Source: Paracyclopina nana (lineage: Eukaryota; Arthropoda; Copepoda; Cyclopoida; Cyclopettidae). Taken from it: a DNA stretch of 64,000 nucleotides. The stretch covers positions 8,432,001 through 8,496,000 of the forward strand of contig JAGUCH010000004.1 in NCBI GenBank assembly GCA_019096065.1, written 5' to 3'. The position numbers and the translations under genes are program-made. Under the pieces are notes generated by a model. It saw only the letters and a program-made list of their open reading frames with translations. It was not told the origin of the DNA and searched no databases. Of the stretch, positions 1 through 64,000 are shown piece after piece (within the stretch, counting starts at the first letter, position 1; every line of letters begins with the position of its first letter).

Positions 1-3000
1 GCCAATCTGTTTGCCAGTCTTGCTGACATCAGTGCTCCAGCTAGTTCTGCTTTTGGGATGTTCAAGGACTTTGTTTTTTGAATTTTCGATTTCGTGGTCA
101 ACAGTTGCAGCTCGCCACTTTCTTTTTCTTGTAACATGGCTGTGCATGCGAATGCAGTGTCAGATCCATCACTGCACATTATCAGTCTTTTTTCCTCAAT
201 TCCTCCGCACGCTTTCCTCGGGAATGTTATGGCTGCTGCACTTTCCATCTGGCCCAGCCATTTTCCAAATTGCTTCAGTGCTCCCTTGACTTTGTCGTTC
301 TTTATTTCCTCCAAGTTTGTGTCCCACTTGATCTTGCACTCCTTTTCTGCCTGGCAGATTGTCTGGAAGCATTGTCTGGCGGGGATCACGAATGGGCTTA
401 TGATCCCAAGTGGGTCAAAGATTCTTGCGATTGTTTGGGCGATGGTCCTTTTTGTGATTTTCGATATTTCTGGTCTTTCGAACTTATATCCCAAGGTGTC
501 CTTGTCAGTGTTCCAGCTCAATCCCAATGTGGCGTGAGTGTAATCTCCGTCATCTTCCGTGGTCATGATTGCCATGGATGATTCTTTGTCTGCCTCCGGT
601 ATGTTTTCTAGCACTTCAGGTACATTTGATACAAATTTTCGTAGCTCCATTCCACAAGTCGACAAAACGCTCTTTGCTTCTTCAATGACTCTCTTTGCTA
701 GATTCTTGTCAGGGAAGGAGACCAGGACATCGTCCATGTACACTCTGATGTTGTCTTTCAGTTCTTTTGATCCATTTTTTGATATGTGATGTTTGATCAC
801 GAAGTTGGCGACACTGGGGGCTGATCTTAGTCCAAATGGCCATCTCAGGAACTGATATGCCACTCCGTTGACCCAGATGCGCAGGTATTTTTTCTGGCTG
901 TCTGCCACCTTGATCATCAGGAACATCTTTTCGATGTCCGCAGCTACAGCTACTTCACCCGACCTAAATTCGATCAGTGTGTCGTATATGTCTGCCAGGA
1001 AATTTGGTCCAGGATATTGTTCGTCATTTATGCTGATTCCCTCAAATTTTTGCTTCGCGTTGTATACGAAACGGTATTTGGTTGTCAGACTTGTTCTCTT
1101 TGGGACGCAAAAATAGGGCATGAAGTACCCATTTTTTATATCTTCTTCAGGCACCTTCTCAATAATGCCTCTTTTTTCATATTCTTCCATGGTGTTGAGG
1201 ACAGCTTCCCACACGTCACCCTCTGCTTTGTGGCTCACGTCTATGCCCCGTTGAATGGCTCTGCATTGTTTCCAGTTATTTGGCAGCCTTGGCGGGTTGT
1301 TCATGAATGGGATGTCTACTATGTAGTGTCCACTCTCTGATTGCCTGATGCTTTCCTTCATTATTTTCAGCGCCTTTTCCTCCGCCAGTGTCAGTCTTGG
1401 TTTTGCTCTCTCGCCACCCTGTATTCCAAGAGCCTCGATGCCATTGTTTCTTTCGATCAGATACTGCAGGTGTGTCTCATTTAGGGCGTCTCCAAGATTC
1501 CTTTGTGACCAGTCGTCCACCAGCATCGTGCTCTCTTGTCCATTTGACAGTGGGTGGTAGAGCATGGTCCACCCCAATGGGGTTTTTCTGACGAGTGGCC
1601 CGTCCTCCACCAAGATGTCCCTTATACTTTTCATCAGCTTCAGGTTGTCGAATCCCAAAAGCATTCTCACTGGCCCTTTTGCTGGCTTTGGGAAGTTGAT
1701 GTGGCTTATTTGACTGTATGCGCTCTTTATCTCGTTGGGATCGATTGCCTCAATCGTGGTAGGTAGTCCAAATGTCCTGGTTTTGACCTCGTGGTACTTT
1801 GTTGCTCCCACTGGTCGCATGTAGATCTTGCTCTTCATTGACTCCCTTCTGATCTTTTTGTTGTCTCCCACCACGTGCACGGTCATTGGTTCCTTTGTTC
1901 CTTCCAATTGCAGGCACTCTTCCACCGTGCTATCGTTGATGGTCACACTCGATCCTTCGTCCATGACCATGTTTATGGTCATTGGGTTCTTGAACTCTGG
2001 ATCTCTTGAGATTTCAACCGGCACAGTTCTCCATGACTTTGTCATGCCTCCAAATATGGCCACCACCTCTTCGTCTCCCTTTGAGTCTTGCTCATTGGCC
2101 GGGCACTTTTGACCCAGTCCAACTAGGGCGACGCTGTCTTCTTGGCTTTTCACCAATTTTTCCACGTTCATGTTCAGCTGTGTTATTGATGCGAGCAGAG
2201 CGGCATTGATCGAGCCTTCTGACGCGCTTCGTCTTTTCGTTGGGATGTGGAGCTTGGTATTATGTTTGTCTGAGCCGCACTTGTTGCAGGTGCTTTTCGA
2301 TTTGCATTTTTCCAGCTTGTGTCTGCCTGCGATGCACCGCGTGCACAGTCTTGATTCGTTGACCTTGTTGATGATTTCTTTCAATGGAAAGTCCCCCCAT
2401 TTTGGGCAGTCAATCCCTTTGTGGCCATCGGTGTCGCACACAAAACAAGGTCCTCCTCTATTTGCTAGGAGTATGTTTTCATCATCACTGTCCATGCCTT
2501 CCTCCTCGCTCCACTCCTCCTCGTCTGTGTCGTCAGCTGCAAGTACTTTTTCGTGTGCGTTTTTTGTGTAATTTTTGTACCTGTTGTAGCTCTTGTAGGG
2601 CTTGGCCTTTTTGCTCTGCTCGTCTCCCCCGGTGGTGCTTGTGATGTTTTTGAGTATGTTCTCGGCCTTCAGACTACTCATATGCTCCTTTGTGCGCTCC
2701 CTGGCCCATGTGAAGAACAGCCTCAGAGAATTCTCAGACTGCCATCTTTGGGTTTTGTATGACTTGTAGTCCCTCTCCGTTTCACGGTCCATCTTCATCG
2801 TCGACAGCAGTTCGTCCTCGCCATTCAATGGGTCTTTGCCCTGCTTGGCTTTTTGTATCAGAATCTTGCTGACCAGGTTCTGCACGTCGTCGATGGTGTT
2901 TGCATTTCTGATTGACATCTGTGGCATCTGTCTCAGTTTTTCCAGCAATGTTTGGACCAACTCCTTTGCTTCTCCTGGCCAGTGGCCATAGTCGGTCTCC

Positions 3001-4508
3001 AGAGTATCCAATGCTGTAATGAAACCTGTTGCGTTGCAATCGAAGTCATATATCTTGGAGAATGCTCGTCCTGTTGTCCAACTCTTCAGTGTTGCCATCT
3101 TTTCGAACCAGTCCATGTTCTTCTTCATGACTATACGTGCGTGGACAAACTCTCTGAATACTCTGTATTTGTCTGGGTTTTCCCCGTCGAAGGTCATCTT
3201 GAAGTTGTCCTTGTATGTGTCCCTTGGGAGCGTTGGGTCGTAGTACTTGTCGAGATCCTTCATCTGGATGAGGTCAGCCCAGCACGCATCGTCTCTGATT
3301 ATTTGCTTTGCTCGCTCGATCGCTGTATTTTGTGCTAAGAACTTTTGCTCTTCTCTACACCTTGTGTCGTATTCGTCTGGCTTGATTGTTGTGCCAGCCA
3401 TGTGGGGACCAAAACTCGCGGGTGACCACCCACTGCAGTCTTGGTTTTGTCCCCCCGATGTCCCGAGTGTCGGTGTTGGTGGTGGGCAATAATTGAAGAA
3501 TGCGCTGCTTTGCCTTGTTGTGGAGTTTGCCATTGGCTGGACCCACGTAGTTTGCATGAATTTCAGTTCTTCTGCCACTTGTCTTGCCCCACACACTAGC
3601 GAAGATGTGTCAACTTTGAAGTTGTTTCTTGCGATCGAGTTCTTAATGTGCTTCTCAATGGTCTCCCTGGTTTGTTCTCTGCTTTTGGCCTCCTCGATAA
3701 GCCTCAGTCTGACCTCCGGGGTGGCTTCTCGTCCCTTCTTTGTACAATCTTGCACTGCTTTCACTTCCTGTTCGTGCCTTTTTATCAGCTCATCCAGTTC
3801 GGCCTGGGATGCCGGCTCTTTTGGTTGTTGCTGCTCCTCCTCCTGGGCCGCCTGCTGGCCCTGGCCCTGCTGTGCCTGGGGTGGACTCTTTTCCATGTCT
3901 TCTGCCCAGTTTTTGGTGTACAGTGCGCGATGTACTTTTTGGGCCTGGTGGATTGCCCTTCGGTAGTCTTGTAGCAGTTGTTGGACGTGAGCTGCCTTGA
4001 ATTCAGCTGCTGCTGCCGGAGGGAGTGCTTGCATCACTGAGGTTGCTGCGTTGGCCGCGTCCTTTTGCAGCTGCACTAACCGACCCCAGATGGCCTTGCT
4101 CTCCTTCTCTCTGAGGTCCGGCCTCGCCAGTTGTGCCTTGATGTCGTTTAGGCCCTTCTTCCTGTCCTCCAGGTCGTCCACGAACTCCTCGACCATCTCC
4201 TCGGGAGTTGGTGTCAACAGGTCCTCGGCGGGTCGTGCTGAGGCCATCGTGTCGTCGATTGCGTCCTCGTTGACTATCAATTCCTCCTCCTCGGACAGCT
4301 CTAGCCTCGAGTCTTCCACCGCCCTCGTGTAGTCTAATAGAGAAAGGTCCAAGTTGATCCTTGCCTGGAAGTCCTCGCTGAGCTGCAGTGTTCGATCCTG
4401 CCTTTGGTCTTGCTTCTTTACTTCCTTGCCGTAGACCCAGTCTCCCAGTCTGGTTGGTGGCTTCCTCTTTCTCGGTGGGTGACGATCGTCGTCTCCTCTT
4501 TGTGACAT
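1..4508 (-). CDS. BEL/Pao gag-pol polyprotein of element E (3' end outside window)
   Basis: Reading the minus strand from the ATG at 4508, I found no stop codon down to base 1, which is 1502 codons. The frame therefore looks intact and continues past the left edge. It encodes a long Gag, then a CCHC knuckle (about residues 690-705, CFVC..GH...C) with two more Cys/His clusters, an aspartic-protease region with D-E-G-S in place of D-T/S-G (about residue 850), a reverse transcriptase with YMDD (plus-strand 729-740), and the start of RNase H (CSDGSD, near base 160). Integrase would lie beyond the edge. Family assignment rests on the domain order and on collinearity with the complete element A in this window. 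It is clearly diverged from A, B and C and uses a different primer binding site. Whether it also carries the exonuclease ORF cannot be seen. Confidence 0.9.
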   Translation of the reverse strand, partial: MSQRGDDDRHPPRKRKPPTRLGDWVYGKEVKKQDQRQDRTLQLSEDFQARINLDLSLLDYTRAVEDSRLELSEEEELIVNEDAIDDTMASARPAEDLLTPTPEEMVEEFVDDLEDRKKGLNDIKAQLARPDLREKESKAIWGRLVQLQKDAANAATSVMQALPPAAAAEFKAAHVQQLLQDYRRAIHQAQKVHRALYTKNWAEDMEKSPPQAQQGQGQQAAQEEEQQQPKEPASQAELDELIKRHEQEVKAVQDCTKKGREATPEVRLRLIEEAKSREQTRETIEKHIKNSIARNNFKVDTSSLVCGARQVAEELKFMQTTWVQPMANSTTRQSSAFFNYCPPPTPTLGTSGGQNQDCSGWSPASFGPHMAGTTIKPDEYDTRCREEQKFLAQNTAIERAKQIIRDDACWADLIQMKDLDKYYDPTLPRDTYKDNFKMTFDGENPDKYRVFREFVHARIVMKKNMDWFEKMATLKSWTTGRAFSKIYDFDCNATGFITALDTLETDYGHWPGEAKELVQTLLEKLRQMPQMSIRNANTIDDVQNLVSKILIQKAKQGKDPLNGEDELLSTMKMDRETERDYKSYKTQRWQSENSLRLFFTWARERTKEHMSSLKAENILKNITSTTGGDEQSKKAKPYKSYNRYKNYTKNAHEKVLAADDTDEEEWSEEEGMDSDDENILLANRGGPCFVCDTDGHKGIDCPKWGDFPLKEIINKVNESRLCTRCIAGRHKLEKCKSKSTCNKCGSDKHNTKLHIPTKRRSASEGSINAALLASITQLNMNVEKLVKSQEDSVALVGLGQKCPANEQDSKGDEEVVAIFGGMTKSWRTVPVEISRDPEFKNPMTINMVMDEGSSVTINDSTVEECLQLEGTKEPMTVHVVGDNKKIRRESMKSKIYMRPVGATKYHEVKTRTFGLPTTIEAIDPNEIKSAYSQISHINFPKPAKGPVRMLLGFDNLKLMKSIRDILVEDGPLVRKTPLGWTMLYHPLSNGQESTMLVDDWSQRNLGDALNETHLQYLIERNNGIEALGIQGGERAKPRLTLAEEKALKIMKESIRQSESGHYIVDIPFMNNPPRLPNNWKQCRAIQRGIDVSHKAEGDVWEAVLNTMEEYEKRGIIEKVPEEDIKNGYFMPYFCVPKRTSLTTKYRFVYNAKQKFEGISINDEQYPGPNFLADIYDTLIEFRSGEVAVAADIEKMFLMIKVADSQKKYLRIWVNGVAYQFLRWPFGLRSAPSVANFVIKHHISKNGSKELKDNIRVYMDDVLVSFPDKNLAKRVIEEAKSVLSTCGMELRKFVSNVPEVLENIPEADKESSMAIMTTEDDGDYTHATLGLSWNTDKDTLGYKFERPEISKITKRTIAQTIARIFDPLGIISPFVIPARQCFQTICQAEKECKIKWDTNLEEIKNDKVKGALKQFGKWLGQMESAAAITFPRKACGGIEEKRLIMCSDGSDTAFACTAMLQEKESGELQLLTTKSKIQKTKSLNIPKAELAGALMSARLANRL

Positions 4509-4562
4509 GGATTTTTTGGCTTGGCTCAGTTTTTGAGACTAAAAATCTCCCGCGTGAATTTG

Positions 4563-4576
4563 CTCGTTGGGCGCCA
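4563..4576 (-). promoter_or_regulatory. Primer binding site of element E
   Basis: On the minus strand the sequence directly after the LTR end is TGGCGCCCAACGAG. It begins with TGG, the complement of a tRNA CCA end, and abuts the ACA end of the LTR. The first 12 bases are identical in element G and in the BEL relic at 16.9 kb. The primer tRNA was not determined. Confidence 0.8.
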
Positions 4577-4822
4577 TGTTCTCGTCTCGCAGAATCGAAG
4601 GTGGAAAGGCCGGGACCGGGTCCACGGATGGTGGAGACGAGCTGAGGTCGGCCTCCGTATGCAAGGGCGATGATGGAGGCCGGATGGATGGAATGATGTA
4701 GATCACTGAATAAAACTATGTGAATCAGAATGCGGTGTAGTGGTCGTTTATTCAGACTTTTCGCGAGAAAATCTAAATAACAACTAACGTCAATTTGTTG
4801 ATTTTTACAGAGTTTGTTTACA
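4577..4822 (-). repeat. 5' LTR of element E (outer end estimated)
   Basis: The inner end is set by the primer binding site at 4576. In element sense the LTR ends in ACA. A minus-strand poly(A) signal AATAAA lies at about 4747-4752 in a context (GAATAAACGACC) resembling the LTRs of A, B and C. The outer end is inferred from a TGTAAAC start at 4822; 4831 is an alternative. The matching 3' LTR is outside the window, so length and target duplication cannot be confirmed. Confidence 0.55.
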
Positions 4823-5422
4823 ATCGGAACATTTCGGTATTAGCAAAACGCAACCTCGTAAAGAGATATACACAGACTTATTGAAGCGGCGTTTTCGCGA
4901 AACGATTTTTAGGGCGCTAATTCGAGCCGATTTGCGAGATTGACATTTTGGCTTGTTTCGTGCTAGCAATGCCAATCCCAAGATGAGCTGGTGTATCTGA
5001 TCATCAACTAAGATTCTCCTGCTAGCTGCTTTGGATCCATGCATGTTGTACCTCCATGTAGCTTTATTCGTGCCAGCAAAACAGCTCATACGATTCGCTC
5101 CTTTAGCAATGTACGCAAGTTGTGGCCTCCCCCTGAAAGCCGGTCACGCGTCTTACGCAACTTCGAGGACTGTATGGGGTGCATAGCGAGATGTGCGCAC
5201 CCCAGGTCGAGCTTGCCGCTCGGACGCGGCGCAGTCGAGGTAGAATTGTCTTGAAGGGTCGACGGTGTTGGACATGGGCAAAATAGCCTCTGTACAATGC
5301 TTGGCGAGTCATCAGCTCACGCACTGATTCGCGTGTTGCTGTCAAGCCAGATTCTCTTGCAATTTTGGACAGGCTGCGCAATTGGTCAAGGTAATGCTCG
5401 TAAAAGTGACAACCAAATCTGA
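4823..5422. other. Stretch without recognised gene
   Basis: It holds several short overlapping open frames on both strands but no recognisable domain, long frame or repeat. GC content rises from about 5.1 kb toward the open frame that follows. This may be the 5' part of the unidentified gene at 5.4-7 kb or unrelated flank. Confidence 0.3.
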
Positions 5423-5848
5423 TCGCAGCTTCCAAACGCAGGTTGCGCCAGACGCAGGTGCAGCCAGCTGATCAGTGGGAGGAATTTGTCCTACAAGCGA
5501 GCCTTGCAGATCGTGCAAAGCGAGGCCTACTTGGAGGCGGCGGACTTGAGCATTTTGCGTCGACATCGGAGACAAGTGGACGACTACGCCGGCTTTCTCG
5601 ATCTGGATTCCTCGGTGCGAGTGACCACGCTGGCGGAGTTGTGCGCCGCTCCCAGCGCTTACGTTGCCGCCGAACTCGACGAGGCTTGCTCAAACTGTAT
5701 TCATCGCTGTTCAGAGCCGTCGTTGTTCAAGTTTGCCAACTGCAGGCAAGAATTTCGAGTAGATACATGCAGTGCAGAGGGGGATTTTTGGCACTTTTGC
5801 AGGCAATATAATAAAATCAGGCGCATTATATCTCAGCTTCGGCTCTGA
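5423..5848 (+). CDS. Unrecognised open frame, possible exon
   Basis: A stop-free plus-strand frame follows a TGA at 5420. I do not recognise the product. It is rich in Ala, Arg, Cys and acidic residues (for example LEAADLSILRRH and ELDEACSNC), with high GC and strong third-position GC, unlike the AT-rich flanks, which suggests past or present coding. It has no clear ATG start, and several CAG acceptor-like sites lie near its 5' end. It may be an exon of the same gene as the frame at 5866-6963, but I could not find a splice that joins them in phase. A decayed gene or viral fragment is equally possible. Confidence 0.25.
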   Translation, partial: SQLPNAGCARRRCSQLISGRNLSYKRALQIVQSEAYLEAADLSILRRHRRQVDDYAGFLDLDSSVRVTTLAELCAAPSAYVAAELDEACSNCIHRCSEPSLFKFANCRQEFRVDTCSAEGDFWHFCRQYNKIRRIISQLRL

Positions 5849-5865
5849 ACAGATGGTGCCGTTGA

Positions 5866-6963
5866 GAAGACTTTGCGCTGGCCTGCTCCAGCGGCAGCGG
5901 CCCGTGCGCGTATACAAACGTCATCAGCGGAGCCGTTTATGCGCTGCCATTCGCCGCTTACGATGCCGTGAGGGCGCAATGCATCGCATACTCGGGCGAG
6001 CAGTACCGGGCTTTCTGCCCGCCACTCGCCGTTGCTAATGCCACTACCGACCAGGCCGCGACCGGCAACCGGGCAAGCAATGCGAACTTGCTTGCGATGG
6101 AGGGGGCGAGATTTGCCGGCCTCAATGCAGCGGCCTACTTCGCAGCGGTGCTGGCCATGAATCCCCAGTTCCCACTCGTCAACGCTCAGGCAACTCCCCC
6201 GGGCAACCCTGCCCCAGGCACCCCCTTGGGAGGGGGCTCGCCCTCTGGTCCAGCTTTAAGCCTCGTGCCCCTGGGTCTCGTGGCGGTGGCCACGTTCCCT
6301 CCCTACGCCACCCCGAGGACTTTCCCTGCGCAATCTGTGATATTTTCGGAGGTGCCTCAAATTCTGGCTACTCGTGGCATCGGCAAGCGTTCGTTGCCAG
6401 CCCAATTTGCTTGGATCGAGCCGCTCCGCGTTTGGCTCGCCTCGATGAGAGCCCATAACAGAAGGCTGGGGGTGCTGCGCAAGTTCGAGAACCTGTTGAC
6501 AAAAGCGTGGAGCAAAGTGCGGCGATTGAACAGAAACGTCAAGTGCTTGAGGACGAGACTTTACGCCACTACCCATTCAAAGCAAATCGATATGGTGAGA
6601 CGATCATCCCCAGCTCACGCAACAGCGCTCGCAGCAAAGAATGAGGCGTTGGACGAAGAGGTGAACAGCCTTGATGACTGCATCGAGGAGATTGGTGAGC
6701 CACTTTACGGTTTCAGAACCAATGTGACGCTCGTGGAGGACCAACGGTGCATTCCTGGCCAAACTTGCGATGCCAGCACTGACTTCGGTACGGAAATCCC
6801 GAATTTACACCTCTATGACAACCCTTTTAATCTCATTTTCAGACTTTTCCTCGAGGCAAACGGGCGAAGAATTTTCGTCAGAGGCCCCGCCAGATTGCAG
6901 AGTCTCATTGTGCTAGGCGCAAAGTCCTCGATCGACATCTACGGTGAAAGACATTTCTGTTGA
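5866..6963 (+). CDS. Unrecognised GC-rich open frame, about 365 codons
   Basis: The frame is open from the base after a TGA at 5863-5865 to the TGA at 6961-6963. The first ATG is at 6097, giving 288 residues. I do not recognise it. In order it shows a small hydrophobic Ala-rich region, a Pro/Gly-rich linker (around 6190-6260), a second hydrophobic stretch, a basic and partly helical segment (around 6420-6620), and a Cys-containing C-terminal region. There is no catalytic motif I can name. Codon composition is GC-biased compared with the AT-rich DNA on both sides. It could be a host exon, a domesticated gene or an endogenous viral fragment. Confidence 0.3.
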   Translation, partial: EDFALACSSGSGPCAYTNVISGAVYALPFAAYDAVRAQCIAYSGEQYRAFCPPLAVANATTDQAATGNRASNANLLAMEGARFAGLNAAAYFAAVLAMNPQFPLVNAQATPPGNPAPGTPLGGGSPSGPALSLVPLGLVAVATFPPYATPRTFPAQSVIFSEVPQILATRGIGKRSLPAQFAWIEPLRVWLASMRAHNRRLGVLRKFENLLTKAWSKVRRLNRNVKCLRTRLYATTHSKQIDMVRRSSPAHATALAAKNEALDEEVNSLDDCIEEIGEPLYGFRTNVTLVEDQRCIPGQTCDASTDFGTEIPNLHLYDNPFNLIFRLFLEANGRRIFVRGPARLQSLIVLGAKSSIDIYGERHFC

Positions 6964-8675
6964 GCCTGATCGAGTTGTTCATGTTTAAGTAGCTGCCAGA
7001 GATGGGGCCAATGTTGGTCTGGATAAGAGTTCCCTGCGTTCGCACGTCACGCGCGTGTTCACGTTATGGGTCTAATACGCCTTGACATCAATTGGGCAAT
7101 CCGCTTCCAAAACATTCAAGACATCACTAGAATGTCTGACTACTCACCAAAAAGCACGCGGCATAAGAGAAATCTGGCCAAACAGCTTTTAGCGTCAAAA
7201 CTTGCCCAGACTGTGCTATCCGCCGAGGAGAGAACCATAAAATATCGACCTTGACACGATGAGATAAGGAAATTTCACTATGACCACTAATTATGACGCA
7301 AGGTGGGTCTCATTTCACAGCAAGATTTTAGAGCCGGAGACCACATCGAAGGTGGAGAGAGTGAAATAACGGATTCGTTTTTTCTTAAGGATGGTTTGTG
7401 AATAGCCCCAAAAAAGGACGGAACGCAACGGAAGATGCCCCAGCACGCTGCCGATTGTCTGTCGTCATCGAGGCCTCAGCGCCAGATTGTTCTTTTTCAA
7501 TTAGTGTGAGATGTGATGCTGTACTGAATACAAGTCAATTTTAGTCTTGCAGTCCTCATTTAATGTAGTCATGTGTAATGCAGTCTTGGTTAGCTGTCAG
7601 CCCAACTAGAAAAAATTCGGGGGCGAAAACAGACACAAGCTGTGAAAATTGAAGCATTGCCGAGATCGGCATGAAGCAGCTGAGATGATCCAGGCTTGGC
7701 AGCATCACCTTCCGTCAGTCCTTGAACAGGGCCGAGGTCAAATCATCTGGAGATGGTCTACTTCAGCAGCATGAACTGGGTGGGGCTAGTTGCGGAAGTG
7801 ATCACTGCCAGTATCGCTGAAGACCGTAAAGACCACGTTGGACAGAGCCTTGGGATCACCTGGAATCCACGCACGATCGATGGGATGCTTGGATTTCAGA
7901 TAGAGCAAAAGGATGAACTCTAAGTGGATCACGAAAAAAGAATCTTGAATCTCAGAAATCAGGACAGTTTTAATGTCTGATTGGCATGAAATCCAAAATG
8001 TAACTGAAAGAATAACGCAGTGTTTCGGCGGGAATTGACATTTTCCGCCAACGCTCTCAGCAGCTGCGCTAACGGCTCGTTGCATCGCGAATCCCTGCCG
8101 GGAACAACAGTCCCCTCTGCAAAGATCTTCGGCGGCTGCTCTTAAAAGAAGGCATTTTTTTGTACATGCACGTGCACAGTGGGTCAAAAAGCCATTTTCA
8201 CGCGCACGAGAAAATCCGCCAAATCGCCCGAATTCTCATTCCAATTTTCAAATTCTAATTGGATTGACTTCTAGGCAATGAAAAGAGCCAAAATTGGTTT
8301 GAATTGACAGATACATATTCAAATTTGACTTCGAAATCAAACTTTGCTTGAAAAAGTGTTCAGCAAGAAAAATGGTAGAATAGCCATTTTTGGCCATTTT
8401 TTGGGCATCCATGACTTTTGATTGGAATCGATTTGAATTGTTCTTTTATGACTGAGAGGTCAATCAGACCCCATTTAATGATTATTCATCAAAATTGGCT
8501 GCGGAAATTTGCAGACTTGGGAGCCCAGAATGTTAGTTTTTAGCTTACGGCCCTATGAAAATTGACTCCTACGATTTCGCGAGGTTTTTTCCCGTGCGCG
8601 TCCTGAAGGCATTTTGAGCCACTGTGACGTGGTATGATAAAATCAGACATAGAGTAATTAAACATGGTCTCAGTT
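6964..8675. other. No recognised gene
   Basis: Mostly AT-rich DNA with scattered short open frames. The longest minus-strand frame (7786-8187) has low-complexity hydrophobic content and no recognisable domain. I see no LTR, inverted repeat or RNA gene here. Confidence 0.4.
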
Positions 8676-8985
8676 CTTTTGCCCTTGGTCGTTTGCTCTT
8701 GGTCATTTTTCCCTTGTCCGTTTGAGTCTTTTGCCAAGGAGACTTTTGCCCCTGGGGACTTTTGCCTGTGGGATATTTGCCCTCGTGACATTTGCTCTTG
8801 CAGAAGTTTGCCCTAAGACTTTTGCCCGTAGATAATTTTGCCTTAACGACTTTTGCTCTTGGGGACTCTTGCCATTGGGGACGTTTGCCCTTGGGCACTT
8901 TTGCCCTTGAGATTTCAGCCCTTGCGAACTTTTGCACTTGGGGACATTTGCCTTTTGGGACTTTTCCCCTAAGGTACTTTTTAAT
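8676..8985 (+). repeat. Degenerate 15-bp minisatellite (ACTTTTGCCCTTGGG type)
   Basis: About 20 imperfect copies of a unit close to GACTTTTGCCCTTGG run head to tail. Because the unit is 15 bp, spurious open frames appear in several phases, with Lys/Gly/Pro-rich translations on the minus strand. The same unit builds the arms of the foldback FB2 at 58.0-59.2 kb. No inverted partner array lies next to this copy. Confidence 0.85.
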
Positions 8986-9215
8986 ATCATCAAAGGGGAT
9001 CACGCGCGAGTGCGAGCACGGAGCGAAAAAAGTACCACATATACATACGGACTAAAATCGCCGTAACTTTGCCGTTACGTAACTTTTCCGCCATTTAAGC
9101 ACATTTGGAATCGGGGCAGCGCGCCCTTTAATTTGAGCCCAAAATTAGTCGTCTAAATGCGGCGTAAAAGAAAGTTGCAATTTTCTCCGTCGTCCTTGAG
9201 CCTAGAGCAAAAACA

Positions 9216-9488
9216 GCCTTAGTGGAACAACAGTTTTGAGTAGGGATAATTCCTACGCGAGATGGCGCTGGGAGCTCCATCGGGGCAGATTATTTTCGTA
9301 ATTCAAGGGTTTCAGTGGGTTTTAATGAACTTTTAAGGTAAACTATATGATATTTCGACGCATCAAAGGGAGTTTGGCTTTTTCAGCAATTGTAAACCGA
9401 GTTTTAGAGCATTTTTTTTCGTACTGCCCCGATGAGCGACTGAAGCGCCACTCTGTGCTAAAATACCGCAACTAAGTTCCACTAAGGC
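9216..9488. mobile_element. MITE copy D1, 273 bp
   Basis: Terminal inverted repeats GCCTTAGTGGAAC bound a 273-bp unit with no coding capacity. A second copy of the same length (D2) lies at 30.06-56.04 kb, split by element C. Copy D1 sits inside the left arm of FB1 and is absent from the corresponding position of the right arm, so it arrived after FB1 formed. The right arm differs locally by a small duplication, so a clean empty site is not seen. Confidence 0.85.
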
Positions 9489-9775
9489 TATTGAGGTCAA
9501 ATTGTTGAATTAGCCATAGCTCATTGCAGGAATATCAATAAAATGTAATTTTGAACCATTGCAACCGCCTCAACATGCCATTTAATTTGAGCCCAAAAAA
9601 GTTGTCAAAATGCAGCGTACAAGAAAATTACCTGTATCTCAGTTCTCCTTTGGCTTTAAGCCAAACCAAAGACAGTTTTAGAAATCCCAGCCCGAGCTCT
9701 ACAAATGTTATTTTATAGACTTTTCCCAAAAATTCCATTATAATGCCTCAAAATTGCCATTTTCGTGTTTATTTG

Positions 9776-11835
9776 GTCATATCCTGAAACTGCATACAAA
9801 ACTGATCCACTTTGTGCTTTAGAGCCAACTCAGCATTCCAACTCTAGGTATGAGAAAAAGCCTGCACAAACTTGGACTGGGCTCAAATTGTAACTGAGAT
9901 TTCTCAGCGCTGAGTTGTCCGATTTGAAAACAATTTACAGTTTTGGAAATGGCATGACATTAGCTAACTTTCATTAACTCATAGCCATTTTGCTGCTCAG
10001 TTATTTATTTCACTTGTCTCAGCAGTCTATTAAGTAAGGATGCTAGCTCCAGTGCTGAGCCCTGAGCTGCCTCAGGTAAAAAATCTGGTAATATCCTGAA
10101 AGTACTTTTAAAATTAAGCCACTTTTTGCTTCAGAGCCATCTCAGCATTCTGACTTTAGGCAGGAGAAAAAACCAATGTTGCAATGTTGCTATCTCAGTT
10201 ACTTAGTTTCCCTTGTCTCAGCAGTCTATTAAGTAAACAAGCAGGCTCCAGCGCTGAGCCCTGAGCAGCCTTAGGTGAAAAATCTGGTCATAACCTGAAA
10301 CTGCATACAAAACTGAGCCACTTTGTGCTTTAGAGCCAACTCAGCATTCCAACTCTAGGTATGAGAAAAAGCCTGCACAAACTTGGACTGGGCTCAAAAT
10401 GTAACTGAGATTTCTCAGCGCTGAGTTGTCCGACTTGAAAACAATTTACAGTTTTGGAAATGGCATGACATTAGCTAACTTTCATTAACTCATAGCCATT
10501 TTGCTGCTCAGTTATTTATTTCACTTGTCTCAGCAGTCTATTAAGTAAGGATGCTAGCTCCAGTGCTTAGCCCTGAGCTGCCTCAGGTAAAAAAATCTGG
10601 TAATATCCTGAAAGTACTTTTAAAATTAAGCCACTTTTTGCTTCAGAGCCATCTCAGCATTCTGACTTTAGGCAGGAGACAAAACCATCGCAAACTTCAC
10701 CAGGCTCAAATTCTTACACCAATATCTCAGCGCTGAGTTGTCTGATTTGAAAACAATTTACAGTTTTGGCATGACATTGTCTATCATTCATAGCAATGTT
10801 GCTATCTCAGTTACTTAGTTTCCCTTGTCTCAGCAGTCTATTAAGTAAACAAGCAGGCTCCAGCGCTGAGCCCTGAGCAGCCTTAGGTGAAAAATCTGGT
10901 CATAACCTGAAACTGCATACAAAACTGAGCCACTTTGTGCTTTAGAGCCAACTCAGCATTCCAACTCTAGGTATGAGAAAAAGCCTGCGCAAACTTGGGC
11001 TGGGCTCAAAATGTAACTGAGATTTCTCAGCGCTGAGTTGTCCGACTTGAAAACAATTTACAGTTTTGGAAATGGCATGACATTAGCTAACTTTCATTAC
11101 CTGATAGCCATTTTGCTAGCTCAGTTATTTATTTCACTTGTCTCAGCAGTCTATTAAATAAGGATGCTAGCTCCAGCGCTGAGCCCTGAGCAGCCTGAGG
11201 TGAAAAATCTGGTCATATCCTGAAACTAAACTTAAAACTGAGCCACTTTGTGCTTCATAGCCAACTCAGCATTCTGACTCTAGGCAGGAGAAAAAACCAT
11301 CGCAAACTTGGATCAGTCTCAAATTGTAACACCAATATCTCAGCGCTGAGTAGTCCAATTTGAAAACAATTAACTGTTTTGGAAATGACATTACATTGTC
11401 TATCATTCATTATTTGAAAGCCATTTTGCTAGCTCAGTGATTAGTTTCTACTGTCTCAGCAGTCTAATAAGTAAACAAGCAGGCTCCAGCGCTGAGCCCT
11501 GTGCAGCCTGAGGTGAAAAATCTGGTCATAACCTGAAACTGCATACAAAACTGAGCCACTTTGTGCTTTAGAGCCAACTCAGCATTCTGATTCTAGGTAT
11601 GAGAAAAAGCCACACAAACTTGGACTGGGCTCAAACTGCAACACCAATATATCAGCGCTGAGTTGGTAGAATTGAAAACAATTTGCGGTTTTGGAAATGG
11701 AATGACATTGTCTAACTTTCATTGCTGCATAGCCATATTGCTATGTCAGTGATTAGTGTCCCCTGTCTCAGAAATCTATTAAATAAACATACTAGCTCCA
11801 GCGCTGTGCCCTGAGCAGCCTGAGGTTGAAAATCT
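9776..11835 (+). repeat. Tandem units of about 305 bp, FB1 left side
   Basis: Recurring landmarks (CAGCGCTGAG, CTCAGCATTC, GTCTCAGCAGTCTATTAA) appear at about 305-bp spacing roughly seven times. One unit near 10.15 kb is shortened by about 100 bp. Units alternate between two diverged subtypes, suggesting growth by unequal exchange of dimers. Confidence 0.8.
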
Positions 11836-12104
11836 GAGCTTACTTTCATTGCCTCATAGTCATGTTTTTATATAGCTAATGTGCAAAATGGAGCTGCACA
11901 TTGCGTCTTTCTACTTCCTGGCTACTTTGGATTCCGCGTAGCAACCCTTTCAACAGCGGAGTTGACTTTACTACTACACTTCCCTGTTGCAGTCTATAAA
12001 TATGCTTGGTCCTTCGAATAAAGTAACCAGTTATAATCAGAGATTTGCAGAGACTAGGCCATTTTGTACACTGGTTCTTGGACACACTATAGCAATATGG
12101 CTTT

Positions 12105-13014
12105 AAAGCAATGAAAGTTAGACAATTTCATACCATTTCCAAAACAGTTAATTGTTTTCAAATCGGACTACTCAGCGCTGAGATATTGGTGTTACAATTT
12201 GAGACTGGTCCAAGTTTGCGATGGTTTTTTCTCCTGCCTAGAGTCAGAATGCTGAGTTGGCTATGAAGCACAAAGTGGCTCAGTTTTAAGTTTAGTTTCA
12301 GGATATGACCAGATTTTTCACCTAAGGCTGCTCAGGGCTCAGCGCTGGAGCTAGCATCCTTATTTAATAGACTGCTGAGACAAGTGAATTAAATAACTGA
12401 GAACGGCAAAATGGCTATGAAGTAATGAAAGTTAGCTAATGTCATGCAATTTCCAAAACTGCAAATTGTTTTCAAATCGGACAACTCAGCCCTGAGAAAT
12501 CTCAGTTACAATTTGAGCCCAGTCCAAGTTTGCGCAGGCTTTTTCTCCTGTCTAGTGAGAATGCTGAGTTGGCTCTAAAGCACAAAGTGGCTCAGTTTTT
12601 CATGTAGTTTCAGGATATGACCAGATTTTTTACCTCAGGCTGCTCAGGGCTCAGCACCGGAGCTAGCATTGCTTGTTTACTTAATAGACTGCTGAGACAA
12701 GGGAAACTAATCACTGAGCTGGCAACATTGCTATGAAGTAATGAATGATAGACAATGTCATGCCATTTCCCAAACTGTAAATTGTTTTCAAATCGTTCAC
12801 CTCAGTGCTGAGATATTGGTGTAAGAATTTGAGCCTGGTCCAAGTTTGCGATGGTTTTTTCTCCTGCCTAGAGTCAGAATACTGAGTCGCCTCAGAAGCA
12901 CAAAGTGCCTCAGTTTTATTTGTAGTTTTAGGGTATGACCAGATTTTTCACCTCAGGCTGCTCTGGGCTCATCGCTGGAGCTTGCATATTTACTTTATAG
13001 ACTGCTGAGACAGG
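12105..13014 (-). repeat. Inverted tandem units of about 315 bp, FB1 right side
   Basis: Three units carry the same landmarks as 9776-11835 in reverse orientation, for example the reverse complement of CTCAGCATTC near 12.25, 12.56 and 12.88 kb. With the left array they form a long potential hairpin. Confidence 0.8.
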
Positions 13015-13758
13015 GGAAACCCAAATAAACACGACAATGGCCATTTTGATGCATTAGAATGGAATTTTTGGAAAAAGTTTATAAAATAACATTTGTAGAG
13101 CTCGAGCTGGGATTTCCAAAACTGTCTTTTGTTTTGCTTAAAGCCAAAGGACAACTGAGATATAAGCAACGTTCTGATACGCTGCATTCTGACAACTTTT
13201 TTGGGCTCAAATTAAAGGGCATGTTGAGGCGGTTGCAATGGTGCCAATGTTACATTTTATTAATGTTCCTGCTATGAGCTATGGCTAATTCAACAATTAG
13301 ACCTCAAGTAATGGGGCTGCTCCCTAATAAAAAGGAAAGTGGCGATTTTGAGGCACTAGAATGGACTTTTTTGAAAAAGTTGACATAATAACATTTGTAG
13401 AGCTCGGGCTGGGATTTCCAAAACTGTCTTTGTTTTTGAAAATTGTGATTTTGAGGCACTAGAATGGAATTTCTGGAAAAAGTTTGTAAAATAACATTTG
13501 TAGGGCTTGGGCTGGGATTTCCTAAACTGTCTTTGTTTTTGCTCTAGGCTCAAGGACAACGGAGAAAATTGCAACTTTCTTAAAGGGCGCGCTGCCCCGA
13601 TTCCAAATATGTGCTTAAATGGCGGAAAAGTTACGTAACGGCAAAGTTACGGCCGTTTTAGTCCGTATGTGTATGTGGTACTTTTTTCGCTCTGTGCTCA
13701 CACTCGCAGGTTATCCCATTTGGCCTTATTTCTGTCACAACCATAACAGTGAAGGTAC

Positions 13759-13929
13759 TGTAGCAGGAACACGGGCCTGCTTCGCCTAAGGCGCTTTGCC
13801 TTGCCGTCCCCGGTGGACTCTTATGTATAATGCAGTCAGAAAATACACGGCTATGTTTGAGTAATGATCTCTATTCATCGACTCGTAAGAGCGTCACGTG
13901 TCTGTCTCAGGGAGTGTTAGAACCTCTTA
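13759..13929 (+). repeat. LTR-like repeat R1, about 171 bp
   Basis: It starts TGTAGCAGGAAC and ends TTACA. It resembles 60152-60319 over most of its length, sharing TGTAGCAGGAAC, CCGGTGGA, a CAGTAAATACA(C/T)GGCTAT block and TCTCGTAAGA. TG...CA ends and a plausible internal region to its right suggest it is the 5' LTR of the decayed gypsy-type element that follows. I saw no flanking duplication. Confidence 0.6.
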
Positions 13930-15069
13930 CAAATTGGTGTGGTGCTGAGGACAACTCTCCAAGTACCATCACGACACCTTCGCTCCCATGGAGGTCAAAC
14001 TCTTGACTGCAAGAAGCAACAATAAGGCATACGGCCAAAAATGCTGCGAGCCGTCTCAGTGGAGACCCCGGGCCCATGTAGGGAACAACCCGGAGGATCG
14101 CAGAGAGAGGCACCATACGCAGGTTTCATCGAGACGATCCGGCTGCCCTTGTCCTCGTCGTTGACGGCCATCTGTATTGGGCCAGGAACCAACACGGGAG
14201 AGGCCGCATCACTCAGCAGAAAGATACAATTTGCTAACTAATTATATACATGATGTATCGCTGACTGATAATAAATGCAAGACGACCGCAATCTCACGCT
14301 CCCATATTTAATCGAAACTCCTGTGCAGCTAGGCTACCAGTCAGGCCGCATTTACCACAAGCCGACCTCGAAAGGCCACTGCTAGACCAAGGTCCTAGGG
14401 GAAGCGGATCCTCACTGGGGGACAGGCAATTTGAGATCGCAATCTATTCTGAGTGCCAGGGCACTTTCTACTGCATTGTTAAGCTGCATTCTCGAGATGC
14501 AATCCACCTTCTGCATATAGCATTGCATGGTCACTTCTCACATGGCGGAAAGACAGCCAATAAACAAGCTGTAAAATGGCCTTTTTACGAGGGCTACATG
14601 CTGCGCCACTCCCATGTGCAGAGTAAAATTGTCCATCAACATGCACATGGAGCCATTAATCTTGCCGCTAATGCGCAGAAGTTCTGTTTCCAAATGACCT
14701 ACTTCGCCTTAACAACTGTCAAAATCTCCCATCTGGAGACTCGATCGCATAAACAAGCTCGAGAATTTTGCTGCCCTAAAACAATTATCCGTGGGGCAGG
14801 AGAGCTACCAACGGATCTGGCCCAAGAGTGACCATTGCGTAAACGAAAGAGAGATGCTATAAAAGATCGATCAGCCTGAGGTAGAGCACAGCTGTTTGGA
14901 AATCCTCCAAGCTACTACACGCCCACTCTTGCACTTTTTACGCCACTCTTGGTAACTATCAAGCTATTGCACTCCGTCGCTATGTTGACCAACATAACTC
15001 CTTTCTTGCACAGCTACTTACATCGATTAACTATGCCTGTCGGTCGCTCTCCCCCACGGCCCTCTGGAA
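13930..15069 (+). other. Decayed LTR-element interior or flank
   Basis: Short broken frames on both strands without a recognisable domain. From its position between LTR-like R1 and the gag remnant it is probably the leader and 5' gag region of the same decayed element. Confidence 0.35.
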
Positions 15070-16135
15070 ATGATGGATCTGGCACCTCGCCGGATTGAAA
15101 CGCTCCTGGGACTCACCCTCCTGCCCTGCAGTTGCAGTTCAAAGATGATCTTGCAAACCTGGGGGCCTCAGCTCCCCTTGCCACGGCTGCCTGTGCCGGC
15201 CTCCGCTGGGATTCCCATGAGAAGGAATACTGACAACGGACCCTACCGGCAGGGCCCGGCCACACCCCAGGTCAGGCACGGAGCCATCAGGAGGCACTCA
15301 AGGAGGCCACATCAGGCTCAATCCGCCAACGACCTCCCCGGCCCCAGACTTCCAGGCCTTGATGTTGCAATTCATGCAAGGCATGGAAGCTCAACGCCAG
15401 GCCGATGCTCAGGCCAATGCTCAGGCCCAACAACAGCTAGGATGTGGAGCTGCGGCAAGTGGAAGTATCAACCCGCCACCTAGAGGCCGAGGCTGCGGCC
15501 GCCTGGACTGGAACTCAAACTGGAAAAGTTCGAAGATACGGAGGTTGACAAGTGACTCCGACTGCAAGGCGAGGCCTTCACCTTCATTCACCCGCTGGAC
15601 ACATACGAGAGGTTCTTTGTCACGGCCACCTCCTCTCAAGTAGCCCGCATTGCCCTAGAAACAGCGCAGCAACGGCACGATGAGGCCATTCCTCAATGGC
15701 GTGCCTGATTGCGCAAGCCAAGCCAGAAGTGGCCAAGGAGGCGGAAACGTACCAGGACTTGATCCGTGTCTTTGTCACCAAGCTGCACAGGAATGTTGAA
15801 TATCCATTAGACAATGTAAAGGTTGTATTGCCACAGTCTGAAACCCGGGCGCTGTGTCACAAATTACCTGTTTCTACTGCGAGCGGATGGGACACCAAAA
15901 GATCAAGTTTAAGACCCTCAATTGCGACAAGCGCCATGACCTCTACGACCCTAAGGTCGACAAGTGGTCTCAGGGCGCTAGCCTCCAGAAGGATCAGGGA
16001 AGCAGAGGCCAGTCTATCCGCAGCTGCGACATGCGCCGCTCTTTGAAGCAGGGTGCCAACTCCGACTGGCGGCGCTACTCAAGCAAGAAGCCCAATGTCA
16101 ATGTCACTGTCTTCCCTCATCTTAGCAGCTCTTGA
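15070..16135 (+). pseudogene. Decayed Ty3/gypsy-type gag remnant
   Basis: Plus-strand fragments in different phases read like an LTR-element Gag: a Gln/Ala-rich stretch (around 15.36-15.45 kb), a capsid-like segment (FTFIHPLDTYERFF, near 15.6 kb) ended by an in-frame TGA, and a zinc-knuckle-like CFYCERMGH in which the expected last Cys is missing (near 15.87 kb). Several stops and phase changes separate them. No reverse transcriptase follows. Assignment to Ty3/gypsy rather than another LTR class is by general appearance only. Confidence 0.55.
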
Positions 16136-16499
16136 CCAAATCTGGCCATCTGGATGTTGGCCCCATCCATGTCTCCCGGGTGGAGGTACTTAGCCTGCAA
16201 GGGCCTGTCTCCTGGTCCGACGATGAGGACGGCAAAGTCGTGGAGTTTAGTAGTGAACAATCACCGCTGGCATATGGACTGCACACCTTTGAGCACTAAT
16301 CCCACAAACCGGCATTCCTCCTCTTGTGATAGTCCCCCAGGTGCCCCATGCCCCCATGAGGCTGGTGGAGTTTTGATGCGGGTATAGTACAGCGGGACCC
16401 TTGTATACCTCGCTGAGCTCATTCTCCCACAGAGGGGCCTTGCGCTTATAAGACTAATCACGAATGTAAGAAGAATAAATGATGATGATGATCTCTCGA
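16136..16499. other. No recognised gene; short GAT microsatellite
   Basis: Unassigned sequence that may be the end of the preceding decayed element. It contains a small GAT repeat near 16480-16492. Confidence 0.35.
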
Positions 16500-16886
16500 A
16501 CTCGAAATAGAACTCTCAGAACTTCAATAAAGACTTTTATTGTCTGTATCGCATGAAATCCGGAAAGTAACTGATAAAAGCTTCCAGGGCTGCTTGCAAT
16601 TGCTGCACATGTTTCCTTTCTGGCTGAGAGGGCTTCAATTTTCTTTTCAAGCATGGGCAGCTTTGCTAGTCTTTATTCAATTCTGGCCAACATGCTCACC
16701 GCTATGTCTCCCTCAGATGCCCGCCTGTCTGTCTTTTTGGGGTGCAATTTTGTGTTGTGGCTCTCACTTCCACAATTGATGCATGCCTCTTTGCTCTTGC
16801 AATCCTCCACTCAGTGTCTCCCTTTGATGCATCTTGGGAACAGTTTTGCTTCTTTTATTCTTCTTTTATTCCCACGTTGGGCGCCA
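16500..16886 (-). pseudogene. BEL/Pao relic related to element E
   Basis: The minus strand shows an LTR-like block with an AATAAA (16.50-16.57 kb), then Gag zinc-cluster coding (KGRH, a stop, CKSK, CINCGSESHNTKLH, ASEGD) that aligns with the corresponding part of element E. It ends in a primer binding site TGGCGCCCAACGTGGG at 16871-16886. Most of gag and all of pol are missing, and one in-frame TGA is present. It is an internally deleted remnant. An LTR-like sequence begins at 16891, separated from the primer site by AATT. Confidence 0.7.
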
Positions 16887-16959
16887 AATTTGTCTACAAC
16901 GACTATTTCAGTCTTAACTTTAGCATTCTTACAAAATTCTTTGGTTATTAAGGTCGAGA

Positions 16960-18178
16960 GCGAGTTAGCACTCGAGACCCTGCAGTTATCCTCTTATATG
17001 GGAAGGAAAAGTCGAGATTTTGTGCAAAGTTTCCAGATTAGAAAAGTGATTTGGTATGGTCACACGGCATTTTTTGCAAAAATAAAGAAGCCACAAGTCA
17101 GCGATTAATCTGGTAACCTCGAGCTGGCTTTGTTATTTTCTTTTTAGCCAATCAAAATTGCCAATTTTTAATATCCCTGTATTAATTGGTCAGCCTATCA
17201 GAACAAATATTAAACAACACTTTAACTTGGCTGATGAAGTGAAAGCATGTCATTCTGCGGTTTGATTGGTCTAACTCTTATTTGGTTCTAAGGTTTTTAA
17301 AAGAGAACGAGATGACAGCTCATTTTCTTGCACAGGTGGAGTGATGGATGCAACGATGCAGCCATTTAAGATTAAAAGTTTGCTTATCATTATGCGTTAC
17401 CAAAAGATCTGGAATACAAGGTGGTCTATTAGGATATTGTTGAAACTTTTTTCAACTGATTTTTATAGCTTCTTATTTTTTTAAAGAATCAGAGTCATTA
17501 TGCCCTAAGTTTGAGCCTACTTTAAGAAACGTGCTCGACCCTAGCTGTCCACAATGCAATGTGGACATGTACATCTGGTTCCATGGGGACAAAAATTGTC
17601 TTAACTGAGGGAAAGACCAATTGTTAGCGTACGAATCGGGTAAGCGCATTGGTCAAGTTAAGCGCATAATGGCTAGGGCTGACTGAATCAATTTGGATTT
17701 GCCTTTGTTCACGGGCAAACTTCCAACCTTCCTTTGGTTTAGTGTGTCCTAACATAAGGATGAGGCTTACTGCAAGTAAAGCCGGTCTGCTAGGGCCGAC
17801 TAAAACATTCTACCAGGTCTATCATTTCATTGAATTCTTTCCAAAGTTGCATTAGTTTAGTCAATCCTAGAGGGATCGCTAAAATAACAACAGTTCTTAC
17901 AAGCTAGGACAGCCAATGAAATTCGTGGAGTTATGATAACTTTTTTCATAAGGTAGGACAAGAAAGTTGCGAAAAAAATGCTGCACAAGTTACCTTTCAT
18001 CAAGCTGTCTGCGGGATGAAGGCCAGGAGACAAACTCAGCAACCCAAGCTGCCTTTAGAGGGACAATTTTTTTGATTCAACCACTGCACTGTTAGAAGGA
18101 CCTTACGAAAACTTCACATCTTACCTCAATGATGGAAAACACTAGATAGAAGCAATGGCGCTGAGCATCGATCTCTGG
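16960..18178. other. No recognised gene
   Basis: AT-rich sequence with no long frame, clear repeat or RNA gene that I can support. The first part (to about 17.1 kb) may belong to the LTR of the BEL relic. Confidence 0.4.
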
Positions 18179-18183
18179 CCTGA

Positions 18184-18453
18184 TGAAAGGAAGGTGACAG
18201 ACCGATGCTAAGTCGCTGGACAGCTTCCTTGATGCCAACGATATAACCTAAGTCTTTTGTAAGAACTTATTGGACGTTGCAATAAACAAACGAACGATGT
18301 GAAATATCGAATGGAACTGGTCTATTTAGCAGGAAGCTATACAAAGGTTGAGTTGACTGAGTAAACAGTAGAATGCTACAGTTTAGTGCTGAGAGATCTC
18401 CAGGTTGCATGGTCGGAGCGCTAACGTAGCGCTAGAACTTTTCCTTCCAATCA
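18184..18453 (-). repeat. 3' LTR of element G
   Basis: Direct copy of 20359-20623 with TG...CA ends, next to the left CCTGA duplication. Confidence 0.9.
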
Positions 18454-20358
18454 TTCCCTGCATTCAAGGAATCTTGAATCTTGTCGAAAAGTTCCCCAGT
18501 AAGCTCCAGTCTCATGCCAAAAGTGTTAGATGGAATTGGCAAACACTATTGACGTATCGGTCTCCATTGGCTTCATTTTGAATGTTGAGGTTTGGTGAGT
18601 CCTAAGATTAGTCTGAATTGATGGAACCAACTGGTGATGTTGGTTCAGGATTGATGAAGCCTTGGATCCTTTGCTGGTGCGGTTGTCAGAGACTTGGCTT
18701 TATGGGCAGTGAACTCATCCACTTGTCAAGCTAGCTTCCCTTTGTCGAATAATCTGGGTCTCTCTTTGCCTCAGATTTGTATCTAGTGGGAGCAATTAGT
18801 TTTGCTTTCCCCGCAATTACAAGGTTATTGTAATTCCTTGTTTACTAATTGCGACTTATTTTTACTTCTCATTTTTAGGTTTTTTAAGCCTACTGTGTGG
18901 GTTACATTCCCCACATTTATTGCATAGGCCACTTGGGAGTCAATACTTACAATTGAAGCTTGCCTTTTAAGTCCAAGTGTATTTTGTTATCCTTGGAAAC
19001 ACATAAAAATTCTTACTTAAGTTGAGAATCCTTGCTAGAAAAAAATTCTGCTTTGACTTCTTTAAAATAATTAAAATAATGTAATTGGACTTTTGCTTTA
19101 GCTGAAAGTCGGGTAGAATGTTTTTTCAATTTTAAGCTTCATGCTTGTTCTTAGCCTGATTGTCCCTGAATGACTTGTGATTCCCCGTGTTTGATGCCCT
19201 TTGCATTTTCTAATGGGGTAAAGTTCTTAAAATCTTACTTTTGAGAATCTGTATTAGAAAAGAATTCTGCTTGCTTGTCTTTAATCAAGTAGATCAGTGT
19301 GTATTGCAGGTCTTTGACTAGAGACTGAGATTTTTGCTTTAGCTGAAGGTCTTGACTTTTGCTTAAGCTGAAAGTCGTATAGCTGTATCATGTTTGTTAA
19401 GAATTTGGCAATGTTAAGCCTAATGCTTGATTTCATTCTATGTTTTTGTTTGCAATAAGCAACTGCATGAGTGCAATTTGGCCTTTTGACAGGAATTCTT
19501 TAGTCAGCTGCTCAATAAGCTTTATGACTGGAGTTATTTTAGCTATATGTCCATTTCTCCTCCTTTTATCAAAGGGATAAGCTAATTTTTAGCTTATTTG
19601 GCATTCAATAGCCTTTAATTTTATGTCATTTTTCAGATTCTACACAATAGATTTTTGAGTCAAGAATTGAAAACTATTTGGGTTTGAATTGAATTCTGTC
19701 ACTGACTATTTTTATTCATTTACTTTGGTCTTTAATGCTGCATACTTGACTTCATTGTCCTTGTGTATGTCATAAATTGGCTCTGGACTAAGGTTGGCTA
19801 GCATTTCAGGTGCTTGATCTTGACCTTTAGGGTCCTTATCAATGTGACTTTTATTTTCTTGGCTGTTCAAGCCTTGCAGGCCTTTATTTTTGAGACTTGG
19901 GTTTTGATTTGTCTATTTGACTCACAATTTTGTCTTTTTTCTCTCCAGAGCTACTGTTTGGGAAAATGCCGAACAAAACAACGCTGACCTGGACAACGAC
20001 AAATGAACAAAGAAACATGTGAAATATACTTAAATAAAGAATGATGTGTACTCGATGAATGTGATATATTGACTCTTCTTATACACGTGCTATTTCTCAG
20101 CAATTTACATATCAGTATTAATACTCAGCGGGGCGTGAACTTGCATCTATTTCTGAACAGTTACTTTCCTTTTTTGTAGGTGCAATGAACTGCTTGACCT
20201 CGGGGCCGATCTCTATTATCAGTGCGAGGGACCTCCGTTAGTGACAGATCTCTAATATCTGCCAAAAACGCAAACGAGTTCAAACTTCACGAGAAATTAT
20301 TCCTCCCTATGAATCTAGATCGGGTGTGAGTTCACCGGCCTGTAAACGTTGGGCGCCA

Positions 20359-20623
20359 TGAAAGGAAGGTGACAGACCGATGCTAAGTCGCTGGACAGCT
20401 TCCTTGATGCCGACAATATAAGTCTTTTGTAAGAACTTAGTGGACATTGTAATAAACAAACGAACGATGTGAAATACGGAATGGAACTGGTCTATTTAGC
20501 AGGAAGCTATACAAAGGTTGAGTTGACTGAGTAAATAGTAGAATGCTACAGTTCAGTGCTGAGAGATCTCCAGGTTGCGTGGTCGGAGCGCTAACGTAGC
20601 AGTAGAACTTTTCCTTCCAATCA
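20359..20623 (-). repeat. 5' LTR of element G
   Basis: It abuts the primer binding site at 20358 and the right CCTGA duplication at 20624. Confidence 0.9.
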
Positions 20624-20700
20624 CCTGACATAGACTGAGTCATATAATGCTTGCTCAGGTTTTAGCTGGAAACATGGTTTCAAGAATACTTTTTTTGTTC

Positions 20701-20818
20701 CGATGCAATAGATCTTAAAACCCACACTGTTAGGTAATAAAACCTACGCTGTTAGATCATTAAACCTAGGCCTTTAGATATTAAAACCCTAGTCTTTAGA
20801 TATTAAAACCCAGGATGA
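20701..20818 (+). repeat. Short 22-bp tandem repeat
   Basis: About five imperfect copies of a unit near GATATTAAAACCYAGGCCTTTA occur in tandem. No function is suggested. Confidence 0.75.
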
Positions 20819-21426
20819 ACTTTATTTGATTTTTCACATAGATCTTAGTACCCTGATACCAAATATGTAGGCTTTAAAAAAATTGTTGTTGCCTTAGTGA
20901 CGGCACCCAAAAATCTTAAGTAAAAAACAGCTATCACATTTTTGACTATTTGGAACAATTTCCTAGTACCAGAGACTTACAAGAGAAGTGCTACTGGGCG
21001 AGGCTTATGGGGGTGCGTTTGCAGATCTGCTGCACGCTCCAAAACAGACTACAATGGAATTTTGGTCGCGGCTGCCTGAATTTGGGCCGGGGCAGACTTT
21101 TGGTTGCTAATAACTCCTAAATGAGTCCACTTAGCCAAAATATTCCTATTTTACGAGCTATTCAATTTTGCTAGGGCTATCTTTTGTCTTTTATAAATAT
21201 TTCCTCAACTATTAGGAAAAAGTTGTAAAACAGATGTGCCAGTTGGCGTTTTCCTTTCTGGATCAATACAGCCCGCTGACTATTTTATTAGAACAGCTGA
21301 CCCAAACGTTTTCAAAATCACTTGTAGCACTTGGCGCGCGCTCGCCTGCAGTGAGAATGCAAGAAGTAGCACTTCTCTTTCTATACAAGTCTCTATATGA
21401 GTCTCTGCCTAGTACTAGGAAAAATT

Positions 21427-22437
21427 ATTTGGGGATGCTATATCATTTCAATGATGGTGCAGTTTGGGTGTATCTCGGAGTTGGCTAAATAGATTTACCT
21501 AAAAATTGGTATATGTACTGAGAATTAGATTCTAAGCTACTTTTGCTTAAATAACTTTTTTGAAATACAATCCTTATCGAAACTATGATTTTTTAAACTT
21601 TTTAACTTTAATCACTATTATTTCAGTAAGTATAACTTTTTAGCTATTAAAAACATTTTTAATCTGATGATTTTACAAGTATCTTTGAGAGACATTTAAT
21701 GAATTATGTTCTTAAGTTGTAATTAATGCTACATTTTTACTTTTTTAGTTTTTGCAGTTTCAATCACTTCTCACCAGGTGGCGCTCCAGAATCTGCTGAC
21801 TCTTCAAAAGAGCGAAGCAAACTTAAATGTGGAGCACTGCACAAGCTGCAAAAAAAAGTTACATGAATTATTTTTTAAGAGCTTCCTAATGTGTCATGTT
21901 ATTTTTGCTACCAAAAAAATCATGAAATGAAGCTAAACTGCCTCACAATAATCTATTTTATTAGGAATATAGCTGCATGTATTTCATATTTTTTGGAAAG
22001 GTTGAGTGACTTTTGATAAAAATGTTGAGAATCAATTTATTGCGTTTGAATTTTGACTTTGGACACCTAAACAAACAAAAACACCTGTCATGCCTTTAGG
22101 CGGGAAATTCAAACTCTGATTTTTAAAATGATATTCTTAAACAATATTAAGTAACAAGCATTAAATCAAACTTGCTTAAAACTTTGATTTATCTAACATG
22201 TCAATATACTTTTGACAAAAAAGGGCACAAAACATTTTTAGAGTAGCTGTTATGTAATACATAATATTTTTATTTTTTTAAAATTCAGAAAAAGTCATAT
22301 AATAAAAAAGTTATTTAAGCAAAAGTAGCTTAGAATCTAATTCTCAGCACGCATGCCAATTTTTAGGTAAATCTATTTAGCCAATTCCGAGATACACCCA
22401 AACTGCACCATCATTGAAATGATATAGCATCCCCATT
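21427..22437. mobile_element. 1-kb element with 130-bp inverted repeats
   Basis: The arms 21432-21560 and 22305-22437 are inverted copies: GGGGATGCTATATCATTTCA on the left reappears reversed at the right end. The interior is AT-rich without coding capacity. It looks like a MITE or foldback, but no clear target duplication was found. Confidence 0.75.
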
Positions 22438-22440
22438 GAA

Positions 22441-23499
22441 TTGTTCCATTGGCCGAAAAAATTGGTGGGGAAACATGCTACAGTAAAGATCTCTAGTATA
22501 ATGCATTTGTGGGCGTTGCGTGTCACCCTCAGGGAGTCTACTACGAACCCCTACATTACCATCATTAGGAAGATGAAAAAGGGTTGTCATTTGACAAAGT
22601 GAAGTAACTTCGAAACCATGGCAGATATCAAAAATGGTTATAAAATATAATATGTTCATTTTTCGGTTTTAGAGGGGGTAATTAGAGGTTATTTATGCCT
22701 CTACCTTGTAGAATGAGAGCATCAGCGCGCTGTGTGCGGTGAAGAAAGCGGTTTGTTTGAAAATTGCAGTGAACAAAGTGACTGGCTTTATCAAGCAAAC
22801 GTAAATGCTCCTTGGCCCTGTAGGAAAAAACGTTCAGTGTTTTCGCAATTCTATAGGACTCCTAAGTACTTGTGCCAAAAAAAGCATTGCCTCATTCATT
22901 TAGCGTGAATAGATAGATGACAAACCGCAAATTGCGGCGAAGAAGCTTGGTTTGACTGAGCAAGGAAAAGCTGGTAAGCCTTGAATCACTGCGAAGAACG
23001 CGGTTCGCAGTAAACGAAGTCATTTGCGTTTTCAGACTGCTAATTGCGGAGAAGGATACGGTTGGTTCGAGCAATCACGGCAAAACTTGTAAGCTGCAAA
23101 TTTCAGTGAAAAGCACGATAGGCCACATCTGCATGCATCATTTCAGGCTAAGCCAGACACAAAGTCACCCAGGTCTATTGGAAAAAAAGCCGAATCCGGG
23201 CGTTTTTACTCAACGTGTACTAGTAAAAGTTTTGGGATTTCCCAACTAATTCCGAAAATATGATTGATTTGTAAAATAGTACACGTAATGCTTCGACTTT
23301 CTCTTTACAATCATACTCCCTTATTCTATTCACCACAAATGATATTTTCGACAGCATATAGATTTATGTGTAAGCATCGTTTCAAGTAGAAACTGTCGAT
23401 CGGTTCCTATGAGAATTCTCTTGCTGCTGGCGTATTTGATCCATTTAGGCACGACTGTAAGCCTTGTCAGAGAATGCGACAGTCGTGGAAAAGCTGAGG
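22441..23499. other. No recognised gene
   Basis: AT-rich DNA with short frames only. The last 100 bases lie downstream of the phosphatase stop codon and probably hold its 3' UTR, but I saw no standard AATAAA on the minus strand close to the stop. Confidence 0.4.
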
Positions 23500-24639
23500 T
23501 CAGCAGTTTGCCTTCGGTCTTTTCGGGGGCACATTGTTGGAGTGCTCGTGCAGAAGGCCGTTATCGGAGTCAGGCGACTCCTCGGTTCCGATGCCACCGC
23601 CGTCGGTCGACCTTTTCCTTGATGCAACTCCATTTGTGACAACGGGCTGCTGCTCGTCGGGTTCAAATTCCATAAGTTTCATGGCATCCTCGATGGCCTG
23701 GAGGCTGAATTTGAGTTGCTCTGACGTCTGCACAAGGCCAGCCCTCATTGTTCTCATTTTACCGAGCGTTTCTATGATTTGGCTCCTGCTCAATGGCTTC
23801 TTGGCATGTTTCATGCGATCAATGCACGCGTCGACCAGGATGAAGGTTCCTGATCGTCCGATGCCGGCAGAGCAGTGGATGACAAGTGGAGACTCAGACG
23901 TGGAGGGATGCTTGGCATTGACCGTGTGCAGGAACCTCAGGAAGGCCGAAGTGGAGGATGGCACACCGAAGTCTGGCCAGGTCAGATAGTGGTATTGGGT
24001 GATGACCCGTATTGAATCTGTGGCACAATGTCTCAACTCCAGGCTGCGGATCTGCGATAAGGCCTTAATAGCAAAAAGGATTGAACAGTACTCTAAGCTG
24101 CTTACGAGGGTGTCGCTGTCAACGTGGTCAACGTCACGTAGTCGCACCTCGAGTCCACGTTCGGCGGCCACGTGGATCAGATCGTCGTCCTCCTCAGACT
24201 CTGGCCAGTAGCGCGCGCACTTGGAGGCGCCCGATTCGACGAGTCGACAGAGCATGACAATGGCCGACACCTGCTGCTGCCATATCATGGTCCAGAAGTG
24301 GCCGACGGTCTCGGCGAGTGGGCCCTGCGTCAGGATGTAGGCCTTGTCGTCGAGGCCGGGCGCGAGGACGCGCGAGGCGTTGATGTAGTCCGCCTCGGAG
24401 CTCGAGGCGAGTTTGACGCGTGCCGAGTCGTAGGGGAGGACGTTACACCACCGATTCAGGTTCTGGTTGTGCGCCAAGTTGGCCACGCTCCACGGGGAGG
24501 CGGGGTTGTGCGTCGAGCCCGGCTCACTCTCGAGGCGGTCGAAAAGCTTGCGAGACAACTCGTCCGAAGCGGCCACCGAAGGCCTCATCGTCGCTGTGCT
24601 GCACGAGGTCGTCACGCGGCGGAGGAGCAACGATTTCAT
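23500..24639 (-). CDS. PTPN1/PTPN2-like non-receptor protein tyrosine phosphatase
   Basis: Exons 24639-24106 and 24051-23500 give 361 residues. The domain is a single classical PTP fold: pTyr-loop region (NRWCNVLPYD), YINAS, WPDFGVP, the P-loop HCSAGIGRSGT with catalytic Cys and Arg, and the Q-loop region LVQTSEQL. These match PTP1B/TC-PTP (Drosophila Ptp61F) better than receptor PTPs, and there is no signal peptide or second domain. The C-terminus carries two basic clusters (RKR; KRPK), possible nuclear-localisation signals, and no evident membrane tail. The 54-bp intron is a multiple of three without a stop, so an unspliced reading would add 18 residues. Removing it restores the family spacing between the YWPE region and the WPD loop. 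The pTyr-loop Tyr (Tyr46 of PTP1B) is Trp here. The start could also be the ATG at 24588 or an upstream exon. Confidence 0.92.
   Translation of the reverse strand: MKSLLLRRVTTSCSTATMRPSVAASDELSRKLFDRLESEPGSTHNPASPWSVANLAHNQNLNRWCNVLPYDSARVKLASSSEADYINASRVLAPGLDDKAYILTQGPLAETVGHFWTMIWQQQVSAIVMLCRLVESGASKCARYWPESEEDDDLIHVAAERGLEVRLRDVDHVDSDTLVSSLEYCSILFAIKALSQIRSLELRHCATDSIRVITQYHYLTWPDFGVPSSTSAFLRFLHTVNAKHPSTSESPLVIHCSAGIGRSGTFILVDACIDRMKHAKKPLSRSQIIETLGKMRTMRAGLVQTSEQLKFSLQAIEDAMKLMEFEPDEQQPVVTNGVASRKRSTDGGGIGTEESPDSDNGLLHEHSNNVPPKRPKANC
24052..24105 (-). other. 54-bp in-frame intron of the phosphatase gene
   Basis: On the minus strand it starts GTAAGC and ends TATCGCAG. It is divisible by three and has no stop, so it is invisible to ORF calling. 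Without it the protein aligns to PTP1B with no insertion. Confidence 0.88.
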
Positions 24640-24959
24640 CCGAAGAGGAGCATCACCAAATGTTTCTTCTAACTGCTGCTGTTTCTTTGGAAGAGCAGCC
24701 CGAGCCCCGCTTCGAACCGCCAAGACCAGCTACACAAGGACAGCCTCTTATGCTAAGCAGCCTTCATCAAGGCTGCGATTAACCTGTATTGCCGACATTA
24801 CAACATACTCTCATTGAACTGTCATCCACGTGAGCCTCCCTGCTTGTCTCTCACAGCTGGGCAGCGAACGCAAATTGAGAGGAGGCCGCCTCAAAAATGT
24901 CCGCCCGGCGCACAATTACGTCAACAAGTGCGAGGAGTGAAGTGGAGGCGCCATTAATG
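24640..24959. other. Spacer between ALG10 and the phosphatase, same strand
   Basis: About 320 bp on the minus strand between the ALG10 stop and the phosphatase start. The phosphatase frame stays open for about 28 codons upstream of its ATG without a start codon. I see no obvious poly(A) signal for ALG10, so read-through or joint transcription is conceivable. Confidence 0.4.
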
Positions 24960-26393
24960 CTACCACATGAATCTCTGCCACATGTGGGGCTCCTGCTCCC
25001 ACCGGAACGGCTTGTAGAGAAACATGCCCAGTGTGGCAGCGTTGACAGCCACGAAGATGGCGATCTCTGTCCACAACTTCCACCATGATTGAGGCCTCAC
25101 CTGCAGCCGGTAAAAGAGGTATGGGATGACAAAGTAGCGGAACTCGAGCAAATGCTGAGGCACCAAGTTGGCAAGGATGCAGAATGGGAAGGCGAGTTTG
25201 AAGGCCAGATCCGTTCTCCGTAAAGTGCGGAGGATGCAGTAGGCGCCAAAGAGGTAGAGAGGGATGAGAGCCAAGGGCAGCCGAGCGATACCTCTTCTCC
25301 AAACGTAGAAGGTGTAGTGTCTGTTATCGGCGAGCAAATAGGGGTGCGCCAAGGTGAAGCTCCTCACGACGCAACCCACGAGGAGAGCTACGGCCAGTGT
25401 GCCCATCCAATGCCTCTTGCATGCGCTGACAAAAGCTGGCAGCCTTGAGAGGCAAAAAGGGGCACTGGTGAGCAAGCAGAAGGCACAAAAGTAGAGCACT
25501 TGCGTGGGGTGGATGACTGCCTCGTGGGCGCTCCTGTCACCCACCACAACGCCCTCGTTCTTGACCACGAAGGCGAGGAATGCGAGCCCAACTAGTATGT
25601 AGCCGGCGCAGGTTTTCGTGGCGGATGCCAACATTCGTAGAGCCAAGCGGGGCCTGTGGAAAGCCAAGTAGGTCGTTCCCTCGAGGATCTCCTTCGTTTG
25701 TCCCCACGCGTTCAAGCTGAACTTGGCCTTCTTCTCCATCATTCGCGCCTCGTGAGCGTGGGCCGCGACAATGGGCAGCAAGGCCTGAACGGCCACGAAA
25801 AACACCCACACGATGTTAGTTTGACGGAAGAGGACGGCGAGTGCTCCGATGAAGGCCGCAAACCAATCGCTCTTGTCCAGGTGCAAGCAGTACATGAGCA
25901 GCACCATGAACGTCGAGCCCACATCGGTGTAGTAGAGAAAGGCAAAGAAGTAGAGCAGTGGGAAGCAGCCGACGCTGACTGCCGATAAAAGGACCTTTTT
26001 CTTGTCGTAATACTGCGAAGTGGAAACGAAATGTCATATAGCTGCAACGAAAAAAGGCCGGCTGCTTACATGCTTGTCCCCGTGGATTTGGGTCATGATT
26101 TTGTGCAGGACGAGAACGGTCAAGGAGGCAAAGAGCACATTGATCCATCGCACATGGCTCGCATCGCACAATTGGACGGGGTTGAGCATGCCCACGGTGC
26201 TAAGGTAGAGGCCGGGAAGGGTGGTGATTTTGTCATCCCACTCGTCGAAGCGACCCTCGCAGTACTTGGACACCTGCGGAATGTGGAAGATTTCGTCCAT
26301 GTACGGCTCCGGTACAAGCTCGTTCACTTTGTAGGCCACGGCCGCGGTGAACCCGGCGAAGACCGCGGACGCAAGCATCCCCGGCGCATCCAT
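24960..26393 (-). CDS. ALG10: ALG10, dolichyl-P-Glc:Glc2Man9GlcNAc2-PP-Dol alpha-1,2-glucosyltransferase
   Basis: Exons 26393-26070 and 26012-24960 (phase 0, 57-bp intron GTAAGC...TTCGCAG) encode 458 residues; the human protein has 473. The N-terminus after the first membrane segment carries the family block EPYMDEIFHIPQ...YCEGRF.EWDDKITTLPGLY. The junction gives YYDKKKVLLSA, followed by multiple hydrophobic segments and the block FRQTNIVWV. By family knowledge the enzyme adds the third, terminal glucose to the dolichol-linked oligosaccharide in the ER membrane, the signal recognised for efficient N-glycan transfer. The gene shares a promoter region of about 200 bp with RPP14. No damage is seen. 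Confidence 0.95.
26013..26069 (-). other. 57-bp intron of ALG10
   Basis: On the minus strand it starts GTAAGC and ends CACTTCGCAG. Splicing joins two complete codons (His|Tyr) and restores the family reading. Confidence 0.9.
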
Positions 26394-26590
26394 GCTGATG
26401 TGGAACCACGAACTGTCATGAGACGTCAGCGGTGGCCAGATCGAACCAAATAATAACGAGCGATTGGCTTTTTCTGCTTGAAATTGTCCGTTGGTAGCTT
26501 GTAGCATCTCGCAACACTTTTTACGTAAACAAAAACAAAGCAACGGCAACGAGAAGCCGAAAAAACGTATTTCCTCATGTTTGATGGGAC
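26394..26590. promoter_or_regulatory. Divergent promoter region between ALG10 and RPP14
   Basis: Only 197 bp separate the two start codons, which point in opposite directions. Both 5' UTRs and any shared promoter must lie here. I see no canonical TATA box that I would defend. Confidence 0.7.
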
Positions 26591-26974
26591 ATGAGTGAGG
26601 ATTACGTGCTCGAAGCGCTGCTGTAAGTATTTCCCTGTAGATCGCGATCAACCATTGCATGAGCCGCCTACAACACCCGCAGAGAATTCAGCAGAGAGTC
26701 GAAGGAACGTGCGCTGACCGAGGCTTACGTGTTGAACTGCATCCTTCAAGGCCTGAGGAGCCTATTCGGCGAGACCGGAGCCGCCTTCCCCGTGCGGCTG
26801 GAGACCTTTTCACGCACCCCCGCGGGAGGAGCGAGGTTTATTTTGCGCTGCCCAGCTCACTGCTACATCAAGGTACGGTCGAGCCTCACGCTACAGAGCA
26901 CCTACCAATCCGAGCTTTGCGCGTTTCACGTCGTAAAAGCGGGCCGGACGCTTCTAGAACTAAATCAGCAGTGA
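26591..26974 (+). CDS. RPP14: RPP14-like RNase P/MRP subunit (POP5/RPP14 family)
   Basis: Exon 1 is 26591-26622, intron 26623-26682 (GTAAGT...CCCGCAG, 60 bp), exon 2 26683-26974; together 107 residues. The C-terminal half matches the RPP14 pattern: LFGE..AAFPV, then SSLTL..(S/T)Y, CAFHVVK and LLEL. Human RPP14 (124 residues) has LFGEVDAALPL, SSLTLLGSY and CAFRVIQ at the same places. POP5, its paralogue, fits less well. By family knowledge it is a protein subunit of RNase P, which trims the 5' ends of precursor tRNAs. The start is set by splicing, since the unspliced frame stops after 11 codons. The stop codon is one base before the ISY1 start. Confidence 0.85.
26623..26682 (+). other. 60-bp intron of RPP14
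   Basis: It starts GTAAGTATTT and ends CACCCGCAG. The phase-2 junction completes a Leu codon (CT|A) and joins the first 11 codons to the conserved frame. Confidence 0.85.
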
Positions 26975-26975
26975 A

Positions 26976-27785
26976 ATGGCTCGCAACTCCGAGAAGGCCA
27001 TGACGGCCTTGGCTCGATGGAGGAACGCCAAGTTGGCCGAGGAAGGATTGGACACGAAGAACGAGCGACGTCCGTTTCTGGCGTCGCACTGCCACAATGT
27101 GAAGGACGCGGAGAAATGGCGTATCCAGGTGATTCGAGAGGCCTCCAAGAAAATGGCTCAGATTCAGAATGCGGGTCTGGGAGAGTACAAAATCCGCGAT
27201 CTCAACGACGAGATCAACAAGCTGTTGCGGGAAAAGCGGCACTGGGAGAACCGAATCATAGAGCTCGGTGGCCGGGACATGCGGAGCCGATCAAGGATGC
27301 TCGATAGAGGGGGCAAAGAGGTGCCTGGGGTCTACGGCTACAAATACTTTGGGGCGGCCAGGGATCTGCCGGGAGTGCGCGAGCTCTTCGAGGCCGAAGC
27401 CCCGGAGGTGCCCAAAAAGACGCGGGCAGAAATGATGAAAGATATTGATGCTGCCTACTACGGCTTCCGAGATGACGAGGACGGCCTCCTCGTGCCTCTG
27501 GAAGTCGAGGCTGAGAAAGCTGCCATCGCAGCCGCAGTCAAAGAATGGAAGGAGAAGCGTGACAGTGGAGAGGCCGAAGAGGAGGAGATGAATGATGACC
27601 CCGACATTTACGCAATCCCGCCGGACATGTCTGATGCCGCCCGGTTGGAAGAGGCCATGAAGGAGGGCAAAGAGGGCCGTTTTCTGGCCCACATGGCCAT
27701 TCCTACGCAAAGGGACATTGAACAGGCTTTGCTGGAGCGCAAGAAGCGCGAGCTGTTGCACATGCTGGCGATTGATGACGACTAA
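26976..27785 (+). CDS. ISY1: ISY1 pre-mRNA splicing factor
   Basis: A single exon of 269 residues (human 285). The N-terminus MARNSEKAMTALARW and the blocks RRPFLASHC, EKWR.QVIREASKKMAQIQNAGLGE, LNDEINKLLREK.HWE.RI and GYKYFGAARDLPGVRELF are diagnostic. By family knowledge ISY1 (yeast Isy1) is a component of the Prp19-associated spliceosome complex and acts around the first catalytic step. The C-terminal third is acidic and helical. The start is preceded by the RPP14 stop with a single base between (TGA-A-ATG). The coding end lies 8 bp from the coding end of GTF2H2 on the other strand, and an ATTAAA at 27806-27811 inside GTF2H2 exon 3 may be its poly(A) signal. Confidence 0.97.
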   Translation: MARNSEKAMTALARWRNAKLAEEGLDTKNERRPFLASHCHNVKDAEKWRIQVIREASKKMAQIQNAGLGEYKIRDLNDEINKLLREKRHWENRIIELGGRDMRSRSRMLDRGGKEVPGVYGYKYFGAARDLPGVRELFEAEAPEVPKKTRAEMMKDIDAAYYGFRDDEDGLLVPLEVEAEKAAIAAAVKEWKEKRDSGEAEEEEMNDDPDIYAIPPDMSDAARLEEAMKEGKEGRFLAHMAIPTQRDIEQALLERKKRELLHMLAIDDD

Positions 27786-27793
27786 CTGTATAT

Positions 27794-29964
27794 TCATAGA
27801 ATTCCATTAAAATGCCGAGTACTACCATTGCCGTTGGCAGCTTGCAAATTGGCCGCCCTCTCGGAAAGGTGAGCGGTGCTCGAGCACCCAGGGCACGAGT
27901 GCATGGCCTCGTGAATGAAAATATCACAGTCGCAGCAGAATATGTTGGTGCAGTCGGGGCACTTGTACAGCTTTGCATCCCTTCCAGCCTCGAATGATCG
28001 AGCGCAAGCTGTGCACTGCTGCAGAGACACTTGAGAGGAAGCCACCTGCAATTAGATTTTCAGCAGGGGTTGATTGGCAGGAGTAATATAATCTCACCTC
28101 CTCAAATGCAGGCAGAGGAAAAAGATGGTGGTAGGAGCGGGCCAAGTGAGGAGCGGAGACCAGAGTCAACCCACAAGCTTTGCATTCCACAGGCAGCTCG
28201 CAGTACTTGGCCTGGCACTGCAAAAGCAGAAGGAAACTCTTCCAGTTGAATGACAAACACGCGCATGCTCTATTACTGTTCTCCTGTACTTGGACCTAAC
28301 TTGAGCACGTTATGACTCTCCTGCCATTAGGTAGCATTCTCTAACCTTCTCTTAGAGCTTGGTCACGATTTCCCAACATAAAAAGCTAGCTGACTGCACG
28401 TGCCTTCTGGCCTTCTCATTTTGACGTTTTGACGAAATGAAACTATGCAACTCTTCTCTGTTGGCTCATTCCTTCATTGGAACAGGTTTCAAAGAAAAAA
28501 TTAAATCTCCATGATGCAATATTACACTTATCTGAATTTCTTGCGGTTGGCGTGGAAGCAAAAACGCACTTTAACTAATAGAACTAATAGGGCTGATATT
28601 GGGCTCATTGAATCTAGCACATGAGGAGCAATCTGGGCAATCATACAAACAGCCAAATTTTCTTAAATGGATGCCTCAAGATTTTTTTTAACTTTAGCCA
28701 AACACACCAGGTTGGAAACTTTTGTTTAGTTGGAATTAAACTCGAGATTTAAATCAGTTGGTGAGCTATGGTGCTACTTAGTGTCAGGAGCGTTTTGCAT
28801 GTCAGCGCAAAATGTGCATCTTTAATTCTGTTTAGCTTAGTCCATTAGTAGCTGAACAGTAGCTCCTAGCATGTCAGTAGTGCAGTGCTAAAAATGGGTG
28901 TTTAAAAAACACTAGTGACTAACGCGTAAAAGCAGTAGCGTCGTTTTGACATATGAGTATTTTTGGTGCCTGTCGTTAGGCTAAAATTTTGCTCACAGCG
29001 GCCCGAGAATCAGTAGTGCCGGCATTTTAGTGCGTTTTCGTAAGAGGTAAAGCAACTTTACCTGGGGACAGAGGAAGCCAGAGGTGGTGAGCTTGCAACC
29101 CATCTTGGAGTCCAAGTGGCACATGCAGAGGCTGAGGCTTGAGTTGTCGCTCGAAGCGTGCGACGGGAATCCCATTTTGATGAGGGCGGGCTCGGTGCCA
29201 GACGAGGACTGCGGAGGCTCGAGGTGGTGGAAGAATAGGTCGCGCAGATGGAGGTCGTCCAGGGTGACGGCAAATTGGGCGTCAGTGAGCCTGGCCAAGT
29301 GGCGGTAGACTCGCACCTCGGCCGCCAATGAGATGACGGAGCAACGCACATTGGCGGCCTTGAGCGTATCAATGGTGGCCATTATGTCTCCCGGGTCGCA
29401 TGTGGTGAGGCTGGCCATGACGGCGACGACCTCGCGGGTGGCGTGGCCAGGCATGTGGCGGAGAGTTTGGAGCGCTAACTCGAGCGAGTTTTGAAGCGAA
29501 GGCTCTCCTGAACATGACTGCGTGGCCGCCTGAGCACCTGTCGTGGTCTTGCCCGCCAGCCGCCTGATTGCGTCCACGTGGGCCTTAGGGTTGCCCGCCA
29601 TCTCGGAGACGACGTCCGCGCGCTTGTTCTTGGTCGCGATGATGCCCAGCTGGCTGATGGGGTTGAGGTGGAAGAACTCCTCCACGAACTTCTCGAGGAT
29701 ATTGAGTACACATAGGAAGCGCGATGGCTTCATGTCTTGCAGCTGCATCGCATTGGACATGTCCAAGAGGACGTAGAGGTGGCGCATCATGCCCAGTTTC
29801 GCTTTCGACCCGGACTTTTCGAGCATCTTCTTGCGACGCGCTCGCTGGATCATCTCCTGCACCGAGACCTCGATGAGGCCGCTGTTGTCCTCTGTGATGG
29901 CCTCCCATGTTCGCTCGTAGCCAGTCTCCCACCGGTATTCCTTCCCGCTTTCCTCCTGATCCAT
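27794..29964 (-). CDS. GTF2H2: GTF2H2, TFIIH core subunit p44 (Ssl1)
   Basis: Exons 29964-29062, 28217-28098 and 28045-27794 (introns 844 and 52 bp, both phase 0) give 424 residues; human has 395. Order: N-terminal RWE-like and GYERTWE block; vWA-like domain ([53 protein letters not shown]); the zinc segment C..C from GFLCPQ joined to [17 protein letters not shown], then [11 protein letters not shown]; and a C-terminal RING-like cluster ([24 protein letters not shown]). By family knowledge p44 contacts and stimulates the XPD helicase in transcription initiation and nucleotide excision repair. A short lineage-specific insertion ([12 protein letters not shown]) precedes GEPSLQNSL. The nest of transposons begins 94 bp upstream of the start codon. 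Confidence 0.96.
28046..28097 (-). other. 52-bp intron 2 of GTF2H2
   Basis: On the minus strand it starts GTGAGATTAT and ends TAATTGCAG, in phase 0. Confidence 0.9.
28218..29061 (-). other. 844-bp intron 1 of GTF2H2
   Basis: On the minus strand it starts GTAAAGTTGC and ends TGCTTTTGCAG. It is AT-rich, with no nested gene or repeat recognised. It is over ten times longer than the other introns in the window. Confidence 0.88.
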
Positions 29965-30158
29965 CGCGCGAATTCGTCAATGCTAAATGTTTTGTTTTGG
30001 AACCGGCGGTACTTCATGTAAGCTGTTCTCACGCAACCTCGCCTGCGAAATCTTATAGGCTTAGTGGAACAACAGCTTTGAGTAGTGATTATTCCTACGC
30101 GAGATGGCGCTGGGAGCTCCATCGGGGCAGATTATTTTCGCAATTCAAGGGTTTCAGT

Positions 30159-30384
30159 TGTATAGATCTAACGAGAGTCGTCGATGCACTAAAACATGAA
30201 TAAAGTCGAGATATGCAATGAAATCCAGCACGCCGATGATTTCTATGTAGTAGTCGATTTATTCAACTAACACACGTGAAATCCGGAATCGTACTAACGT
30301 AAACACGAGCATGACGGATCGAATCATAGGTCGAGCTCAATACAAGAGTGTCACAATACAATAGATAAGGCGGGAGCCCAAACA
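30159..30384 (-). repeat. 3' LTR of element C
   Basis: 226 bp, TG...CA ends, containing a minus-strand AATAAA. Nearly identical to 55642-55867. Confidence 0.95.
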
Positions 30385-30397
30385 GTCTCCCCTGGGA
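30385..30397 (-). promoter_or_regulatory. Polypurine tract of element C
   Basis: On the minus strand CCCAGGGGAGAC directly precedes the LTR start TGTTTGGG. The same tract precedes the 3' LTRs of A and, with small changes, B. Confidence 0.8.
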
Positions 30398-30467
30398 CAT
30401 CTTGATAAAGCTCGACATCATCACAGCAACTTGGTGTAGTCACAACCAGAATCTAGCATTGGAAGGG

Positions 30468-33400
30468 TCAGATACCCTCCTTAATAGGACAAATGAGGAC
30501 ACGGCCAGACTTGTCCAATATTGTAAATCTGATCACTGTAATCTCGACTCGATGAACTGATAAAAATAAACGTCGCACGAATAAAAGAGCACTCTATAAG
30601 GGATCTTTTGGGTCAGATCGTTTATTTTTGACGACCGCCATGCATAAAATCCGATAAAGTACTAAAGTAAACAAAACATAAGGGATCGAAAGTGAGTCCA
30701 GCCAGATAGAGTCACAAAACCTCGCCGGGAGGCAAACAGTCCCCTCTGGGAATCTATCGGTGGACCAAGACTACTCGAACCTGCGCAGGGGCTTGACGCC
30801 GCCGTGCCGATGCATCACTAGAATTCTTCCGTTTCTGTCCATTTGGCGGACAGCCATGACGTGCACGAACGGGGCGACTCTTTCGGCAGCAAAAAGCTGC
30901 ACCAGGTCAGAGTCCTGATGATGGCCACCATTGTGGCCGCGGCCTCCGCACACGTGGCAAACTTCCAGAACTTGTGGGCAGACTTTGGACGAGTGGCCAT
31001 CTCGGCCACAAAAGGGCAAATGACAACTCGGCAGCTCCAGGCAATCAGCCGAGTCATGATCGAAGTCCCCACAGATGACACACGCATGAGAATACTTGGA
31101 GATCTTCCTGTTCTTCTTGGCCGTAGTCGTGATCCGCCCCACAGCCCCATCAATGACAGCGGCCCTGTGAAGGTCAACCAGGGACGCTTCCAGGTCGCTC
31201 TCAAGGAGCTGGATGGCAGAATTAGACAAGTGCCAAAACATCGCTCTTGACAGAGGCCACAGGAGCTCCAGGTCCCTGAACTTCTTGACTATGCTTTCTC
31301 TTGAGTTGAAAAGCCTCGATTCCGCTCTCAACACTTGCAGGGGGCGCGTCGGATCACCAAGCAGGCCCTCGAACTCAACTCTCGGCTGAGAGCCAAATCT
31401 GAGCGGAACGTTCACATACAAGGCCAGCAAGGCCAAGGCGTAGGGGTACATGTTGTCTTCTTCCCCGAGGTTTTCGTATTCCGCCACGATGCTGGCCGCC
31501 TTAAAAAGGCCGGCTAACGGCGCGAATTGATCAATCCTGTCATAGTAGATTGTTGCCTTGGAGTACTCGTCCACGAATCCAGCATAAGGATCTTCTCTGG
31601 CCCACTTCGGGAACCTCACCGAGTGTTGAACTCTGAGCAGCCTCAGCATCTCCTCCTTGCCAACGTTGGCTGATGGATCCAGCAGCTTGATGATGTGGCC
31701 AACATCCACCCACGACCTCACATTGATGCCCATGAGCCTGAATCTCTTGAGGTCGCCGTCAACTCCAAAGCCCAACTTGAAAATCTTGTCCGACTCGAGC
31801 AACTCCACGATCCTCCGCGGCAGCTTCCTGCCAATGAATTTGGGACCCACAAAGGCCACTCGAGTGCCAAAAGCAACTCCATTCGGGGCTCCCATGTGCA
31901 CATAGGATGTCATATTGTTGAATTCGTCAACCGTTGGCGGATATTTCTTCGCATAAGCCACTTTGGTGGAATGATGGAATCCCTCGCAGTCAATTGTCAT
32001 CACTTTGCTCCTGTCAATAGAGCTAAAAAAGTCCCCGCCTTCCAAGAAGTGCTCAATCTCCTCGAAGCTGTTTGCCGTGTATCCATTGTCCTTCTTGGTG
32101 AGGCAGTAAATGTACACTGAGTTCAAATCCTTTGTCTCCAGATCGTAGGGCGTGCCTCGAGCCATCGACGCCAGCCTTCTAGCCTCTTTGACAGTGACAA
32201 CCAAGGCCACTGTCATGGACTTGTCGATCGTCTCTGCCAGCTCGAACTCCCGTCGAATGGCGCACGCGATGTGATTGCATGCTTTCGCTTGCTCACTCTT
32301 CATGTCATAAACTTTGCCTGCAACTAGCTCAGGACACTCAAATTTTAAATCATATTTACGCAAGTACTCCTCGTCGTCATCCATGGGCGTGGCCGATGAC
32401 CTCAACCCTGTCCTCCATGCCAGCTGGGATCACCAATGGTTGTCTTCTGCTCGTCGAGGGCCGTGGCTCCTCAGGGCTTTGTTGCTCATTCTGCGTTGCT
32501 GCTGCTACTTTCTCCACCGCAGCCTCTTCCATCGGCTCATCTTCTTCCACGATCACTCTTCTGGCTGGGTCCATTCCAGGTTCGGCTTTTTCTGGAGCAA
32601 GACAACCAGGGTCTTGCCCCTTCGAAGCTCCACCCAGTGGGCCAAAACTTGAGGTGCTCTCTCTCTCACTATCGATGACTTGGCTGCCTCGGTGGTGGAC
32701 TATTCTCATCGAGCACCGGAAAGGTGGGCCATTGATAGCCTCCAACGTGTCTTTGAGCGCCTTGACAAATTGCTCATTGTGTTCTCTTGTGACTATCGGC
32801 AGCTTCTTGAACACCGACAGCTGCTCCATTTCTTCAATCGACAACGTGGTCCTCGCTTGGTCAATCATGACAATGTCGGCTACATCGCCTTCTCGGTACA
32901 TTTTGTACATCTTGGGTGCAACATGCATTCCCAGGCCCGCTTCCATTGCCTGAAGCACGCCCCTTTCCCAGGTTGCATCCTCCACTGAGCCCGCTATGTA
33001 GTTCCCAAGTGCTCTGGCCGCCATCCAATTCCTGACCATTGTGGCCTTGTCGGGGAGTTCTTCCAGCTCTGGGTCCTTGTTCTCGTTCTGCAGCCTCAAA
33101 ATATCTAGGAATTGATTACCATAAGAAAACATATACGTCTCTAGCAGCGTCATCCCCTTGGCTCGGCAAAGCAGCGCCCTGTACGCTCTCCACAGCCCCA
33201 CCGGAATCTTCGAACTGTACATAGTTCAAATTGAACTGTGATGCAACTGTGGAAATTTTGAAATGTACACAGTTAGGTAAGGGTTGTTATAGAAATGTGA
33301 CAGATCTGTGAAATTGTTCTGTACATAGAAGAAAAATTTTGAATTGTGAACTAACTGTGTACATTTAGAGCACAATATGTCGATTTCTTATTGTTTTAGA

Positions 33401-36400
33401 AATGTGACAAGCAACTGTGACACAACCATGCATATATCAATTTTTTTGTTCTCTGAAACTACTATGGAGCAAAGAAGCTGGAAAATGATGACATAGCTTT
33501 AAAATGTGAAGTAACCATGATTTGATTTGTGACTGATGTATTAAATAACCATGAAATTTATTCATTTTGAATCTATGAAATAACTTTTTTTCAAGTCATG
33601 AAACTACCATGCAAAATACAATAATTTTAGTAGTTTTTCAGTTACTAAAAATGTTCAGAGATGGCGCTGTCATCTTAGCATTACATCTTTGATTGAAACA
33701 TATTACACAAATCCATTCACATGTACTATTAATTGGAAAACTCAATTGAGAGTATCCTATGAAGGCAATTCCTTAACTGTTCTAATGCTATCAATTTATC
33801 TTTTATTACAAAAAACAAGTAAACACAAAAAATGTTCAATAGGCTTATTGGTTGCCAAAATTGATGTAAGCTCATTATTTGATTATTATTCTTAAATTAA
33901 ACAGGCCAAGTTTAATCTGAACTATATCATAACATGTGATGTCATTGACATAGATATTTTGGATTAAGACTGAAGATGAGTTCAGGTACATACATTTGTG
34001 CTGATAGGCCAATATTTATGAGGAATATCCCTTGACTCATTCAAGCTTGAGGTCACAATTCCAAATTTTGAAATGTGAAATGACTGTTGCTCTTAATTCT
34101 TTAAGTTATGCTTGCATGGTTGTTTAACACTTTGGTTACAATTTGTATCACATCTACATCACAGATCGGATCAGACAGAAATTTTTGGCCGGACTGTACC
34201 CTGAAATAACCATGAGAACAGATAAATAACAGTACCAATTTTAATAGTTGTTTAAGAGTACAGTAACATAACGTCTGAACAGTTGTTTACCCTTCTATGT
34301 CATAGAAGGCTTTTGAAATGTAAGCGTCACATGAACCTAATGTAAACAGTAACATCACATTTTTGCTTTCGCGACCCTTCTGTTCTGTGACACAAATGTG
34401 ACTGAACTTAACAATTCCGGTTGGGAGGTCCATTCGCCGAAGTTTTCTTCTCTTCTCCGCGGGTCTCGTGTCGTCGGGCATTTTTTCTCCCCAGTTGTAT
34501 TGGTCGCCGATGATCAGCGCCTCGGGGTCCTTGGCCGCCACGAAAAATGCTTCTCTGCGGCTAACGTCGTTGTTAGTGTACCAGTGGAGTCTTCTAAGGC
34601 CCGTGACTCGCATTATTTCGGCAGCCGTGTCCGTTTGTCGCTCTGAAGTGAACGCTGCCGCTCCATGATCTGGCCTTTGTTCACTAGGCTCCTCTCCCGT
34701 ATTGGCGATAGTTATTCGCAATTCGTCCTTGTTTTCCCGCTCCCTCGAGCAACCAGGGCTCGGGGAGCTGTCGGGAGCCGTGATTCTCTTCCTTTTTCGC
34801 TCACTTCCATCGCGCTCCGCCATTTTCTTCACTCTGTGCGATCCGCAATTTTCACTGTTGTGATTTGGCGGAAAATATTGCGCGCGCGGGTTTTTTCTCA
34901 CTTTACCTGCTGAGTTGTCGCTCAGCTGATCGTCACTACTTGCAGCGCTACCAGACATTTTTTGGCTCGCTCTTCGTCTTCTCATAAAATTCGTTTTGAC
35001 TAGATTTATGTGGTGTGGGTTGGGTGATTGCTTGGTGAGTGTGTGCAACAACATTTTTTTTTTTTTAGTTCAACTGGATGTGTGGGAATCCTCCAACAGG
35101 GATGATGTCCCTTATGCTTCTTTCGAAAATGTTTCTTCCTTGTTGCACTACTACACGTCTCACCAAGCCATCCGTGCTTTTTTTCACCTTTAAAATCTTC
35201 GCTATTCTCCACTTGAATCTTTTCACATTAAGGTCTTCCTCGGCCACCACAACCAAGTCTCCCTCTGTCAATCTTCTTTCGTATTTGGTTCTGAACTTTG
35301 ACCTGTCATGCATGCTTTGCATAAAATAATCGCACCAGCTCTTCTCAAATTTCGCCATTCTTTGTGCTAGTTCGTGCACATTGAAGTCTAGTTCGTGGTC
35401 TGTTGAGAATATGCCTGTGTCTCCCAACCTCCCAACTAGAAGGTGGTTGGGTGTTAAGACTAGTTTTTTGTCATCATTTTGCCGTATTACTGCGATTGGC
35501 CTTGAATTGACCACGTTTTCGGCCTGAGCTACCCACGTTCTGTAGATTTCAAGATCCACTTCTCCTCGATCATTGTGGTCTTGGATGGCTTTCTTTGCCA
35601 GCTTCACAAAAGCTTCTACTTGGCCGTTTGCCTCATGATCTCTTGGTGGTGACATGATCCATTTTCTCACGAACTTTGTTGTCCTGAGTTGCACTGACTC
35701 CCAATCGATCTGTTCAACTTCATGTTCCATGTCTTGAGCCTTGCCATGCTGCTCCTTTTCCAACAATCTCATCGCCTTCTTGAAGCTACCACCATTGTCT
35801 GAGTATGCTTCCTCGATTGGTCCTCTTCGGGCTGCAATTCTTGTTAAGGCCAAGATCAAATCTTCGGTATTCATTCCCATGGTGATTTCCAATGTCACTA
35901 CCTTCGTTACTAGGCAGACGGCGACTAGCACATACACTGGAATTCTTTTTCTTCTGAATTTAACCCACTGTGCTCCTGTATAGTCAATGGCCACCTTCGC
36001 ACATGGTCTCAAATTTTTTAGGTCGACTTTTGTGATGCCTCCCATTAGCTGTCTTGGCATGGTGGCATGATCTCTCCTGCATTTGCTGCATTCTCTTGAC
36101 ACTTTGTAGGCCAATTTTTTGACTGCTGGCCCTGAAACTTCTCGTGATAATCTATGCAGCAAATTGTCATACCTGATGTGGTTCTCTGCTAGGTGTATTC
36201 CCCACACATACAAGATGAACGGCCACGTGTTCGCCAGTAGAATTGGGTTGATCTGCGATCCTTTCAAGTCCTGCTTGTATAGTCTAGTGCACACCCTGAC
36301 TAGGCCATCCCGACTGATCATTAGCGCGTGTTTTCCTTGCATCGCTGTGGGCCATTTTCCAGACTTTTCGAACTGTAGCATCTCTTTTTCCCATTGCAGC

Positions 36401-39400
36401 CACTGCCCAAATATCAGCACTTTTGTTGTAGCTGCGTCCATCAGATCATCCGGAATGATGTAGCCCAGTTTCATCCCTCGGCTCCTGCCGATTATTCTTG
36501 CCAAAGCTCTGATCATCACCGGCCACTTTCCAGCCATCTGCAGACTCATAACATTTTCCATTCGTTTGAAGACTTCGTAGCTTGGGCCTACTGCTTGTTG
36601 ACCTCCATCTTGTATGTCATGAGGTTGGATCATTGCTAACTGGTTGACAACAACAGTGCCAGGACAACCAAGGTCCTCGCACATCAATGTTATCTCACCT
36701 GATCCAAGAAGCTCTTCCTCTATGACTTTAATGTCTGTCAAACTCCATTCATCCTGGTTCTTCTTGAAGAACTCCGGGCCTTCCCAATAGTTTTTGTGGT
36801 CCTTGAGTTGATTGCCAGTGCAGCCTCTCGTTGGAAGGTCCGCTGAGTTCTCAGCTGTGGCTATGTGATTCCAATGCTCCATCAGTGTTGTGTCCGCGAT
36901 TTCAATCACTCTGTTTCTCACGAACACGCACCTTTCCACTCCTGGCTTCCTTATCCAGTAGATTACTGGCTTGTTGTCTACCCAGTACCACACATTTTCT
37001 CTCTTGATTCCAAAGAGCCTGATGAGCCTGTTCGACAGTCTTGAGCTGAGCAGGGCTCCTGCTAATTCGACCTCTGGTATGGATCTTTGCCTGACTCCTT
37101 GTATTCTTGCTTTTGTGGTTAGCCACCTTGGTTGTGGCTCTCCACCTCTCTGGCTCAGATATGCCACTGTCGCAAATGCAAGATCCGACCCGTCGCTGCA
37201 CATGTGAAGAATTGTATTCTCGTCTATTGAGCTCGCTGCTTTTCTTGGGTAGCTGACTTCTGTCATTTGATTGAACTCACTCTGCCACTGCTTCCACAGT
37301 TTCACCGCCTCCTTTGCGTTCTTATCATCCACTTTTGACAAATCGTCGTCCCACGCAATTTTCTTGTCCTTGTCCGCCTTGTGAGCCAGTTGGAGCGCTT
37401 TTCTGGCCTTCAATAAGCACGGAGCTAAGGCTCCTAATGGGTCGAATACCGCTGGGATCTGACTTGCCATGATCCTCTTTGTCACTACACCCTGGTTGTG
37501 TTTTGACAGCTGGTACCCAATACGATCTGTCACTGGGTCCCATTTAAGGCCAAGCGTAGAGTGTATTCTTTCTTCCATGTTCTCTTCCACCACCATCGAT
37601 TTTCCCCTTCTTTCCACTGGCACGTTTTCCAGCACATCTTTGTCATTTGAAACAAATTTTCTCAGCTCCATTCCAATTTCGCTCATGAGGGGTATTAACT
37701 CCTCGATGACCTTTTTTGCGGTCTCTTTGGCCTTGAAGGCCACGATCACATCGTCCATGTAGATGTTGACTGTCTCCTGGAGCAGTCTGGAGCCTTTGTT
37801 TTTAATGTGCGACTTCACCACGAAGTTTGCCACTGACGGGGCTGCTCTGAGTCCAAAGGGCCACCTGCAGAACTGATACTGCTGCCCTTGGATTAACACT
37901 CTGACGTACTTTCTATCTTTCTCCGGAAGCGCGATCATTAAGTACATTTTTTCAATGTCAGCCACAACGGCCACATCTCCTACTCGGAATTGAAGCATGG
38001 TATCGAAGATGTCTTCCAGATAATTTGGGCCGGTGTACATCTGCTCATTTATCAACGTCCCGTTGAACTTCTGCTTGGCATTATACACGAACCTGTATTT
38101 TGTTGTCTCGCTTGTGTGCCTAGCCACGCAGAACACTGGGAGAAAATATCCTTTCCCTAGTTCGTGTTTCGGCACAGGTTCTATTATGCCAAGTTTCAGG
38201 TACTCTTGAAATGTTGAGCCAATTGCTTCCATAACTCCTGGATCAGCTTCGTGTTTTTTGTCTAGACTTCTCTGGATCGCTGCACACTGCAAGAAGTTGT
38301 CCGGCAAATCTGGGATCTCTTTGATGAACGGTATGGCCACCTCTACGTGACCTGATGGCAGTAATCTCATGGTTGATTTCATTTTTACCAAGGCTATCTC
38401 TTCTGCCAGGTTGAGCCTTTGGACTGGTTCTTCCTTCCGGTCAATTCCAATTGACTCCAGGCCGTATTGTCTGTCGAGCATATACCTGAACTCTGATTCT
38501 GTCATTGATGACTGGTTGAACAGCTTCCAGTCGTCCACCAAGCAAGCCACGTCGTTATCGCCCACTCCTGGGTAGTTAAGTATTGACCACCCCAGGGGCG
38601 TTTTTCTTGCTAGGGGTCCATCTTTCACCACAATGTCTTTTTCACTGCTCATTAGGACGGTGTTGTTGAATCCAACTAGAAGCCCCACTCCACCTTCTTC
38701 TGGCACTGGGAACTCAATTTCCTTCAGCTCGCCATGATTCTTCTTGACTGTATTCGGATCGACAGGTTTGATCGATACTGGTAGCTCGAAGGTGTTGAAT
38801 TTTAATTCATATACTTCTCCGCTTCTGTCTTTCGCTCTGATGTATATCTTTCCTTCCTGCGATGGCTGCGTTATGGACTTGTCTCCCACGACTTGAACTG
38901 TCAGCTGCTTTCTTCTGCCCTTGAATCCCAGCTGCTTTGCTAAGCTGGGCTTCAGTAATGTTGCACTTGACCCTGCATCAATGAGCGCGTTAGTTGTCAC
39001 CGATTTTTCAAACGAGAGGTCGCTTGCTATTTCCACTGGCACAGTGAGCCACGATCGCGTTGCTTGGGCTGCTAGTAAGATCACATCTTTGGCTTGTTCT
39101 CCCTCGTCAGCACAACCAAGGTCCTGACTTAGGAGTGTCGTTTCTGACAGTTTTGTCATAAGCTTCGTCATTGATGCTAGCAGCTCCTTCACGTCTTCTT
39201 TGTCTCCCACGCTCTTTTTGGCTTCCTCTGGTTTCGGTTTCTGCCTGTGGATCTTTGTGTGGTGGCTTGCTGATCCACAAACATCGCAGGTTAATTGCCT
39301 TTTGCAATCACTGAGTTTGTGTTTGCCCTGCAAGCACCGGGGACAAATCTTTGCGTCCTCAATGACTTAGATGATGTCTTGCAGCTTGAACAGATTCCAC

Positions 39401-42400
39401 TCTGGGCACTCGCTACATCTATGCCCTGGCTTCTTGCACAAAAGGCAGATCGTTTTCCCATTGACGAAGTTGACGCATTCTTCATCTTGATCTTGATAGC
39501 CAAAATCATACCAATCGCCTCCCTGATCTTCGCAATGAGCAACCACCTCATTCTCGCAACCTTGCCATCGTTGTTCTTCATCCCACCAATAGTCCTGATC
39601 ATCGGGGTCATCATATCTCGAGGGGTAAGCTGCTCCCCACGCGAAGTACGATTGCTCTCTTCTGCCTCCATAGAAGGGCCTCCTGGCTCGGCCTCTGAAG
39701 CCTCCTCCCCTGTAGCCCCTGGTTGGCTGTGGGGGTTCGGCTGCTTGGATTTGTGGAACATATCCGTAGGCTTGGCCTGTTCCTCGATGATAATTTCTGT
39801 CGTGCATCTTGTTGATGTCTTCTACCACCGTGCATACTTTTCTGCTTCTCTGGATTTCCCTTATTCTTGTCCTGGACCACGTGATAAAAAGTCTCAAGGA
39901 GTTTCGAGATTGCATTTTTTGTTCTTTGAACCTCTCGTAATCTCTCCTGGCTCCTACCTCGAATTGGATGTTGCTCAGGATTGACTGCTCTCCATCTAAG
40001 GCGTCCTTTCCTGCTCGCCCATTGCAGTCAATAATTTCCTCGACTAGAGCTAGCGTAGCTTCCAATGTTGCTAGACTCTTCATGCTTATCGGCACCATTT
40101 TGATCAACTGAGCTGAGAGGTCATGCACCATTTCGTCAGCTTCTCCTGGATGTCCTAAATATGTGCCATCCAGATTTTCCAGTGCGCTGACTAGGCCTTC
40201 AAAGTCCAGCGTACACCTTCTCACTGCGAACTTTGCTCCTCCTGTGCACAAGTACTTGAGTTTGGAGATCTTTTCGAACCAGCTCAAGTTCTTTTTCATG
40301 ATGATTGCCGCATGGACATATTCTTTGAAGTCCTTGTATGCTCCTGTGTTCGCTCCATCGAAGAACATCGGCTTAACATCCTCCCTTGAGTTTGAGTCCT
40401 TTGGCAGGCTTGGGTCATAGAATCTGTGGAGGTTTTTCCTCTGCATGATGTCTGCCCAACAAACATCTGTGGTTTTTCTTCTTCTGCACCAGTGTAGCGC
40501 CCTCTCTCTTCAATGTTGTCCTCGCGGCCTCTGGTTGGCCGTGGGGCGGCCTCCTGGTCGTTCTCTTCTCTTTGTGCTGGCATGCTTCGCGCAATGTTTT
40601 CAGCTTCTTTGTTTCCAATCACGATGCACTGCTTGTTGATTGGAAAGTCAGCGTTGTCTGGCATCTTGAGCAGTTCTTCTCCCACTTCCACTCTTCTCCT
40701 GTTGACCTCTCTCATCATGCTTGCCTGCCGCACTGCTTCCATCGAACCGGCCCTCATTTTTCTGAGTTCCCTATCCGCGCTTTTCAATTGTGAGACTAGC
40801 GAAAAGAACTCACCATTCAGCGTGATGCATTTTTCCACCTCTGACTCTTCCGCATCCTCGGACTCCACCGGTTGCGCTTGGGTGTCGTGGTTTTGCTGCT
40901 TGGGAGCGTTTTCAGAGGCAGCGACAACTAAAGTCTCTGCCTCTGTCGATACGCCCGCGACCATGATGTTCCTTGCTTTCGTGCTGGCTTTCATCACTAG
41001 CACTACCAGCCTCTTGTTCATGGCTCTCATCTCCGTTGCGAACTCTTCCCTGTCACTCTGACCCACCAGCGACTCCAGCACCACCGCGTCACTCTTAAGT
41101 GTTTCTATGAGGTTACTGAGGCCATTTCGCACACACTCCACTGCTCCTGCTCTTGTTGCAGCCGTCAAACTGTCTTCGAGCTTTGCCATGTCACTTTCTA
41201 GGCCGGCTCTGGTTCCTGCCCAAGCCTCCTTCCACGGAGCCATGTTATTCGGTTCGACAGTCATCATGTGCACGTTGTTTGTCGTGTCACCAAGCAGCGT
41301 CGAGTCACTATAGCGGAGATCCCATTCGGTCCCCGCAGTGTCTAACTGGGTGTTTGTCCCCTCAATTGTGTCTGGGTGTCCTGACAAACACACTGACTTA
41401 TCACTTGAGACTCTCTTTTTGAACTCGGCAATCCGTCTGTTGGCCTCCTCTGACCTCGCAGCCTCGACCTCATCTGCTCGACTCGATACTGTTTTTGCGG
41501 TCCTGGCTTCGTGAAGTTCGTGTTCATACTCTCCCGATGTCAACCTCACATTCCTTATCGGATTGTGTCTGAGGCCGTACTTCTTGGTAGTGTCCTTTGA
41601 CATCCGATTCACTGTCCCCTCGTTTGCGTTTCGTGGGACAAAGCTTTGTCCCCCGTTCGCAAACTCCTTTAGCTCGTCAGCCAGCAACAGCTGACTGCAA
41701 TGGCCGCCGGCTCCCTCGGTAAGCTTGATTCTTGATCTCTCACGGTGTGGAACTGATAACGTTGGTCGCCATGTAAATCTGATCACTGTAATCTCGACTC
41801 GATGAACTGATAAAAATAAACGCCGCACGAATAAAAGAGCACTCTATAAGGGATCTTTTGGGTCAGATCGTTTATTTTTGACGACCGCCATGCATAAAAT
41901 CCGATAAAGTACTAAAGTAAACAAAACATAAGGGATCGAAAGTGAGTCCAGCCAGATAGAGTCACAAAACCTCGCCGGGAGGCAAACAAATATCCTAGCA
42001 TAGGCATCATGTTGTAGGAAAGCCAGCTGAGTAGTCAACAGCGCTTGCACTAAGTCAAAACGTCCATGGTGCTCTGTAGCATTACCATCGCCGCTACACA
42101 AAATGTTGAGGCGCTTGAGCCTCTTCTTGCAGTTGGCATTTAAGTGTCCAAAGTTGCCACACAAGAGACAAGAGTGCAGGTACAATCTAAGCTCTTTTGG
42201 CTCCACCACACCAATGATGCCCTGCACGCAATCAATAAGTGCCAAGGCCACATGAGGCAAATCCCACTCACACCTTTGAGCTCCAAATAAAAATTCAAGG
42301 TCTTTGACAGTCTCAGCCGATGCTGTAGGAAGGAGGGCAATTGTCATAGGAGTGGTCAGTCCAACTTGATGCCAACACTGCACCACTTGCTCAAGGTTGC

Positions 42401-45400
42401 TGTATGCCCCAAACTCTTCTCTAAGCAGTCTCGCAGCTTCTCCCTGACACCCGAGGTCTGGGAGAAGTCCTGTGATTGTGCTCATCTTCTGACCTTGAAT
42501 GGTCTCAGCCTGGCATTGGTTGAACTGTTTCCAACCACTGACAAAACTAGAGGCTTCAATACCACCCGTTCTTGGGTGAAACAGCATTGCCCAACCAAGG
42601 GGAGTCCTTCTTGCCAAGGGGCCTCCCACCACATATATGTCCTTTTCACTTATCATGAGTTGCATGTTGTCAAACCCAATAAGAAGTCCCACACCACCAT
42701 CCACTGGCTTTGGGAATTCAATTTGGTTCAGCTCAGCACATTTTGCTTTGATTTCATTAGGGTCAACTGGTTGGATTGCAATGGGCAAATTAAAGGTGCT
42801 GAACTCGAGTTGAAATACCGGTTCTTTTGTGCCCCTTGCTCTGATGTACATGGTGCCCTTGAAGGAAGGCTGCTCCACTACTTGATTGTTGCCCACAACC
42901 TGGACTGCCCTACTCCTCCTTTTGCCTTTGGCACCCAAGACTTTGGCTAGGTCAGGTTGTAACAGTGTAACATTTGATCCAGTGTCAAACAATGCATTTG
43001 TTTCCATTGCTTTGGCAAAATCCATTTTAGTGGAAATCTCCACTGGAACTGTCATCCATGAGCTTGAGGCATCACTCTTCTCTTTTGTAAGGGCCACAAC
43101 ATCACCCTCATCACTTGTTGTGTACTCGCTTGAATCATCATCATCGAATCCAGTTGCCTCCTTCAGTTTTTTGTATTTTATGCGATACTTGTCACTTTTC
43201 TTCTCTGGGCTATCTTCCTCTTCTTTGACCTCCATTTCATCAAAAGATTTGGTTAAATTTTTGAGCAACATATCAGTCCTCTTGGTCCTCAGGTGGTCCC
43301 TGATTCGCACCCTGGCCCAGGTGATGAATAGCCTGAGCGAGTTTCTTGACTGGAGTTTCTTCTCCTTAAAGTCCCTGTAGTCCCTGGTAGTGATGCTATC
43401 CATTTGGATGTTGGACAAGATTGAGGCTTCACCGTACGTTGGATCTTTGCCAGCGCGTCCATTGCAGTCAATTATCTCCTCAACGATGACCAAGGCCGCC
43501 TCCACAGAGTTCAAGTCTTTTACCGAGATTGGTGGCCTCTCTCTCATCTTGATGAGCAAATCATGGATCACTTCCTCAGCTTCATCTCTATGGGCCAGAT
43601 AGTCACCATCCAGTTTTTGGAGGGCCTCAATGAATCCATCCTTCGACAGGCTGCATCGTGATATCTTAATCTTTACTGCTCCAGTGCACAAGTTTTTGAG
43701 TTTAATGCACTTCTCAAACCAGTTCATGTTTCTCTTCATGACAATGCCAGCATGCACATATTCCTTGAAGTCCCTGTAGGTGACTTCGCCTGTGCCATTG
43801 AAGTACATAGGCTTGACGTCGTCCCTAATAAAATCCCTGGGCACTTTCGGGTCATAGAATTGGGTTAGATTTCTGCCTTCATATAGGTCATTCCAGTCGA
43901 TATCAGCCTGAGTCCGTCTTCTTACTTGATCGATGATGGTGTCGTGGGCCAAATATGATTGCTCCTCCTGGATCTTCTTTTCATATAGCTCACTTGACAG
44001 CGTCACCATAGTCATGCCCAAATTAAAGTCCTTCCTGCTGAAGTCATGGTCGTTTTTTCCTTGATTCGGCGTTGTTCCACCCTTGCTTTGTGGTCGATTC
44101 CTATGGTGGTCCGGATCTGAGAATGCCATGAGGTTGTCGATCTCTTTGCTAGTGAGGACAACACTTTGCATGTTGAACTTTTTGCGATCATCCTCACCCA
44201 TGCACTGAACAATATTCTCCAGTTCCTTCCTTCTCTTGTTGGCATTTTCCATCAAGGTCACCTGATCTTTGTAAGCTACTGTACCCACCATCAGAGTTCT
44301 TCTCAACTTATCAGCTTTTTTGAGTTGGCACACTACCACATCCAATTCTTCGAAGACTTTCTCTGCTGAGTTGTCTGGAGTGTCATCATCCAATTGGAGC
44401 CCTTCCTCATGTTGAGAGTCTGCCTTAGCAACCACAGTCTCCGCAGCGGCACCTGAAGCTGCTGCTGGAGTCGGTGTGGAGGGGTTGTCCAGTTCACTGA
44501 GTCTTTTGTCTTTGACAACCCTTGAGGCTCTGATTACATAAGTCACCAACTGGTAGTGGATTAGGGAGACCTGATAGTTAAAGTCTTCGCGATCGGCCTC
44601 CATGACAAGGCCTCTACATGTCTCCACATCCTCAGTGACCTCGCTCTTAAGCCCTATGATTTGGGCTTTGATCCTCCCAGCCAAGTCTGACGACGTGGCT
44701 GCATCCAATCTCTCGCCCAAGACTTTCACGTGACTGTCCATGGTGTCTTTGATATTTTTTAGGACATCCATCCACATGTCTTTAGAGTGGGCTGGTGCAG
44801 GCTGTGGAAAGCTCAGAAGCTTGTCCGTCTATAAAATCGATGAATAAAGTCACGAACTAAAAGAGCCGATGCGATTTCTAAGTACTAGTCGACTTTATTC
44901 AACTATCACTCGTGAAATCTCAAATCGTACTGACGTAAACATAAACAAAACAGATCGAATAAATGAGTCGAGCTCGATAAGATAGTATCACAAATCCATC
45001 TCTGGGCGGGAGCCAACACAGTCTCCCCTGGGATCTATCATGAGCGCGATCATCATCTTCGACGAATCACTAAAATGTTGCTTCAAAATCACTAGAATGC
45101 TTCTGGTAAAAGTCCATAAAATCTTCTTAAGCATAGTAGATGCGGAACTTGCCCTTGTGGTCCGACACCAGCAGCTTGGCATCACGGTCCAGACACTTGA
45201 CCGCCATGCAATGCAGAAACTGACTGAGTCTCACGGCGGCATAGATCTGCACTGAGTCATACTTCTGATGATGGGCGGCACTGTGCCCACGCCCATCACA
45301 CAGCTCACATATGTCCAGAGCCAACGCACAGACTCTGGAGGCGTGGCCAGCTTCATTGCAGAATGGCAGCTTGCACTCGAGGTCCAATTCCAAGCAGTCA

Positions 45401-48400
45401 GCCACCACATGATCAAATGACCCGCACAAGGTGCATGCATGCGGATACGTGGACAAATTTGCTGAGCCCGCTTTAACTCCTAGACCTTGCTCCCATGCTG
45501 GCTTGACGAGGTGTGGCAAGTGAAGCTCCTCAACATGAGCTCCCGCAAGGGCTGCCACCGCGTTTAAGTCATCCTCATCGAGAGACACAAAAGCCGTCTT
45601 ATTCAAAGGGAAAATAAACTCAAACTCACGCACATTGATCAGTGACTGGCGCAGGGAGTTCCAAATCCTGGATTCTTCTCGCAGTAGTGTCACCACGCCT
45701 TCCCGACAACCGAGGTCGGGAAGGAGATCGGCCAACTTGCTGCTATTGCCCGCTTTTGCTGGGCATCCTCTGAGCAGTGCCAGCACATGGATCGCATACT
45801 GATGCACATTATCATCATCCTTGAGGCCCTCCTTCTGCCCCAACATGGCCGCGACCTTCAGCAGGGCGGCAAACGGTACAAATTGATCGGCCCTGTCATA
45901 GTACATGATTGTCAAGCTGTACTCATCGACAAAGCCTCCATAATGATCATCCTTCCAATTCGGCTTCTTGATCTCGTGCTGCACGCCGAGGAGTCTCAGC
46001 GCTTGCCATTTGCCGATGTCACTATTCGGCTCGATCAGTCTGTTGAAGTGGCTCGCGTCTACCCAGTTCTGCAGGTGGACTCCCATGTATCGCAACCTTT
46101 TCAGGTCTCCATCGATGCCATACCCAATTTTGCAGATCTTTGGCGATTCCAGGAGGTTTTTGATTTCCTCTGGAATTTCTCTGCCGAGAAAGCGTGAGCC
46201 CACAAATGCGACTCTAATGCCAAACGCTACGCCGCCAGGGGACCCCATGTGCAGGTACGCAGTCATATTTTGCCACTGGCCATGGTTAGCACCATATAAG
46301 TCAGCGTATTTGTCTCTGACAAATGTGCTAAATCCTTCACAATCCACCGTCATGAACCCATGGCTCTCAATATCATCAAAGAAATCATTTTTTCTCAATC
46401 GGTATAATGACTCACCCCAATAGTTGCTGGTGCTCAAGTTCGGTGTTCTTGTGAGCCCATAAACTAGGACTGACTGCACTTTTGGTCCAGACAAGTCATA
46501 CCTGCTCTTGGGTCCCATCTTCGACCTGGCCAACGCTTGCGCCACCGTGATCTTGACTGGCACTCTCATTTTTGGGGACGAACACTCCGCCAGGCTGAAC
46601 TCGGCTTTGGCCACGCAGATTGCCGTTCCGCACTTGCCACGCCGTCCTGATTCCACTCCCATGAGCTCGCCGCAAACCAATTCTGCACAAGCTTTGTTTG
46701 GCTTACCATAATTCTTCAAGTAATCTTCATCGGGCGCCAGCGTTCGTCCTCCGGGCTTGAGTTGACTTTTCATCACAGGAGCCGAGTCTGCCAGGTCCTC
46801 CATGAGCTCATCTTCATAGCCTCCCGGTATGCCTTGGCTTGGTGGTTGAAAATCACTCTCTTCAACCTGAGTGCCCTCCGATTTCAGCTCCACAGTCACT
46901 GGCTCATCATTGACGTCTTCGATGTCTTCTTGGTGTTCTTCTTGGATCTCTTCCTCCCAAATTTCTACGTGGGGCTGCTCCTGCTCATCTTCTTCCTCCT
47001 CTTCGCGCTGCACTGGAGGCCGACAACCGAGGTCGGCTTCCTGTACAGCTAACATAGCTGGACCTCGTTTTCTGAGCAGCGACGTGTAGATCATTGCTCT
47101 GGTCTCCATGGCCGAGTGCACTGCCTCATTAGCGGCTTCCAACACCCTCAAATCGTCAGTGAGAGCGTTCGCTGGCAGATCCGCATTTTCAGCCAACATC
47201 CTCAACTCATCAGCCGAAAATCTCGTGCTAACTCTATCAGCGATGACCACATTGTCTACCTGATGATCTTCGTAGAGCCTTATAATTTGCGGTATCTGCA
47301 GTCCCTGGGTCTCGATCGATTGAAGGACAGATTTTTCAAAGGAGGCATCATCCACCGACTTGTCAATATATTTTCCCAAAGACTCGGCGACTAGCCAGCA
47401 CCTCGCTCGCGCTATGAATCCCAGTGGGTTGTCCAATGAGTCATCGTCGCTGTCTCTGTAAAACTTGAGAACATCCAGGAAAACGTGCCCATAAGAGAAC
47501 ATAAGGGCTTCCAATAATGAAAGGCCCCTCGCCCTCAGGACGAATGATCTATAACATCGATGGATATCTACCCGTCTGGCTTTCCTTCGCTTGTCTGCAT
47601 CTCTCTTGTCCTCCTCCGCTCGCTTGCCCCAATTCCATTGATCGCCAACAATCAAGCATCCAGGGTCCTTGAAATACATGAGGAACGCGTTGACGAGCCC
47701 CACTTCAGTTCTATTGTAGAAGTGGAGATTGCGTACTCCTGTAGCTTCCATGATGGCTTCAGCGTCATCTTTTTGCCGTTCAGAGACCGTGGCTTCCGGC
47801 CCTCTTCTTGGGACGACTCCTGGCTCCGCCGCTCGCTCCCCCGTGTTCTCATAATAAATTGGGGTGCGCTTCGATGGCCCAGGACGACAACCGAGGTCGT
47901 CCTGGTCCTTATCCGAGGAATCTTTGCTTCGGCTTCGCTTCGACATTTTCACAATTCGATTTGACGATATTTTGATCGCTTGCAATATTCCAGTTGAGTT
48001 TTGTTTTCGCGCGAAAACTGAGTGACTATGACGTAGTTGCGGGGTTACCAGATAAATTTTGAAATTGACTAGATTCGTGGTGTTTTTCGTGAACAATTGG
48101 TTATGTGATCTTGACTTACTGTTTTAGTTGTCCAAGCGGATGAACGGCATTCTTGTCACCGGGATGAGTTGACGAATACCTCTTTCCACGGTGCCATGTT
48201 TGTGCTTCACCAGAACTTTCCTGACTATGCCATCATTGCTTTTGATGGCTTTGATCACTCTTCCTATTGTCCACTCATGTCTTTTTATCTTTAGGTCCTC
48301 TTCAGCCACCACAACTGCGTCGCCCTCTTTAACGTTTTCTGTCACTGATTGAAATTTTCTTCGTCCGTGCATGTCATTCAAATAAAATTCTGTCCATCTT

Positions 48401-51400
48401 CTTCTAAATTGGCTGAGCTTGCTTCCAATCAGTCTAATGACATTTCCAAGCTCATCGTCGTTACTAAAAACGCCTGTGTCACCCACCCTTCCAACGAGAA
48501 GGTGGTTAGGTGTCAACAGCATTCGGCTGTCATCGTCCTGCTCCACCACAGCCACCGGCCTCGAGTTCACTACATTCTCCGCCGCTGCGACCCAAGTTCT
48601 ATACAACTCTAAGTCGACCTCACCTTGATCTAGATGGTCCCTGATTGCATTTTTGGCCAATTTGACGAATGCTTCAACTTCACCATTTGCTTCGTGGTCT
48701 CTGGGTGCATTCATTTTCCACGACTTCACATACTGCGCCGTTTTGATTTTCACTAACTCCCAGTCAATCTGAACAACCTCTTCTTCTTCTGGATCCCTCC
48801 TTGTGGCTTGCTTCTTCTCCTTTTTCGAAACCAGCCTGCAGAGTTTCTTGAAGCTACCTCCATTGTCTGAGTAGCATTCTTCGATAGGGCCTCTCCTTGA
48901 CGCGATCCTTGACAGGGCCATAACAACGGCTTCTGTGCTTAAGCCTGTTGTTATCTCTAAGGTCACCACTTTTGTTTGAAGGCAAACTGCAACAAGGACA
49001 TATATAGGTACTCTCTTTCTATAAAACTTTACCCATTGAGCCCCTGTGAAGTCTATGGCTATCTTTGAGCACGGTCTTATGTTCTTCAAGTTCAGGTTTG
49101 GTTTGGCTCCCATAAGTTGTCTTGCCATCGGTGCGTGTAGCTTTTTGCACTGTGTGCATGCCCTCGATATTTCTTTTGTCATATTCTTCAGCTGTGGTCC
49201 AGACAGAAACTTTGTTGCTTGAAAGTACAGGCTGTCATTTCTCACGTGACCCTCCGCTGCGTGCAGCGCCCACAGGTAAAGCCTGAATGGCCAAGTGTCT
49301 GCCACTAGCACTGGATAAATACTCGAGCCTGGCTCGCCTTCTTGGTTGTACATTCTGGTGTGCACTCTAATGAGCCCATCAGCACACATCATTGGTTGCA
49401 CCGACTTCTTTATCATCTTCTCTGGCCATTTTCCTGTCTTCTCATATGCAAGCAGGCTTTCTTCATATTTCAGCCACTGTCCAACCACCAACACGTGCTT
49501 GACTGCTTCTTGCAAGTAGTCTTCTTCCAGCATTTCTCCCTGTGATTGTCCATTGCTTCTCGCGATCAATCTAGCTATCGCTCTTATTAGAATTGACCAC
49601 TTGGATACTCTGCTCGCTGATAAGAGTCCTTTCCACATTTTGAATATCTTGTGGCTGCCAGCTACTGCCTCTTCGTCTCCTGCCTCGACTTGATGTGGCC
49701 TCAACAGTCCTGTTTGCGACGTCGACACCTTGCCACGACAACCGAGGTCGTGGCACATCAGTGTGATGTCGCCTCTGCCTGCTAGCTCTTCTTCAGTCAC
49801 TTTCAGCGCAGTCAACTTCCATTCTTCCAACTTGGTCATGAAGAACTGTGGGCCCCCCCAGTAGGTTGCGTGATCTCTAAGCTGAGAACCTGTGCACCCC
49901 CGGGTGGGTACGTCTCCAGGGTTAATCTCAGTGGCTATGTGGTTCCAATGCTTGACCACCGTCGTATCCGATATTTCGATTGCTCTGTTTCGCACGTACA
50001 CAGCTCTGTCCACTCCTGCTTTTCTGATCCAACATATCACCGACGTGTTATCAACCCAGTACCATGATGTTGTTTTCTTCATGCCCAGCAAGGACATTAG
50101 TCTGTTTGATAACCTAGCGCTGAGTAGCGCCCCTGCCAGCTCCACCTCCGGTATAGTTCTCTGCTTCACTCCTTGAATCCTTGCTTTTGTGGTCAGCCAC
50201 CGCGGCTCAAAAGCTCCGCTCTTCGATGCCACAAATGCCACCGTCGCAAAAGCTAGATCTGAGCCATCGCTGCAAAAATGTAGCACTGTGTCTCCTGTGA
50301 TTTCTGGAGCTACCATTCTTGGATACGACACTAAGCACATCTGCTCATATTCTTCCTGCCACTGTTTCCACAGTTTGACCGCTTCCCTCGTGAGTTCGTT
50401 GTCACACTTTTCAATATCGTCGTCCCATGCGATCTTTTTGATCCTGTCAGCTTTATGGGCCAACTGCAATGCTCTCCTGGCCTTGAGCAAGCATGGCGTC
50501 AGTGCTCCCAACGGATCGTACACTGCTGCAATCTGGCTCGCCATGATTCTTTTCGTGATCACCTTCTGCTCCACTCTTGACAACTTGTAGCCAATTCTGT
50601 CTGTCTTGGGCTCCCATTTCAGGCCTAACGTTGAGTGAACAGGTATTTCATCTGTCTCTCCAACAACCATGGCCTTTCCCAGTCGTTCTTTTGGTACATC
50701 TGCTAATGCTTCCGGTTTGTTGGAGACAAACTTCCGGAGCTCCATGCCGCAGCTACTCATTAGGGGAATAAGCTCATTTACAACGCTCTTGGCCTCTTCC
50801 ACTGTTTTGAAGGCCACGATGACGTCATCCATGTATATTCTGACCTTCTCACGCAACCTCTCGGATCCGTGCTCCTTGATATGATGCTTGACCACAAAGT
50901 TCGCAACACTCGGCGCCGCTCTCAATCCGAATGGCCACCTGCAAAATTGCATCTGCTGGCCGTTGACTATGATCCTCACGTACTTTCGGTCCTTCTCTGG
51001 AAGCGCGATCATGAGATACATTTTTTCAATGTCACTTACCACCCCAACTTCCCCCACTCTGAACTGTATCATGGTGTCGAAAATGTCATCGAGGTAGTTC
51101 GGCCCAGTGTACATCTCTTCGTTAATCGAGGTTCCTCCAAACTTCTGTTTTGCGTTGTAGACAAATCTGAACTTGGTCGTCTCGCTGCCTTCCCTGGCTA
51201 CGCAGAAATACGGCATGAAATTTCCAGTCCCAACATCCGAGGCCGGGACTGGCTCAATAATGCCCAGTCTGACGTATTCTGCCATTGTTTCCTCGACTGC
51301 TTTCGCTACCCTTGGGTCCTTCGCGTGCTTCTTGTCCAACGTGCGCTGAATCGCTGCGCATTGCTTGAAGTTGTCCATCAAGTCTGGATCCTCCTTGATC

Positions 51401-54400
51401 ATTGGGATTCCCACTTCATATAATCCATTTGGCAAGCGTTTGAGTGTTTTCTTCATCTTGCTCAAGGCTGCCTCTTCTGCTACTGTCAATCTCTTCACAG
51501 GTTGCTCGGCTCGATCAATGCCGATTGATTCCAACCCATACTGCCTGTCCATCAAATACCTCATCTCCGTGTCTGCTGTCGCTGCTTTGTTTAGCTCTTT
51601 TAAGTCGTCCACAAAGCACGTCACTTCAGCCCCTCCTGATTTTGGGTGGCTCAGCAGTGCCCATCCCAGAGGTGTTCTTCTCGCTAGTGGCCCACTTGGC
51701 ACCAAAATGTCTCTCTCGCTGGCCATCAGCTCCATATTGTTGAAACCAATAAGTAGCCCAATTCCTCCCTCTGCTGGCTTCGGAAATGGCACGTCGTGCA
51801 ACAGCTCATGCTCCTGCTTGACAGCATTCGCATCAACGGGCGTTATCGAGACTGGAATGTTGAAAGTGTTAAATCTAATTTCAAAGACTTTTTCCTTCTC
51901 ACCCAGAGGCCTCACATACAATTTTCCCTTGATTGACGGCTGTTGTACTACCTTATTTTCTCCTACGACCTGCACTGACAGTTGCTTTCTTCGTCCTTTT
52001 GCTCCCAGCTTTTTTGCTAAGTCTGGTTGCAGGAGCGTGGCACTTGAGCCAATATCAATCAATGCGTTCGTTTCCAGCGCGGTTTCGAATCCTCTTGTCA
52101 TTGCTATCTCCACCGGGACTGTCATCCATGATCTTGCTTTCTTTCCCACAAGACCCACCACTTCTACAGTTTCTTCATCGCTGCTCCCATCAAGACAACC
52201 GAGGTCTTGATTGAGCAATGTTGCTTCTTCGTCTACAATTTTGACCACATTCATCAATGCGTCTCTGAGCTGCTTCTTAAAGTCTCCTTTGCCCTTGGCT
52301 GGCCTGCTGTCCTTCTTCCTCACTCCATGGAGTTTAGTATGGTGATCTGGGCTCTGGCAGACTTCGCACACCATGGTCTTCTTGGAACAGTTCTTGATCG
52401 AGTGTCTTCCTCTCAGACATTTTTCGCACAGCTCCGCCTTTTTTACTAACTCCGCTATGTCTGCCAAATTATAGTCCCCCCAGCTCTCACATTGGAAGCC
52501 TCTGTGTCCGCTCTTGTTGCAAACAAAGCACGGCTCCTTGGGACCTGCCAGTGCTGTCACTTCTTCTTCTGACGTCGAGCTCTCGCTGTCTCCATCATCA
52601 CTGGCGTAGTTGACGTACTCTCTTCTTTTGTTAAAGGGCTTCTTCTTAAATTGTCTTCTCTTTGGTTGCTCAACATCATCCTCCTTGTCCGAGACATCGT
52701 ACACCTTTGTAATGTTCTTGATGAACTGGTCCGCCTTCCTGTTCTTGATGTGGTCTTTTATTCTCAACTTAGCCCAAGTTATGAAAAGTCTCAGCGAGTT
52801 TCTCGACTGCAACTTCTGCTCCTTGAATGCCTCGTAGTTCCTCTCAGTGTAGTTGTCCATGATGATGTTCGACAAGATTGATGCTTGCCCATCTAGTGGA
52901 TCTTTTCCTGCTCTGCCATTGCAGTCTATGATTTCTTCCACAATGGCTAGCGCTGCTTCGACTGTATTCAGGTCTTTGAGCGAGATAACTGCTCTATTTC
53001 TCAACTTGATGAGCAATGCCGTAATCATTTCCTCTGCTGCTCCCTTGTGCTCTTGGAAGTCGGCTTCGAGTGTTTCTAGGGCTTCAATGAATCCTTCCAT
53101 GGACAAGTCGCATTTCGCGATCTTGTTCCTCGCAATTCCTGTGCACAATTGTTTCAGCTTGGACATTTTCTCGAACCAATTCATGTTCGCTTTCATTACT
53201 ATGCCCGCATGCACAAACTCTTTGAAGTCTCTATATGAGACGTTTCCTGATCCGTTGAAGTATATTGGCTTCACATCATCTCTAATCATGTCTCTTGGCA
53301 ATGTTCTGTCGTAGAATTTATGCAGGTTTCGGCGTTCGAACAGTTCGCTCCAGCAGATGTCTCTCTTGACTCTTCTCATGACTCTGTCAATGATTGAGTC
53401 TTGAGCTAGATAGGCTTCTTCTTCTCTGATCTTGACTTCGTACTTCTCGTCCGAGATCATGACCGTTGGCATTTCCAAGTTCAGATCTTTGCGGTCCGCC
53501 ACACTTTCTTGGAATGGCTGTCTCTCATCGACTGCGTCGTTTTTTGGCAGAAACTGGGTCGGCCTGAATGGTTTTCTCTCAGCAGGTGATGTGCAGAACA
53601 TCATCAGATTGTCTAATTCTCTGGCATTCAGTACCAGCTGTTGCATGTTAATGATGCTTTTGATTCCATCGCTGACTGCTTTGAGCTTCGACTCAAGCTC
53701 TCTCCTTCTGTCGTTGAACTTCTGCATTGTGATCACCTGGTTCGTGTGATCTAAGCTGCCCGCGTCCATGCTTCTCCTGACCTTGTCCGCATCCTTCAGC
53801 TGAGTCGCTATCAATGCGTGCTCTTTGACCCATTCTATAGCGTCGCTTTCATCCGCTGGCGCTGCTTCTTCTTCCTTTTCTTCTTCTCCAGCAGCAACCG
53901 CATCCGAGGCCGTCGCTGCCGGCTTTTCTTCCGTGAACAACGCGAGTCTTTTTTCTCTGATGGCCTTTGTTGCTTGCCTCACGTAGCCTGCTATCTGCAA
54001 GTGCATGCCGTCGACCTCTGCTTCGAACTCTGTTCTTTCATGTTCTCTCACTGCCCTCGCTGTGGACTTGATGTCGACTGCAATGTCATCCGATATTCTA
54101 GCAAGCTCTCTCTTGTATTGATCCGCCTTGTCCGGAGAGGTTGTGTCTCTGATCTTGCTTGCCAGTGTCTTTATTATTTCATTGGCATCATCCATGATGG
54201 CTCCCAGCAACAGCTTCCACGGTGGGATTTGCTGCCCTGGTGGCTGCTGTTGTCCTTGGGCACCCATTTGCTGCTGTGCAGCTTGATTTGATGTGCCCTG
54301 GTGGCCTGGACCTTCCACGCCTGACATATCCATTAGTTGATCTATTGTGTCGTAGCCTGGTAACTCTGATAAGTCGTTGGCGTCTGCTCTGGCTATGTTC

Positions 54401-55418
54401 AGCCTTTCTTCTCGTGACATGTGGTCTTGTTCGAATATCCACCTGTAACCGTCCTTCACTGCTTCGGCGTATTCTCTTGTGTCTGTATCACTTTCACTTT
54501 CCCTGGCTGCCTCCAACTGGTTCCGTTGAGCCGAGGTGAGCTTTTTTCCTGTAACAAAATCGCTCTCGGGGTATCTCTGAGAAGGTTTTACTTGCCTTCC
54601 ACTTTTAGTTTTTTGCACCTCCCGGGACATCCGTGGAACCGAGAGGTCTCCTCGTTGAGGCTGCAGTTGCACTGTCTCCACGTGAGGAATTGACTAGCAC
54701 ACTGATCACTGTCTCCCCGTTTGGGTAGGTTGAAGTGTCACTATCACTGTGCCAAGCAAGGCTTGGCCTTTTGCTGCTAGCCGCAGCTGCTGCCGAAAAT
54801 TCCGCCAAACTCTCAGTTTTGGAATTTTCCGATTCTGAAGAAGCCGGGATAGTTGGTAGATGAACTCTCAATCTCTCTCGTGGTCTTCAGCCGAGTTGGT
54901 CGCCATGTGGAAAGCTCAGAAGCTTGTCCGTCTATAAAATCGATGAATAAAGTCACGAACTAAAAGAGCCGATGCGATTTCTAAGTACTAGTCGACTTTA
55001 TTCAACTATCACTCGTGAAATCTCAAATCGTACTGACGTAAACATAAACAAAACAGATCGAATAAATGAGTCGAGCTCGATAAGATAGTATCACAAATCC
55101 ATCTCTGGGCGGGAGCCAACACACAGGCATGTTTCCGTCCACTGATGCCATCGTGACGTTGTTGAGGAGGGTGTCGTAACCTGGGAGCTGCACTTCGCCT
55201 CCAGTGGATACAATCTTGTCTTCGTCGTTCATGAAGAGTAGCGAGATCTCGTCAAACACCCAGTCTTTGTCAGCCTCACTAGCCGACAGTAGCTGTTTGT
55301 CTTTGACACTTGACTTTTTGGCTCTCTTCGTCGAGACGTCAAAATCTCCACCGTGAGTCTTAAGTGGAGGCCTGACAACTCTTCCACTCTTGGTCTTCCT
55401 CTTGCCAGACTGGTACAT
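30468..55418 (-). CDS. Element C polyprotein: Gag, protease and zinc-tail, split by nested insertions
   Basis: The coding parts are 55418-55124, 44797-41989 and 30516-30468. With insertions A and B and one copy of each duplication set aside they sum to 3153 nt, exactly 1051 codons including the stop, in one phase. The product would be Gag (collinear with element A), no intact CCHC knuckles in Gag, an aspartic protease with D-T-G-S near 43.0 kb, the start of the inter-domain region, then an abrupt in-frame switch near 42.48 kb to the C-terminal part of the exonuclease ORF (LLPDLGC, then CLLCGNFGH...C). Both insertions interrupt this frame, so this copy cannot make the protein today. The frame looks maintained up to the time of insertion. 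Confidence 0.85.
30522..30738 (-). repeat. 3' LTR of element B
   Basis: 217 bp, TG...CA ends, preceded on the minus strand by a purine tract CCCAGAGGGGAC (30739-30752). Confidence 0.95.
32597..32617 (-). other. Loop-conserved hairpin H8 (element B, second ORF)
   Basis: Plus-strand 7-bp perfect stem GCAAGAC/GTCTTGC around loop AACCAGG. Element sense encodes DPGC. Site homologous to H2 of element A. Confidence 0.8.
33201..34420. mobile_element. 1.2-kb insertion inside the second ORF of element B
   Basis: The homologous ORF of element A has no such sequence. The insert is AT-rich and non-coding, with scattered TGTGA and AACCATGA motifs. Its ends read CCGGAATCTT and, reversed, CCGGAATTGTT, so it is bounded by short inverted sequence or by a CCGG target duplication. 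Class undetermined. Confidence 0.7.
34743..34765 (-). other. Loop-conserved hairpin H9 (element B, second ORF)
   Basis: Loop AACCAGG with an 8-bp stem (CCTCGAGC/GCTCGGGG) that has one imperfect pair. Encodes PGC. Site corresponds to H3 of element A, with a different stem. Confidence 0.7.
36656..36682 (-). other. Loop-conserved hairpin H6 (element B, pol)
   Basis: Loop AACCAAG with a 10-bp stem GTGCCAGGAC/GTCCTCGCAC that has one mismatch. Encodes EDLGC. Same protein position as H4 of element A, but the stem differs with paired changes. Confidence 0.85.
39106..39128 (-). other. Loop-conserved hairpin H7 (element B, gag-protease junction)
   Basis: Loop AACCAAG with an 8-bp stem GTCAGCAC/GTCCTGAC that has one mismatch. 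Encodes QDLGC. Same protein position as H5 of element A. Confidence 0.8.
41772..41988 (-). repeat. 5' LTR of element B
   Basis: 217 bp, adjoining the primer binding site TGGCGACCAAC (41761-41771). Confidence 0.95.
42437..42467 (-). other. Loop-conserved hairpin H10 (element C)
   Basis: Loop ACCCGAG with a 12-bp stem CTTCTCCCTGAC/GTCTGGGAGAAG that has one mismatch. Encodes PDLGC. Homologous to H1 of element A. Confidence 0.85.
44803..45020 (-). repeat. 3' LTR of element A
   Basis: 218 bp, TG...CA ends, minus-strand AATAAA in the context GTTGAATAAAGTCG. No difference from 54906-55123 seen. Confidence 0.97.
45021..45033 (-). promoter_or_regulatory. Polypurine tract of element A
   Basis: Minus-strand CCCAGGGGAGAC abuts the LTR start TGTGTTGG. 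Confidence 0.82.
45127..47946 (-). CDS. Second ORF of element A: DEDDy exonuclease-like protein with zinc knuckles
   Basis: An intact frame of 939 residues from the ATG at 47946. The same frame stays open about 50 codons further upstream without a necessary start. It follows gag-pol with a 177-nt gap, so expression needs a spliced or internal start. Conserved N-terminal block (about 25-170, GDQWNWG), an acidic middle (about 330-380), then an RNase D/WRN-like exonuclease pattern: VDCEGF (motif I, about 530), KIGYGIDGDLKRLRYMGV (motif II, about 610) and YYDRADQF (motif III with the Tyr, about 683). The C-terminus has CX2CX4HX4C, CX4CX4HX4C and CX2CX4HX4H. All four acidic residues are kept. By family knowledge such domains trim 3' ends of RNA or single-stranded DNA. 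The role in the element (cDNA end processing, RNA handling or host-defence escape) is unknown. Confidence 0.9.
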   Translation of the reverse strand: MSKRSRSKDSSDKDQDDLGCRPGPSKRTPIYYENTGERAAEPGVVPRRGPEATVSERQKDDAEAIMEATGVRNLHFYNRTEVGLVNAFLMYFKDPGCLIVGDQWNWGKRAEEDKRDADKRRKARRVDIHRCYRSFVLRARGLSLLEALMFSYGHVFLDVLKFYRDSDDDSLDNPLGFIARARCWLVAESLGKYIDKSVDDASFEKSVLQSIETQGLQIPQIIRLYEDHQVDNVVIADRVSTRFSADELRMLAENADLPANALTDDLRVLEAANEAVHSAMETRAMIYTSLLRKRGPAMLAVQEADLGCRPPVQREEEEEDEQEQPHVEIWEEEIQEEHQEDIEDVNDEPVTVELKSEGTQVEESDFQPPSQGIPGGYEDELMEDLADSAPVMKSQLKPGGRTLAPDEDYLKNYGKPNKACAELVCGELMGVESGRRGKCGTAICVAKAEFSLAECSSPKMRVPVKITVAQALARSKMGPKSRYDLSGPKVQSVLVYGLTRTPNLSTSNYWGESLYRLRKNDFFDDIESHGFMTVDCEGFSTFVRDKYADLYGANHGQWQNMTAYLHMGSPGGVAFGIRVAFVGSRFLGREIPEEIKNLLESPKICKIGYGIDGDLKRLRYMGVHLQNWVDASHFNRLIEPNSDIGKWQALRLLGVQHEIKKPNWKDDHYGGFVDEYSLTIMYYDRADQFVPFAALLKVAAMLGQKEGLKDDDNVHQYAIHVLALLRGCPAKAGNSSKLADLLPDLGCREGVVTLLREESRIWNSLRQSLINVREFEFIFPLNKTAFVSLDEDDLNAVAALAGAHVEELHLPHLVKPAWEQGLGVKAGSANLSTYPHACTLCGSFDHVVADCLELDLECKLPFCNEAGHASRVCALALDICELCDGRGHSAAHHQKYDSVQIYAAVRLSQFLHCMAVKCLDRDAKLLVSDHKGKFRIYYA
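45698..45724 (-). other. Loop-conserved hairpin H1 (element A, second ORF)
   Basis: Perfect 10-bp stem CCTTCCCGAC/GTCGGGAAGG around loop AACCGAG. Element sense encodes LPDLGCREG. It lies between the exonuclease domain and the zinc knuckles. Confidence 0.92.
47015..47041 (-). other. Loop-conserved hairpin H2 (element A, second ORF)
   Basis: 10-bp stem with one imperfect pair (GGAGGCCGAC/GTCGGCTTCC) around loop AACCGAG. Encodes EADLGCRP, just before the acidic region. Confidence 0.88.
47879..47905 (-). other. Loop-conserved hairpin H3 (element A, second ORF)
   Basis: Perfect 10-bp stem CCAGGACGAC/GTCGTCCTGG around loop AACCGAG. Encodes DDLGCRPG near the N-terminus. Confidence 0.92.
48124..54630 (-). 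CDS. gag-pol polyprotein of element A
   Basis: A single open frame of 2168 residues from the ATG at 54630. Order with approximate residues: Gag; CFVCNKSGHRGFQC (697), CEKCLRGRHSIKNC and CEVCQSPDHHTKLH; protease D-I-G-S (857); reverse transcriptase with IYMDD (1263); RNase H with CSDGSD (1450), PEVELAG and YWVDNTS; integrase zinc finger H..H, CTQC (1790), then the DDE core AIDFTG (1857), YSDNGGSF (1920) and NGEVEAFVK (1980). The fused gag and pol, the domain order and the RNase H motifs are those of BEL/Pao. The protease keeps the Asp but has Ile where Thr or Ser is usual. The C-terminal part after integrase ends 177 nt before the second ORF. Confidence 0.96.
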   Translation of the reverse strand: MSREVQKTKSGRQVKPSQRYPESDFVTGKKLTSAQRNQLEAARESESDTDTREYAEAVKDGYRWIFEQDHMSREERLNIARADANDLSELPGYDTIDQLMDMSGVEGPGHQGTSNQAAQQQMGAQGQQQPPGQQIPPWKLLLGAIMDDANEIIKTLASKIRDTTSPDKADQYKRELARISDDIAVDIKSTARAVREHERTEFEAEVDGMHLQIAGYVRQATKAIREKRLALFTEEKPAATASDAVAAGEEEKEEEAAPADESDAIEWVKEHALIATQLKDADKVRRSMDAGSLDHTNQVITMQKFNDRRRELESKLKAVSDGIKSIINMQQLVLNARELDNLMMFCTSPAERKPFRPTQFLPKNDAVDERQPFQESVADRKDLNLEMPTVMISDEKYEVKIREEEAYLAQDSIIDRVMRRVKRDICWSELFERRNLHKFYDRTLPRDMIRDDVKPIYFNGSGNVSYRDFKEFVHAGIVMKANMNWFEKMSKLKQLCTGIARNKIAKCDLSMEGFIEALETLEADFQEHKGAAEEMITALLIKLRNRAVISLKDLNTVEAALAIVEEIIDCNGRAGKDPLDGQASILSNIIMDNYTERNYEAFKEQKLQSRNSLRLFITWAKLRIKDHIKNRKADQFIKNITKVYDVSDKEDDVEQPKRRQFKKKPFNKRREYVNYASDDGDSESSTSEEEVTALAGPKEPCFVCNKSGHRGFQCESWGDYNLADIAELVKKAELCEKCLRGRHSIKNCSKKTMVCEVCQSPDHHTKLHGVRKKDSRPAKGKGDFKKQLRDALMNVVKIVDEEATLLNQDLGCLDGSSDEETVEVVGLVGKKARSWMTVPVEIAMTRGFETALETNALIDIGSSATLLQPDLAKKLGAKGRRKQLSVQVVGENKVVQQPSIKGKLYVRPLGEKEKVFEIRFNTFNIPVSITPVDANAVKQEHELLHDVPFPKPAEGGIGLLIGFNNMELMASERDILVPSGPLARRTPLGWALLSHPKSGGAEVTCFVDDLKELNKAATADTEMRYLMDRQYGLESIGIDRAEQPVKRLTVAEEAALSKMKKTLKRLPNGLYEVGIPMIKEDPDLMDNFKQCAAIQRTLDKKHAKDPRVAKAVEETMAEYVRLGIIEPVPASDVGTGNFMPYFCVAREGSETTKFRFVYNAKQKFGGTSINEEMYTGPNYLDDIFDTMIQFRVGEVGVVSDIEKMYLMIALPEKDRKYVRIIVNGQQMQFCRWPFGLRAAPSVANFVVKHHIKEHGSERLREKVRIYMDDVIVAFKTVEEAKSVVNELIPLMSSCGMELRKFVSNKPEALADVPKERLGKAMVVGETDEIPVHSTLGLKWEPKTDRIGYKLSRVEQKVITKRIMASQIAAVYDPLGALTPCLLKARRALQLAHKADRIKKIAWDDDIEKCDNELTREAVKLWKQWQEEYEQMCLVSYPRMVAPEITGDTVLHFCSDGSDLAFATVAFVASKSGAFEPRWLTTKARIQGVKQRTIPEVELAGALLSARLSNRLMSLLGMKKTTSWYWVDNTSVICWIRKAGVDRAVYVRNRAIEISDTTVVKHWNHIATEINPGDVPTRGCTGSQLRDHATYWGGPQFFMTKLEEWKLTALKVTEEELAGRGDITLMCHDLGCRGKVSTSQTGLLRPHQVEAGDEEAVAGSHKIFKMWKGLLSASRVSKWSILIRAIARLIARSNGQSQGEMLEEDYLQEAVKHVLVVGQWLKYEESLLAYEKTGKWPEKMIKKSVQPMMCADGLIRVHTRMYNQEGEPGSSIYPVLVADTWPFRLYLWALHAAEGHVRNDSLYFQATKFLSGPQLKNMTKEISRACTQCKKLHAPMARQLMGAKPNLNLKNIRPCSKIAIDFTGAQWVKFYRKRVPIYVLVAVCLQTKVVTLEITTGLSTEAVVMALSRIASRRGPIEECYSDNGGSFKKLCRLVSKKEKKQATRRDPEEEEVVQIDWELVKIKTAQYVKSWKMNAPRDHEANGEVEAFVKLAKNAIRDHLDQGEVDLELYRTWVAAAENVVNSRPVAVVEQDDDSRMLLTPNHLLVGRVGDTGVFSNDDELGNVIRLIGSKLSQFRRRWTEFYLNDMHGRRKFQSVTENVKEGDAVVVAEEDLKIKRHEWTIGRVIKAIKSNDGIVRKVLVKHKHGTVERGIRQLIPVTRMPFIRLDN
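49731..49755 (-). other. Loop-conserved hairpin H4 (element A, pol)
   Basis: Perfect 9-bp stem TGCCACGAC/GTCGTGGCA around loop AACCGAG. Encodes CHDLGCRG, between RNase H and integrase. Confidence 0.92.
52189..52211 (-). other. Loop-conserved hairpin H5 (element A, gag-protease junction)
   Basis: Perfect 8-bp stem ATCAAGAC/GTCTTGAT around loop AACCGAG. Encodes QDLGCLD, between the zinc knuckles and protease. Confidence 0.9.
54895..54905 (-). promoter_or_regulatory. Primer binding site of element A
   Basis: Minus-strand TGGCGACCAAC directly follows the LTR. The same 11 bases are in B (41761-41771) and C (55631-55641), after which the three diverge. It implies a tRNA ending GUUGGUCGCCA; an arginine tRNA is a guess from the TGGCGACC start known in some insect elements. 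Confidence 0.82.
54906..55123 (-). repeat. 5' LTR of element A
   Basis: 218 bp, adjoining the primer binding site at 54905 and the CAGGC duplication at 55124. Confidence 0.97.
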
Positions 55419-55433
55419 CCGTGGCACCAGTGC

Positions 55434-55530
55434 TGGTCTCCCCGTTAATGAGAGACTGGACTGTCTCCCCGTTAAGGATAAAATTCAACGTGAGGCCTGA
55501 CTGTCTCCCCGTTGAGGATAAAATCACAGC
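55434..55530 (-). repeat. Leader repeats of element C (GGGGAGACAG)
   Basis: Three copies of AACGGGGAGAC lie in the untranslated leader in element sense. Two of them sit in direct repeats of about 40 bp that also share ATTTTATCC. Element A has two related copies. They resemble the polypurine tract and LTR junction GGGGAGACTG. Confidence 0.75.
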
Positions 55531-55641
55531 ACTTAAATTCACTTTAGAGTCAGCTGTCTCAGTAGAAATGTCGGATCACCAGAGAATGCAAGAATCCACT
55601 TTTCATCTCTTGAGTGAGTCCTCGAACCCGGTTGGTCGCCA

Positions 55642-55867
55642 TGTATAGATCTAACGAGAGTCGTCGATGCACTAAAACATGAATAAAGTCGAGATATGCA
55701 ATGAAATCCAGCACGCCGATGATTTCTATGTAGTAGTCGATTTATTCAACTAACACACGTGAAATCCGGAATCGTACTAACGTAAACACGAGCATGACGG
55801 ATCGAATCATAGGTCGAGCTCAATATAAGAGTGTCACAATACAATAGATAAGGCGGGAGCCCAAACA
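55642..55867 (-). repeat. 5' LTR of element C
   Basis: 226 bp, adjoining the primer binding site at 55641 and the TCAGT duplication at 55868. Confidence 0.95.
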
Positions 55868-56048
55868 TCAGTGGGTTTTAGTGGACTTATAAGACAAACT
55901 TAATGACATCTCGACGCATCAAAGGGAGTTTGGCATTTTTATCTAATTGTAAACCGAGTTTTTTAAGACTTTTTTCGGACTGCCCCGATGAGCGACTGAA
56001 GCGCCACTCTGTGCTAAAATACCGCAACTAAGTTCCACTAAGGCTATA

Positions 56049-57324
56049 GCAATGAAAAGCATCACTAATGAAATAAGCCCGTTCACGACGGACCACGGCG
56101 TATACGTACCTTATAATTCTGTAAGTAGAGGGAGGGAGTATTGTCTAGAAACCTATTTTAGTAAATAGCCCAACCAGAAATTCTGGGCCCTCATACGGCA
56201 AAAAAATCCTCAGTGAAACTTATGGGGAGCAAAAGACAGACAAAATGCAATAGATGGTGCTGAATTTTTGGTTCTTTGGCGTACGAGTAAGCGTGCGTAG
56301 CAATTGCGGCAAAAATAGCGCTTCGAACAAAAAGTAAACAAAAAGTTTTTTAGAATTGTAGGCATCAAAATGACTAAGAAAGCTCTCTTTTTGAGCTTGT
56401 AACAGTACAATTGATTCAAGGAACAGAATGGTACCATTTTGAGCAAGATTTATGAAAGTCAAGAAATTTTGGATCATGAGTCACATCATATCCAGACATG
56501 AGCATGAAGGATCGAATAAGAAAAAATAGCCTTACTTTTTGCAGCTCCACTCTGTGTGAGTTCAAAACAAACAAGTTCATCTAGTGTGGGTTCAATAAAA
56601 AGAGCCAGTTTTTTGACAAATAAGCCATTTCTTGCAATGAATTGAGGAAAAAGTATTTTCTGGTAATAATGATGGGCATGCTATAGTTGTTGTACTGGCA
56701 TGGCAAAAGCTAAGAAAATTGGAAAAAGCCAGCCCAAAAGTAGTGAATTGTCCCTAATTTTTAGAAATAGTCCTCAAAAACTTGATATCTTTGAATCTAG
56801 GGCTTTGAAAATAGGTATATTTAGCATAGGAAATCTTTTAAACTACAAGTAGTTTAGAGAACTAAGGAGAACCAAAAGATACTGCACCTCTATTCAGAGA
56901 ACCAGCCAATTTTAATTGCGAGTCCACCTAGACAAGGCAGTTCTCAGCCCTCCATGGTTTCAACTAAAATCCGCTAGCAGAAATATGGTACTTCTAGTTT
57001 CGCCCTATACGTTTTATCAACATAGAGTTATAGTCGTTATGTAACATTAACTGCCTTGACACCTAGGTAAAATCGAAAATACAAATTTTCCGAGTCACAT
57101 TCGATTTTTCTCAAATTTTTTTCATAGGTGGTACGGAAGTTAATGTTACATAACGACATAAACTCAACCTGGGTAAAACGAAGGAGTGCTAGCACGCTGC
57201 AATAACTTTCAGAAAACTTGGGAAAATTTCTGGTTGGGAGGGCCATTAGAGTAAATTTCCTTGGATGACACTTGTTCTTTTAAAAACAGACCGTGGGCCT
57301 ATCTTGTTCCTAGTTTTGATACAT
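56049..57324. other. No recognised gene; former upstream region of GTF2H2
   Basis: AT-rich DNA that would have lain directly upstream of GTF2H2 before the nest inserted. No frame with a recognisable domain was found. It contains the small inverted repeat listed at 57033-57157. Confidence 0.45.
57033..57157. repeat. 125-bp palindromic repeat with 20-bp arms
   Basis: GTCGTTATGTAACATTAACT at the left is exactly inverted at the right end (57138-57157). It looks like a small MITE or a solo palindrome. Confidence 0.75.
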
Positions 57325-57721
57325 CTATTCGGATTCGATTTTTCAATTTTGGGCCCAAACCCCTTGTCTCCATGTGGTTAAGATGGGGTTTCAAGTTAGA
57401 CAGCCCTGAGGATGCTCTAAGGGGGACAAATGGGGCCTCGAATGGTTCAATAAAAAGCCACTGCTCTCGCATCCAGAGTCCCCAACTAAAATGAAAACTA
57501 TTCATCCAGGATCAACTCCAAATGTTGCCAGGAGGTGGAATTAGCCATAATTTTCATGGTGTTATGCTTCCCTGGCCTCTGAGGATTGAGAGCTCGTAGC
57601 AGACAAACAAGAAATAACACCATCCCAAATTTTTTTTGGTGACAATTTGGATCTTTATCTACCATAAGCCATTGGAGGGACAAACTTTTTCGCTAGATGG
57701 CGGTTTTAGGGCGGGTTGTCT

Positions 57722-57860
57722 AAAACCCGCACCGACCCGCACCAACCCGCACCGACCCGCACCGACACGCACCGACCAGCATCGATCCGCACCGACCCGC
57801 ACTGACCCGCACCAAGCGGCACCGACACGCACCGACACGCACTGACCCACAAAAACCGGC
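57722..57860 (+). repeat. 10-bp minisatellite (GCACCGACCC), left side of F
   Basis: About 13 copies of GCACCRACCC/GCACCGACAC in tandem. An inverted array of the same unit is at 63464-63560. Confidence 0.88.
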
Positions 57861-58003
57861 GCCATACCGCACAAACCAATAGAATACAAAAAAAGCTTAA
57901 AAAAGGCTTCTGCCAGCATGAGCTTTTAATCAAAACTTCAAAAGCAATTTCAAACCCGCACCAAGAAGTAACTTTTTTCAAAGTGGTTACTGCTGTTAGC
58001 ATG

Positions 58004-59223
58004 GGCTGCATGCACTTTGCCCCTAGCCGTTTGCCCCTAGCCGTTTACCCCTAGTATGTTTGCCCCTTAGATTTTTGCCCCTAAAGACTTTTGCCCCCAA
58101 GACATTTTTCCTTAGACACATTTGCCCCTTGACATGTTTGCCCCTAGGATTTTTACCCCTGAAGACGTTTGCCCCTTAGATGTTTGCCCCTGGATATATT
58201 TGCCCCTGGATATATTTGCCCCTTGTACTTTTGCCCCTTGTACTTTTGCCCCTTGAACTTTTGCCCCTTGAACTTTTGCCCCTTGGACTTTTGCCCCTTG
58301 GACTTTTGCCCCATGGACTTTTGCCCATTGGACTTTTGCCCATTGGACTTTTGCCCATTGGACTTTTGCCCATTGGACTTTTGCCCATTGGACTTTTGCC
58401 TCCAAGATGGCTGCCCACAATACTTTCACTTGATTCCTGATGATTTGGATTTTATAATAATTTTACAAGATAAAACCTTCTTTAACCGGACTCCTAACCT
58501 AACCTAATATGATCATATTCAAAACAATCGATTTTTTTCCTTTTTAAGAATAATATCTATTTTTTTAATTTTTTTGTAAGCTGATTGGATTGAGGCAATT
58601 TATAACCTAATCCCTAAAATGACTTGACTTATTTTAGGCAGTTTTTTAGTCCAATTGGTGCTGAAAGTTCATTTCAAATTGGACAAATTGTCAACTCAAG
58701 TAAACAGTGCAGTGGCAAAACAACCAAGGGGCAAAATTTTACTGGTACTTGGGGCAAAAGTGCCTGAGGCAAACATCCCTAGGGGCAAAAATCCAAGGGA
58801 CAAAAACTCAAGGGGCAAAAATCCAAGGGGCAAAAATCCAAGGGGCAAAAATCCAAGGGGCAAAAATCCAAGGGGCAAAAATCCAAGGGGCAAAAATCCA
58901 AGGGGCAAATACAGGGTGAAGCGCCGAAAATGCAACCATGCTACAGCCAATTCGGCCGGTTTATTTACTACTTCAGAGCAGCCCGCTGTGTGCAGTTTCA
59001 GAGCCGCATGCTGTAAATCAAGGGGCAAACATCTAAGGGGCAAATGTCTTCAGAGGCAAAAATCCTTGGGGCAAACTTGTCTAGGGGCAAATATCCAAAG
59101 GGCAAAAGTCTTGGGGGTGACTGTTTCTAAGGACAAAAATCTTAGGGGCAAACGTCTACAGGGGCAAACGGCCAGGGGCAAACATATCAGGGGTAAACGG
59201 CTAGGGGCAAAAGTCTTGAGACC
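58004..59223. mobile_element. Foldback element FB2 built of 15-bp units
   Basis: The left arm (58004-58420) is a tandem array of units like GACTTTTGCCCCTTG. The right arm (58720-59223) is the same in reverse. The outer ends share TTTGCCCCTAGCCG with a leading GG. It is flanked by a 9-bp direct repeat GTTAGCATG (57995-58003; 59224-59232) and interrupts a 180-bp satellite unit. By family knowledge, subrepeat-rich arms and a 9-bp duplication are features of Drosophila FB elements. The spacer 58421-58719 has no ORF. Confidence 0.85.
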
Positions 59224-59702
59224 GTTAGCATGACCTTTCTGGCACAAGTGGCCTTTTTGGCCTTTCCAAGAAAAGTTACTGCAGTGGCCGGCCAAGAAAC
59301 AGCCATTTCTGCTCTCCTTTGTAGCGAAGCAAAACTTCAAGTGCGATTTCAAACCCGCGCCAAGAAGTAACTTTTTTCAAAGTGGTTACTGCAAAAGTTA
59401 GCTGGTAGCATGACCTTTCTGGCACAAGTGGCCTTTTTGGCCTTTGCAAGAAAAGTTACTGCAGTGGCTGGCCAAGAAACAGCCATTTCTGCACTCGTCT
59501 GTAGCGAAGCAAGACTTCAAGTGCGATTTCAAACCCGCGCCAAGAAGTAACTTTTTTCAAAGTGGTTACTGCAAAAGTTAGCTGGTAGCATGACCTTTCT
59601 GGCACAAGTGGCCTTTTGGGCCTTTGCAAGAAAAGTTACTGCAGTGGCTGGCCAAGAAACAGCCATTTCTGCTCTCCTATGTAACTTCAAGTGCGATTTC
59701 AA
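59224..59702 (-). repeat. 180-bp satellite, about 2.7 units, left side of F
   Basis: Units recur every 180 bp, as marked by AACAGCCATTTCTGC near 59300, 59480 and 59660. A truncated further unit lies left of FB2 (57945-58003). Confidence 0.88.
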
Positions 59703-60529
59703 ACCTCAATGTGCTTTGCATTAAGCCATATTATGGCACAACTAAAATCAACATTGTAAGTCCAACTTTTTGAGGTATGACTTATGAAGTCCAATCAGCA
59801 GTTGGGCCTAGAGATGCCTCAAAGTAATTTTTTTACTCTAATAGTTCCCAACTGCCTCAGCAAAAGTTATGCCTCAAGAAAAATCCTGGAGAGGTTGGGA
59901 AAAATTTGAGAACTGAGCTACTATTTTTCATCCGAGTGTAGGATTGAACTCTTTTTTAATAAAATATGTCTTATTATCAACTGGTAAACCGTAACCCCAA
60001 ATCCTGGGTGTGCCTTCAATTTCCAAATGCTTCTCAGCTTTTTCTCATACCATGGTTTATTTTTTTCCTGGAAATATAGTGTCTCCCGACCCACTATTAA
60101 GCTAAAAACGATGCCACTCAATTTACTTAAAAACTAAGCCACAAAATGTTTGTAGCAGGAACCTGGGACTGTGTTGCTTGGGCCCCTCCACCCGCCTTCC
60201 CGGTGGAAGTCACTAATATAAGATGATCAGTAAATACATGGCTATACTCTAGTAAACATCTCTATGCATTATCTCGTAAGACTGTTGCATGTCGGGCTAA
60301 CAGGGTGTTCAAACACCTACACTTGCGTAGTACAGCATCAAGCTTTTAGAACGGGATAGTCTTGGAATTTCAAGCCAACAAGGATTTGCGATTACTGGTA
60401 GAGAATAAGACATATTTTCCAATTTCAACATAATATATCAAGTTTTTTGAGTAAGGACTGGTTCTGGACCCTTTTGGACCCTTTTGGACCTAACACATGA
60501 GGTCGAATCAGCAGTTGGGCCTAGAAAAG
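59703..60529. other. Central spacer of region F
   Basis: AT-rich DNA without coding capacity. It holds the LTR-like repeat R2. Confidence 0.5.
60152..60319 (+). repeat. LTR-like repeat R2, related to R1
   Basis: Starts TGTAGCAGGAAC and ends CCTACA. It aligns with 13759-13929. No internal region or clear target duplication accompanies it, so it looks like a solo LTR or fragment. Confidence 0.6.
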
Positions 60530-63262
60530 GTCATGCTTCGCAACATAGGTGAGAAGAAATGGCTCTTTCTGTGCCAGCCACTGCAGTAATTTTTCTTGCA
60601 GAGGCCCAAAAGGTCACTTGTGCCAGAAAGGTCATGCTACCAGCTAACTTTTGCAGTAACCACTTTGAAAAAAGTTACTTCTTGGCGCGGGTTTGCTTCG
60701 CTACATAGGAGAGCAGAAATGGCTGTTTCTTGGCCAGCCACTGCAGTAACTTTTCTTGCAAAGGCCCAAAAGGCCACTTGTGCCAGAAAGGTCATGCTAC
60801 CAGCTAACTTTTTGCAGTAACCACTTTGAAAAAAGTTACTTCTTGGCGCGGGTTTAAAATTGCACTTGAAGTTTTGCTTCGCTACATAGGAGAGCAGAAA
60901 TGGCTGTTTCTTGGCCAGCCACTGCAGTAACTTTTCTTGCAAAGGCCCAAAAGGCCACTTGTGCCAGAAAGGTCATGCTACCAGCTAACTTTTGCAGTAA
61001 CCACTTTGAAAAAGTTACTTCTTGGCGCGGGTTTGAAATCGCACTTGAAGTTTTGCATCGCTACATAGGAGAGCAGAAATGGCTGTTTCTTGGCCAGCCA
61101 CTGCAGTAACTTTTCTTGCAAAGGCCCAAAAGGCCACTTGTGCCAGAAAGGTCATGCTACCAGCTAACTTTTGCAGTAACCACTTTGAAAAAGTTACTTC
61201 TTGGCGCGGAGTTTGAAATCGCACTTGAAGTTTTGCTTCGCTACATAGGAGAGCAGGAATGGCTGTTTCTTGGCCAGCCACTGCAGTAACTTTTCTTGCA
61301 AAGGCCAAAAAGGCCACTTGTGCCAGAAAGGTCATGCTACCAGCTAACTTTTGCAGTAACCACTTTGAAAAAAGTTACTTCTTGGCGCGGGTTTGAAATT
61401 GCACTTGAAGTTTTGCTTCGCTACATAGGAGAGCAGAAATGGCTGTTTCTTGGCCAGCCACTGCAGTAACTTTTCTTGCAAAGGCCCAAAAGGCCACTTG
61501 TGCCAGAAAGGTCATGCTACCAGCTAACTTTTGCAGTAACCACTTTGAAAAAGTTACTTCTTGGCGCAGGTTTGAAATCGCACTTGAAGTTTTGCATCGC
61601 TACATAGGAGAGCAGAAATGGCTGTTTCTTGGCCAGCCACTGCAGTAACTTTTCTTGCAAAGGCCCAAAGGCCACTTGTGCCAGAAAGGTCATGCTACCA
61701 GCTAACTTTTGCAGTAACTACTTTGAAAAAAGTTACTTCTTGGCGCGGGCTTGAAATCGCACTTGAAGTTTTACTTTGCTACATAGGAGAGCAGAAATGG
61801 CTGTTTCCTGGCCAGCCACTGCAGTAACTTTTCTTTCAAAGGCCCAAAAGGCAACTTGTGCCAGAAAGGTCATGCTACCAGCTAACTTTTGCAGTAACCA
61901 CTTTGAAAAAAGTTACTTCTTGGCGCGGGTTTGAAATCGCACTTGAAGTTATGCTTCGCTACGTAGGATAGCAGTAATGGCTGTTTCAAGGCCAGTCGCT
62001 GCAGTCACTTTTCTTGAAAAGGCTAAAAAGGCCACTTGTGCCAGAAAGGTCATGCTACCAGCTAACTTTTGCAGTAACCACTTTGAAAAAAGTTACTTCT
62101 TGGCGCGGGTTTGAAATTGCACTTGAAGTTTTACTTTGCTACATAGGAGAGCAGAAATGGCTGTTTCCTGGCCAGCCACTGCAGTAACTTTTCTTTCAAA
62201 GGCCCAAAGGCAACTTGTGCCAGAAAGGTCATGCTACCAGCTAACTTTTGCAGTAACCACTTTGAAAAAAGTTACTTCTTGGCGCGGGTTTGAAATCGCA
62301 CTTGAAGTTTTGCATCGCTACATAGGAGAGCAGAAATGGCTGTTTCTTGGCCAGCCACTGCAGTAACTTTTCTTGCAAAGGCCAAAAAGGCCACTTGTGC
62401 CAGAAAGGTCATGCTACCAGCTAACTTTTGCAGTAACCACTTTGAAAAAAGTTACTTCTTGGCGCGGGTTTGAAATTGCACTTGAAGTTATGCTTCGCTA
62501 CATAGGAGAGCAGAAATGGCTGTTTCTTGGCCAGCCACTGCAGTAACTTTTCTTGCAAAGGCCCAAAAGGCCACTTGTGCCAGAAAGGTCATGCTACCAG
62601 CTAACTTTTGCAGTAACCACTTTGAAAAAAGTTACTTCTTGGCGGGTTTGAAATCGCACTTGAAGTTATGCTTCGCTACATAGGAGAGCAGAAATGGCTG
62701 TTTCTTGGCCAGCCACTGCAGTAACTTTTCTTTCAAAGGCCAAAAAGGCCACTTGTGCCAGAAAGGTCATGCTACCAGCTAACTTTTGCAGTAACCACTT
62801 TGAAAAAAGTTACTTCTTGGCGCAGGTTTGGAATTGCACTTGAAGTTTTGCTTCGCTTCATAGGAGAGCAGAAATGGCTGTTTCTTGGCCAGCCACTGCA
62901 GTAACTTTTCTTGCAAAGGCCCAAAAGGCCACTTGTGCCAGAAAGGTCATGCTACCAGCTAACTTTTGCAGTAACTACTTTGAAAAAAGTTACTTCTTGG
63001 CGCGGGTTTGAAATTGCACTTGAAGTTTTGCTTCGCTACATAGGAGAGCAGAAATGGCTGTTTCTTGGCCAGCCACTGCAGTAACTTTTCTTGCAAAGGC
63101 CCAAAAGGCCACTTGTGCCAGAAAGGTCATGCTACCAGCTAACTTTTGCAGTAACCACTTTGAAAAAAGTTACTTCTTGGCGCGGGTTTGAAATCGCACT
63201 TGAAGTTACGCTTCGCTACATAGGAGAGCAGAAATGGCTGTTTCTTGGCCAGCCATTGCAGT
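60530..63262 (+). repeat. 180-bp satellite, about 15 units, right side of F
   Basis: The reverse complement of the unit at 59224-59702 repeats head to tail at 178-181 bp (AGAAATGGCTGTTTC near 60715, 60895, 61075 and onward to 63233). Because 180 is divisible by three, the same false ORF recurs. Confidence 0.93.
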
Positions 63263-63463
63263 TACCACTTTAAAATTTGAAGTTGTAAGTTCATGCTAGC
63301 TAGCACCTGACATTTCCACTTGAAGTTATTCATTTTTAGATAGTTTTGATAAATGGCTTTATTCATGGCCAGTTGTGCCTATAAGCTTTAGCTTGCTACT
63401 AATAAAGTGCTTTATCTATGTTTAGTTTGCTTTTTATTGTGTTTTTTTTGGTTTGTGTGGTAG

Positions 63464-63560
63464 GGTGCGGGTTGGTGCGGCTTGGTGCGGGTTGGTGCGG
63501 GTTGGTGCGGGTCGGTGCGGGTTGGTGCGGGTCGGTGCGGGTTGGTGCGGGTCGGCGCAG
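63464..63560 (-). repeat. 10-bp minisatellite, right side of F
   Basis: About nine copies of GGGTTGGTGC/GGGTCGGTGC, the inverse of the array at 57722-57860. Confidence 0.88.
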
Positions 63561-63883
63561 CTTTTAGACGCGGCCGTTTTAGGGCAAGTGTATTTGGAAA
63601 AACTGTCGCGCGCGAAACTTGTCACGTGATCACGCTCGGCAATTTGATTGGCTGATCAGCAGAGCCAGGTTAGAAAAAATTGGTTTCAGCCATGAAAAGC
63701 TTGGAAATTTGCGTGAGTTGCATATGGTTTTGTGGCTTGAAAGGGTGCCATTTTGTCCGTAGATTATGTCATATTAATAAAGTTTTTAGAATTAGTGCAC
63801 CAAAAGCCATAGTTGATTTTGGCTGCCCTCACTCCTCCAGCCACGACCCCACAAAGATTTGCCTTGTTTCAATCAGCTGAAAA
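63561..63883. other. Unique part of the right arm of F
   Basis: No gene recognised. A short block shared with the left side (around TCTAAAA and CCTAAAA next to the minisatellite) supports its place in the foldback. Confidence 0.4.
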
Positions 63884-64000
63884 GACATGGCCCCATTTGT
63901 CCCCCTTAGAGCATCCTCGGGGCCGTCAAACTTGAAACCCCATCTAACCACATAGTGACAAGGGGTTTGGGCCCAAAATTGAAAAATTGAATCCGAATAG

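Follow-up and report, generated by a model that had tools for sequence, protein, structure and literature searches.

Known structured signals and related elements

Packaging signals are usually located in the 5' leader. Rickettsia palindromic elements are palindromes within coding DNA. Dispersed RNA packaging signals have been described for ssRNA viruses and HBV (PMC7612645, PMC7793301, PMC6281560, PMC4751978), in the latter with the loop motif RGAG (PMC7612645). The stem-loops of the BEL/Pao elements described here resemble them in that several are spread over a coding genome, alike in loop motif but variable in stem. Yet, BEL is an LTR retrotransposon, its stems covary, its loop word is largely lineage-specific, and some copies are antisense; known here from sequence alone, the hairpins are candidate binding sites. 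A retroviral packaging element inside gag, the FIV gag palindrome (PMC2987497), is likewise palindromic or structured within coding sequence, but it lies in the 5' region, whereas the BEL sites are many and run along gag, pol and ORF2. In the Smaug recognition element, a CNGG or CNGGN loop is read by SAM domains (PMC9893680), and the loop on a stem-loop is the recognized part, as proposed for BEL. However, the BEL core is YNYRG, and the loops CTCGGTT, CTTGGTT and CGCGGTT lack CNGG, which is found in CCTGGTT. CNNG di-loop or Zanti-turn tetraloops have paired first and fourth loop bases (PMC5311481), as do bases 1 and 4 of the BEL loop, which are essentially CNNG; on comparing sequences, the BEL di-loop differs in sitting inside a 7-nt loop, followed by G-N-W.

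Bdelloid rotifer LTR elements carry an ORF3 that is a DEDDy exonuclease (PMC5408684). The BEL ORF2 is similarly an exonuclease-like extra ORF at the env place, but it belongs to BEL/Pao elements and carries CCHC motifs. The words 'hairpin' and 'palindrom' are absent from the bdelloid paper, and 'hairpin', 'palindrom', 'stem-loop' and 'secondary structure' are absent from the main text of the BEL/Pao survey PMC3118150. Among the titles and abstract beginnings listed, a scope with the subscription literature mostly outside it, such hairpins in BEL elements are not described.

The BEL/Pao elements of the window

The window is a stretch of 64,000 nucleotides from Paracyclopina nana. From its LTR pairs, we infer that element C is the outer element, which is interrupted by A and B.

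30159..30384, unstranded: LTR, probably of element C (outer), partner 55642..55867 (100%)
30522..30738, unstranded: LTR of element B, partner 41772..41988 (100%)
41772..41988, unstranded: LTR of element B, partner 30522..30738
44803..45020, unstranded: LTR of element A, partner 54906..55123 (100%)
45130..48123, minus: element A ORF2, 998 aa, DEDD-exonuclease-like domain at about aa 533-808 plus CCHC motifs
48124..54693, minus: element A gag-pol open frame, 2189 aa
54906..55123, unstranded: LTR of element A, partner 44803..45020
55642..55867, unstranded: LTR, probably of element C (outer), partner 30159..30384

Elements A and B show the BEL/Pao hallmarks peptidase-A17, RT, aspartic protease, integrase-side DUF5641 and LTRs. 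The integrase core rve was detected in B alone with a score below its cut-off, and the sole domain match of element C, a protease, is also below cut-off. When the integrase part served as protein query, 15 distant matches of at most 33% identity were obtained, the named ones being from insects. Three CCHC/CCHH-like motifs are present in each gag of A, B and the related copy L115, and two in ORF2 of A and B. The fold matches of ORF2 are RNase D, RRP6, WRN, EXD1 and the stem-loop binder Egalitarian, and with the fold and acidic motifs of DEDDy 3'-5' exonucleases it is a predicted exonuclease. An env identity of this ORF in env position was rejected, the top 19-residue hydropathy being just 1.42 and a match being absent among the 7988 database candidates scored.

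Hairpins and chance controls

All ten hairpins of a preliminary description of this DNA were found again, the minus strand being element sense. A covariance model was trained on 11 window sites, i.e. these ten and 40914. Together with scans, it revealed hairpins of the same kind in related BEL/Pao copies, and nine sites were added to the ten in the window, five of them sense and four weaker and antisense in element B:

32187..32217, minus: B (new), CTTGGTT, other frame (MTVALVVTV)
32592..32622, minus: B, CCTGGTT
34739..34769, minus: B, CCTGGTT (SPGC)
36654..36684, minus: B, A4 homologue, CTTGGTT
37115..37145, plus: B antisense, CTTGGTT
37479..37509, plus: B antisense, CCTGGTT, weak
39102..39132, minus: B, A5 homologue, CTTGGTT
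39706..39736, plus: B antisense, gag, CCTGGTT, weak score
40518..40548, plus: B antisense, gag, TCTGGTT, weak score, window B only
40914..40944, minus: B gag, TTTAGTT, 11/12 bp
42437..42467, minus: C, A1 counterpart, CTCGGGT
44439..44469, minus: C gag, TTCAGGT, weak score
45696..45726, minus: A1, ORF2, CTCGGTT, frame 0 (LLPDLGC)
47013..47043, minus: A2, ORF2, CTCGGTT
47877..47907, minus: A3, N-terminal part of ORF2, CTCGGTT
49728..49758, minus: A4, peptidase-A17/integrase junction, CTCGGTT
51223..51253, minus: RT hairpin of A (new), N-terminal part of RT, CTCGGAT, other frame (PVPASDVGTG)
52185..52215, minus: A5, junction of gag zinc knuckles and protease, CTCGGTT
53890..53920, minus: A gag (new), CTCGGAT, other frame

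The model matched 53890, 51223 and 32187 (sense) as well as 37115 (antisense) at E<0.1, and 44439 (sense) as well as 39706, 40518 and 37479 (antisense) at E 0.29-0.95; scores of the four antisense B sites are weak (E 0.019-0.49). Up to E=5, it gave no matches in the window beyond 31164-53920, and the 5' leader of element A was without a hairpin match. Closure of the stems by GAC/GTC, as originally described, holds for most of the first ten sites, the exceptions being 34743 with AGC/GCT and 39106 with a mismatch within the closing triplet. These ten sites do share a single phase, but 53890, 51223, 44439, 40914 and 32187 use a different frame, and four sites of B have antisense orientation.

A scan of the 64 kb for 7-nt loops on stems of at least 8 bp with at most one mismatch returned 18 hairpins. 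Nine belong to this family, namely 40914 and eight of the ten original sites (34743 and 39106 are missing). Triplet shuffling predicts 1.0 such hairpins in the A region versus the six present, and 0.5 in the B and C region versus five. In the A-type copies (A of the window, L069 and L074), at least 7 of 10 Watson-Crick pairs are formed at 15 of 17 occurrences of sense CTCGG[TA]T, compared to 0.5% of positions. Nine of 30 sense loop matches in B are without stem. When the loop motif was permuted and true sites were excluded, stems accompanied 5/669 motifs in A sense, 11/1403 in A antisense, 18/1532 in B sense, 23/5217 in B antisense and 1/310 in L115.

Stem covariation

Covariation of the stems exceeds that of shuffled alignments at three sets of homologous sites: A5/B4 (0.485 vs 0.195; 12 sequences), A4/B3 (0.307 vs 0.126; 11 sequences) and the RT site (0.348 vs 0.193; 8 sequences). 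In each set, 0/500 shuffles were as high, although the resulting P values are optimistic because homologous copies are not independent. Pooled over 55 of 63 listed sites, picked partly for their pairing and with eight dropped (near-duplicates, weaker copies and L086), covariation amounts to 0.719 vs 0.217 shuffled. The proposal that structure rather than sequence is kept is thus borne out by the three homologous sets, and the additional copies did not turn out to lack compensatory changes. On the strand with the Y-rich loop, G.T mismatches outnumber A.C mismatches (24 vs 10 at sense and 14 vs 2 at antisense sites), which is what folding of a single strand should produce. The hairpins, their covariation and the loop pattern are well supported at the sequence level.

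A separate BEL clade, here termed S, has its own palindromes of the form CC..CNG..GG near the edges of the peptidase-A17 domain. Paired changes occur there too, in rows picked partly for their pairing and with 13 of 43 palindromes dropped, and G.T is not in excess (11 vs 10 A.C).

Loop words across lineages

The 7-nt loop follows the consensus Y-N-Y-R-G-N-W, in which positions 1 and 4 pair; the result is a di-loop, CNYG or UNYA, with GNW behind it. The pair 1-4 is formed in 55/55 rows (45 C-G, 8 U-A, 2 U-G), and G5 is invariant among the modelled sites. Element A uses CTCGG[T/A]T at all seven of its sites. In L115, CGCGG[T/A]T takes its place at five sites in two frames, i.e. at four DRGC sites and at the RT site, where AADAG is encoded instead of the ASDVG of A. 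All tabulated B sites, sense and antisense, carry T as the third loop base. Loop words vary within elements, which counts against the loop-word reading: the gag loop of L115 (TGCAGGT) deviates from its own word, TTTAGTT at 40914 is off the B word, and G-lineage loops are C[T/A]CGGGT at A4/A5 versus T[T/A/G]CAGA[A/G] in RT.

Counterparts of A1 exist in L069, L115, L074 and element C, and in the G-lineage copy L130 a CTCGGGT hairpin lies at a distance close to that of A2. Hairpins in gag were found besides A in L115, L131, C and B, the TTCAGGT loop of C at 44439 recurring in gag of L131 from the G lineage. The stem of the antisense site 37479 is partly common to the A-type L069, which is without the loop. 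A prior prediction for further lineages was matched in two of three G-lineage stretches (CTCGGGT in ORF2, TTCAGGT in gag), with about 0.5 matches expected by chance across all five stretches; the predicted hairpin was not found in the A1-like G-lineage stretch and both F-lineage stretches, and F-lineage stems have just 4-7 bp. Elements A and L115 have sense sites alone (antisense stems at 0/2 matches in A; L115 antisense without loop match), while B-type elements carry hairpins on both strands, with five antisense site groups. The B antisense sites do not fit simple packaging of sense RNA.

Origin and possible function of the hairpins

The same 7-nt loop is found in different frames and strands, with different peptides encoded. 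Hence, the hairpins are no side effect of DLGC, and there is little left to commend the idea that DLGC is a protease-cleavage or linker peptide and the stems reflect chance plus codon bias. In its favor, most lineages compared have a similar peptide at both A5 and A4 (DLGC, DRGC, DCSC, GLG..GP), and the hairpin is absent where this peptide is GLG..GP. However, all five DLGC sites in A use the codons CTC, GGT and TGT, which account for 18% of Leu, 12% of Gly and 33% of Cys in this element, and in the S clade SAAE became PAAG via paired changes in both arms (L058, L062). With the covariation at three homologous site sets, this agrees with the original statement that peptide selection does not suffice for the stems, and peptide constraint is refuted as a full account. 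The mini-palindrome inserted in frame, which had been offered as the other option, has fared no better and has a minimal probability. The BEL hairpins are indeed, like Rickettsia palindromic elements, palindromes repeated in coding DNA around a shared core, but their stems are unrelated from site to site, without whole-repeat similarity. At the RT site, homologues with and without hairpin align gap-free within 12 residues in all 17 covering rows (of 19), which rules out clean insertion there and shows an origin by substitution. Elsewhere in the genome, the 11-mer ACCTYGGTTGT reaches a 7-bp stem at none of the first 30 of its 115 places. Small gaps occur near A4 in 5/21 rows, and A5 is little informative on insertion because its region is variable. 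Template switching with correction of quasi-palindromes could make stems perfect, yet it gives no reason to expect the same loop at sites that are unrelated. Of the original interpretation, conserved structure has thus stood, the mobile palindrome has not, and in-frame DLGC describes part of the set alone.

The means by which an LTR retrotransposon distinguishes its own RNA from that of co-resident relatives is, to our knowledge, a largely open question. As most sites of an element share one loop word and these words change jointly between lineages, a trans-acting reader of the loop is suggested, and freely varying stems with a largely lineage-specific tip suggest that the tips are read to recognize the element's own RNA or DNA copy. 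Junction hairpins might slow translation and thereby allow the domains of the polyprotein to fold, as reportedly proposed for HIV-1 RNA. This seems quite unlikely: A4 and A5 do lie between domains, S-clade palindromes lie near domain edges, and 18 tested 31-mers have folding energies of -9 to -23 kcal/mol, but the loop pattern and its joint lineage differences, the antisense sites and the sites within RT and gag are left unexplained, and linkers may simply tolerate a coding constraint. A role at the DNA level, with cDNA hairpins or cruciforms as targets of binding or cleavage in reverse transcription or integration, would suit the two orientations in B and the symmetric S-clade palindromes without strand bias. 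It is nonetheless unlikely, given that A and L115 have sense sites only and that the one-strand G.T excess argues against double-stranded recognition. Kissing loops have been reported for Ty1 RNA dimerization (PMC5454406), and sense CTTGGTT could pair with the antisense-type AACCAAG present in the same B elements for dimerization or compaction. Since no complementary hairpin loops were found in A or L115 and the G.T/A.C asymmetry suggests that the opposite strand folds at antisense sites, this is most improbable. Very unlikely, too, is a host RNA-binding protein that reads the hairpins for localization, export or stability. Host proteins do read stem-loops, as known for Smaug/SAMD4 (PMC9893680) and Egalitarian-BicD (PMC13186709), but coexisting lineages with different loop words point more readily to element-encoded readers.

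We give about even chances to loop-read hairpin tags with an element-encoded reader that serve self-recognition or packaging. Selection would keep an array of single-strand hairpins in BEL/Pao coding DNA, in which the stem is generic and the 7-nt loop carries the identity read by a trans-acting single-strand-binding factor. Most likely, this factor is encoded by the element, as zinc knuckles of Gag or as the ORF2 protein with its DEDD-exonuclease-like fold and CCHC motifs, by which an element would recognize its own RNA, and in B-type elements its own minus strand too, for packaging or particle assembly amid many co-resident BEL families. Reader, stage and benefit are what we infer. More tentatively, and with the chances rather against it, the hairpins, in different coding frames and on both strands, may form a heritable barcode whose loop word coevolves in each lineage with the element-encoded reader, the S clade having arrived independently at its word (CNG palindromes); an element would thereby privately recognize its own RNA and first-strand cDNA amid hundreds of relatives. 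The sites also show strong selection on the nucleic acid across several coding frames. Self-recognition can be tested directly in this natural series of lineages, which differ in loop word and offer open frames as well as candidate readers.

Peptide constraint may account for the junctions being early sites, and the RNA recognition tag could have evolved stepwise out of a sequence that encoded a junction. The A5/A4 junction peptide, which in other lineages reads DRGC, DHGC, DCSC or GLG..GP, looks like a lineage-specific repeat and is perhaps a candidate protease site. This repeat is present without hairpin in element D, and the loop is also present where no DLGC-like peptide is encoded.

Nested BEL elements and their relatives

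The 92-Mb assembly that contains the window, which its content marks as eukaryotic, holds many BEL relatives: among 243 peptidase-A17 candidates, all 150 scored match, which gives at least 150 matches. Many of these loci lie in open frames of 2000-3100 aa. Two elements of the window, A and B, belong to the BEL/Pao retrotransposons and are encoded on the minus strand; a domain search matched aspartic protease, RT, Pao peptidase-A17 and DUF5641 in both. C gave a protease match only, below the cut-off, and is probably the outer element, which A and B interrupt.

LTR pairs in the window (each 100% identical, within the 217-226 nt range)
44803 and 54906, element A
30522 and 41772, element B
30159 and 55642, outer element, inferred to be C

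In this nested layout (30159-55867), the LTRs of the outer element surround A and B. In the stretches compared, no differences separate the two LTRs of any of the three pairs, so the insertions look recent.

ORF2 of A (45130-48123, minus strand), in the env position, has CCHC motifs and from its sequence resembles a DEDD 3'-5' exonuclease. None of the scored database candidates matched it; homologues are present in L069-L073 and L115, BEL/Pao loci elsewhere in this genome. A further BEL element, D, lies at the left edge of the window (about 900-2700, minus strand). Its peptides of the GLGQKCP and GLGENGP types correspond in position to DLGC of A; no hairpins of the A/B/C kind were found at these places.

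Extent of the hairpin family

All ten hairpins of the preliminary description were found in the window. The covariance model that it had proposed (31 columns, 12 bp, 7-nt loop) was built. It gave 46 matches at E<0.1 in 112 kb (window plus six fetched copies) and pointed to further sites in the window. Within the window, no model match up to E=5 fell outside 31164-53920.

Added hairpin sites in the window (orientation relative to element sense)
53890, sense, model match, E<0.1
51223, sense, model match, E<0.1
32187, sense, model match, E<0.1
37115, antisense, model match, E<0.1
44439, sense, model match, E 0.29-0.95
39706, antisense, model match, E 0.29-0.95
40518, antisense, model match, E 0.29-0.95
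37479, antisense, model match, E 0.29-0.95
40914, sense, plain hairpin scan

The A region has six 7-nt-loop hairpins versus 1.0 expected from shuffled triplets. Of the sites of A, one lies in gag, A5 between the gag zinc knuckles and the protease match, one in RT towards its N-terminal side, A4 between peptidase-A17 and DUF5641, and three in ORF2. With a stem counted where at least 7/10 pairs are Watson-Crick (background 0.3-0.5% of positions), stems accompany the loop of A at 15/17 sense and 0/2 antisense occurrences, and that of B at 21/30 and 13/29, respectively. In L115, 4/5 sense occurrences have a stem, the fifth has 6 Watson-Crick and 2 G.T pairs, and no loop occurs on the antisense strand. 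Permuted loop motifs, used as control with true sites excluded, gave 5/669 (A sense), 18/1532 (B sense), 23/5217 (B antisense) and 1/310 (L115). The loop-containing 11-mer ACCTYGGTTGT had a stem of at least 7 bp at 0/30 of the first 30 of its 115 genomic places.

Peptide, insertion or folded strand

The hairpins had been described as encoding DLGC in one phase. This applies to the phase-0 sense sites, which read DLGC or, in B, SPGC or DPGC, but not to three sites that lie in another frame, 51223 (ASDVG), 32187 (ALVV) and 40914 (TLVV), nor to the B antisense sites, whose sense-frame reading is NQG, PQPRW or PTRG. Hence, as had been proposed, the peptide is not enough to account for the hairpins, since the loop occurs in several frames and in antisense, and since the DLGC codons are unusual: all five DLGC sites of A use CTC GGT TGT, although multiplying A's own usage (CTC 18%, GGT 12%, TGT 33%) gives a probability of about 0.007 for any one site. 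The junction peptide is lineage-specific at A4 (27 elements) and A5 (29 elements), and most lineages with both have similar peptides there (DLGC, DRGC, DCSC, GLG..GP), while some elements of the G lineage have DLGC at A4 but DHGC at A5. This likeness, together with the GLG..GP case, which lacks a hairpin, suggests that the repeated peptide is older than the hairpin; it is possibly a protease site.

The idea of a palindrome spreading by in-frame insertion fared less well when elements with and without a hairpin were compared. The RT hairpin is carried by A, L069, L074, L115, L126 and L116-L118, and is absent from B and the other homologues that align. The site is covered by 17 of the 19 RT rows that were compared with A (all except L119 and L128), and 0/17 have a gap within 12 residues, so that this hairpin arose by point substitution. 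At A4, small gaps occur in 5/21 rows, and A5 is situated in a variable stretch. The predicted stem covariation at homologous sites, in turn, was borne out: it reached 0.485 versus 0.195 shuffled at A5 (12 rows), 0.307 versus 0.126 at A4 (11 rows) and 0.348 versus 0.193 at the RT site (8 rows), with 0/500 shuffles as high at any of them.

Mismatches were counted on the strand with the Y-rich loop, homologous copies separately. G.T exceeded A.C at sense (24 versus 10, P 0.02) and antisense sites (14 versus 2, P 0.004), an excess that favours folding of a single strand and, in B, also of the minus strand.

The loop and its possible reader

The loop of A reads CTCGG[T/A]T at 7/7 sites. L115 has CGCGG[T/A]T at five sites, four of them DRGC sites and the fifth in RT, where PVPAADAGNGNF stands in place of PVPASDVGTGNF; one and the same base difference therefore appears in two reading frames, in which its effects on the amino acids differ. 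T occupies loop position 3 in every B site tabulated. The word is mostly, but not wholly, common within one element, given TGCAGGT in the L115 gag hairpin, CGCGGTC at its A3-like place, and, in the G lineage, T[T/A/G]CAGA[A/G] in RT versus C[T/A]CGGGT at A4/A5; the general part is the Y-N-Y-R-G core. Across 55 sites, G5 is invariant and a pair forms between positions 1 and 4 every time (45 C-G, 8 U-A, 2 U-G). In a wider loop table, 3/65 rows are unpaired at 1-4, all from distant lineages (L091-L093). Such 1-4 pairing resembles the CNNG di-loop, described as a known RNA turn with a Watson-Crick pair between these positions (PMC5311481). Loop predictions for G- and F-lineage stretches were set before their sequences were fetched. 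In the G lineage they held for 2/3 stretches, with CTCGGGT seen in ORF2 and TTCAGGT, on a modest stem, in gag, and failed at the A1-like one; in the F lineage, the predicted loop hairpin was found in 0/2. Given the 18 background hits of the scan across 180,660 strand-bases, the five stretches together would be expected to give about 0.5 hits by chance.

Taken together, the hairpins are very likely under selection, and their sequence pattern makes it likely that the loop is read by a trans-acting factor. Packaging or self-recognition via an element-encoded factor would be the best single guess, with roughly even chances of being correct. The main observations that it leaves unexplained are the B antisense sites, the mixture of loop words in gag and in RT of the G lineage, and the predictions that failed in the F lineage and at the A1-like stretch.

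Palindromes in a second BEL clade

A peptidase-A17 tree (39 rows) separates 11 BEL loci, the S clade (L046, L049-L053, L055, L058, L062, L063 and L066), from the A/B group with support of 95/93. These loci carry near-perfect palindromes of the form CC-N4-CNG-N4'-GG. One lies about 0.1 kb ahead of the A17 match and forms 8-10 of 10 central pairs in 11/11 loci. Others occur in part of the loci, about 1.1-1.2 kb ahead of the A17 start and 0.8 and 1.6 kb beyond it; the distance of the +0.8 kb site is similar to that of A4. No G.T bias was found in this clade (11 versus 10). Covariation was 0.603 versus 0.177 shuffled for 30/43 palindromes, selected partly for pairing. Paired changes preserve the symmetry, as in SAAE to PAAG (L058, L062) and, in L051, an E-to-D change accompanied by C to G; these changes are nonsynonymous. 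At the palindrome centre, A or T prevails, but in L062 and L066 C or G is frequent.
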